The position numbers and the translations under genes are program-made. Shown here in pieces: positions 1-64,000 of a DNA stretch of 64,000 bases (the first letter of the stretch is position 1; each line of letters opens with the position of its first letter). Under the pieces are notes generated by a model that had not been told where the DNA came from, searched no databases, and was given only the letters and a program-made list of their open reading frames with translations. Source of the stretch: Branchiostoma floridae (Eukaryota > Chordata > Leptocardii > Amphioxiformes > Branchiostomatidae); assembly GCF_000003815.2 (NCBI RefSeq), contig NC_049995.1, positions 3,216,788 through 3,280,787 of the forward strand, given 5' to 3'.

Positions 1-3000
1 ATGCAAGAAACTTGATATACTTGTGACGATAGTCTTATTCTATTCAAGGCGTTGTTAGAAATGGGCTATGTATACGATTTTGTCTTTATTTAGTTTTAGT
101 CAACAAATTCAAACCCCTTGACACTAATTTCACGGTTTTAGCACAAGCCCTAGAAAGCTACCCATGCAAATAAACGTACCAGCACCTCAAAGATAGTCCG
201 TTAGAATGTTCACGGACCACTTGAAAATCCTAGGGAAACTTTAACATTCCAGTAAAATTTGAAAGCGTTCTTTGTTTGCAATTGAATTCTGTTTAAAAAT
301 TAGGACGGGGTATGGAACTATTAACAACGCCCGCGTTGTGTATTTTATCGTCGGATAAGACATACTGTATACGCTGTTGACGGTTTCTCCGTAGATACGC
401 TTATATGTATGACCCTCGAAGATCCGTCCTTAAACAATTTAGGCGCCAAATCACAAGACTAAAGCGTCAAAAAACATTCAACCCCCCTCTTATCACAAAA
501 AATGTCACCGAATATTGCGTCTATTCTGTAATTAATACACTCCAAATCTCTCGGTCGCTATATGACGGAGCGAAAAATACCAGATAGGAAGTTGACTAAT
601 TGCTTGGGTGTTAACCTGCGTGCTTGGTCTTATATGCGGTTGCTTCGGTGTCGGGAAAGATATTCATCAAAAGAAGGAACCCATACGCCCAACAGATGTG
701 CTAGTCTTTCTCCACATTGTAGCCTCTATTCCTAAGGGGTCACTCGCGGTTGTTTAAAGACAGGCGACTTTTTTTAAAGCGAGTCGCACTAAAGGTCAAA
801 AAGGGCGAGGCGAAACAAGGAACGCGAGCTTTGACCCCGCACAAAATTCGATAACCTCTTGTCACTTCGATTCTCCCAAACATTAACTGTTCGAGCGTGC
901 AAAGCGCGGTCTTTGGACAATAGAGCCACCTGGATTTTAAAAATAAACAGGGTACGACCTACGCGGGGGTTACTAACCCTCTTTTGCTAACATAACCAAT
1001 CCGTACACGATAACTTCTAAGTGACGGCACAGTGAGTAGGAATGCTACCCAAATGAAAATACACAGGAGGAGAAGACCACACGAAACAGCTGGAAATAAT
1101 CGATTTGAGAAAAAAAAACTCCTAGTTTCTTGTTCTCGGTCGCAAGTGAAGTGTAAGATTATTCTTATCATTAGGGTAGTAAAATTACGCTCGTAAAATG
1201 CACTGCAAATATCAAGACCATTTCTGCATTCAATTTATTTACCACGTTTTTAGATTATAGTGTTGCTTGCCATGTTTTAGAATTCCCCAAAGGCCCTTTT
1301 GTACAGTTACACTAATACGAAAGGTTGAAAAACGTATACATGTGGTATCCTTATCAAACATATGTATAAAGTGTAACGTCAAATGAACATTCTATCGTTA
1401 TACATTTGTGTATATAAAACGTTAATTTCCTAGATTTTACTAATTCTAGTTTTGATCCCACAAATGTTTTCTTAATCTGGCTCAGAAGACGATTAGGCCT
1501 TGTAATGCCAGCTTGTGTGATAATCCAGGAACGATTACACGGTAGATTAGCACGGTTTAATCCATTAAACCCCAATACAGACGACCAGTGGGCCGTGGTG
1601 GCTACATATGGGTGTCTTTCGATATCCTTGTTGTTTACGTACAAATGCCAAGATACTGTTTAGATACGAAGTCCTGTACGTACATGTGTTTAAGGTAGTG
1701 TATTTGAACACTGACAAATAACGTTACAATATGTAGCTACCGTGGTATAATATAATGGTTATGTAAGATATGAAAACTTACGAGCGGAATATGGATTTGA
1801 AAAGCCAGCTTTTCGTAGATACGTAGCTACTAGATTTTGTCAGTCAGTAATTAAGGATGGCTCGTATTGGGTTCTAGAGTTTCAGAAGTTGTCGAATAAC
1901 TCTTCTGTATCTCAATAATTATAACAACACGCACAAACCCTACATGAGCCAAAGGTACATTTTCATGAAAGATGTACCCACGCGAAAAGTCTGAAATTAC
2001 TTAATCAAGTATAAGTCCAAAACACACTAGAAAATGAAAGGTGATTACGCCTAATTAAAAACAAGCACTATAACCCCACTAACTGGACGATTATGTCCCA
2101 TATGCATACTTTCACTCCTAAGGGCACAATACTACAAATCGATTAAAAGGAAAAACCCTTCAAACAAAGAGATTATAGATCAAAACGTACCTCAGAACCG
2201 TTCTTTTGCTGTTCTCGTTCCATAGCTCTCGAATTTGTCGTCTGAAATTCTCTCAGAGAGTTCCCGCCTGTTTTCTTTAGCACAGATGTTTGGGTCCTTC
2301 GTTGTCCTGTCGAATCCCACGAGGAAGTTTTGAGCTAGCTCTGTACAAATCCACACTGGATTAAAGGATTTCCTTTGATTATCTATGGTACACGCAGGCC
2401 CCAGCTGAAAAGACGGTGGATTTCGAGGGAACAAAGTCCTACTATAAGTAAACAGTGCTAAAACATACGGAAAGAAGACCCGGGACCTCTATTCTGTGCA
2501 GGGAAGCCAGACTTCAACCGCAGTAATGATTGACGTTTCCCTCAGACGACATCCGACCGTCCGTTGCACGCCTGAGCTAATCGCACTCTGTCGTCAAGCG
2601 CTGACTAACGCCGAGGTCCACTTCGGAAACGATCGGCACTCGTCGGCATTGGGGTGTCCACATCATCGGTAAAGGTCGACACTCTTCGGTCATCTTCGTG
2701 CGGCCTATCGAAGAATGACGAACTAGCCTGAGAAGAACAAAATGAAGAAAAATATCTTTTATAACCGATAAAATCGATTTCCAATATTTCTAAATGACAA
2801 CAGACTCTGGTAGACAGGAGAAAATGTATTTACCTGCCTCAGTCTATTGGTAGATTTTGCGAGAGCATTTCACCACTCTATTTCAAAAGTGCATGTTCAA
2901 ACAAAATAACAATTTGGCCACCAGACAATCGCCATTCAAAACTAGTAGTCAAACAGCCTTTCGTAAAATCACTTGACCCAAACTGGGGGCTAGCTGGTCT

Positions 3001-3340
3001 CTACATTATTTTGAAAAGGACGAAAGGACATAGAATAAAGGCAGTGGGATGTTTGTGTAACGCCGATTCGGACCTGAATGCAGCAGGTTGCCATTTACGC
3101 CAAACGTAAGTGGTCAGTGCCACGCTTCCGTGGCTCGACATTCGCCGGCAAAACATTCGGGATGAATGGGAACTGACAAGGTAAACATGCGCTACAAAAG
3201 CGGGTAAAGTACGGGCGGAACGATTGGCTGCTGCTGTATGGGGGTAGTGTGTTGGTGAAGGTAGAGAGCATGCCCTACAATGTTGGGGGATGTTTCATTA
3301 CTAGCCATGGCGAGTAGACTGATGCCAAACAGGTGAATTT
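1..3340. other. No supported gene
   Basis: AT-rich unique-looking sequence. A possible first exon on the minus strand (ATG at 2223, MEREQQKNGSE, donor GTACGT at 2190) was seen but no continuing exon was found. Confidence 0.4.
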
Positions 3341-3342
3341 GC

Positions 3343-3600
3343 TTGTGTGTGTGTGCTTATACGTCTCTTAGCGTATATCTGTACTACCGCATATGCATGT
3401 GCGCATCTGTGTCAGTGTATGTGTATGTGAACTGTCAACATGTGTGTGTGTGGACGTATGTGCTTGTGTTCAGTGTATCCTTGTGTGAGTGTGCTTGTTT
3501 CACGGTGTCAGTGTATGTGTGTGTGTGTGTGTGCGTGCGTGCGTGTGTGCGTGTGTTTAGTCACAGAAACAGAGAGAGAAACAGAGAGAGAGAGAAAATA
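3343..3600. repeat. GT-rich and GA-rich microsatellite tract
   Basis: Degenerate (TG)n with TGTGTGCGTGCG variants, then (AGAG)n at the right end. The open frame across it is low-complexity translation only. Confidence 0.8.
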
Positions 3601-4235
3601 GACATGCATGAAAATGTTACTTAAGAGAACGACACACCGCAACTTCGGCCATGATCCAATGTATTCCGACTTTGACACTATCCAAATATGCCCTTGTACA
3701 AATCATTATAAATGTCACTGAATGTTTTCAATTACAAGCATTATGTTCAAAAATGATCCTCCCCTGACTATACCGTCCGATTTTTCTACCCAAATGAGGC
3801 ATGACTCAATGTTCCATTTTCGCTTTTCTTTGCACAGAAGTATATGCGTGTTTATTTTTACACCCAGGTTGTACGTTTTGGCTAATTTGAATCTATCTAT
3901 AGCCGTCAACAGATGCATAAAAGCGTGGTCCGAAATTTGGGACACGTTGAGATAATGTAGTGCTGGGAAGTTATAGATAAAGATGGAACTTGATGGTATT
4001 ATTGTTATCGCAGCAGTTGCGTTCGTCGTATAAGAGTCATCGTACGATTTCGATGTTGTAGAATTTTCAAGTAGGATATGACAGAACCATTGGCCGACAA
4101 TCATTTAAGAAAGCCTTTTCTTGTTACAGGACGGATGGATTTTGCAACAAGACATGCACGACTGTACCAAGAATGCCATCAGTTTGAAATCGCGCGATGA
4201 TCGTACAACGATTGTGGCCAGGCCAATAGACTACG

Positions 4236-4427
4236 GAAAAGGTCACATACCAGGAGGGGGGGGGGGGGGCAAAGTTGACCTTGACCTTCGTCTTCCCAAC
4301 ACCTACCCACAGATCAAATGTCATTACAATCCATTCAAAAAATATATGCTCTCGAAAAAAAAATATCCGGAAACACAGCCACACAGTCACACAAAGACAC
4401 ACACACAGGCACACACACACACAGACA

Positions 4428-4464
<37 letters not shown>

Positions 4465-4612
4465 CACGTAAATACACAGACGCACAGACATGCACAGACA
4501 GACAGACAGACAGACACATACAGACGCACACACAGGCATACACAGAGACAGACACACAAACACACACACCCAACACTCACCAAAAACAATACCTTCATTT
4601 TTCATAGAGGTA
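4236..4612 (+). mobile_element. SINE-like dispersed repeat, copy 1, with expanded (CA)n
   Basis: AAGGTCACATACCAGGAGGG, a G run, TTGACCTTGACCTTCGTCTT, a long CA/CAGA microsatellite and the end ATTTTTCATAGAGGTAG. The shared ends with two other copies mark it as a dispersed family; the central microsatellite differs in length between copies. Confidence 0.65.
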
Positions 4613-5410
4613 GCTAGAAATGTCATAAACTCTTGACTGGCGCAAATCTGCTCCCAGCGGATCCAAAGCTTCCTACCGGCACTTCCTTTTCTTACAAGAG
4701 ACGGAACTTCAACTGAAGCACTTATTTTCATCTTCCGTCTTGGCTCTTATCAACGCCGAACAGACTAGTCCATCCCCTGTCTATGAACGTTAGCATGGTC
4801 CTTTTCAAAGGTAGGGCCAGTTACAGAACGGAGAGCGGAGTTTGCGTTACACAGACTATATGGGCGTGTGCCAGGGAAAAGACCGAACCATAAGAGAAGT
4901 CGTCTCGAGTGAGGGGAAAGTCAAGGTTGATGATACTAAACTTTCTTTGTCATGATTGTCATAGTCCAATAAATATTTCGTTCAAAAAGTAACCATATCA
5001 TAAATTCATACCACAATTGTCAGACATTTCTTAAAGGGTGCGTAAAGATTCCTTATCGTAGCAAGGATGAAAAATTTAATCCTTACGCATGCTTTAATGT
5101 ATGCTTAAAGATTAGATTTTGTGATTGTCACTGTGGTAAATGTTTCCAAATTTGGCTACTTCCCTCCGTGAGGCTAAATACATATGCATAGCCGGCTAAA
5201 CCTTAACCTTAACTCCGTTACCTTTGATTGTCATCTCTTGAATAAAGGTATGTACGTCCGTTTAGCGCTTTTTGATGATCACAAAGCTGGCTAAAACCGT
5301 TTGCGCCCCTTGCGACATTAAAATATTACCTTCCAAACGCAAAGAAAACCTCATCAATACCTGCACGTAACGACCAACCCCTTAACTAAACATGCCCGTG
5401 TCATGACCAA

Positions 5411-5565
5411 AAGGTGGCAAGGTGCTCTTGTGGTTAGAGTTGTTGATTTTGAATCTAAAGGTTCTGGGTTGGAATCCGTAGCGTGTGTCAAAGTTGTGTC
5501 CTAGGGAAATACACTTTTCACCTATTTCCTCACTCCACTCAGGTGAATAATAAAAATAAGATTAC
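5411..5565 (+). mobile_element. tRNA-derived SINE-like copy, family A
   Basis: The head GGTGGCAAGGTGCTCTTGTG with A-box-like TGGTTAGAGTTG and B-box-like GGTTGGAATCC is followed by a tail with CCTCACTCCACTCAGGTG and an A-rich end. It matches the copy at 44680-44850. Confidence 0.65.
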
Positions 5566-6235
5566 CTTGCTTTGGCTAGGAACGTACTTTAAATGCAGAA
5601 GCCCCATGTACCCAGCTAAAACGAGAATCCAATAAAAGTATTTTTGTAGCTGTAAAATACAATTGCACGAATGACAAATCACAACTCTCCGAATCTCATA
5701 CTCCTATCATCATGTTTGAAATCTGGAAACAACTTTTCAATCCACAACAAGAGAGAAAGAAAGATTGCGCTATCAGTTTCAAATAAATCAGCAGAAGGAT
5801 AAAACTCACCGCGAATTCGGAGCGCTCACCTTTTTTAGTGTCAGAGAACGTATTGTGGGCGCAGGGACAATGTCATATGGGCGATTCCACTTATGATATA
5901 TTTAAGGGTGCATGGACATTTTTGTCTCCTCCCTATATCAAGCGCCGCCTAGTTAATTCAGTATTCAACATTCCCCATGCACCATTTTTGGATATTTACC
6001 CTCTATTTCATTTCATATTTAACGTCACATTCTTTATCAGACTGTTGTCATTTTCGCAATTTTTCTCCCATTAAGCAATCAGTACCGCTTCCTCCCCGCG
6101 ATCATAATGGTATAGTCCTTACACATGGTCACTAGTGTGTTATCAAGATCAAGAGAGCGACCTATTCTTCGAGAAGTCCCACCACAGGAAATAGCTGTTA
6201 TAAAACAATGTAGCACCTGCTGTTTCTTCTGCCTA

Positions 6236-6414
6236 TGACGTCATCAACGGTCATGGTTTCAAGATGGCGGCCGAACATGGCGGCATTGAAGTGCAAAAGA
6301 CCATGACGTTTTCTTTCAAACACTCTGCTTGACAAAACGTACTCCGTACGCGCACCACTTAAAATAGTCGTCTTCATAAAATTACAGGTGGATACCAAGA
6401 AATCCTTGACGTCA
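6236..6414. promoter_or_regulatory. Promoter-like cluster: two CREs and YY1-like motifs
   Basis: Full palindromic CRE TGACGTCA at 6236-6243 and 6407-6414, with AAGATGGCGGC at 6262-6272 followed by ACATGGCGGC. The ATG inside the first YY1-like site opens a 22-codon frame (MAAEHGG start, stop at 6330). No splice donor precedes the stop and no downstream exon was recognised. Confidence 0.4.
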
Positions 6415-9400
6415 ACAGGTTTTCTTTAAGAAAGCAACGGAAATACGGACCGCGCGTTGAGAAATTTTGAAGTGTCCGAGGTGTTATGTTTGAGTGGTGT
6501 ATTATCCACTAGAGTCCCTCTCGAGAAGATGCAAGTATAGAGGATAATCTACTTACTTGTAATGACTTTACATTTAAATTCCAAAAAAAAAACGTTTGCC
6601 GAGTTTATAAAACTTAATACCAAAGTAAATGTTACGCTTCCAAAGCAGGTGTGTGTGTTGGGGGGGGGGGGGGGGGGGCAACTTTGTGAAGAAAAGTACC
6701 ATCACGGTAAAAATACGGTATGATATTGCGTATACATGGTTAATTATAGTGCAATATATATATTGTGCGAAATGATATCCACCTGATGTAATGTATGTAT
6801 ACAGCTAGTCCATTGGTAGTGGTGTGTATCCAACTATATTGATACCCTTTCTTTTTACCCTTTTCATGTCCTACCGGGTGCGAAAGATTACTCCGGCGGT
6901 AGAAAGCTTCATCTGTCCCGAACAGATCCTGGTCAATCCACGGTGGACTGGATATACCTGGTTACTAACTACAGTACCCATTGTCATAAGTAGCGTTAAG
7001 GACATCTGATAAACATAGAAGGCGATGTGAGCTAAAAGTTTGTTTTATACGACCTGATTCAAAGTTGGTACTGGACCAGCCCTTCCAACTGGGGTGCGTG
7101 GATCGTAGAAGTCGGAAAAATCGGGAAACTGGCAAAAGGAGTCAGTCCACGCTAAGGTTCATGTTTCCCCTCCGGCCGGCCAACTCATCTGGTTGCAAAA
7201 CTCCCCTGGTAAATTATCCTCCCTATAATAAGGTCTCATTGATGTATTACTCCGCGAGTGGGCACCCTAAACTAGATCCGAGCCAAAAAATAAACGGCTG
7301 CATGGACGCGTGCTTTTAGCGGTGAGAAATTCCCTTTTAGCCAGCGGAACTGATCTCAAAAGCTAGATTGGTGAAAGCTTGTTTTTAACTGAAGATATTA
7401 GCAGGTAAAGTTTTGCAGCCGCGCGCTAGGTCGGAGGTACACAGCCTTGGGTTCTGAGTGGTGCGGTTGTACACTCAAAGCGAAAAAAGTGCCTTTTGTG
7501 GGGATTGACTAATCGTCGTTTGTAATTGCTATAAAAAAAGTTCCTACGTATAGTTTACGTTGACAATTTTTTCCCACGATATAGGGTAAATGTGCTCAAC
7601 ATAGAATGAAAAATCTGCTAAAATTTTACGTAGCGTCATTATGAACGCGCCCATGAAAAACACGAATTATAACATACAGGTCTATGGAAAGAAGAAACTC
7701 ATCAATGAGACCTTAAATGGCCAGCGTAGTCAGTCTGGTAGAGACTACCTCCCATGTCGGACATATCGGACCAAGTCAGGCCAAGGTCCGACGACTTTTG
7801 CCAACTGACCGTTAAGATATGTCCCTGTCAGTTACTTGCTTCCCAAGTGAGTTGGTTTCCCATGTCAGTTCGTAATCTGACGTCCGGAACAATGTTTTCT
7901 TAGGCGCTCATTTGTCTCAAATGGTTTCAAGTAAATTGAACAGTGTGAAATCGTAATGATGTTGTCTGTCTCTTTCCGCGACACCTGTTTGCAAACACTT
8001 GCTGCGTCTATCTAATCAGCACCAAGAAGCCACGTCTAGCGAAATAATAGACGTTAAACTAGGACAACAACAACAACAACAATCTGTTTCGCACAACAAC
8101 GAGCAAACCGCCACACACAAACCGTAACACATAGTGTTTTACAGTAAGTACACGTCGTGTATGACCAGGTTTGATCCACTCAGACCAGAAAATTCCCCTT
8201 TAGGTTTCTTTGATAAGTGTTCTTGATTCTTTAACGTTCTTGAGGTATGGCTCTCCTCAAGGATGCTGGGGCTAAAGAAAGAGGAGGGGGAATGAGGGAG
8301 CGAGTGAGAGGCAAAGAGAAGAATCAAGAAAGGGAAAGAGAGAGTGACAGAAGGAGAAAGAGAGAAAGGGGAGGAGGGTTAGCAGTAGAAATCGTGATAG
8401 CAAAAACGCGACAATTGTCTTTCACCCTCTACGCCATGTGTCTGAGACTCAATTCCAGATCAATAGAAAAAGAATTTCAATTCCGTTTACAACACTACGA
8501 ACACCACGGTTAAATTTGTTGTCTGGCTCTCACTTATTTCTCTTTAACCCGTTTGACGGCCGAAGTCCCTTTAAGTTGTTTTTCCTGATCGTCTAAATGG
8601 TTTTACAAATAAACGCAGTCTCTCAGGTTTTAACCTTGTCCGATTGAGCTGTCAATCATCAGCTCGTTCCCAGAGTACGCAGTGATCCCTGTCCAATTGT
8701 CCCCTGTAATATTTGCGAATCCACCAGATGTCCTTCATGCAACCAGTCTGAGGTTAAGAAATGAGGCGTTACTCGGAGTCCAAACTATGTGTTACTGTTA
8801 GTAAGACGCTTATGCGGCTGTAATCTTCAAGTTTGTGTGGATTTGAGTCGTTTTTAAACGTACGGTCTACGATGACCACTAAGGCTCTTGGAAAAATGGT
8901 TATAGCAGACAGGTGGTATTCTCTAAGCAGAGGTTGGTGGGGAAAATCGTGACCTTTGGTAGGGAGGCTGGTCGAAAAAAATACGGCATATAACGAAAAG
9001 GGCACCTCTGACTCTGCTTGGAGAGTAGACATATGGTACAATAGACAGGATTACTTATCCTCAGGTCAATGGAAAAATAATCTAAGTGACCACCAGAAAC
9101 GGCCACGATGACAAGGCGGCCCCGTTATGTAGAGGTGGTCATCAGGACAGGTTTAATGGACGTTTGATATAACGTTATACAAGTGGACTTAACCGGTAAT
9201 GATTAAAAGCCGAAAATATCACAGTTTTGATAACGGTTTTAGATATGTTACAAAAATTGAAAGAAAGGTAGATTATAACTGAATCATTACACACTTGTTT
9301 CAGGCCACTTGACCTAGTCTTTCAAACAGAATCAAATCAATTGGTGAAAGTCAACTATTTGAATGACAGCATCCAAATGTATTTGCTGCAAAGACCATAC

Positions 9401-9440
9401 ACAATCCACTGTTGGGTCTACCAAATTACTATCAAAGTAT
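6415..9440. other. No supported gene
   Basis: It contains a G run at 6660-6678, a short (CAA)n near 8070, and a GA-rich tract at about 8275-8385. Open frames here are short or low-complexity. Confidence 0.4.
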
Positions 9441-9447
9441 GACACAT

Positions 9448-9665
9448 TTTAGCTGTAAATTGCCGTTGCCAGTCTATTAACAAAAACAAAAGAGGGGCAA
9501 GTACGTTATTGTAAGATACTTGAATTCACAATGAGAAAATAAAGTCGACAAATGCCACGTTCTAGCTGTAAATCGTCGTTGTCAGTGTATAAACAAACAC
9601 ACAAAAAAGGGGCATTGACTTAAAAGTAAGACATTTGAATCCACGAAGAGCAAATAAAGCCTACA
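9448..9665. repeat. Diverged tandem duplication, about 110-bp unit
   Basis: Two copies share TTxTAGCTGTAAATxGxCGTT, AAAxAGGGGCA, GTAAGAxACTTGAATxCAC and AAATAAAG blocks. Confidence 0.65.
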
Positions 9666-12495
9666 GGGATGAGACTGCAAATCCCCGTGGATGCGTCCCG
9701 AGCCCCTGGATCGGCCGGACGTGACTTGGCGGCCGTAAGTCTCGCGTGAAGCGGAACGTGATCTCACGCTATCACCCATGGGAAGGGTCAAAGGTCATGG
9801 CAACCAAATAAAAACTATGTTGACACTTTTGATACGGAGATACAACACAGATGTTTAAAGATGCTCCGAATCCCATTTCAACTGTATCCGATGCAGTCAG
9901 CTTTACGTCACTATCCGAAAGGACAACCCCACACATCGATATCATTCCCCGACCGGGGTTCGAGCCTCAAGCTTCAATGGATTCGCGGAATTTTGTAATA
10001 TATTATATATATGGGAAAGTTTAACAAAATAACAGACTGCGCCTGCTCACGTCGAAACTTCAGCACTTCACGTCAGCACGTCTTCTTGAAGATAAGCGAC
10101 AGCCCCACCTCTCCTCTGGACTAGCCTGGATGCCAGAGGGCAAGCTCCTCGGCTCTAGTGCTACCCTAGAAATTAGACCTTTAACCAGGGCCGGCGGAGA
10201 ATCTGGCGGCAGGCTAGCTCGGACGGCAAACTCTCCCTGTTCCCGGGCTATCCCTTGTCTTTCGCCAATGATTTGTAGCATAGTTCCGACCCGACCCGTT
10301 TTTTGACCCGAGAACTCGTTGCTAACACGGTATCGTTCAACAAAACGTTGTTTATTTTTCAAAGCGTGTCTTTGTCTTTCACCACAGACCTGGTGTACAG
10401 CACTACGCTGCACTTGAACCCTACTGAAGAGCTATTCATTGAACAATTCTAGGGTCTGATATTTTGTTAGATCCGGAAAGCTTTGTCAAAATTAAGTGTT
10501 TTAGCATTGGTGACAAGGTGGCGGGAGGGAGGGGGGAGGAATTGCGTATAGAAATTTAAAAAAAGTTGTCACAAATAATTTTATGTAACAAAAAAAAACT
10601 TCTGTCACAACAAAAATTCTGACACAAACAAAATGTCACAATCGGCATAGTAAGGACGTGGATTATTCCCGTTTTAACATCAGATTTGATATCTTTAAAA
10701 TCTGCATTGAACGTAGTATATATTTAGCCACAACTGTCATTTTGAAGTGACATAATCATTTTTCATTCAAGGGTTGGGCAAAAAAACAGCAGCAAGACAA
10801 AGTTTACTCCCACAAGGTAAATAAGATTCTGACGTATAAACAAGAAATGTAAACATCATCACAGGCCTCCCGACCTCATTAACACACATGCTAACAGGCT
10901 ATAAAATAGGGTAAAAACTGCTTTGGCAGCAAAAAAGGTGTCTATTTCTAGTTTGAAGGGTTAGAATGTATAGTTTTGCATACAGGACTTTGCGCCAAAA
11001 CGTGTGAAACAATTGTGATTGTGACACTTGTTGGAAGACTTTATGACCAAAACATTACTGTAAAGCAACACAAACATAACCATACCTGGATGTCTAATCT
11101 TCACAAATGTACTGTAAAGCATATTCTTGATTTCAAAAGGTTTCACAAACACTTACGGTGGTTAACGTTGTTTGGAACATTTTAAATCTACTTGTATATT
11201 CCAACAGTACAGATAATGGTAGTTACAAAGACAGTTATATGCTTAGCATAATATATATGTACATGTACTTACCAAGACATGTAATGATTCGTATGCCTAA
11301 CAAAAACGTACTCAACTTACGATTTCTTGCACTTGCTTTCTTTTGTATACCTGTCTTAGGACTTTCAAAACACTTTCAAAGACTATCTGTTCACAAGAAG
11401 ATCTAAATGTCTTTTAAGACAGTCTTGAAGTTTTGGTTTAAGACAACGTAAGGGAATACCTTTGGTCCGTTGTTCCCACGGCTGGTGTATTGTTAGAGAG
11501 AGCTGTTTACAAACGGCTGTCCTCGCGGCGGGGTTGTCCTGTGATGAGTGGGCGGTGTGACAGGCCGCGTCATGTCAACACACAGGTGGTTTAATCATAT
11601 GCGTTTGGGCGCGGTCAGCTCTATGCGTTGTTTTGCGCTCCTAGCTCGCAACGACCACGCGTTTAATCCAATTTTGGAAGCATATTTTCAATATTCCAAC
11701 TCTTATGGTCCATGCGCTGTTTTTCTCTCGTAGGTAGCAAGGGTCGTGGTTATGATTCTATTTTTGAAGACGAATCTTATACAGTATGGCCAAGTCTGTG
11801 GGATTTGTCTTCTTCACGTCTACTTATAATGACGGAAAAGTGTGATTTTCTAACGTATATAGAGTCTAGATGAGCAACGAAAGGTATTTTCTTATCAGTC
11901 AGACGATACTTGTGTTGCGTCAAGGTCTCCTTGGGATACTGGGAACGAGAGGAAAGAATTTTCGTCTCCTAGCAACGCTTGGATGGATTCTCTTGTCCAG
12001 GCAGTTACGTTGATAACTCGAAAAATGAGTATTCAGTGGCCAAGATAAGGTGAAAAATTGGTCATAATTGTCTATTCCATTATAAAAAGGTGGGCTTCGT
12101 CTTCGGGACATGATAAGAAATAGACTGCAATGACGTAATGTATGACGATCGCCCAGTCTTCCTGTCAGTCAAAGAAGATCTCAGGCCTGTTTATGACTGT
12201 GTATATGGTCACCTGTACAACAAATATGTGATGACTCTGGCTGCTCGGTTGGAGAACTGCCCAAGGCTATGGAGGATAGGGAAGGATGGAGGAAGAGAGT
12301 CATGGCCATCCGTGCAACCAGCACGCCTGAATGATGATGATGACAAAGTCTATCAGACGTCACATGGAAAGGAAACTCCAAGATGATACCTACCGGGTTG
12401 ATAAAGGGGCAGAGTACGTTTTGAAAGCTTCCCAAGCTACGAACTGTAGTTGTGTGTTGTAGTGCATGTTGTTTAAAATTTTGTCAAAACACCCA
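9666..12495. other. No supported gene
   Basis: It includes a 117-codon open frame on the minus strand (10060-10413) without a recognisable domain. Otherwise AT-rich sequence. Confidence 0.35.
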
Positions 12496-12499
12496 GCAC

Positions 12500-12960
12500 A
12501 TGATTGATACAAATATCGTTTGTACACGTCAATCAGTTGCAAAATGAAGGCTACAAACTTCAACAATTACAGACGCTCTGACGTGTGATTCATCACAACC
12601 GTCACATTGGAACGTCAATCATTTTCAAAATAACGGCTACAAACTGATTTATACTATTGTCTTTCCCACCCGTCAATCATTAAGCAGACTAACTGTAGAC
12701 TGTGATTCATCACAATCGTCACATTGACACGTCAATATTTTTTTTTTCAAAATAACGGCTAAAACCTTGTATGTGTCCCGTGTATGTGTCCGCACCTTAA
12801 TCATTTAGCAGAGCTAGACTAACTATTGACTATGATTTATTACAATCGTCTTGTCAACATGTCAATCATTTTCAATAACAAATGATTTGTTACAGCACGC
12901 CCTGTCTAGGTGCCAACCCTTGAATATGATTCATTGCGATATCGTTTGTCTACAACTTAT
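12500..12960. repeat. Degenerate tandem repeat, about 110-125-bp period, 4-5 copies
   Basis: GATTCATCACAATCGTCACA, CACGTCAATCATTTTCAAAA and TAACGGCTACAAAC blocks recur in the same order. Confidence 0.7.
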
Positions 12961-13154
12961 ATATGTAACTATGAAAAAACATTTCATGTGTAGTCATGAT
13001 AGTGACATTGCGTGTTAAGTTTTAAGTGAAGCTGCAACTTTGTTGGTTACAAAGAAAAGTTTCCAATAGGTAAAATATATCTAAGGCCCTGATAGATACA
13101 ATCCATGGAAATATACCAGAATGTTATTTGCTTTCGCTTTCACTCTGTAATAAT

Positions 13155-13312
13155 AGGAAAATAGTTAGCTAGCTAGCTAGATATGGACAAATATAGACGG
13201 ATAGAAAGATAGATAGAGATAAATAGTTTTATAGATAATTTTGAAAGATTGATTAGTATAGACAAATAGATAGATAAATACATATAGATACATAGATAGA
13301 TACATAGATGGA
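13155..13312. repeat. GATA/AGCT microsatellite
   Basis: TAGCTAGCTAGCTAGATATG followed by degenerate (GATA)n. Confidence 0.8.
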
Positions 13313-13376
13313 TCACAGAAACGAAAGTCCGGGAAAGCAGAATTGACACCTAAGTCTCTCATACAAGGGACCACCG

Positions 13377-13631
13377 TTAATCTCCAAGCAGATCCTACGG
13401 TAACATAGGATAGTATCAAAAGCTGACACAGGAGTGAGGCGACCTAGGAGTGTGTGTGCTCCGGTGCCTGTCAGACTTAATCTCCAAGCAGATTCCTTCC
13501 TCAGCTTATGTTACTGTTTTATGCCACGGAGGAATCTGCTTGGAGATTACGTCTGACTCTCTTTGGCAGGCAATACTCCTTGGCCAGCTTTGATACTGTC
13601 CTATGGCACCGCAGAATCTGCTTGGATATTA
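13377..13631. mobile_element. CTCCAAGCAGATC foldback MITE with a nested copy
   Basis: Outer arms TTAATCTCCAAGCAGATCCT and AGAATCTGCTTGGATATTA. The inner loop (GTCAGAC at 13470 and GTCTGAC at 13551) is split by a second, shorter palindromic copy of the same family. Confidence 0.8.
13477..13549. mobile_element. Nested short foldback copy of the same family
   Basis: TTAATCTCCAAGCAGATTCC and GGAATCTGCTTGGAGATTA enclose about 35 bp, inserted inside the larger element. Confidence 0.75.
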
Positions 13632-13639
13632 GACCACTG

Positions 13640-14060
13640 TCCCCATTTGACCCCATCTCGACCCTCCCTTCTTCTAGAACCACAGAATTTCATCCGCACG
13701 GCAAATCAGCGGCCTCTACGTCTATCATACATACAATAAATCATTGGAAGCCAGCACACACATAAATCATCATTCATCATTGTAGACATGATCTCTGCTG
13801 AATGCGGCGGATTATCTGGATAAACGGATTGACAGATAATTATGACATATAGGCATGTTTGAAACTGAGCAGGCTTTGTCCATATTATATTTTTGACAGC
13901 CATTTGAACGAGTAGCAGTATCAGCTTAATTGTAATGAGGGTATTTGTCATACATTACTTTCTGAATGGTTTGGGTAATAAACTACAGTAGTAGCGAAAC
14001 ACTGTTTATTGAAAACTCAAGACCACAGCATGTCCAGGATAAGAGATAAACAGCTTCAGT
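13640..14060. other. No supported gene
   Basis: Nothing recognisable beyond short chance open frames. Confidence 0.4.
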
Positions 14061-14065
14061 ACCAA

Positions 14066-14273
14066 AGAATGTCATCAGGGGGCACACAATCGACCTTGAC
14101 ATTCGTATTCCCAAGACCTACCGTCATACCAAATATCATTATAATCCGCCCATAACTTACTTACATAACATTATTGCGGGCAAAAACGCCCGGGAACACA
14201 AACTGACAGACAGACAAATAAGCAAACAGATAGGCCGAACAAAAACATAACATCTATTTTCACGGAGGTAGTA
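14066..14273 (+). mobile_element. SINE-like dispersed repeat, copy 2
   Basis: TCATCAGGGGGCACACAATC, GACCTTGACATTCGTATTCC, CCAAATATCATTATAATCC and the end CTATTTTCACGGAGGTAG parallel the copies at 4236 and 49714. Its microsatellite is short. Confidence 0.6.
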
Positions 14274-14814
14274 TTGTAACTGGAATCTAGAAATTGGTAC
14301 CTACTAGTACTACCTACCTACATAAACACAACGTAGAGAGAAATATGTCCATTGACATGACTTGAGTGAGTCAAAGCCCTTTTGCAACTCCATGGTCATT
14401 TCCTACCTTCTGTTTAGCTTGAAATTTGAAAAATGCCATTCCTTGTCGTTTGACAAATGGTTAGCATTTTTTGAAAACAACAACAACAACAACAGCAGAT
14501 GGAACGGAATTCTTCAACGCAGTGTTTTTGTCGCCAGAGAAATACCATTGCAATGAATTATGGGGCAGTCTACAAAGAACAGACGGTGACAAAAATGTCT
14601 GTGGTAAACTCGGTGTTTTGGGCGGAGAGAGACTTTTTTTAACTGAGTGCATGTTTTGTTACGCCATAGAGGCCAAAATCATTGGCGACAACAACGTGAT
14701 GCATGACTTCTAAACTTTATGTTGGTTTCTATTTGTGGACTTCGCGCTATAACCGCTATGGGTCGCTACAACACGGTCTTCCCCCCATCTTTTGTCAAAC
14801 ATGTTTCAGCAAGG

Positions 14815-14899
14815 TAATCTCCAAGCAGATCCTACGGCAGCATAAGATAGTAACTTTAACAAAAGCTGGCAGAGGAGTGAAGCTGGCTTAGGAGTGTGT
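14815..14899 (+). mobile_element. Single arm of the CTCCAAGCAGATC MITE
   Basis: TAATCTCCAAGCAGATCCTA to GGCTTAGGAGTGTG, without the opposing arm; a truncated copy. Confidence 0.7.
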
Positions 14900-15061
14900 T
14901 TCTTTGCTTTCTATTCTCCTAATGAAGAAACATACAATACACGTACCAGACACGGAATATGTAAAGTAATCTTTACCCTACATCTGCTTGAAGATGAAAA
15001 TGTTCTGATGTCTGCAGTTTAGACATATGTCGCCAGAGGGCGCAAGTGAACGTGCATCGTG

Positions 15062-15069
15062 TCTGTGTG
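15062..15069 (+). repeat. Left 8-bp target-site duplication of the giant foldback element
   Basis: TCTGTGTG directly precedes the terminal ACCAGGCTGAAG and is repeated exactly at 29787-29794. Confidence 0.85.
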
Positions 15070-15365
15070 ACCAGGCTGAAGTTGGCCGCCGATTGGGCCG
15101 CCGATTCGTAGCCGCCGATTGGGCCGCCGATTCGTCATTAGACAAAACATAGCATCCGATTCAGACCCCGATTCGAAGAAACTAAAAATTCCTAATTTCC
15201 GTTAAAAGCTTAAATAAATATCAAGCACAGCTGGATATTGTCTATTACCAACCAATATAGGCAAATATAAACATAAATTATAACAAAAAGTAGAAAATCA
15301 ACGATTAAGCGCAAATAATAGGCCTAATCAGCAGCCACTGTCTTCAGCTTGGTCTAACGTTAGCT
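15070..15365 (+). repeat. Left terminal module of the giant element
   Basis: A non-tandem end module of about 295 bp with GCCGCCGATT repeats, GACAAAACATAGCATCCGAT, and the inner boundary CAGCTTGGTCTAACGTTAGC. Diverged copies recur inside the arrays at about 18350-18620, 18740-18950, 21440-21720, 21835-22045 and 24400-24560. Confidence 0.85.
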
Positions 15366-18300
15366 GCCACACTTCTTCTAGAGCAAACTGCTACTTATCT
15401 AAACGTGGCCCGTGAACTTGTAAGACGAATTAAGATAGCGTATACCCTTAGGTAGTCAATACAAGTGTCAAATATTACGGGCCAGATTTAATTAATAAAC
15501 TAGAGCGTAATTAACTAACACGAAATATGCAAGCAAAGGGGCGCCAAAATCGGCTTTCATACGGCTTCTAGAGCAAACTGCTACTTATCTAAACGTGGCC
15601 CGTGAACTTTTAAGACGAATTCAGATAGCGTATATCATAACGTATACAAAACAAGTGTCAAATCTTACGGGCCGGGTTTAATTAATGATCTACAAGGGAA
15701 TTAATTAATAGGAAATGCGCATGCAAAGGGGCGCTAAAATCGGCTTTCATACGGCTTCTAGAGCAAACTGCTACTTATCTAAACGTGGCCCGTGAGCTTT
15801 TAAGACGAATTAAGATAGCGTACATCATAACGTATACAATACAAGTGTCAAATCTTACGGGCCAGATTTAATCAATGAACTACAAGGGAATTAATTAATA
15901 GGAAATGCGAAAGCAAAGTGGCGCTAAAATCGGCTTTCATACTGCTTCTAGAGCAAACTGCTACTTATCTAAACGTGGCCCTTGAACTTTTAAGACGAAT
16001 TGAGATAGCATATATCATAACGTATTCGATACAAGTGTCAAATCTTACGGGCCAGATTTAATTAATGATCTACAAGGGAATTGATTAATAGGAAATGCGC
16101 AAGCAAAGGGGCGCTAAAATCGATTGCCATACGACTTCTAGAGCAAACTGCTACTTATCTAAACGTGGCCCGTGAACTTTTAAGACGAATTTAGATAGCG
16201 TATACCATAACGTATTCAATACAAGTATCAAATTTAACGGGCCGGATTTGATTAATGATTTACAAGGGAATTAACCAATAGGAAACACGCAAGCAAAGGG
16301 GCGCTAAAATCGGCTTTCATACGACTTCTAGAGCAAACTGCTACTTATCTAAACGTGGCCCGTGAATTTTTAAGATGAATTTAGATAGCGTATACGCTAA
16401 GGTATTCAATACAAGTGTCAAATCTTACGGGCCGGATTTAATTAATGATCTACAAGGGAATTAACCAATAGGAAACACGTAAGCAAAGGGGCGCTAAAAT
16501 CGGCTATCATACGGCTTCTAGAGCAAACTGCTACTTATCTAAACGTGGCCCGTGAACTTTTAAGACGAATGTAGACAGCGTATATCATAACGTATTCAAT
16601 ACAAGTGTCAAATTTTACGGGCCGGATTTAATTAATGAACTACAAGGGAATTAACTAATAGGAAATACGCAAGCAAAGGGGCGCTGAAATCGGCTATATT
16701 ATACGGCTTCTAGAGCAAACTGCTACTTATCTAAACGTGGCCCGTGAACTTTTAAGACGAATTGAGATAGCGTATACCCCAACGTATTCAATACAAGTGT
16801 CAAATCTTACGGGCCGGATTTAATTAATGAACTAGAGCGTAATTAACTAATAGGAAATGCACAGGCCAGGGGCGCTAAAGTCGGCTTTTATAGGACTTCT
16901 AGAGCAAACTGCTACTTATCTAAACGTGGCCCGTGAATTTTTAAGATGAATTTAGATAGCGTATACTCTAAGGTATTTAAAACAAGTGTCAAATCTTACG
17001 GGCCGGATTTAATTAATGATCTACAAGGGAATTAACCAATAGGAAATACGCAAGCAAAGGGGCGTTAAAATCGGCTTTCATACGGCTTCTAGAGCAAACT
17101 GCTACTTATTTAAACGTGGCCCGTCAACTTGAAGACGAATTGAGATAGCGTATATCATAACGTATTCAATTCAAGTGTCAAATCTAACGGGCCGGATTTA
17201 ATTAATGAACTAGACCGTAATTAACTAATAGGAAATGCACAAGCAAGGGCGCTAAAGTCGGCTTTCATACGACTTCTAGAGCAAACTGCTACTTATCCAA
17301 ACGTGGCCCTTGAACTTTTAAGACGAATTGAGATAGCATATATCATAACGTATTCGATACAAGTGTCAAATCTTACGGGCCAGATTTAATTAATGATCTA
17401 AAAGGGAATTGATTAATAGGAAATGCGCAAGCAAAGGGGCGCTAAAATCGATTGCCATACGACTTCTAGAGCAAACTGCTACTTATCTAAACGTGGCCCG
17501 TGAACTTTTAAGACGAATTTAGATAGCGTATACCATAACGTATTCAATACAAGTATCAAATTTACCGGCCGGATTTAATTAATGGACTAGAGGGGAATTA
17601 ACTGATAGGAAATACGCAAGCGAATGGGTGCTAAAATAGGCTGCCATACGGCTTCTAGAGCAAAGTGCTACTTATCCAAACGCGGCCCGTGAACTTGTAA
17701 GGCGAATTAAGATAGCGTATACCCTAACTTATTCAAAACAAGTGTCAAATCTTACGGGCCGGATTTAATTAATGATCTACAAGGGAATTAACCAATAGGA
17801 AACACGCAAGCAAAGGGGCGCTAAAATCGGCTTTCATACGGCTTCTAGAGCAAACTGCTACTTATCTAAACGTGGCCCGTGAACTTTTAAGACGAATGTA
17901 GACAGCGTATATCATAATTTATTCAATACAAGTGTCAAATTTTACGGGCCGGATTTAATTAATGAACTACAAGGGAATTAACTAATAGGAAATACGCAAG
18001 CAAAGGGGCGCTGAAATCGGCTATTATACGGCTTCTAGAGCAAACTGCTACTTATCTAAACGTGGCCCGTGAACTTTGAAGACGAATTGAGATAGCGTAT
18101 ACCCCAACGTATTCAATACAATTGTCAAATCTTACGGGCCGGATTTAATTAATGAACTAGACCGTAATTAACTAATAGGAAATGCACAGGCAAGGGGCGC
18201 TAAAATCGGCTTTTAAAGGACTTCTAGAGCAAACTGCTACTTATCCAAACGTGGCCCGTGAATTTTTAAGATGAATCTAGATAGCGTATACCCTAAGGTA

Positions 18301-21300
18301 TTCAATACAAGTGTTAAATCTTACGGACCGGATTTAACTAATGAACAATAGTTGTAGGCGACGATCATAGGCTAGCCGCCGATTCGTTATTAGACAAAAC
18401 ATAGCATCCCGTTCAGACGCCCATTCGAAGAAAGCAAAAAAAATCCTCATTTCGTTGAAAATCTTGAAAAAAATATCAATAACTGCTGAATATTGTCTAT
18501 TACTACCCAATATATGGTTATATAAACATAAGTAATAACAGAAAGTATCATGTCAACGATTAAACACAAATATCAGGCCCCATTGACGACCAAGGCTTCA
18601 GCCTGGTCTGAAATCGGAATCTGTCACTTATTTAAACGTGGCCCGTGAGTTTTTAAGCCAAATTTAGAAAGCGCATACCCTAAGGTATTCAATACAAGTG
18701 TTAAATCTTACGGGCCGGATTTAATTAATGAACTATTGCTGTAGGCGACGACCCAGCCGCCGATTCAAAATTAGAGAAAACATAGCATTCTATTCAGACT
18801 CCCATTCGAAGAAACCAAACAATTCCTGCTCATTTCCTTTAAAAGCTAGAACGGATATCAAGAACTGCTGTTTATTGTCTATTACTATACTACCCAATGT
18901 ATGTATATAGACATATAGATAATACCGGAAAGTATTATATTAACGATTAAAGGGCCAGATTTAATTAATGATCTACAAGGGAATTAACCAATAGGAAACA
19001 CGAAAGCAAAGGGGCGCTAAAATCGGCTTTCATACGGCTTCTAGAGCAAACTGCTACTTATCTAAACGTGGCCCGTGAACTTTTAAGACGAAAGTGGGCA
19101 GCGTATATCATAACGTATTCAATACAAGTGTCAAATCTTACGGGCCGGATTTAATTAATGAACTACAAGGGAATTAACTAATAGGAAATACGCAAGCAAA
19201 GGGGCGCTGAAATCGGCTATTATACGGCTTCTAGAGAAAACTGCTACTTATCTAAACGTGGCCCGTGAACTTTTAAGACGAATTGAGATAGCGTATACCA
19301 TAACGTATTCAATACAAGTATCAAATTTACCGGCCGGATTTAATTAATGGACTAGAGGGGAATTAACTGATAGGAAATACGCAAGCGAATGGGTGCTAAA
19401 ATAGGCTGCCATACGGCTTCTAGAGCAAAGTGCTACTTATCCAAACGCGGCCCGTGAACTTGTAAGGCGAATTAAGATAGCGTATACCCTAACTTATTCA
19501 AAACAAGTGTCAAATCTTACGGGCCGGATTTAATTAATGATCTACAAGGGAATTAACCAATAGGAAATACGCATGCAAAGGGGCGCTAAAATCGGCTTTC
19601 ATACGACTTCTAGAGCAAACTGCTACTTATCTAAACGTGGCCCGTGAATTTTTAAGATGAATTTAGATAGCGTATACTCTAAGGTATTCAATACAAGTGT
19701 CAAATCTTACGGGCCGGATTTAATTAATGAACTACAAGGGAATTAACTAATAGGAAATACGCAAGCAAAGGGGCGCTGAAATCGGCTATTATACGGCTTC
19801 TAGAGAAAACTGCTACTTATCTAAACGTGGCCCGTGAACTTTTAAGACGAATTGAGATAGCGTATACCCCAACGTATTCAATACAAGTGTCAAATCTTAC
19901 GGGCCGGATTTAATTAATGATCTACAAGGGAATTAACCAATAGGAAATACGCATGCAAAGGGGCGCTAAAATCGGCTTTCATACGACTTCTAGAGCAAAC
20001 TGCTACTTATCTAAACGTGGCCCGTGAATTTTTAAGATGCATTTAGATAGCGTATACTCCAAGGTATTCAATACAAGTGTCAAATCTAACGGGCCGGATT
20101 TAATTAATGATCTACAAGGGAATTAACCAATAGGAAACACGCAAGCAAAGGGGCGCTAAAATCGGCTTTCATACGGCTTCTAGAGCAAACTTCTACTTAT
20201 CTAAACGTGGCCCGTGAACTTTTAAGACGAATGTAGACAGCGAATATCATAACGTATTCAATACAAGTGTCAAATTTTACGGGCCTGATTTAATTAATGA
20301 ACTAGACCGTAATTAACTAATAGGAAATGCACAGGCAAGGGGCGCTAAAGTCGGCTTTTATAGGACTTCTAGAGCAAACTGCTACTTATCCAAACGTGGC
20401 CCGTGAATTTTTAAGATGAATTTAGATAGCGTATACTCTAAGGTTTTAAAAACAAGTGTCAAATCTTACGGGCCGGATTTAATTAATGATCTACAAGGGA
20501 ATTAACCAATAGGAAACACGCAAGCAAAGGGGCGCTAAAATCGGCTTTCATACGGCTTCTAGAGCAAACTGCTACTTATCTAAACGTGGCCCGTGAACTT
20601 TGAAGACGAATTGAGATAGCGTATATTATAACGTATTCAATTCAAGTGTCAAATCTAACGGGCCGGATTTAATTAATGAACTAGACCGTAATTAACTAAT
20701 AGGAAATGCACAAGCAAGGGCGCTAAAGTCGGCTTTCATACGACTTCTAGAGCAAACTGCTACTTATCCAAACGTGGCCCGTGAATTTTTAAGATGAATT
20801 TAGATAGCGTATACTCTAAGGTATTCAATACAAGTGTCAAATCTTACGGGCCGGATTTAATTAATGATCTACAAGGGAATCAACCAATAGGAAACACGCA
20901 AGCAAAGGGGCGCTGAAATCGGCTATTATACGGCTTCTAGAGCAAAATGCTACTTATCTAAACGTGGCCTGTGAACTTTTAAGACGAATGTAGGCAGCGT
21001 ATATCATAACGTATTCAATACAAGTGTCAAATTTTACGGGCCGGATTTGATTAATGAACTACAAGGGAATTAACTAATAGGAAATACGCAAGCAAAGGGG
21101 CGCTGAAATCGGCTATATTATACGGCTTCTAGAGCAAACTGCTACTTATCTAAACGTGGCCCGTGAACTTTTAAGACGAATTGAGATAGCGTATACCCCA
21201 ACGTATTCAATACAAGTGTCAAATCTTACGGGCCGGATTTGATTAATGAACTAGACCGTAATTAACTAATAGGAAATGCACAGGCAAGGGGCGCTAAAAT

Positions 21301-22880
21301 CGGCTTTTAAAGGACTTCTAGAACAAACTGCTACTTATCCAAACGTGGCCCGTGAATTTTTAAGATGAATCTAGATAGCGTATACCCTAAGGTATTCAAT
21401 ACAAGTGTTAAATCTTACGGACCGGATTTAACTAATGAACAATAGTTGTAGGCGACGATCATAGGCTAGCCGCCGATTCGTTATTAGACAAAACATAGCA
21501 TCCCATTCAGACGCCCATTCGAAGAAAGCAAAAAAAATCCTCATTTCGTTGAAAATCTTGAAAAAAATATCAATAACTGCTGAATATTGTCTATTACTAC
21601 CCAATATATGGTTATATAAACATAAGTAATAACAGAAAGTATAATGTCAACGATTAAACACAAATATCAGGCCCCATTGACGACCAAGGCTTCAGCCTGG
21701 TCTGAAATCGGAATCTGTCACTTATTTAAACGTGGCCCGTGAGTTTTTAAGGCAAATTTAGAAAGCGCATACCCTAAGGTATTCAATACAAGTGTTAAAT
21801 CTTACGGGCCGGATTTAATTAATGAACTATTGCTGTAGGCGACGATCCAGCCGCCGATTCAAAATTAGAGAAAACATAGCATTCTATTCAGACTCCCATT
21901 CGAAGAAACCAAACAATTCCTGCTCATTTCCTTTAAAAGCTAGAACGGATATCAAGAACTGCTGTTTATTGTCTATTACTATACTACCCAATGTATGTAT
22001 ATAGAAATATACATAATACCGGAAAGTATTATACTAACGATTAAAGGGCCAGATTTAATTAATGATCTACAAGGGAATTAACCAATAGGAAACACGCAAG
22101 GAAAGGGGCGCTAAAATCGGCTTTCATACGGCTTCTGGAGCAAACTGCTACTTATCTAAACGTGGCCCGTAAACTTTTAAGACGAATTAAGATAGCGTAT
22201 ACTCTAACGTATTCAATACAAGTTTCAAATTTTATACAGGCCAGATTTAATTAATGAACTACAGGACAATTAATTTATAAGAAATACGCAAGCAAAGGGG
22301 CGCTAAAATCGATTGCCATACGACTTCTAGAGCAAACTGCTACTTATCTAAACGTGGCCCTTGAACTTTTAAGACGAATTTATATGGCGTATACCCTAAC
22401 GTATCCAATACAAGTATCGAATCTTACGGGCCAGATCTAATTAATGAACTACAGGGCAATCAACTAATAAGAAATACGCAAGCAAAGGGGCGCTAAAATA
22501 GATTGCCATACGACTTCTAGAGCAAACTGCTACTTATCTAAACGTGGCCCTTGAACTTTTAAGACGAATTTATATGGCGTATACCCTAACGTATTCAATA
22601 CAAGTATCGAATCTTACGGGCCAGATTTAATTAATGAACTACAGGGCAATCAACTAATAAGAATTACGCAAGCAAAGGGGCGCTAAAATCGATTGCCATA
22701 CGACTTCTAGAGCAAACTGCTACTTATCCAAACGTGGCCCGTGAACTTTTAAGACGAACTTAGATAGCGTATACTCTAAAGTATTCAATACAAGTATCAA
22801 ATCTTACTGTCCAGATTTGATTAATGAACTATAGCTGTAGGCGACGATCTAGCCGCCGATTCGTGATTAGACAAAACTTA
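15366..22880 (+). repeat. Left-arm satellite array, about 190-bp monomers
   Basis: The monomer starts CTTCTAGAGCAAACTGCTAC, then TAAACGTGGCCCGTGAAC, CAATACAAGTGTCAAATCTT, ACGGGCCGGATTTAATTAAT and CAAGCAAAGGGGCGCTAAAA. Successive starts at 15561, 15751, 15941 and 16131 fix the 190-bp period. GGCCCGT and ACGGGCC inside each unit form an inverted pair about 75 bp apart. Confidence 0.92.
18960..22050 (+). repeat. Second copy of a 3,094-bp higher-order repeat
   Basis: Landmarks at 18182, 18342 and 18728 recur at 21276, 21436 and 21822, each exactly 3,094 bp later and almost identical, showing a block duplication of monomers plus internal end modules. Similarity drops after about 22160. Confidence 0.85.
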
Positions 22881-24390
22881 GCATCCTAAGAATCCCTCTG
22901 AAACAACAGTGACAAACAGCAACCTACGTATAACATGTGTTACCGTGATCTTAACAAAATGAAGGATGATTTACAAACTTTCATTTTCAGTTTAGAGTAA
23001 AACTTTGTTTCAGAAAACAAGCTATATGTGTCCCCTCGGCACCTTTCTTGGCATTCAGGCGTAAAATTTCATTACATCAGTGACATGCGGAAAGGCGCCT
23101 CATGCCTCTTCTTTCCGTTACTGGTTGTGTAGGATAATAATGGGTTACAGATGTGGAGTGTCTCTCCCTTATAATCAGGACAACATGCAAACAAAGTAAT
23201 GTGCGTTCCCTCGTCAAGAGCACCTTTGCCTTATGTGTTTTAGTTTTTATTGGTCCTTGTTGCCTAAAGTTTACAAGGGCCAATATCATGAAAGCCAACC
23301 GGTTCAAGGGAAAGTCAAGCTCGTTGCTTGTCAGTTAAGGTGGGCTCCCACTGCACTCGCGTCACGCTTGCGTCGCTTCGGGGTTCGTTCATTGTGTCAC
23401 TGTTGTGTTATTTTCGCCGATTTTCTGTTGCGCTCCCACTGACAGGGGTCACTGTTGCGTTTCTAGACTAAATGGACAGGTTACCGGAAGTCGCAGCGTT
23501 GTCAATGTATGAAAAATCACTGTAAAATGATGAAAATCCCTAAAAATGCGATGAAACAACTTCCATTGTGATGATGCTTATGCTTATGAATGTAACTTAT
23601 GTTATATGATAACCTTGAAAGACTTTTACAGTAAAAGAAGTAACCCAAATGAATGGACACGAACCATATACCAGATTTGACTCCATCATCGGCGCTTATG
23701 TGTTTTGCAACAAGTAAGTGTAATGGTGTGTGTTAATTTGCATATTTCACAAATGAAAAATCTTGATATTTCCTACGTTTTAATAGGAAATAGACAAAAT
23801 ATAACCGTGATACTGTTGAAGGCATGTCGGCGTCACTGTTGTGTCACTGTTGTGTTACTCTTGGGTCACTGTTGTAACTGAAAAACTGCTGTAAAATGAT
23901 ATCCAAAATGTATCCAAAATAGCTTTTCAATAATAAAATGATGTTTACTTTTGATACTTGGTGCAAAATAGACAAAATATAACCTTGATACTGTTGAAGA
24001 CATGTTGGCGTCACTATTGTGTCACTGTTGTGTTACTCTTGGGTCACTGTTGTGTCACTCTTGGGTCACTGTTGGGGCATCTTGCCACTTGCGTTTTTTT
24101 TAAAACTTCCCAAAAAACGTCGCGCTTGCTTGTGTCACCTCTAGGTTGCNNNNNNNNNNNNNNNNNNNNNNNNNNNNNNNNNNNNNNNNNNNNNNNNNNN
24201 NNNNNNNNNNNNNNNNNNNNNNNNNNNNNNNNNNNNNNNNNNNNNNNNNGCAGAGGGGACGCGAGCGAACCAAGAGGCGACACAAGCAAACCGAGAGGAG
24301 ACGCAAGCAAGCGCGACGTCTTACGGGAAGTCCAAAAAAAACGCAAGTGGCAAGATGCCCCAACAGTGACCCAAGAGTGACAGTTTGCTC
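22881..24390. other. Non-satellite insert in the core of the giant element
   Basis: Bounded by two copies of GATTAGACAAAACTTAGCAT (near 22866 and 24667). It contains repeated GTGTCACTGTTGTGTTACTC blocks and an inverted repeat whose arms (about 24050-24149 and 24250-24381) flank the N gap. No transposase frame was recognised. Confidence 0.6.
24150..24249. other. Assembly gap (100 N)
   Basis: Exactly 100 N, probably of unknown true length, placed at the turn of a hairpin with about 20-bp subrepeats. Confidence 0.95.
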
Positions 24391-24705
24391 TAGAAGCCGT
24401 ATGCTGTTGGCGACGATCCAACCGCCGATTCAAAATTAGAGAAATCGTAGCATAGTATTCAGACGCCCATTCGAAGAAACGAAACAATTCCTCATTTCCT
24501 TTAAAAGCTAGAACGGATATCAAAAACTGCTGTTTATTGTCTATTACTACCCAAGACGAATTTACAAAGCGCATATCTTAACGTACTTGATAAAAGTATC
24601 TAATCTTTTGGGCCGGACTTAATTAATGAACTATAGTTGTAGGCGACGATTTCGCCGCCGATTCGTGATTAGACAAAACTTAGCATCCTAAGAATCCCTT
24701 GACCG
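24391..24705 (+). repeat. Internal copy of the end module
   Basis: GTTGGCGACGATCCAACCGC onward matches the 18728 and 21822 modules, then ends with a partial monomer and CTTAGCATCCTAAGAATCCC. Confidence 0.7.
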
Positions 24706-25440
24706 GCCGAAAGGCCTTCATGACTGGAAGTCGTTCCGGCAGGTTTGTGATAACTCACCATGGCTATTGGTAATTGGCGTGTAAATAGCCAATTACACGC
24801 CCAGTGTTTCTAACCTCCCCTTTGACAACTGTCCCCTGCCGCGACATTGGAGAGGGTTGGGTGGTCGCCAGATGTGACAGACAGATAGACTTATTTATTA
24901 GAAAGAATTCATTAGCTGAATGCCTAGTTGGCGAACATATATAGCAATATCATTACAGTTATGAGTTAGGTATTAGGTGTGGGGTCTTTACCATGGATTC
25001 ATGCAACTGAATTAGAAACTTGAAAGACATCTACAACTCAGTACGTCTGACGTTGTGTTGTGACAGCCAGGAGAGGAAATTGGATCTTGCTGAGACAAAA
25101 CTCCCCAGAGTTGTGGGCAGAATGGGCAATGCGTTTCCTGTGTGTTTCAAAGTCGCTCGAAAAACATATAGCAGGACGGACTTGAATTATATGCCACTAT
25201 ACTATTCACTCTTACTGCGATGTATTTTATATCAGATAAAAATATCAAAATTACATTCTCACAAGACTGTTAGATTTCTATGGCCGTCTGTAAACAGGCA
25301 TTTTTTGTACTATAATGATGCTTTTGAAGACAAATTATTTATAGACCTTGACCTTAAGACCTTGGCTCTTGTGAATACACCTTGTCTTGCCATAAAAAAA
25401 GCCCAGCTGTACGGGCTGCTACTGCTATGACGATTTTAGC
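24706..25440. other. Unique segment at the turning point between arms
   Basis: Separates forward from reverse arrays. A 136-codon open stretch at 25020-25430 has no ATG before codon 35 and matches no family I recognise. An inverted repeat around GGCGTGTAAATAGCCAATTA (24776-24800) is present. Confidence 0.5.
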
Positions 25441-28400
25441 CCCGGCCCTCCTTTGCTTGCGCATTTCCTCGCATTGTTAGTAAATTCCACTGTAGTTCAT
25501 TAATTAAATCCGGCCCGTAAGATTTCATACTTGTATTAAATACGTTATTGTATACGCTATCTAAATTCGTCTTCAAAGTTCACGGGCCGCGTTTAGATAA
25601 GTGGCAGATTGCTCTAGAAGCCGACAGCTGATGTCAGACCAGGTTGAAGTCGGTCGCCGATTAGGCCTACATTTGTGCTTTAATCGTTGATAAAATACTT
25701 TCTGGTATTATCTATATTTCTATATACATACATTGGGTAGTAATAGACAATAAACAGCAGTTCTTGATATCCGTTCTAGCTTTTAAAGGAAATGAGGAAT
25801 TGTTTGGTTTCTTCGAATGGGAGTCTGAATAGAATGCTATGTTTTCTCTAATTTTGAATCGGCGGCTGGATCGTCGCCTACAGCAATAGTTCATTAATTA
25901 AATCCGGCCCGTAAGATTTAACACTTGTATTGAATACCTTAGGTTATGCGCTTTCTAAATTTGCCTTAAAAATTCACGGGCCACGTTTGAATAAGTGACA
26001 GATTCCGATTTCAGGCCAGGCTGAAGCCTTGGTCGTCAATGGGGCCTGATATTTGTGTTTAATCGTTGACATAATACTTTCTGTTATTACTTATGTTTAT
26101 ATAACCATATATTGGGTAGTAATAGACAATATTCAGCAGTTATTGATATTTTTTTCAAGATTTTCAACGAAATGAGGATTTTTTTTTTCTTTCTTCGAAT
26201 GGGCGTCTGAATGGGATGCTATGTTTTGTCTAATAACGAATCGGCGGCTAGCCTATAACTATTGTTCATTAGTTAAATCCGGCCCGTAAGATTTAACACT
26301 TGTATTGAATACCTTAGGGTATACGCTATTTAGATTCATCTTAAAAATTCACAGGCCACGTTTGGATAAGTAGCAGTTTGTTCTAGAAGTCCTATAAAAG
26401 CCGATTTTAGCGCCCCTTGCCTGTCCATTTCCTATTAGTTAATTACGGTCTAGTTCATTAGTTAAATCCGGCCCGTAAGATTTGACACTTGTATTGAATA
26501 CGTTATGATGTACGCCATCTCAATTCGTCTTAAAAATTCACGGGCCACGTTTGGATAAGTAGCAGTTTGCTCTAGAAGTCCTATAAAAGCCGACTTTAGC
26601 GCCCCTTGCCTGTGCATTTCCTATTAGTTAATTACGGTCTAGTTCGTTGATTAAATCCGGCCCGTAAAATTTGACACTTGTATTGAATACGTTGGGGTAT
26701 ACGCTATCTCAATTCGTCTTAAAAGTTCACGGGCCACGTTTAGATAAGTAGCAGTTTGCTCTAGAAGCCGTATAATAGCCGATTTCAGCGCCCCTTTGCT
26801 TGCGTATTTCCTATTAGTTAATTCCCTTGTAGTTCATTAATTAAATCCGGCCCGTAAAATTTGACACTTGTATTGAATACGTTATGATATACGCTGCCTA
26901 CATTCGTCTTAAAAGTTCACGGGCCACGTTTAGATAAGTAGAAGTTTGCTCTAGAAGCCGTATGAAAGCCTATTTTAGCGCCCCTTTGCTTGCGTGTTTC
27001 CTATTGGTTAATTCCCTTGTAGATCATTAATTAAATCCGGCCCGTAAGATTTGACACTTGTATTGAATACGTTGGGGTATACGCTATCTCAATTCGTCTT
27101 AAAAGTTCACGGGCCACGTTTAGATAAGTAGCAGTTTTCTCTAGAAGCCGTATGAAAGCCGATTTCAGCGCCCCTTTGCTTGCGTATTTCCTATTAGTTA
27201 ATTCCCTTGTAGTTCATTAATTAAATCCGGCCCGTAAGATTTGACACTTGTATTGAATACGTTATGATATACGCTGCCCACTTTCGTCTTAAAAGTTCAC
27301 GGGCGACGTTTAGATAAGTAGCAGTTTGCTCTAGAAGCCGTATGAAAGCCGATTTTAGCGCCCCTTTGCTTTCGTGTTTCCTATTGGTTAATTCCCTTGT
27401 AGATCATTAATTAAATCTGGCCCTTTAATCGTTAATATAATACTTTCCGGTATTATCTATATTTCTATATACATACATTGGGTAGTATAGTAATAGACAA
27501 TAAACAGCAGTTCTTGGTATCCGTTCTAGCTTATAAAGGAAATGAGCAGGAATCGTTTGGTTTCTTCGAATGGGAGTCTGAATAGAATGCTATGTTTTCT
27601 CTAATTTTGAATCGGCGGCTGGGTCGTCGCCTACAGCAATAGTTCATTAATTAAAGTCGGCCCGTAAGATTTAACACTTGTATTGAATACCTTAGGGTAT
27701 GCGCTTTCTAAATTTGGCTTAAAAACTCACGGGCCACGTTTAAATAAGTGACAGATTCCGATTTCAGACCAGGCTGAAGCCTTGGTCGTCAATGGGGCCT
27801 GATATTTGTGTTTCATCGTTGACATAATACTTTCTGTTATTACTTATGTTTATATAACCATATATTGGGTAGTAATAGACAATATTCAGCAGTTATTGAT
27901 ATTTTTTTCAAGATTTTCAACGAAATGAGGATTTTTTTTGCTTTCTTCGAATGGGCGTCTGAATGGGATGCTATGTTTTGTCTAATAACGAATCGGCGGC
28001 TAGCCTATGTATGTCGCCTACAACTATTGTTCATTAGTTAAATCCGGCCCGTAAGATTTAACACTTGTATTGAATACCTTAGGGTATACGCTATCTAGAT
28101 TCATCTTAAAAATTCACGGGCCGCGTTTGGATAAGTAGCAATTTGTTCTAGATGTCCTTTAAAAGCCGATTTTAGCGCCCCTTGCCTGTGCATTTCCTAT
28201 TAGTTAATTACGGTCTAGTTCATTAATGAAATCCGGCCCGTAAGATTTGACAATTGTATTGAATACGTTGGGGTATACGCTATCTCAATTCGTCTTAAAA
28301 GTTCACGGGCCACGTTTAGATAAGTAGCAGTTTGCTCTAGAAGCCGTATAATAGCCGATTTCAGCGCCCCTTTGCTTGCGTATTTCCTATTAGTTAATTC

Positions 28401-29490
28401 CCTTGTAGTTCATTAATTAAATCCGGCCCGTATAATTTGACACTTGTATTGAATACGTTATGATATACGCTGCCTACATTCGTCTTACAAGTTCACAGGC
28501 CACGTTTAGATAAGTAGAAGTTTGCTCTAGAAGCCGCATGAAAGCCGATTTTAGCGCCCCTTTGCTTGCGTGTTTCCTATTGGTTGATTCCCTTGTAGAT
28601 CATTAATTAAATCCGGCCCGTAAGATTTGACACTTGTATTGAATACGTTGGGGTATACGCTATCTCAATTCGTCTTAAAAGTTCACGGGCCACGTTTAGA
28701 TAAGTAGCAGTTTGCTCTAGAAGCCGTATGAAAGCCGATTTTAGCGCCCCTTTGCTTGCGCATTTCCTATTAATTAATTCCCTTGTAGATCATTAATTAA
28801 ACCCGGCCCGTAAGATTTGACACTTGTTTTGTATACGTTATGATATACGCTATCTGAAGTCGTCTTACAAATTCACGGGCCACGTTTAGATAAGTAGCAG
28901 TTTGCTCTAGAAGCCGTATGAAAGCCGACTTTAGCGCCATTGCTTGTGCATTTCCTATTAGTTAATTACGGTCTAGTTCATTAATTAAATCTGGCCCGTT
29001 AGATTTGACACTTGAATTGAATACGTTATGATATATGCTATCTCAATTCGTCTTAAAAGTTCACGGGCCACGTTTAGATAAGTAGCAGTTTGCTCTAGAA
29101 GCCGTATGAAAGCCGATTTTAGCGCCACTTTGCTTTCGCATTTCCTATTAATTAATTCCCTTGTAGTTCATTGATTAAATCCGGCCCGTAAGATTTGACA
29201 CTTGTATTGTATACGTTATGATGTACGCTATCTTAATTCGTCTTAAAAGCTCACGGGCCACGTTTAGATAAGTAGCAGTTTGCTCTAGAAGCCGTATGAA
29301 AGCCGATTTTAGCGCCCCTTTGCTTGCATATTTCGTGTTAGTTAATTACGCTCTAGTTTATTAATTAAATCTGGCCCGTAATATTTGACACTTGTATTGA
29401 ATACCTAAGGGTATACGCTATCTTAATTCGTCTTACAAGTTCACGGGCCACGTTTAGATAAGTAGCAGTTTGCTCTAGAAGAAATGTGGC
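25441..29490 (-). repeat. Right-arm satellite array, inverted, about 190-bp monomers
   Basis: Same monomer in reverse complement (GCGCCCCTTTGCTTGCG, TTAATTAAATCCGGCCCGTA, GTTCACGGGCCACGTTTAGA, GTAGCAGTTTGCTCTAGAAG). Reversed internal end modules lie at about 25680-25890, 26000-26250, 27420-27640 and 27760-28030. Confidence 0.9.
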
Positions 29491-29786
29491 AGCTAACGTT
29501 AGACCAAGCTGAAGACAGTGGCTGCTGATTGGGCCTATTATTTGCGCTTAATCGTTGATTTCCTACTTTTTGTTATAATTTATGTTTATATTTGCCTATA
29601 TTGGTTGGTAATAGACAATATCCAGCTGTGCTTGATATTTATTTAAGCTTTTAACGGAAATTAGGAATTTTTAGTTTCTTCGAATCGGGGTCTGAATCGG
29701 ATGCTATGTTTTGTCTAATGACGAATCGGCGGCCCAATCGGCGGCTACGAATCGGCGGCCCAATCGGCGGCCAACTTCAGCCTGGT
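29491..29786 (-). repeat. Right terminal module of the giant element
   Basis: Reverse complement of the left terminal module with about three substitutions, ending AACTTCAGCCTGGT. Confidence 0.88.
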
Positions 29787-29794
29787 TCTGTGTG
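29787..29794 (+). repeat. Right 8-bp target-site duplication
   Basis: TCTGTGTG, identical to 15062-15069. Confidence 0.85.
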
Positions 29795-30424
29795 TCGCAG
29801 CAAAAAGTAGCGTGCTGCCTCGGGAGGCACATTTCCTCGATAATTTATCAATTTTAAGAGTATTTACCTTCTTGAAGGGTAAACTATATCGTCGATAGGG
29901 TAAGTATAGTGCTAGGGGTGACTTGTTAACATTCTAGTGCATGAATGGTGAAAATACGGGCATGTTTTTCTGTGTGTTGCCATTTTGTTCAAAGGGGGAG
30001 GGGGGCACTCTTACTAGTACTTTTCCTCGTAAAAAATTAGCGTCTGTTACTACTATGTAGCAGTTAGATGTAGCAGATGTTTCTGCATTCATAACTGGGT
30101 GATTCAGTTCTTCTTTCCAGATAATGGTGTAAGAATACACCTAGTTCTTCAATGATAAGTGCTTATGTAAAGTGTAATTTGTTTGTCATTATTTCAACAA
30201 AAAGATAGTTACAAAAATCGTTATCTTTCTCCATACTCTTCCTGAAATCCAACTTGGGGGTTTAATCAAGAGGAAACCTCCTTGATCTTAACTTGAGCTT
30301 ACGACTTTTATCATCATACTAAAGCATGTGGTAGTACTTCAAACACCAAGTCTTTCAATGAGTTTTCATCAAGAGAAGAGAGGTCCTTGAAAGCTCCAGG
30401 TCTGATGAAAGCTCCTTGGCCATT
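29795..30424. other. No supported gene
   Basis: Short unique stretch between the giant foldback element and the TTA-flanked element; nothing recognisable. Confidence 0.45.
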
Positions 30425-30427
30425 TTA

Positions 30428-31160
30428 GGCCCCGTTCATGATGCAAAAAATGAAACGGTTCTATCGGTTACTATCGGTTAGACCAGCTGAAACGGATAAG
30501 TTTTGTCATCATGAACGCTCCGAAACGGATCTGAAGCGATAGGAAACGTTTTTTTCGGAACCTCCTTGCGAGGTAGTATTGAAACGGTTTCTTCCTTATC
30601 TGGAATTGCGAATTTGCATCATGAACGCAAAAGCGGCGTGATCCGTTTTACATCGGGGCATGTGCGTTCATATTTGGTGGCGCCACGGGGGAAAAGTACA
30701 ATTTTTAATCTGTCATTCGGGTGTTTCGGCCGCGTTTTCAGTCGTAAAATTCGTTTTTATTATCAGGCCACCTCCTTGTCGACTGAGGAGCCAGCAGTCC
30801 TGATATCGCAAGGGGAATGTGTCAGGAGATCCAGTGGAGATGTCATAGCATGGCATATATCGGGACCACAATGTTTTCAGAGGCATTTCCAAGGTCATAA
30901 CAGAACCCAGCTTCCAATTCAGTAAGACATTAGTTCAATTTCGATCAAAGACCAATAATCTGACACGGAAGTACAAGTTTAGGCAAGATCACAACAACCT
31001 CAGGGGTCAGAGGTCGCATTACCATGCCTTTTCAAGGAACTGAAACGGTTTGCAAGTTTGCATCATGAACGCAAAATGCAAACCGTTTCCTGTCGTTTGC
31101 TGTCGGATTTCCAGGCCTAACCGATAGAACCATTTCATTTTTTGCATCATGAACGGGGCC
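30428..31160. mobile_element. 733-bp PIF/Harbinger-like non-autonomous transposon
   Basis: The ends GGCCCCGTTCATGATGCAAA and the reverse complement TTTGCATCATGAACGGGGCC are flanked by TTA on both sides (30425-30427 and 31161-31163). Subterminal CATCATGAAC motifs recur near 30505, 30616 and 31061. The open frame inside (30566-30925) resembles no transposase I know. The right end lies about 100 bp before the POLR2K start codon. Confidence 0.85.
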
Positions 31161-31263
31161 TTAGTCTAGATCTACATCAATTGTGAGTTAGCATTAGATT
31201 TGTACAGTAAAGTCATTTTCCTTGCTCCTCAGCTATCCTGTAGTACACTGCAGTGTTTCCGCC

Positions 31264-34200
31264 ATGGACCAGGCAAAAGATTCGGCACCCACAAAACAGA
31301 CCATGATCTACATATGTGGAGGTAGGTTCTTGTTATTTTCTTCATCAAATAATAGTAATATTGCATATGTCATGTGACTGAGAGTGATATATTTCAATAA
31401 TTACGGCAGTTACTTGGTAGCCTGAGTACTAGTTAGTTCCATCCTCTGTAGTAACTGCAGGCCCAGTCTTTTCTGTGGTTTAAGCAAGTGAAAAGACTGA
31501 GCCAGCAGTTACAATGGAGGATGACACCCCAGGGTTCTCCTCAGAATTTTTTAGTGTAGTGGAGGGGCTGGCAAAAATACTAGTAACCTGAACCAACGCG
31601 CTGCGCTTCCATGAAAATGGGTTCATTTTGCAATGACAGAGGGTGTCAAATACTACAGGTATTAAGGGGGCACACACCAGTTTATTTGGGGTTTCAATTG
31701 GAGGCGGCATACCCTAAAGTCTAGCGACCAGCTCTACCAGGGAATTATCCTGAAGCAAAATAACTGTATATCTGGTGAAAGCATATTCCTTTAGCTACAA
31801 GACAAACTAAGTTTCGATCCTTCAACTTCTCTGATTTTAAAAAATTAGAGGGAAGAAACATTATTTTCATGTAAAAAATAATGCAAAAAATCGGGCATTT
31901 TGGCATTGAAAAAAAAACATGAAGATGATTTTTCCGTCAAACACGACTGATACTGTCAGAAAGAGGAAAACCTAACGAGTAATCCAGCTAATTATAAAGA
32001 AAATTCTAGTACTACAGTTTTTTTAATCATCCACGGCGCGCGGCATTACAACTAGGCTTAACACAGCGCTTCAGAGGTTAATCTAGGTCACGAGCCTAAT
32101 CACATTCAGGCGTAGGAATATCCCGGAAGTAAGACGCGGACCAAAACACAATTTGCACCGAAAACACACCATTTCCTACGCTTTTCAGCCATGTAACCGT
32201 TTAATGTCATTTCGCAGGAAATAATGAGAAATGTCAACTCAAACATGGACCCTCGGAAGCCTTTCGTCACTTTTTTCTCGCGCACTAGCTCGAACCCCTG
32301 TCGCGGAAGAACTGGTGTGTGCACCGTTAAGTGATTCCTTTGTTGTGAAGTGGTAAAACACCTATTGTTTCGATCATCGCCCATTCACAAGTTTCTGCAG
32401 ACAATGCCGACTGGAAAAGTGATTCCACTTGGCACAAAAATCTGTGAATTTTCTCAAATTGTAGCAAAACTTACCAAGAAAATAGGGAAGAAACACACTA
32501 AATTTCAAAAGTAGTATAGTGGAGCTGGGCTAGGAGTATAGTGGAGGGCCTCTGTTATTCCATCCTCTGGGGAGGGCCCTGCACCCATATTACTAGCAGT
32601 TACTTGCTCGTACAGAAATAAAGAATTCCAGTGTTGATAGATAGCTGTAGTTATTCTGCTCGCAACTTCTATTTCCTTATATACTGACATAATGTTACAT
32701 GGTTTATCTACTCATGTTTTCTGTTGTGTTCTAATCATTTTGTTTGTTTGTTACTTGCAGAATGTCACTACGAGAACGAGATCAAGGCGCGGGACCCAAT
32801 CCGCTGTCGGGAGTGCGGCTACAGAATCATGTACAAGAAGAGAACCAAGAGAAGTATCCTTTTTGAGGGTCAAAAATTTCCGCATTCACTTTTTTAGAGA
32901 TTGTAGACAAATAAGGGATTGCATTTGTTACTTTTGGAAAGTGACATAAAGCCAGCAGCTACATTTGTTTATTTGCTTATTAGAATTCACCACACAAGTG
33001 GAAGGGACGAGGGAACAGGTGGTGGCACCTTTCCTAGTCTTCGTCCAACATGAAAATACAATGGATACAGATCAAGATACTAGTAACGAAAGATGACATT
33101 ATCAGTCACAGACTACCAAGCCCTTAAATCCTGGCAGGAGGCACACTTAGGCCCAATCTACACACAGTTTTTACCGATATCTGTGGAGATGTTGGGAGGG
33201 ATCTAGAACGTAGGGGGCCGGACACCCATGGCGCTTGCAGTCATAAACATATAGCGTGATTTTCCAAATGGCGTTATATGCTAATGAGCCTTCCCGAAGT
33301 CGGGAAGCATCTACACGCGCGTGAAGCTGTTGGGGACCCCTGCTAAGCTATCGGTAAGGTATCGTACGAATGGTCCGGACCTTTCGGGAGAAATTTCCCG
33401 ATATCGTAATGGCGATATAGTAGTTCCATCTAGACGATGAAAAAAAGCTGTCGGCGAGAGGTTGTAGGCTCGCCGATATCGGGAAAAACTGTGTGTAGAT
33501 CGTGCCTTACTTAGTAGATGCAGTAGACCAGGTACAGGGGTTATCAGTTACAAAGAGACTCCTAAATCTGTCACATTTGGGGACCGTTAGGCAGGTATAG
33601 CTTCATTGGTAAGTTAAAGGAAATGAGGGTCTTAAATCCCAACCAAAGGGACATTTACATTTCATTTAGACATTCATATGAAGTACACAAGAAAGCTCTG
33701 GTTTTGTCTTTTCACATTATTTGGGGTATCAAATACATTATCAGGGCTCGAAATACATTTTCCTGCATACCTGCACTGGTGCAGGTAACATTGAAAATTA
33801 CCTGCACCAGACAAAATTTACCCGCACCACTCTGAATTTAGAAAGTATGGATCATACTAAAATCATTGAGGAATAAGTTTTATGTTTATTTAATCTTAAT
33901 AGGTGGGTAACATTCAAAGCAGCTAATAACAATCCACATACACCTACACCTTAGGACATTTATGTATAAACCCCAGTACATGGATAAGTGCAGGTTAGGT
34001 GCAGGTAGACACCAGAAATACCTGCACAGCTCCAATTTTACCTGCACAAACCTGCATATGCAGGTGGTATTTGGAGCCCTGATTATAAATGAAAGTGGCA
34101 TGTCTGATACAAGAAAACACATTTGATTTTGTAGAATCACAACAGGCACTGAGCATGGGTTTCCTGAGATCACAGAATAAAAAAAAATCTTTTTATGTGT

Positions 34201-34291
34201 TGAGACAACTTTTAGGTAACAAATGTCTTACTCTTAGTTTTGAAGCATTCCTTAACAGTCCTTTACAGTCGTGGTGTTTGATGCAAGATGA
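31264..34291 (+). CDS. POLR2K: RNA polymerase I/II/III common subunit RPB12 (RPABC4), 3 exons, complete
   Basis: Smallest zinc-binding subunit shared by nuclear RNA polymerases I, II and III; in known structures it sits in the Rpb2/Rpb3 assembly core. Coding exons are 31264-31321, 32761-32853 and 34269-34291, all with GT-AG junctions (donors GTAGGT and GTATCC; acceptors TTGCAG and TTACAG). The joined product is 57 aa (human 58) and reads [20 protein letters not shown] at the start and ends KKRTKRIVVFDAR. The zinc ribbon cysteines are C18, C21, C35 and C38 (CGEC and CREC knuckles). The start is chosen for its Kozak context (GCCATGG) and family length. Exon 1 lies about 100 bp downstream of a TTA-flanked inverted-repeat element, and intron 2 contains two further small transposons. 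The identification is essentially certain because the basic C-terminal tail and both knuckles match the family. Confidence 0.97.
31381..32690. other. POLR2K intron 1 body
   Basis: No exon found. GGAGGATG/CCATCCTC and TAGTGGAG motifs recur near 31430-31590 and 32510-32600, suggesting a diverged repeat copy whose ends I could not define. Confidence 0.35.
33150..33506. mobile_element. 357-bp PIF/Harbinger-like MITE
   Basis: The inverted ends GGCCCAATCTACACACAGTT and its near complement AACTGTGTGTAGATCGTGCC are flanked on both sides by TTA (33147-33149 and 33507-33509), the Harbinger target signature. It lies in POLR2K intron 2 and has no coding capacity. Confidence 0.8.
33742..34081. mobile_element. 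CAGGGCTC-ended MITE (copy 1), about 340 bp
   Basis: Same family and ends as the element at 47971-48306, here in POLR2K intron 2. The immediate flanks share ATTAT only. It contains several TGCAGGT/ACCTGCA motifs that could pair internally. Confidence 0.75.
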
Positions 34292-36288
34292 TCAACCCTG
34301 ACGATTCTTGTTCCAGAGAAGAAAGAAGACTCCAAAACCTCATGTCTTAAACTCATTATAGTCAACAGCTATGTTATACCTGTATCTTGACTTGAGCTAG
34401 CTGTAAAGTAGGACTAGTCTTTCTCGTCAACTGGTATCCTGATTCTATTATCGTAAAAACATCCTTAAACTTTAAAGTAAACTTCTACAGGACCTTCATT
34501 AGGATTTAAAATTCAATTAGTTTTAAATCATTGGAATGAACTGCAGATTTCTCCCAAGGTTTCTTTAATTAAGCTGCCATTCAAGTTTCATAGTGTTAAT
34601 GCTCCAGTCTAAGATAAACGTATTGCAAACTGACACTGAAACGTGCCACAAATGACATACGTGTAGCATATTACTTGCAGTATATATTACACCAAGACTT
34701 TTTACTAGTATATGTTAAAGCAGTTTTGGCTTTATCATAAGTTCACGCGTCATCATTCAATGGTTCAGTTTTGTAAATAAAAACTAATTTGCAAAATGAC
34801 TTGTTTGATGCTTGCTATGTAATTCTAGTTATCTATGCCACAAAGATAACAATGGCATAAGGGACTATAACAAAATGGTCAGTGCAGACAGTTGGTCAAG
34901 TATAAACAAGATTGATACACATCTACTTACATCAATACCAGTATTCTAAATTGCCACTAGATATTGCCACAATGACCATGTGGTCCTTACTTCTAATAGT
35001 ATGTTACTTGTACAGGCCTATAGGACCAGTTTTTTTACTATACTTCTAAAGCTACCGTTAGTATATAAAATCTTTTATTCGGGTTAAGATTTCAAAGGGG
35101 AGCTGCATCGCTCCCCTTTAAGGGAACAAATGACGTAAGGTGCCCTTTTCTCGAAAAAAGTTTAATCTGCCTCCTTTCAGACTAGTATCATGTCTCTTAC
35201 TAACTCTTACAATACTTAGCTTATAATCCAATACTTAACATATGTATAAACACATTACATTATGAGCACTTGCACTGAAAGCAAAGTATTACGGTTTATT
35301 AATAATTTATGAACATTTCTTCCGTACACAAATCCGTTCCAGCTAAATAATTCACAAATGAGTGTAAATGAAAAGAACAATTATGTCCCATCTATACACA
35401 GGTCTTATATGCACTGAACTAGTTCTTTGCAAATCAAAAAGTGTAACTAATCTGGTATTTTCAGAGATTATTACTAATGTGTGTATATGATAAAGTAAAA
35501 CCAATCTATCGTTTGTACATTTAGGAACAAAAGGGAAGATTTTACCATGTAGAAAGATTAACAACCTTAACGTAAGTAGATTTGTTTACAATAACAATGG
35601 ACAAAAGTACTTCTATAGGAAACATGCAAAAGAGTTGTATCAAACCAGTTACTACAGTCTCTCATACCTTTCTCATAGAATACGCAAAAGAAACCACTTT
35701 TACCAAAATCACAAAACACACTTAGCATTAAAACATTGGACTGTTCATTGGAAAGTCTTGTGGGGAGTTTGGTGTCGGCTCTCAAATGAAGATGAACCTA
35801 ACTGAACTGTACACACTAGGCAACTTAATCATGCAATAAAACAACAAGGCGTGCATTGATTTCTTCTGAACCTAGTGATCACTAAGTCTCCATGAATAAA
35901 ACGTATAGATTGATATGGTACATTTGTTCCATTGAATTTAGTAACCATATGAAATAGCAACAGAAACAAAACAGGTTGATATTGAATACATCCCAAACAT
36001 ACATGTAGTTCTGAAGTATGGTACTGTTGATACTTTTTTCTCTTACCACTTCAATCTGAACTCTTCTTCCTGTCACTTCTGCAGGCCGGACCTCAATAAG
36101 GACACCATCTTCCCAGTCACTTCTTGCCACACACATGCACACACACACACGTGATAGATAAATAGATAGATGATTACATACAGACAGACACCTGGCTGAT
36201 ATGTTGACAATCACGAATCGGCGTTACCCCCAACAATAACCGCCACCGCTCGTGGAAGGCCTCGATGAGGCTGCCACAAATCTACGAG
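34292..36288. other. Convergent 3' region between POLR2K and the K2P channel gene
   Basis: No coding segment found. It must hold the 3' ends of POLR2K (plus) and the K+ channel gene (minus). It is AT-rich and contains a perfect 10-bp-stem hairpin at 35094-35119. A CA-rich patch occurs near 36130-36150. Confidence 0.5.
34776..34781 (+). terminator. Candidate poly(A) signal for POLR2K
   Basis: AATAAA lies 485 bp after the RPB12 stop, followed by a T/GT-rich stretch. It is the clearest canonical signal on this strand before the K2P gene, but cDNA evidence is needed to tie it to this transcript. Confidence 0.35.
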
Positions 36289-37260
36289 CTAAGCTGTAAT
36301 AGTGCTTACACTTGAGCCGGTGGTACATGTGCTAGTACTGGTTATTCTTTCCCTAGTCACCGTCTTACTCTGTTCGGACGTTGGATGAACCTTTGTGCTC
36401 ATTTTCTTCAGTGCTTTCGACATCATTGTGAACACCATTCCAAGAAACGCCATTCCAAACCCGGTCCAAAGCAAGATGAAGACCCTATAGAATACCAGAT
36501 TAACAGAATACTCCCTGTCAATCCGTTCCCCGGTTACGTAGTCCCCGAAACCGACTGTACTGAGGGTAATAAAGACGAAGTAGAAAGAGTCTCCGTAAGT
36601 CCAATCTTCCACGATGTGTACCATCCAAGTAGGGATGACGAAAAAGACGACCATCCCGACAGCAACACGACTGGCGTTGCAACTCCTCTCAACCCACTGC
36701 CGATTCCATTGTGGCCGCTTTTCCGATATCTTCTTCGCCAAAAACCGGGAAAAGTTCCTCATCCTTTCGGCGATGGCTGAGACGGTTAAGGCGGTTAGAG
36801 GGATCCCTAGCGTTGCGTACGCTACGCAGAAGGCTTTCCCTGCGGTGGTTACCGGAGAGAAGTGCCCGTACCCGATCGTAGTCAACAGCGCTCCGCTAAT
36901 CCCTAACGCACCGTCCATTCCCCACCGCTTTCGAGAACTCTTTTCCTCGGTACTATCTGGATGCAGCCCCCACGATTGAGCCTTAAAAAATAAATCAAGC
37001 ATTCCATGTAACTCTTCCTGTGTGAGCACTACAACAGGTGACGATTCGTCAGAATTGAAACATTGTGAACTGTTCTGCCATCTTCTGGAAAGGTTTCGTT
37101 TGAACTCCCAGAATTCGATACGCATTTTTTCCTCCGCAGGTGACTCCAGTGCGTGAAAGATAACGGCTCCGAAAATCAAATACACGAAGAAAGCCAGTAG
37201 TAAGCCGGTGGTGACAAAGTTTTTCAGTTTGTGCAGCATGACTTGAGAAATAGGAGCCAT
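36289..37260 (-). CDS. Two-pore-domain potassium (K2P) channel, TREK/TALK-like, single exon
   Basis: Background K+ channel of the plasma membrane; two such subunits make one pore. An uninterrupted 323-aa reading frame starts at ATG 37260 (A at -3, G at +4; an in-frame GTG 72 nt upstream is rejected as start). Order: TM1 about residues 16-36; extracellular cap with C67, the likely inter-subunit disulfide position, and NLS/NSS glycosylation sequons; pore 1 filter TIGYG about 128-132; TM2 about 141-163; TM3 about 198-219; pore 2 filter TVGFG about 235-239 followed by DYVTG; TM4 about 256-279; then a short Ser/Thr-rich tail. The GFGDYV context and the GKAFCVAYATLGIPL TM2 resemble TREK and TALK channels; the exact subfamily is not settled. 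Oddity: no introns, although animal K2P genes commonly carry one near the first GYG. Length and motifs look intact and functional. Confidence 0.93.
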   Translation of the reverse strand: MAPISQVMLHKLKNFVTTGLLLAFFVYLIFGAVIFHALESPAEEKMRIEFWEFKRNLSRRWQNSSQCFNSDESSPVVVLTQEELHGMLDLFFKAQSWGLHPDSTEEKSSRKRWGMDGALGISGALLTTIGYGHFSPVTTAGKAFCVAYATLGIPLTALTVSAIAERMRNFSRFLAKKISEKRPQWNRQWVERSCNASRVAVGMVVFFVIPTWMVHIVEDWTYGDSFYFVFITLSTVGFGDYVTGERIDREYSVNLVFYRVFILLWTGFGMAFLGMVFTMMSKALKKMSTKVHPTSEQSKTVTRERITSTSTCTTGSSVSTITA

Positions 37261-38154
37261 ATTGTAGTATAGTCTGTGTCTGTTGCGCTTCTTTCTCGAC
37301 GTTTCTCCCTGTTTGTTGCGGCCTGTGTCCACGTTTGGGGGTGCCTTGTGGTATAGGACCTGGTGTTGTTACTGTACGTACAGTTTGCACGGAATGTCTC
37401 CTTGACTCTTAGTTGTGTTGACGACTTTTTCTTCTACCCACAGTCTCCTAGGTACCGCTTCGTAGCTATTGTTGTTGTTGCGATTTTTGTCAACGGTTCT
37501 CCCTGTTTGTTCCGTTTCTCTACTATTTCCTATGACTGGGTCAGATGCCTCCTTGATTCCTATAACTAGCAGTATTTGCGCTGACGATTTTTCTATCCCA
37601 TGCATCCACAGTAGTTAGCGTTCATCCGCACTTTCTTTCCCCTGTTCACATCGGAGTTGCTAGCTGTTGATGACTCACCTTGTATCGTCAGTACTTCAAA
37701 CGCTTCTGTGTGTTTTTACACAAAAAGCCACCCAAAGGTTTCTCTTTGAATAAATGGATTAGTTCATAAAACTCATTACTCACATTTGGATACCTAATCA
37801 TGCTATTGCCTTCAAGTAATTCACCTGATGAATTATTGATCTGTCTCGCCCAACCAGATAAAAAAGAAGTAAAACAACAAGTTTGTATTTGCCATTGTTT
37901 CCTTGGTGATATCGTATTCAGCATCACGAAAGCATTAAGATCTCATGATTCGACTATTGTCTGATGGCGTCTTTTTTTTCAAGAAGTAATTCTATCTGGT
38001 AAGAAAATCTGATTAATTATTTAGAAGTGGCAAAGACAATCAATACAACAATATGGGGAATTATGGAGTGAAATGATGATTGAAATATTATACACCTGTT
38101 TATCGTGGGATATTTAATATGTGTGTAGAGATCATACTCCCTCACCAACCAATC

Positions 38155-38408
38155 AGCACGTCACCGAAACGTACTGCGCCTGTGCGAACCCTGGTGGTTT
38201 GGGGCTTGGTTTGGTCAACGTTGCATTGAAATCCCGCTTGTTGCACAGTATATGTTAGAGACATGGTTTCATGTAAAACGCACACGGGATTTTACCCTTA
38301 TATACGCACGTACTTTCTTAAATGCGGTCCTTTAGTAAACCGGGGGTTTAGCAAGGTTTAGCATGTCTATACTTTTCGCGCAGGCGCAGTACGTTTCGGT
38401 GACGTGCT
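38155..38408. mobile_element. Foldback MITE
   Basis: Terminal inverted repeats of about 28 bp, starting AGCACGTCACCGAAACGTAC at 38155, are repeated in reverse complement ending at 38408. The interior is non-coding. I could not read a convincing target-site duplication, so no superfamily is assigned. Confidence 0.75.
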
Positions 38409-39280
38409 AGTGGCAGTTGAAACTGTCTCAAAGCAGATGTAATTAATAGAGTGGAAGATCTTACAATCTTCCACCTAACATCTACTTGGAAAATAGTATG
38501 ACACTGCACTGCACCATCAAGTCGTAAGGTGGCATGGCAAGTAAGACGATTGAAATTCAACTGCAGAGCGCTGAATGAAGCCGAATATTCAGCACTCTCG
38601 AATCTTTTTTTGTCTCCAACCAAATTTAGATTTAGATTTCATTGACGAGACATTTTCCAACCGCCACATGAAGAAGAAGAAGAAATGTAGACATACCTCC
38701 CTCCCCAAAGTGGTAAGACCCAAGATGGCTCTTCACCATGGCAACAGTCCATATTTGGGAAAGAGCGAGCTGAATCAGAAACAGGTGTACGTACGGGTGT
38801 CACAGGGAAGACGGATACTAGTACACATCGTAAGTTATGTTTCTTAGATTTGTGCATGTTGATAATTTGCTGGAACGGTAGAAAAAGCGTCTTCTAGTCG
38901 TTATGATGACATTTATCTTGATACGAAAGGATCTTTTGACTTAAGACTTAAGACGATTTAAGATCATTTAAGAGGTGGGTGGAGCCGGAAAATAGGAAAG
39001 GTCTTGTTACTACTTTGTACTACAAGTGGCGTTATACGTGAGATCACTTCGCCAAAGTTATGGGGTATTCTACTCTTTTCTTAGATCTAAGCAACATAAT
39101 ATGCAAGTCTGGACTAATATAATGCCTGTATTATGTGGTAATTGGGCACTCAAGTCGAGGTGTTGTCTAATGTTTAATGTCTTGTTAAATGTGACCTTTG
39201 ACCTAATAAATATGCGGAAGTGCCTCGGACATGCATGTTTTCGGTTTATGGTCTTCTTTGATAGTTTTGTCTCTAAGTTA

Positions 39281-40192
39281 GGCCATGTTGATTTGATTAT
39301 ATGGATGACATCCTCTGGGAACTCCAAAATTGATGCGAGCGAGCGAATAAAAAAAAAGTTTGGCCAAAAAAAAAAGTTGGCTTCAGTATGAAATCAATGT
39401 GGCCAGGAAGGTTGAACATAGGACTACAAACACATAGTATGGTATACCAACAGTTAGATGTTGCGACCAGTACATCATACGGGTGCAAAACATTTTTTTC
39501 CTTCTTGGACCAAGGAGCTTTTATTGGACCAATCTGAAATTAACAGACCTGAAAAAAAATCAGACGAACGGGGTTCGCCAATTGCAAAATGGACACACTA
39601 TGTTGGCGGGTGTTTGGGGTCTTACCGGGCCAAAAAGACAACAAAAGCGAAGTGAGTAGAGGTTATAGTCACTTGTACCAAGTTTCCACAGGCAAAGGTA
39701 CAGAGACAGTTAGCCTTTATTACATGAAGATGGGATTTTAAAATGCCAGTGGTAGTCCAATGATCCACCAAAGAGATTCCTTTGTAGCAAAATTGACCGA
39801 TTACCATTGTTTTGAGTATTAATTTATCAGTTCTAAAGTTTCCACAGACAATCAGGTCCAAGTTCACGTCCACCTGGAAATGATCCTCTGGACCTGAACG
39901 GGACCTATCCTGAATTTACTGGTTCATGTACAAACCCCTACCAAAAATACTTTTTTTTCTTTCTGTCCTTTCACATCTTATTCTTTGACTTTTGAGATTT
40001 ATTTTGCCATTCTATGGCATCAGTTATCGATTTTCTGATACTTTTTTTTCAATCTACGGAATATTTGTTTTGTGCTCATTTTACAGCTGCTTTGCACAAT
40101 TTACTATGTGGTCCAAAACTTTTTTTTTTGTGGAATTGGCCGAAAATTGGTGCGAGCGCGGATGTCATCCATATAATCAAATCAACATGGCC
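39281..40192. mobile_element. 912-bp inverted-repeat DNA transposon, non-autonomous
   Basis: A 33-bp inverted repeat beginning GGCCATGTTGATTTGATTAT is identical at both ends. Both ends are flanked by TTA, which would fit PIF/Harbinger. However, similarity between the two ends continues outward (TTTTGTCTCTAA) with a 4-nt indel, so the true terminus and duplication are uncertain. The interior is AT-rich without a transposase. Confidence 0.7.
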
Positions 40193-41103
40193 TTAGAGAC
40201 AAAATAATCACTGAAATGTGGTTATACAGGGTAAATATAAGCGGAGAAAGTACAGTTTTTCAGATAGGTGTTAGGATTAAACCACCACCGTAAGACCTGA
40301 AGTTATTGACACTACGTGAGTCATGGTGGTATAGGATGCGTCATCGTTCTAAACTTAAGGTCTCAGAACACAGTTTTTCGGGTATGGGGATTTACATGGT
40401 TAAGGACCCCAAAGTGAGGTGGTTCGACGACTCAAAACCTATAGTAGGGTGCAGATACAATTCACAAGAATTTAGTATGGTGAAGTTGAGGGTACAAGCT
40501 ACAAAATATCTGAAGATGAGCATTTGCCGGCTCGTTTTTCTATAACAGACACTTTGATTTGACCCCCAGCGGAGGTCATGGAACTGCAGGCGGCGAACAG
40601 GAAGTGCCGGTAACATATCAAGGCGCAAATTCCCGCCGGCCGAAAAAGCGACGTAATCCAACTTATACAGTATGAACACCGATGTATTCCTCTACTATTC
40701 ACCACAGATTCCACCTCGCTGTCGTGCACGGAAGAATAAATACGGCCTTTGCAAGTACCGCGATGCACTATTTTAACCCGAACTACTTTTGGGGACGGGG
40801 GTCGCGGATAAATACTTTGTTATGAGACCTTAAGGCACTGAATCATACGTACTAAATTTGGAGTCTGATTCGTAACCTAGGTAATACGTACGTAACTGTG
40901 ACGTCAATGGCCTAGTATTTAGCAATAGATTCTAGTTAGGGTTAAGGATCATCATAGCGTTGACACCAATGTCATAAAAGACTTTTTAAAGGCGTTAAAC
41001 TGACCCTAAAACTAAAAGTCGTTGCTAAAGATTTTGATGTTGATTGGCAGTTTGTTTTTCTCACTGTTGTTGTTAGATGGACCCACGTCACATGACCTTC
41101 CTG

Positions 41104-44100
41104 ATGACTGATTATCCAGGGCCACCTCAGGAACCGTTTCAGCCAAAAGGTAGTTATTTTATTTTGTTTATTTATTTATCTATTTATTGGTTTGGCTGTT
41201 CAGAATGCACAGCCAGGGCTGCCCAACAAGCCTAGGCTATTACAAAGGGCTTAAGCCCTGCTGACAAAAACTGAGACAAAATGTACTACTACTAAGTAGT
41301 TCTTTTTTATCCGTGGGGATTACCTAGATCCGTTGTTTTTAGGGATGTCGACATGCAGTGGGTTCAATCAATATTGTCAAAATATTACAGTTTGAAGCAA
41401 CCATTCTTATCTTGAATTTGCTGTCCCTTGACGGTTTATAAACCAATATAAAGCAACAATTTTCTTTCTATCAGACTGAATGATTCTGTCCTTTTTGACA
41501 TTCTTTAATGCAGTTACTACTCCGTCGGAGAGAGGCGTACTGGCCGTTCTTAAACAAATTGAGAACAACCAGCGGATCAGCAGTAGCGAAGTCTGGCACA
41601 AAAAACGAGCAGACGGAAAGAAGGTACACCTGCTTTAGATGTCATAATTTTGATATAGTGAAAGCGACCATTAAATGCTTGCTATCATTTAGTCAAAAAG
41701 GGGAGGGTGGTACACACGTGTCAGACGTAATGTGTCAGTTATTGTGAAGATCGCCATAGAGGAGGCTGATATTACCGTGATATAATTCTCTAAGCAGATC
41801 TGTCAGGGGCAAGGACAGATTCCAAAGGGGTAACGGTAAGGATTAGGGTTAGGGTTAGGTTTAGGGTTATGGTTAGATGACTAGGGTTAAGTTAGGTTAG
41901 GGTTAGTTGTAGGGTTAGGTTAGGTGTAGGGCTAGGGCTAGGGCTAGGGCTAGGGCTAGCTATACGGGGCCAATAGAAACTAAGCCCTTGGATACTGTCG
42001 TTGCCGCCAGTATATCCATTTGGAGACGAATGTTTCTGTGTCTTTCTAGGTTCGTGTTCTCATCAAGGCTTCCATCGTCTCTCTAACAGAGATCGACACC
42101 GTGAAGCAGTCATTCTCGGCTGAAGTCTGGCTCTCAGCCTACTTCAAGGAACCTCTGCTCAAGGGGAAGAAGGACAGAGAGGTAAGAGACAAGACACAAT
42201 TAATGTTATAAACTTAAATTGCCACACTTAAAAGGCTGAGCTGCCTTTATCTGGCTTTCACATATACAACAAGAAGCCTCTACTGAATTCTAAAATAGAG
42301 AACGTAGAAAATCTTTTCCTTTGAACTATTATGCCATGTCCAGGTAACTTACAGATTGGTTAGGTCTACAACTTTGCTATTTTCATACATATATCATTAT
42401 GTCGTAGACAAGCAATTACCATGAACTGATCAGGTTTCTTTAACCAACCAACATGGCGTATACTACATGACGTCATAATGTCATGTGATTAACACTTTCA
42501 TTTCTTTTTAAAATCAGGAGGTTGACTGGGCTGACCAATGGGATCCACGGATTGTGCTTTTCAACGCTGTAACGGTCGATAAAGAAGAGATCAAACACAA
42601 CCTGATCCTGTCCGACATGGACGACATTCCCATCGTACAGATCACCAGGAGGGTGCAGGCAACCTTCAAGGAGCCGATGAAGCTGGCAAACTTTCCCTTC
42701 GACTACCAGGTTAGCATTTTTTTATCGTAACCTTAATTAAACTTCAGCCTGCTATAATTATTTACTTAGGTAACCGTAAGAGGTATATAGGCAGCAGTGA
42801 GAAGGTCAGATAGTCAAAGACACTCCTTGTAATGCTAGTTCACATTCATCTGTTCGGTAACCTATATCCGTTGCTTTTCAAAAACAGCATATTTAGGCAC
42901 ATCAAGTCGAAGCTAGGGTGGTAGTTTTAAACTGCAATATCATGAGAGTATTGCAATTTGAAACTAACATTCATCATTAAAGTGAATCATTATTATCCCC
43001 CAATACCCTGTTTTTAATCGCAACGGATATAGGTTACCCAATGAATAAAGGTGAACTAGCGTTAACATCTATTATCATAATACCGGCCGTTTACGACGAT
43101 TTCTCTAGCCATACTGATTTGACAAATTGTCAATGCATCATTTTCTCCAGTTACATGTTGCTGTTATAGGTTACCCTTGCCACTTCTTCTGTGTAACTTT
43201 TCTGCCACTCTTGTCCTGCTAAAAGCGTAATATCGTAATTGTAACACGCCGTGGAATTACACGGCGAACGGGCGCGTGGTTGGGAGGGGGTACAAAATAC
43301 CGGCCGGAAGAAACACGGCACAATTAACTGTCGCTATGTACCTTTATACATCCTCCATGTTCCTTCCTTTTCTGTTTTAAGTAAATGCATAAAACATAAA
43401 CCTGCATGAGCATACAAAATGTCATGAGAAAACGGACATATACTGTCAAGAATTTTCATTTAACTTGCGTCCGCCACAACCGCTATGACGTACAGTGTAA
43501 CACTTCACTGCTAGCGTAGATATAAAAATGGCGGGAAAATGGCTGCGTACGTTCAATTTTGCCCATTCAGTCGTAGATCCGGGCTATTATGCAATGGTTC
43601 TTCACACTTTTACATGAGTTGTAGGTCGATCACCAACAGAAATTCAAGATTGCTGTTGAATCATGTTCGTCTTGTGCCGTGAGCATGTGTAATTATGATC
43701 TACAAATCTGGCAATGAATGTGACAGTGTGTTCGTCCCACGACGAGCTGCCTGTCCTGAAAAAGATACTGAAAACTTTTCGCCTTGTTGTCTTCGAATGC
43801 ATTGTAATCGATGCTTTGTAAATGATGTATTGGACACCTAGATGTCTGAAGTGTGCATACCTCAGAAATAACTATTGTTGCACGTGTAGATCTCTTTAAA
43901 TTCCATTATTTTTTATCGGCCGGTATAAGTCTTACGGCCGGTATTATGCCAATGCATGTTAAGAGTTTAGGCAGAAAAAATAAGCATATTAGATACTAGT
44001 AGTTGTAAGGAGTCTGTGTTGGTAGATTTGACATCACATGACAGAAGTATTGGGCTAGTTGTACAATATGAGGAAGGCTGACCGCTCAAAGGAACAGACA

Positions 44101-47100
44101 TGGTGGACATTTTCTTCTTCTTGTCATTGGATTAAGAAAAATCAATTGAAAACTTTATATATTTTTCCTTAGAGATTCAATATTCTATATATGTCTGAAA
44201 CAAATCATATTGCAGTCAATAGATATAGTAGTTGGGAATTAATAATCAATACTGACTTCTTTCTGACAATGACGTTTTTAGAAGCTGACTATCAAGTTGA
44301 GGTCCAGATGGCCGATTGACCAGGTGGAGCTCCGGAAAAACATGGGAGCCAAGGACACCATCCGGACGGACACTTTTACAGGTAAGCAAATCATTTTGTG
44401 ACCTCTGGGTGGACCTTTACATTCTACCAGTCTTCGCTTACACTAACTTCACTCTTACATCCTGTCACTCCACTGTATTCGAATAACTACCAGAGACACA
44501 CAAGAACACAAAATTTAATATCCACTAACACACACAAAAAGAAATTCTGTAATCGGAGGCAATTATGTAAAAACATATCTAGTCCTTTAGACATAGCCTT
44601 TAACTTAAGGCTAGGACTAAAGGACTAGATATGCCCTTTCTAAGGCCATAGGAGTACTGTGACAACGGCATTATTTTCTTTTACCTCCCCAACTGAAGCC
44701 AGATACCCGTTTTTACACCTGGGTGGAGTAAGGAAAGCCATGTTAAGTGCCTTTCCTAAGAGCACAAGATTGGTACCATGATAGGATTTGAACCAAGAAT
44801 CTCTGGCTTTTGCGCTAAATACGCATTACATAACCCACAAGGCAATCGACACTCACTAAAAACACAAAAAAGGTGATGATTTTATCAAAATTCTTTTTCC
44901 AGCTTCTCAGGAGTGGAAACTGTACGGACATCTCCTCTGTGACCATGACGTCACTAAGAATGACGTGTCCACCTCAGACAAGCAGTTCCCCCTGTACAAC
45001 ATCACCATGCACGTCAAGAGGAAGTCAGGCTTCTACGTCTGGAACGTCGCTTTACTCATGGTAATCAATCAATGATTCAACCAATCTATCAATCAATAAA
45101 TCTTTTGCTTGAGTGTAACCCCCTATGCATCACATCAACAAAGACTAGAGTACAAAGTAAGCTTAAAGGGGCATTCCACTCCAGAAGGGAGTCTTGTTTT
45201 CCAATAAATAATGTGTAATGAATACATAATCAGCCGAATCACCTTGGGATGAATTACGTAATGTGTGTTTTATAAAACAATAATGACACTCACTAAACCC
45301 ATGCAGACCCTACCCATGCATTCACTATACACATAGACACTTTGTTTATCGTAGTGATTTTTTGGGAATAAATGAGGTACGCTGAGCACACCGAGAAGGC
45401 AAATTGCTCATAAGATAGCAAGGGATACAAGAACGAGACGAAATTTCTTAGCGAACCTGAAATTAGTTTGGTAACCTTACCTAAAAGTTCTGCATTGTAT
45501 TCAGCCATAGGGTTAATTCAATCAGAGGGTACTTGGGGAGTTTACTACAACATTGAATGCTTTTGAGGCATGTGGAGCAACTGGGTACTAAATTATCGTA
45601 TAATGTGAAGTCGTATGCAGTTATCACTTCCTAAAATGAATAATCTATGGGAAAATAACACTCCCGTGTGGAGTGGAATGCCCCTTTAAAGTTAAGCTAT
45701 GAATTCGAGCCGACAAAATCAGAAAATGCAAAATATGAAAATTCTGGCAGCCGCTGTACTACGACATTCCCCAGGAAGAATGACCAGATCAATTTGGTCC
45801 CATGGCCTGAGTGATATGTGGAAGGTAGCTTGAAGTCATGTTTGTATTCCAAGTACCTACCAGACTAATCTTCTTTGTCATTTGAAAAATCATTATTCTT
45901 CTCTCTGTATTGAGTTTAGGATGTGAGTAACCTAGAATCCCTTCCAATATCAAACTGACTGTTGTGAAGACGAGTGAAAGATTACCTTTGGCTCAATTGA
46001 ATTTAATTGACATATTTTTGTTTTCTTTGCCTGCAGTTCCTGATCATGTCGCTTTCGTTCACGGCGTTCTCCGTGTCTCCGGACAAACCTGAGTCCCGTC
46101 TCAGTGTCAGCCTCACCCTGCTGCTCACCTCGGTGGCTTTCAAGTTCATGATCTCCCAGAACCTGCCGACTATCTCATACCTAACGCTGCTGGTAAGTGT
46201 AACCTTAGGGTAACGGTTCATTCACACAATACATTACAATGTCAAGGTTAAAATTTTTCTCACATCTTGTTTAGGGCAGTGAGTCACCGACTCACCGTGA
46301 ACGTTTTTTATTGCCCGTGGACCACACAGCTAAGATACAGTAGGGGGCACCGTGCGTTCACTGGCAGCGGTGTGTGTTCAACTTCCATACTCTTTTTTGA
46401 TCTCACGAGTACAGTGAAGGGAGAGAAAGAAAGTTCCATTCTTGAAGTCTTCTTAGGTGGGTTTGAACTCACAACCTCCCGAATGTACTATTACACTCTC
46501 TCTTCTCTTGCAAGTTTTAGGCTGCGAGAGGATCGATCGAGAACATGCCGAGTCCTTTTTGGCCCTCGTTTTCGTGCGAGATTACACACGTTTTCGCCGA
46601 AGTGTTCACTGTGCTCTCACAAAAGCATGTATCAAAATGGTGTCTATTTTTGGATTGATCAATTCATCTATTCTAATTTTTATCGTTTGTCTAGGACAAG
46701 TATGTGCTGTTGTGTATGATCTTCCAATGTCTGGTGGCCGTACAGAACGCCCTGGTGTCCACCGTCCCTAACCCCCGGACATTTGACCTTGTCTCCATGG
46801 CGGTTTTGGGAGGGTTGGTCATCTTCGCACACCTGGTGTTTGGGATACTCATCTGGAGGAAGGTGAGGTCAAGAACGTTTAAATTTCGACGTCATACGGT
46901 CAAGATTAAAAGTTAAACCCTTCCCGCGCCTGATGGTGCATAGGGCGGCACCAATCTCTGTCTCCTTAGCCCTGGGCCACAAGTACACTACGCAATCACT
47001 ACAGCAGGGGGCTAGTCACCTGGTAGTGGTGTGTGTTTAACTTCCATGCTCTTTCCCAAATGCTGAGTGCTGAGCAGCATGTACCATTTTTAAAGTCTTT

Positions 47101-47867
47101 GGTATGACTCGGTCGGGGATCAAACTCACGACCTACCGAATGCAAGGTGAACACTCTACCCACTAGGCCATTGCACCAATCTTATACGGTCAAGATGGTA
47201 TAATAGAATTTATTGGTCACCAATATAACATAACAGTGGCTATTCATAAGTTGTGACGTCATATAGGTGTCTACATGCACGTGACTATGACGTGATTATT
47301 GTCAGTCATGTTAGGTGGTTAAACTTTGAAATTGGCAGGTTAATTTGGATCTGTATGATTGTTCATCAGACTATAGTCACCTAATATGTATTTGCAAATA
47401 GCTCTACCAGTTTTAACCACGGTCCAACAAATTAATAAGAAATTTAGGCGCTGTGTGGATTTTGCTGGCTGCATATGGTCTGTTTTACGGCTGACTTTTA
47501 AACTTTCTTTTTACACGGTAGAAAAGGAAAGCCAACAACCTGTTGAGGAAGGCTAAAAAGGAGTATCTGGTATGTATATAATTTGTATACATTTAATACC
47601 GAAAAGGGGAGAATGTATGCAGTGGTTTTATGTTAGCATTTTTTTCTGACCTCATCATTATCAGTTATCATATCCATAATTTGCTGTTTTCTTCATAAAC
47701 TTTGTGAAGGCTACTCTTATAGAGGTCATGATCATGTATATTGCTAATTTATTTATCCTTTTCACCAACAGCGGACGGGCACCTCAATCGAACGATTTTT
47801 CCAGAGGACCAAGTGCAGCATCACGGGTTTCACGGACGGAGAGGTCACCAGGGTTCAGGGTTACTGA
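41104..47867 (+). CDS. Pentameric ligand-gated ion channel subunit, Cys-less, prokaryote-like (10 coding exons)
   Basis: Exons 41104-41149, 41514-41623, 42050-42181, 42518-42709, 44282-44381, 44903-45060, 46037-46192, 46695-46862, 47522-47569 and 47772-47867, all GT-AG, join in frame to 401 aa. The extracellular beta-sandwich (about 16-235) includes EIDTVKQSF and the loop-apex motif FPFDYQ (155-160). M1 is about 237-259 (GFYVWNVALLM, then FLIMSLSF), M2 about 268-285 (RLSVSLTLLLTSVAFKFMI) followed by NLP, M3 about 301-322, M4 about 328-352. Oddities: the two Cys-loop cysteine positions are E148 and L162 by my alignment; the M3-M4 linker is only about five residues, so there is no large intracellular domain; a basic tail of about 49 residues follows M4; no signal peptide is visible. 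These traits resemble bacterial ELIC/GLIC. The start is uncertain: the first in-frame ATG is 41104, but a splice acceptor at 41076-41077 implies an upstream exon. Ligand and ion selectivity are unknown. Confidence 0.9.
41841..41961 (+). repeat. Interstitial telomere-like repeat (TTAGGG and GGGCTA variants)
   Basis: Degenerate (TTAGGG)n with TTAGGTTAGGG variants gives way at its 3' side to five clean AGGGCT hexamers. It lies in intron 2 of the ion-channel gene. Confidence 0.85.
42838..43056. mobile_element. 219-bp MITE with TA target duplication
   Basis: Inverted ends begin GTTCAC and share GGTAACCTATATCCGTTGC in reverse complement near 42856-42875 and 43020-43040. TA lies on both sides (42836-42837 and 43057-43058), which fits a Tc1/mariner-type non-autonomous element. 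It lies in intron 4 of the ion-channel gene. Confidence 0.7.
43076..43948. mobile_element. Inverted-repeat element with CATAATACCGGCCG ends
   Basis: CATAATACCGGCCGT at the left and its reverse complement ACGGCCGGTATTATG at the right bound 873 bp in intron 4. Extra ACCGGCCG copies occur inside near 43300 and 43915. No target duplication is evident and no transposase is seen. Confidence 0.55.
44575..44632. repeat. 58-bp near-perfect hairpin
   Basis: A 16-bp outer stem (ATATCTAGTCCTTTAG against its complement), a 3-nt internal mismatch, and a 7-bp inner stem form a miRNA-precursor-like or mini-MITE hairpin in intron 5 of the ion-channel gene. Confidence 0.6.
44680..44850 (-). mobile_element. 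tRNA-derived SINE-like copy, family A
   Basis: On the minus strand the head has a B-box-like GGTTCAAATCC and an upstream A-box-like stretch. The tail, with CCTTACTCCACCCAGGTG, matches the tail of the copy at 5411-5565. It lies in intron 5 of the ion-channel gene. Confidence 0.6.
45167..45685. mobile_element. 519-bp TTAA-flanked non-autonomous transposon
   Basis: The inverted ends begin AGGGGCATTCCACTCC and both are flanked by TTAA (45163-45166 and 45686-45689). The TTAA duplication points to piggyBac or Kolobok; the AGGG start favours Kolobok in my reading. There is no transposase inside. It lies in intron 6 of the ion-channel gene. Confidence 0.8.
46285..46500 (-). mobile_element. SINE-like copy, family B (copy 1)
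   Basis: Shares the order of a CAGxAGGGGGC-like block, GGTGTGTGTTCAACTTCCATxCTCTTT, and GGGTTTGAACTCACAACCTxCCGAATG with the copy at 46930-47180. The last block is the reverse complement of a B-box-like tRNA-derived head. It lies in intron 7. Confidence 0.5.
46930..47180 (-). mobile_element. tRNA-derived SINE, family B (copy 2)
   Basis: Read on the minus strand, the element begins GGTGCAATGGCCTAGTGGGT (A-box region) and has GTGAGTTTGATCCCC as B-box-like sequence about 50 nt later, as in a tRNA-derived promoter. No intact tRNA gene with an acceptor stem is present. It lies in intron 8. Confidence 0.65.
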
Positions 47868-47970
47868 AACTGGTCCAAACCAGTCCAAACCCCATCAAAG
47901 GGGCATTATAAAACCTTATTAGACCGACGACTCAAACCTGCATAGAAATCTCAAACGAATCACTGTCTTA

Positions 47971-48306
47971 CAGGGCTCAAAATGCTTTTTTCTGCATACC
48001 TGCACTGGTGCAGGTAACATTGAAAATTCCCTGCACCAGACAAATTTTACCTGCATCACTTTGAATTTAGGAAGTATGTATCATACTAAAGTTGTTCAGG
48101 AACCATTGCTATTTTTTTCTTTTATACCTTATGCAACTTATAACAATCCAGATACACTTAAATCATAGGACATTTACATTTTTTGTATACATAAAACCCA
48201 GTACATGGACCAGTGCAGGTTAGGTGCAGGTAGACACCAGTAATACCTACACAGCTCCAATTTTACCTGCACTAACCTGCATATGCAGGTGGCATTTCGA
48301 GCCCTG
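47971..48306. mobile_element. CAGGGCTC-ended MITE (copy 2), about 336 bp
   Basis: Ends CAGGGCTC and GAGCCCTG, with internal CCTGCACTGGTGCAGGTAAC and repeated TGCAGGT motifs. It is a close relative of the copy at 33742-34081. It starts 104 bp after the ion-channel stop and may lie in the 3' UTR. The terminal sequence is hAT-like, but I could not confirm an 8-bp duplication. Confidence 0.75.
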
Positions 48307-48579
48307 ACCTTATACTGTCATAAACAATTCAAACTGATGCAAACCACTTGAAACCAGTACAAACCAGTTTAATCCGGGAAAAACAGTTCTGAAGAACTAC
48401 ATATTATATATATAACAACAAAAGAATATGAAATATCACTCAGGAATGTAAACGGACATGCCTGCGGGCAGGCTGTCTTATGCATAGATTTATTTTCTAT
48501 ATACCCTCGTATTTTTCTATTTGTCCATTGTTACAAGTTGACATATTCCGAAAATAATTTCATCAGGTTGGTAGAACAT

Positions 48580-48727
48580 AAGACATCAGAGTTTTCTTTT
48601 ACACAACCAGTTTATCACTGGCAAGAAGCAGAACTCCAGTTAGAAGCTCTGAGGAAGATGTCTGACAGACATCGAAATGTCAACAGGTGGGATAAACTGT
48701 TTGTGTAAAAGAAAACTCTTATGTCTT
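48580..48727. mobile_element. 148-bp foldback element with internal hairpin
   Basis: Inverted ends around AGAGTTTTCTTTTACACAA, with TA immediately inside or outside both ends, flank CTGAGGA-A-GATGTC-TGACA-GACATC-GAAA at 48649-48677. It lies downstream of the ion-channel gene. Confidence 0.65.
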
Positions 48728-48939
48728 AAGTTGATATATTATTAAGTAAAAGTATAGTTTGTCTGATATCTTTATATAGAATAGAAGTAGATTTGTCAAG
48801 TTCATCGATTTTCGTTTTACAAAGTTAAGTTAAAACCTTCAATGAGGCTCTTTTTGTTACCCTCATTTGATCATTAAATTATATAATTATACATCATCAT
48901 TTCAGTCTTTGCCTATTCAGATAAATCATACATAATTTC

Positions 48940-49526
48940 AGGATGTTCTCACCACTTTCCTACCATGAAACAACTCGTAACCAAGGTCAGTGCTGGGTTG
49001 GGAGTAGCCTGCATGGAATCCATTATTTTGGCTCCTGTTCACTTATCTGATAGCATAAATGATCTACAGATAGAGTTTGAGAAGTAGTAGGCAACCTCGG
49101 GGAGCAACTCCCAACCACAGATAACCTTGCTCACCTGTAACTAGCAGCCAACCATATTTCAAAAATTGTTGGAATGGTTGACTATGTCTGACAGGGGCTA
49201 AAATTTGTTTACTGAAGATCTAGTGTAGTCTTCTCGAAGTCATTGTTACAAAAATTTACATCTTAAGACCACACCTACTACTGTAACAATGTATCAACAC
49301 AAGATCATTACCTACACCTGCAATGGCACTTACTGCACTCATAAATACATTATAATTTCATCCAGATTATAAACAACATTGCCAAAAAGAAGAATGAAGC
49401 TGAGAGGTCAGAGTCGACATTTCCACACACATAGTTTTATGCATTATATGCATATGATTATTGAAGTAAGATTACATGTAATTGCAAAATTACATAACCA
49501 ACTTCAGTGTCTTGCGTGCTGATAGG
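48940..49526. other. Convergent intergenic region before ARH1
   Basis: No coding sequence. A weak inverted repeat (CAAGGTCAGTGCTGGGTTGG near 48984 against CCAACCACAGATAACCTTG near 49113) may be an old foldback element. Confidence 0.35.
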
Positions 49527-56393
<6,867 letters not shown>

Positions 56394-56409
56394 GGCTGGG
56401 GGAAAAGAT

Positions 56410-58030
56410 AAATGTCAAACTTCATTAATGAATGAAGACCTTTATTGCACATTTTTGCCCCACTGGGCTAAGTACAGATCACACGGTAAGAATCACATAT
56501 ATGTAACAATGGAAACAGTCATACACATCTATATATGTAGATGTGCGTCTAATCTATTCTAGGACATTCGACTTCCTCTCGCTTCTTGGTAATTGTATAA
56601 ATGTAACTAGCTGTATGGTTGGTTAGAGTTGGTTTATCAAAAGCTGTCAGGAATATAAATTTCTCTTTACTATTTAAGTATTTAAAGTGGGGATATTTAC
56701 CTAACACATAGCCAAATAAAATGCTCCTATCGCTATCATACAAAGGTTAATACATAGAAGGACAGCGGCCCAGCTGACTAGACAGGCTGACATACAACTT
56801 TCAGAAGTGGAGAAACATTGTGGACAGAGTACAGACCGCCCCTACGACTACCTTTAGTTACTAAGCTATGGGACTTATGATGATGATACAAGGGTTAACT
56901 TTTTTAGTTTAACCCTTTTGTCATGTGTTTGTAGTAGTCCTCTTTCACTCCAGGTTGTAGGAGGTCGGGTGGAAGCTGTTAAACTGTCAGCTGTACAAGA
57001 GTATTTAGCATCAAGTTTTATATAGTTCTTTTGTCCTGTGCCAGTGTTCATATGTGGCTCATTGACACTAGCTCCATGGTCGACCGGTCGCTTGGTGTGG
57101 GGGTGTTACTGTACCCCAGGGCTTTAGCCAGCTCGAAATTTTTTTCCGTCAGCCAATTACAATCGTCGTGAAAACCGCGAAAATTAATTAGAAGGACTGA
57201 ACTGAGACCTTGAAAAACGGGTTTTAATGAGATTATCGTATGCGAAAGGGCGCCGACACACATTGTTAACAACCATAACTGTTTAATAGCAAAACAAACA
57301 GTGTGTGGCTTTTACGGCCGTGGACGGCGTCCCCAAGCCACCTGTAGCTTCCACCAAGGATTTTTTCCCCTGCTGTACCCTGAGGACAACAAATTGTATT
57401 CATGAACTAATAAGCTTTTGGTCTAAATTTGAGGTTAAAAGGTAATCTATATCTCGGTAAGCGCACTCAACAGTTCCTGTATGGGGAAGCATCCATAGCT
57501 TGAAATCTTTATACTGAACGAGCGAAAACAAAATGGCACCCGCATCCAACATGTTGGACGCCCGTTTGAGGCACTTGACATGGTCACGTAAAAAAAAGAT
57601 TAAAAATTTGCGGTGGGCTAAATCAGGCTGTCAAAGGTGTCCTCGTAATCCCCACGAGTTGTTCTATCTGCCTTGTGAATCTCAAGCGATGGACTTTTAC
57701 GAGAAAGTATATATTTGATGTCAAAGTTGACCGATTTTCGACAGCTTTTTCCTATGGTTTCGCCATTGTTTTCAAGCCGAAATACGCACCGTATGGGGGT
57801 TTCGGGGTATCCGCTTAGTGGGCGAGGTTCAACTGTTTCCGGGTCACGCTATACCGTTGCGGCAGTCACTCGGGACCTCACTCGGTAGTGTACACAAGTA
57901 CTTTTGATGGTGCTGTCAGCGTTTTATCATGTTACGAAGTAATATTGAAATGTCTTTGAAGTATAAGACAGCACTATGATCTGCAAGGTGTTATTCCAAT
58001 AGGTTGCGTCGTGGGTAAAGTGAACTGTAG
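56410..58030. other. Upstream region of ARH1
   Basis: It should contain the 5' UTR exon and promoter of ARH1 on the minus strand. A short open frame on the plus strand (57533-57718, MAPASNMLDARLRHLTWS) resembles no family I know. No other gene could be supported. Confidence 0.4.
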
Positions 58031-58109
58031 GTAACGTTACCCGACGAAGCCTTTTTGCATCTGACTATTAACTGTTGAAGATATTAGATATATTGCTCGC
58101 GCCTGACTG

Positions 58110-58410
58110 AGGGATTAACTAAGATTAGAACAGTATATAGCTAATTAATAGCGAAAAAACGTGTTCAGAAGAGAAACTGTGCCAATTTGAATGACACAAA
58201 AAATAGCGCCGTAAGAATTGTACATATAACGTTATATAGCTAACTTGTAGCGGAAAAAGTGTTTAGAAGACAAACTGTGTCAATTTGAATGACACATCTA
58301 AAGGACCGTTGTGCGCTGCATTAAGTGTATACAGCTAACTAATAGCGAAAAACGTGTTCAGAAGAGAAACTGTGTCAATTTGAATGACAGACTTACAGAA
58401 CAGTAAGAAC
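58110..58410 (+). repeat. Left fragment of the 89-bp palindrome array
   Basis: Three diverged units carrying GTGTTCAGAAGA, AACTGTGTCAATTTGAATGA and TAGCGAAAAACG. Cut off by the insertion that starts at 58411. Confidence 0.8.
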
Positions 58411-60397
58411 AAGAGTTCGTAGACCTCAGGCCTGCATGAAATGTATTGGGTTTCTGTAGACCTATTGTGTATTTTTGCCTTTTTGTCTGTGGTACGTGGT
58501 TGGAAAAATGAGCTTTTTACCGTGTTGGTTGTGCACCATGCAAAAGTCTGACTCTGAAATTCCATTTTCTGAATTTGTAAGTTTGGACAGAGATGAACAT
58601 TACTTATTTTGGATTTCTTAAGTACTGTATGTAACCAACCACAGTACTTTGAAGTTGTTGAGACGCTACCTTTTTTTGTCTCAGATGGCCCATGCACATG
58701 TAGTTACTCTGTCACATGATATACTAATATCTTCCTATTTCAATGTACTGACCTAATGCAGCTGCTAAGTCTCCTTGGTTTGTGTTCTTCCAATGATATT
58801 CATTAAAGATTTATTTCTGGGGTGTTATTCACTTGACATCGGAATGTTACTCGCATAATTTGACCAATGATACTTTTATCTGTAGTTCCATAGACATTAG
58901 ACAACATGAATAGTGGTAGCCCCCATGCAGCAGCAACAGTTAGTCCCCAGGGTGGTATGATATTTTCATTCAATCCATCCAACCCAAACCTAAATCTCCT
59001 GTAGTATCTAAGCCAAATTTAACAGCATAATTTACTATGAAAAATGTCCTTATAGATGGCAAGCTGCTGGCAATGGAAGCTTTGAAAAGTTCAGAAGCTG
59101 TTGTAGTCAAAGCAAACACCCAGCAAACATCCCCACAAACCAATGAGCAGTTGCTTAGAAGGGGAATTTCATCATATATTTGCCGCGACAAAATGCAACA
59201 AACGATACTGAATTTAAAACAGAACAAAGCTAAGCCTCCACCACTTAACCCTGCCTGTACCATAGATTAAGCAGGCCCAAAAACCAAGCGAATATGACTA
59301 GCCCAAAACAACAAATTACCTGAGTGTATACAGTATGGAAATGGCATTACCAAAGAAACAAAAAGAAACACAGGACAAATCATACACATACCTTTCTCTT
59401 ATGCCCACACTCTATACAGTTCTCCTCCACATTAGAAAATTGCATCTTCTTCTGTTTAAGTTCAAGTTCAACCATGATTGCCAACAGGGTAAAGGAACTT
59501 GTACCGGAACTTAAAACTCAGTACTATACAGCTCTAGAAACACCACAAAGAGTAATAAGCAAACTCCAATTATACCTGACCAACAGATATATAATCTGGC
59601 ACACTCCCGTCATCTGGCAAACTGTCAGTGCCACTAAGTAACCTGATACATTGAAGGTGGCCCAGGCCAGATGATGGTTCTACACCCAACCATAATCTGT
59701 TTTTAAAACCAAGCAGATATTGGGAGGATGCCCCAACCACACTAAAACAGGGTCAACCTATACAGTATCAAGTTCAAGCACTAGGAGGCCCAAAATCAAA
59801 CCTGACCACCAGGACACCACAAACAACTCACGTACCAAATGGCAACACAATGGCACCTTGCGTTCCGGAGATACAGCGCACGCCCCGTGCCAGCACAAAA
59901 GGTAACCTAAAATGTCAAGTTCAAGCACCAAGGGCGCCAAAATCAAAATTGAGCATTATTCAGCCACCGCCGACACATGTGCCAAATATCATCGCGCCAG
60001 CACCAGCCGTTCAGAAGATATAACTCCGGAAACACCCCTCCCGGACACAAAATTCGACCTGCCGGGTCAAGTTCAAACGCGACAAGGCCCAAAGTCAATC
60101 CTAGGCAACAGGCAACAACCCCCCACCCATGCAACAAAAATCGTCGCAATCGCGCGTATCGTTCCGGACACACAACGCCAAAAGTGCCCCAAAAACACCA
60201 AAAATGCCACCTTCAATGTCAAGGTCAAGCGCCAGGAGGCCCAAAATCACACCTGAGTGTCAAGCCACCACCCCCAACCCACGTACCAAAAATCGTCGTG
60301 CTCGCACCATCCGTTCACGAGATACAGCGCCCTACATCCCCGGCTACCGAAAAGTTTCCACCAGCATCAAAACCATACCTGCATACATGCAGGTAAC
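58411..60397. mobile_element. About 2-kb insertion interrupting the 89-bp array
   Basis: The array sequence CAGAACAGTAAGAAC breaks at 58410 and resumes at TATAACGTTGTGTAGC after 60397. An uninterrupted counterpart of this junction lies at about 62350-62395. The insertion holds a degenerate tandem repeat (59650-60390) and no recognised protein. Flanking AAC is shared. Confidence 0.65.
59650..60390 (+). repeat. Degenerate tandem repeat, about 150-bp period
   Basis: AGGCCCAAAATCAAACCTGA-like blocks recur near 59786, 59936, 60084 and 60237, each followed by ACGTACCAAA/CGTCGTG-like sequence. The block resembles the start of the SINE-like family at 4236, 14066 and 49714. Confidence 0.6.
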
Positions 60398-63300
60398 TAT
60401 AACGTTGTGTAGCTACATGTAATAGCGCAAAACGTGTTCAGAAGACAAACTGTGTCAATTTGAATGACACACTTGCAGATAGCGCAATAAGAAATGTATA
60501 TAGCAAACTAATAGCGGAAAAAGTGTTCAGGAGACAAACTGTGTCAATTTGAATGACACACTTGCAGATAGCGCAATAAGAACTGTATATAGCAAACTAA
60601 GAGCGGAAAAAGTGTTCAGGAGACAAACTGTGTCAATTTGAATGACACACTTACAGGTAGCGCAATAAGAAATGTATATAGCAAACTAATAGCGGAAAAA
60701 GTGTTCAGGAGACAAACTGTGTCAACTTGAATGACACACTTGCAGATAGCGCAATAAGAAATGTACATAGCTAACTCATAGCGGAAAAAGCGTTCAGGAG
60801 ACAAACTGTGTCAATTTGAATGACACACTTGCAGATAGCGCAATAAGAAATGTACATAGCTAACTCATAGCGCAAAAAGTGTTCAGGAGACAAACTGTGT
60901 CAATTTGAATGACACACTTGCAGATAGCGCAATAAGAACTGTATATAGCAAACTAATAGCGGAAAAAGTGTTCAGAAGACAAACTGTGTCAATTTGAATG
61001 ACACACTTGCAGATAGCGCAATAAGAACTGTATATAGCAAACTAATAGCGGAAAAAGTGTTCAGGAGACAAACTGTGTCAATTTGAATGACACACTTACA
61101 GGTAGCGCAATAAGAAATGTATATAGCAAACTAATAGCGGAAAAAGTGTTCAGGAGACAAACTGTGTCAATTTGAATGACACACTTGCAGATAGCGCAAT
61201 AAGAACTGTATATAGCAAACTAAGAGCGGAAAAAGTGTTCAGGAGACAAACTGTGTCAATTTGAATGACACACTTGCAGATAGCGCAATAAGAACTGTAT
61301 ATAGCAAACTAATAGCGGAAAAAGTGTTCAGAAGACAAATTGTGTCAATTTGAATGACACACTTGCAGATAGCGCAATAGGAAATGTACATAGCTAACTC
61401 ATAGCAAAGTGTAACGTGTTCAGAAGACAAACTGTGTCAATTTGAATGACACACTTGCAGATAGCGCAATAAGAAATGTACATAGCTAACTCATAGCGGA
61501 AAAAGCGTTCAGGAGACAAACTGTGTCAATTTGAATGACACACTTGCAGATAGCGCAATAAGAAATGTACATAGCTAACTCATAGCGGAAAAAGTGTTCA
61601 GGAGACAAACTGTGTCAATTTGAATGACACACTTACAGGTAGCGCAATAAGAAATGTATATAGCAAACTAATAGCGGAAAAAGTGTTCAGGAGACAAACT
61701 GTGTCAATTTGAATGACACACTTGCAGATAGCGCAATAAGAAATGTACATAGCAAACTCATAGCGGAAAAAGTGTTCAGGAGACAAACTGTGTCAATTTG
61801 AATGACACACTTACAGGTAGCGCAATAAGAAATGTATATTGCAAACTAATAGCGGAAAAAGCGTTCAGGAGACAAACTGTGTCAATTTGAATGACACACT
61901 TGCAGATAGCGCAATAAGAAATGTACATAGCTAACTCATAGCGGAAAAAGTGTTCAGAAGACAAACTGTGTCAATTTGAATGACACACTTGCAGATAGCG
62001 CAATAAGAACTGTATATAGCAAACTAATAGCGGAAAAGTGTTCAGGAGACAAACTGTGTCAATTTGAATGACACACTTGCAGATAGCGCAATAAGAAATG
62101 TATATAGCAAACTAATAGCGGGAAAAGTGTTCAGGAGACAAACTGTGTCAATTTGAATGACACACTTACAGGTAGCGCAATAAGAAATGTATATAGCTAA
62201 CTAATAGCGAAGTGTAACGTGTTCAGAAGACAAACTGTGTCAATTTGAATGACACACTTGCAGATAGCGCAATAAGAAATGTACATAGCTAACTCATAGC
62301 GAAGTGTAGTGTTCAGAAGAGAAACTGTGTCAATTTTAATGACACACTCACAGAACAGTAAGAACTATAATAACGTTATGAAGCTACATGTAATAGCGCA
62401 AAACGTGTTCAGGAGACAAACTGTGTCAATTTGAATGACACACTTGCAGATAGCGCAATAAGAACTGTATATAGCAAGCTAATAGCGGAAAAAGTGTTCA
62501 GAAGACAAACTGTGTCAATTTTGAATGACACACTTACAGGTAGCGCAATAAGAAATGTACATAGCTAGCTCATAGCAAAGTGTAACGCGTTCAGTTGACA
62601 AACTGTTTCAATTTGAATGACACACTTGCAGATAGCGCAATAAGAACTGTATATAGCAAACTAATAGCGGAAAAAGTGTTCAGGAGACAAACTGTGTCAA
62701 TTGAATGACACATTTATAGAACAGCGATGTAAGTAAGAACTGTATATATCAAACTTAAAGCGAAAAACGTGTTCAGAAGACTACCTGTGTCAATATGACA
62801 CATTATAGAACAAAGCTGTAAGAACTGTATATAGCAAACTAATAGCGAAAAACGTGTTCAGGGGACAAACTGTGTCAATTTGAATGGTACACTTGCAGAA
62901 TAGCGCCGTAAGAACTGTATATACATGTAGCTAGCTTAAAGCAGAAAGCGTGTTCAAGAGACAAACTGTGTCAATTTTAATGACACACAGAATAGCGCCA
63001 AAAAACTGTATATATATATATATAGCTAACTTAAAGCATAAAGTGAGTTCAGAAGACTACCTGTGTCGATTTGAATGACACACCTATAGAATAAGCACTG
63101 TTACAACATGTATATATATTTAGCTAACAGCGCAACGTGTTCAAGAGACAAACTGTGTCAATTTGAATGACACATTATAGAACAGTGCTGTAAGAACTTT
63201 ATATAGCAAACTAATAGCGAAAAACGTGTTCAGGAGACAAGCTGTGTCAATTTGAATGACACACTTACAGAATAGCGCCGTTAAAACAGTATATAACTAA

Positions 63301-63560
63301 CTTAAAGCGAAAAGTGTATTCAGTAGACTACCTGTGTCAATTTGAATGACAGATTTATAGAAAAGTGCTGTAAGAACTGTATGTAGCGTAAAACGTGTTC
63401 AGGGGACCAACTGTGTCAATTTGCATGACATACTCACATTATAGCGCCGTAAAAACAGTACATAGCTAACCAATTTTTAAAAAAAAACGTGTTTAGGATA
63501 CAAAATGTGTCTATGTGAATGACACATTCATAGAACAGCGAGGTAAATTGATTTTGACGA
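60398..63560 (+). repeat. Main 89-bp tandem array with conserved palindrome
   Basis: Unit: AGCGCAATAAGAAATGTATA, AGCAAACTAATAGCGGAAAA, GTGTTCAGGAGACAAACTGT, TGTGTCAATTTGAATGACAC. Starts at 60481 and 60570 fix the period. Roughly 35 units; they become degenerate after about 62.7 kb but keep the palindrome. Confidence 0.92.
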
Positions 63561-63599
63561 AAGCTTGCTCTAACAAAAACTTTTTCAATCGGATGATCA

Positions 63600-64000
63600 T
63601 ACTATTTAATTATCGCTTTACTTTACTTGTGTGTCATATGAATTGACACAGTTGCCCTCCTAACAAAGTTTTCTGTTGTAAAATGGTTATATGCAGTTCT
63701 TACAGCGCTTTTCTTTAGGTGTGTCATACAAATTGACACAGTTTTGTGTCCTGAACACATTAGCCGTTAAGATTTAGTCATACATTTGTATACTATACGT
63801 TCGGCGCTATTCTACAAATGTGTCGAAACAAATCGACACAGCTGTGCTTTTGACTACGTTTTCAGCAATAAAGTTGTTAGGTACAGCCCAAAGTACACTT
63901 TTTACCAGTGTGTCATATAAATTGACACAAATTCTTTACTGTCCAACTTTTTTCCGTGATCAATTTTACACACGTTAAACAGCGCTTTTCTAATTGTGGG
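63600..64000 (-). repeat. Inverted units of the same array, running off the window
   Basis: GTGTGTCATATGAATTGACAC, GTGTGTCATACAAATTGACA and GTGTGTCATATAAATTGACAC with TTTTGTGTCCTGAACAC are reverse-complement units, so the array flips orientation near 63.6 kb. Confidence 0.8.

What the first reader, a model, noticed from the sequence alone, without database searches (positions are those of the whole stretch)
15062..29794. A 14.7-kb foldback transposon made of satellite arms, with exact 8-bp target duplication
Both ends, ACCAGGCTGAAG and its complement, abut identical TCTGTGTG octamers, so the whole satellite-filled block appears to have moved as one unit. The arms are not simple inverted repeats but long tandem arrays (about 190-bp monomers) capped by a distinct end module. 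Near-identity of the caps suggests recent insertion or ongoing homogenisation. Such an element could seed satellites at new sites, and the two arms could form a very large cruciform.
Basis: partly seen in the sequence, partly recalled or inferred. Interest (0 to 1): 0.9.

Follow-up and report, generated by a model that had tools for sequence, protein, structure and literature searches.

The report
Satellite-armed foldback transposon in amphioxus
A large block of mirrored satellite repeats, in what is very probably the amphioxus genome, is a real mobile element that inserted as one piece with an 8-base duplication, and its end modules also lie inside a second mobile family that inserts by different ends.

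Summary
Window 15070-29786 is bounded by inverted ACCAGGCTGAAG ends inside exact TCTGTGTG copies; both arms are ~190-bp tandem arrays behind near-identical 305-bp caps. The 14.7-kb length is nominal (100-N gap). Whole-unit insertion is supported: of seven facing end pairs on one contig, three carry exact, different 8-bp duplications and four do not. For one of the three, all 40 scored paralogous places span the insertion point; two read base by base hold one octamer. Monomers are closer to ones in other elements (mean best 2.4%) than to any in their own arm (5.9%), so arrays diversified before dispersal. No transposase was found in these elements; one relic with the same 38-bp end carries a decayed MULE transposase, suggesting a Mutator-type helper. 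New here: the cap is a MITE-like module that also lies, beside the same satellite, inside a second family with TACGAAGG ends (6-bp duplication exact in 9 of 10 pairs), so one set of arms seems to have been moved by two transposases using nested ends. Closest known: Drosophila Tetris, nematode Tm1.

The parts
15062..15069 (.). left target-site duplication TCTGTGTG
15070..15374 (+). left cap: outer end ACCAGGCTGAAGTTGGCCGCC..., MITE-like module whose inner inverted end (to 15353) is degenerate
15375..18346 (+). left satellite array, ~190-bp monomers (16 matches, the last one partial)
18375..18950 (+). internal diverged cap modules (18375-18609, 18756-18950) with a partial monomer between
18952..21440 (+). 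second left satellite block; part of a ~3.09-kb higher-order duplication (15859-19734 vs 18952-22831, 92.5%)
21469..22044 (+). internal diverged cap modules (21469-21703, 21835-22044) with a partial monomer
22046..22886 (+). third left satellite block and cap fragment 22837-22886
22887..25430 (.). centre: mostly non-satellite sequence, no transposase found, 139-aa frame 25011-25427 without Pfam match; contains the gap, cap fragments at 24422-24554 and 24639-24688 and a monomer fragment
24150..24249 (.). 100-N assembly gap, true size unknown
25431..26248 (-). inner right arm: monomer, cap modules 25625-25881 and 26043-26248, partial monomer
26264..27423 (-). right satellite block
27425..28000 (-). 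internal diverged cap modules (27425-27619, 27766-28000) with a partial monomer
28029..29481 (-). outer right satellite block
29482..29786 (-). right cap, 99.0% identical to the left cap
29787..29794 (.). right target-site duplication TCTGTGTG

Best explanation
This is one copy of a young, apparently non-autonomous foldback transposon family. SHOWN: its termini are ACCAGGCTGAAG; copies insert as a whole with an 8-bp target duplication; the ~190-bp satellite is internal cargo that was largely diversified before dispersal; the cap is a MITE-like module that also sits beside the same satellite in the arms of a second family ending in TACGAAGG, which makes 6-bp duplications. INFERRED: a Mutator-like (MULE) transposase supplied in trans recognises the outer ends of the two inverted caps and moves everything between them; arm length drifts by unequal exchange; the family arose when that transposase used caps nested in TACGAAGG-type arms and left the outer domain behind.
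For: Ends: 32 genome places match the 33-bp end (up to 3 mismatches; reversed-pattern control 0), 18 of them with at most 1 mismatch. In these 18, likeness stops at ACC and the 22-30 bases outside look unrelated by eye, except C1:2019753, which repeats this window's right flank. Duplications: TCTGTGTG here, TATCTTTC at C3:5636239-5644657, CCCACCCA at C3:16098444-16106389. Empty sites for the last: all 40 scored places (3028 first-look candidates) span the junction at 89-97% identity; two read base by base, on C8 and C1, have one CCCACCCA. Cargo: over 121 monomers of 5 elements the best match in another element averages 2.4%, the best in the own arm 5.9%, adjacent ones 13.4%; the 100 listed monomer places of 254 are in these elements. 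Second family: of 17 loci examined, 10 hold a complete pair, 9 with an exact 6-bp duplication and one with 5 of 6 letters; 17 of 17 intact cap modules lie within or beside its elements; the module-monomer junction is shared; its outer domain has no match in the window or the family-1 loci on hand. Helper: the C2:7779037 end shares 38 bp and has, 0.8 kb inward, a decayed MULE transposase (E 1.4e-26, 2 stops, to a 542-aa frame with PF10551 at 2.7e-12).
Against: Four of seven facing end pairs lack matching octamers. Three contain gaps, one of these with a misplaced contig; C153:5453-10758 has no gap inside and is a plain failure, though its two caps differ at 119 of 269 positions. Element labels do matter somewhat for monomers: 66 of 121 have their nearest relative in another element, below all 200 label shuffles (mean 83.9, minimum 67), so some amplification followed insertion. 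The MULE link rests on one relic, whose left end was not found in 8.4 kb. The open C11 MULE has neither end type within about 1 kb. MULEs mostly make 9-bp duplications (Tm1 passages); here 8. No empty site was found for this window's own insertion. The direction (family 1 from family 2) is not proven.
Confidence: 0.85

Rival explanations
1. The block is an ordinary satellite array that formed an inverted duplication in place; the matching octamers are chance.
For: The flanking octamer is GT-rich. Some arm material was duplicated locally (3.09-kb blocks), and monomers cluster mildly by element (66 of 121 nearest in another element against a shuffled mean of 83.9). Four of seven facing pairs have no matching octamer.
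Against: Exact different octamers at three sites (8e-5 each for random 8-mers), empty sites for one copy, the same sharp boundary in different flanks, and monomers shared across chromosomes.
Confidence: 0.03
2. It is a foldback element of another superfamily (P, hAT, Merlin: recalled as able to make ~8-bp duplications), and the MULE remnant at C2 is merely a neighbour.
For: An 8-bp duplication is not specific to MULEs. Galileo, a foldback-like element, belongs to the P superfamily (abstract starts). Only one relic links end and MULE, and its other end was not found.
Against: The MULE remnant reads inward from the shared 38-bp end, 0.8 kb from it. Most foldbacks are assigned to Mutator (PMC4079207 Discussion).
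Confidence: 0.25
3. The nested ends arose the other way round: an ACCAGG-ended foldback existed first, and TACGAAGG-type elements later captured its cap and monomer.
For: The module keeps both inverted ends in the second family, as an inserted MITE would (the search asked for both ends). Family 1 has more monomers per arm.
Against: No duplication is visible around the module inside the second family (my reading). The inner end of the cap is degenerate in family 1 (5-6 of 18 mismatches in 14 of 15 caps, unrecognised in 1), as expected of a derived cap that needs only its outer end.
Confidence: 0.3

Closest known systems
Tetris (Drosophila virilis), PMC4079207 (abstract, Results part 1 and Discussion part 1 read)
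   Same: Non-autonomous foldback; long inverted arms with an end domain and ~220-bp tandem repeats; 8-10 bp duplications; proposed Mutator superfamily; shares ends with a MITE (DAIBAM); no transposase found.
   Different: Tetris repeats also form free satellite arrays of up to 66 copies, whereas the 100 listed monomer places here are all inside elements. Tetris arms reach 1,735 bp, here about 4-8 kb as assembled. Its end domain shares 37 bp with its repeat; the best cap-monomer match here is 9 bp. Different organism; sequences not compared.
Tm1 Mutator/Foldback family (root-knot nematodes), PMC3169594 (passages found by term)
   Same: Composite inverted repeats, 8-10 bp (mostly 9) duplications in 45 of 53 elements, MITE-like members, MULE transposase in an autonomous member.
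   Different: Tm1 arms use ~14-bp motifs, not a ~190-bp satellite; a transposase-coding member is known there, none here.
Galileo (Drosophila), PMC4168063 and PMC3573991 (abstract starts in search listings)
   Same: Long internally repetitive inverted arms.
   Different: P superfamily; nothing about a second end type in what I saw.
Sea-urchin TU and Drosophila FB elements (structure recalled; foldbacks of both organisms are cited in PMC4079207)
   Same: Foldback arms with tandem repeats; TU recalled as having 8-bp duplications.
   Different: Shorter repeat units (recalled); sequences not compared.
Oyster satellite-like repeats carried by Helentrons, PMC7492417 (title and abstract start in listing)
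   Same: Dispersal of satellite-like arrays by a mobile element.
   Different: Helentrons; here inverted arms with a target-site duplication.

Membership tests
Foldback transposon (structural class) | long inverted arms built partly of tandem repeats | tested here: met
Foldback transposon (structural class) | several dispersed copies with the same termini | tested here: met
   18 ends with at most 1 mismatch on C1, C2, C3, C15, C17, C18 and C153; 13 caps differ by 0-6 of 305 (these include the C1:2019753 duplicate of this window's right cap)
DNA transposon with fixed-length target duplication | 8-bp duplication at insertions | tested here: met
   3 of 7 facing same-contig pairs exact; 4 not (three with gaps, C153 without); empty sites for one of the three
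Mutator-like (MULE) superfamily | MULE transposase encoded by, or linked to, elements with the same ends | tested here: inconclusive
   one relic with a 38-bp shared end and a decayed PF10551-type gene; the C11 MULE query finds nothing in the window or other loci on hand
Mutator-like (MULE) superfamily | 8-11 bp, usually 9-bp, duplication (range recalled; 8-10 for Tm1 and Tetris in papers seen) | tested here: met
   8 bp; compatible but not specific
Tetris family | sequence homology to Tetris | not tested
   no Tetris sequence was on hand
TACGAAGG-ended, 6-bp-duplicating family of the same genome | TACGAAGG terminal domain and 6-bp duplication | tested here: not met
   outer domain has no match in the window or family-1 loci on hand; duplication 8 bp, not 6

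The most novel reading that the evidence does not exclude
Terminus switching: one set of palindromic satellite arms carries two nested pairs of functional ends. An outer TACGAAGG pair is used by one transposase (6-bp duplications) and an inner pair, supplied by a MITE-like module, by another, probably MULE (8-bp). Use of the inner pair split off a new family that multiplied its internal satellite several-fold and spread it ready-made, while the inner copy of the module end decayed so that the cap can no longer leave on its own.
Probability: 0.5. Interest if true: 0.62.

Novelty: new variant of a known kind. Interest (0 to 1): 0.5.

Why it matters
It offers a testable case, probably in a chordate, of a satellite that lives inside a transposon: monomers in elements on different chromosomes resemble each other more than their neighbours do, so arrays were mostly carried and not regrown at each site. 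The nested ends with two duplication lengths suggest how non-autonomous elements change helper and found new families. Both points bear on the open question of where dispersed satellite arrays come from.

Tried and rejected
Autonomous partner: frames of at least 90 aa were listed for 19 loci, flanks included in most, and 10 of them scanned with Pfam; hits were C2H2 zinc-finger frames (two in L018), a RING/B-box frame (L021) and sub-threshold scraps in L019, no transposase; six frames had no hit. Other frames were not scanned. The 139-aa central frame is open in three copies, its 4 matches lie in these elements, and it has no Pfam match; 8 of 417 bases differ from the C3 copy, so I do not claim a gene. 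C11 MULE as direct partner: rejected, no matching ends within about 1 kb.

Solo cap MITE: not found, 17 of 17 intact modules lie in or beside TACGAAGG elements; that search demanded both intact 16-bp ends and a 215-245-bp spacing, so decayed solo copies would be missed. Cap-to-monomer homology as in Tetris: not found. Cross-scaffold pairing of C1:2052059 and C15:18348519 (TGAAAGGG and its complement CCCTTTCA): suggestive but not counted, their caps differ by 38 of 305. Rfam: nothing in the window. Amphioxus literature: searches (no paper with all four terms; listings only; one search showed 20 of 772) showed no description of this element; Repbase is not held, so it may be named there.
Full report
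What is there. The window is G000:C17:3216788-3280787 of a 513-Mb assembly in 431 contigs. I infer Branchiostoma floridae (19 chromosomes, shotgun assembly scaffolded by chromatin contacts; PMC7269912 passages); no call names the organism. Behind each end lies a 305-bp cap (99.0% identical to the other) and then an array of ~190-bp monomers. Diverged caps recur inside both arms. The centre (22887-25430) is mostly non-satellite and contains a 100-N gap lying in the loop of a small inverted repeat. AT skew changes sign between the arms, as expected for inverted copies.

Is it more than chance? Two random 8-mers of the window agree with probability 8e-5. The 33-bp end has 32 places in the genome with up to 3 mismatches and none for the reversed control. 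Eighteen have at most 1 mismatch. Of the other 14, 12 lie in loci that I read and each of these holds a TACGAAGG end, so I take them as inner ends of the module in the second family; two (on C19 and C33) were not read. Among the 18, likeness stops at ACC.

Target duplications. Seven left-right facing pairs lie on one contig. Three have exact octamers: TCTGTGTG (this window), TATCTTTC (C3:5636239-5644657) and CCCACCCA (C3:16098444-16106389); all three contain assembly gaps. Four do not match. C1:2019753-2030625 begins next to a 984-bp stretch that is 100% identical to this window's right flank, with a cap identical to this window's right cap, and is gapped: a duplicated or misplaced contig. C1:2030697-2052059 and C15:18283165-18348519 contain gaps. 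C153:5453-10758 has no gap inside and is a real miss, with caps differing at 119 of 269 aligned positions. For the unpaired ends no partner octamer beside an end was found in the fetched stretches.

Empty sites. Joined flanks (one octamer copy) of four sites were searched. All matches fall on the C3:16098444 site, and at each of the 40 scored places, of 3028 first-look candidates, the best match spans its junction; they are other copies of a repeat into which that element inserted. Two read base by base carry CCCTACCCACCCACCAAATATC with one octamer, which also excludes a 4-bp reading of this repetitive octamer. This window's own joined flank finds only its two flanks and the C1 duplicate, so its empty allele is untested. 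The other two joined flanks did not complete on their own.

The arrays are cargo. I compared 121 monomers from five elements (both arms of this one and of the two C3 copies, left arms of C17:14840810 and C18:12266304). The best match in another element averages 2.4% divergence (median 2.1%), the best in the own arm 5.9% (median 5.3%), adjacent monomers in the same arm 13.4%, a figure raised by partial monomers at block ends. Of 28 pairs of position-1 monomers, 21 differ by 0-2.6% and 7 by 6.8-8.5%; one search points to the left arm of the C3:16098444 copy as the odd one. Nearest-neighbour counts for arms (92 of 121 closer to another arm) lie within label shuffles (mean 97.8, range 82-109), so arm membership hardly matters. 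For elements they fall below all 200 shuffles (66 against mean 83.9, minimum 67), so some local duplication followed insertion. Of 254 monomer-core places in the genome, the 100 listed all lie in these elements; the other 154 were not listed.

Age and homogenisation. Thirteen caps differ by 0-6 of 305, as much between elements as within them (2-4 in three elements), so they show a young family, not arm-to-arm correction. This is below the 3.2-4.2% heterozygosity given for sequenced amphioxus (PMC12500494, abstract start in listing).

The second family. The cap is also found, at about 76-85% identity in the longest matches of the loci compared, in elements ending TACGAAGGACCATTGGGACAAAACCTG (122 ends with up to 2 mismatches). 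Their order is outer domain of short repeats, cap module, one to three monomers or parts, unique centre. The module there is bounded by inverted ACCAGGCTGAAGTTGG ends. Of 17 loci examined, 10 hold a complete pair in the expected order: 9 duplicate 6 bp exactly, one matches in 5 of 6 letters; five show one end, one shows none, and one has an inside-out pair. The cap-monomer junction is shared with this window, and the outer domain has no match in the window or in the family-1 loci on hand. In family 1 the inner module end is degenerate: 5-6 of 18 mismatches in 14 of 15 caps and unrecognised in one. The same kind of arm therefore carries two nested end pairs with different duplication lengths, which implies two transposases. 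This is the most interesting point and it was not in the finding.

Which transposase. No transposase was found in family-1 copies by the tests made: 10 frames against Pfam and the C11 MULE against the window and the loci on hand. The end at C2:7779037 matches 38 bp and then leads into a different interior with a decayed gene (56% identity over aa 170-307, two stops, E 1.4e-26) related to an open C11 frame that carries the MULE domain (PF10551, E 2.7e-12). Its left end was not found in 8.4 kb, so the link is a single, one-sided case. It agrees with the usual assignment of foldbacks to Mutator (PMC4079207 Discussion) and with Tm1 (PMC3169594 passages).

Known or new. Tetris is the same kind of thing: end domain, ~220-bp tandem repeats in inverted arms, 8-10 bp duplications, no transposase found. 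This element is a different family in another organism, with longer arms as assembled, no free arrays among the listed places, and nested ends of two types. I file it as a new variant of a known kind.

Limits. One assembly, with misplaced pieces around these elements; monomer counts and arm lengths are provisional; genome letters were rationed, so several single ends were not followed to their partners.

Noticed in passing
window 60420-63547 (and 58133-58389): An 89-bp satellite array of about 33 copies and a short array of similar-looking 95-bp units 2 kb away.
   Followed up: no
window 41835-41959: Interstitial GGTTAG (telomere-type) hexamer array, about 21 copies, 74% matches.
   Followed up: no
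window 36292-37368 (-): 359-aa open frame with two Ion_trans_2 stretches (PF07885), looks like a two-pore potassium channel exon (the two-pore reading is mine).
   Followed up: partly
window 24053-24382: The assembly gap lies in the loop of a small inverted repeat (49 bp at 100%, 53 bp at 83%), perhaps another nested element that stopped the assembly.
   Followed up: partly
L060 295-1920 (G000:C11:20227894-20229519): 542-aa open MULE transposase-like frame without matching inverted ends within about 1 kb; possibly domesticated.
   Followed up: partly
L020 1278 and 5808 (G000:C174): An inside-out pair of TACGAAGG ends: a right end and, 4.5 kb on, a left end, both flanked by CATTGA; a duplicated haplotype or a shared site.
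   Followed up: no
G000:C1:2018769-2019752 against window 29787-30770: 984 bp of this window's right flank occur at 100% identity on C1 next to an identical cap, while the arm beyond differs: a misplaced duplicate contig or allele.
   Followed up: partly
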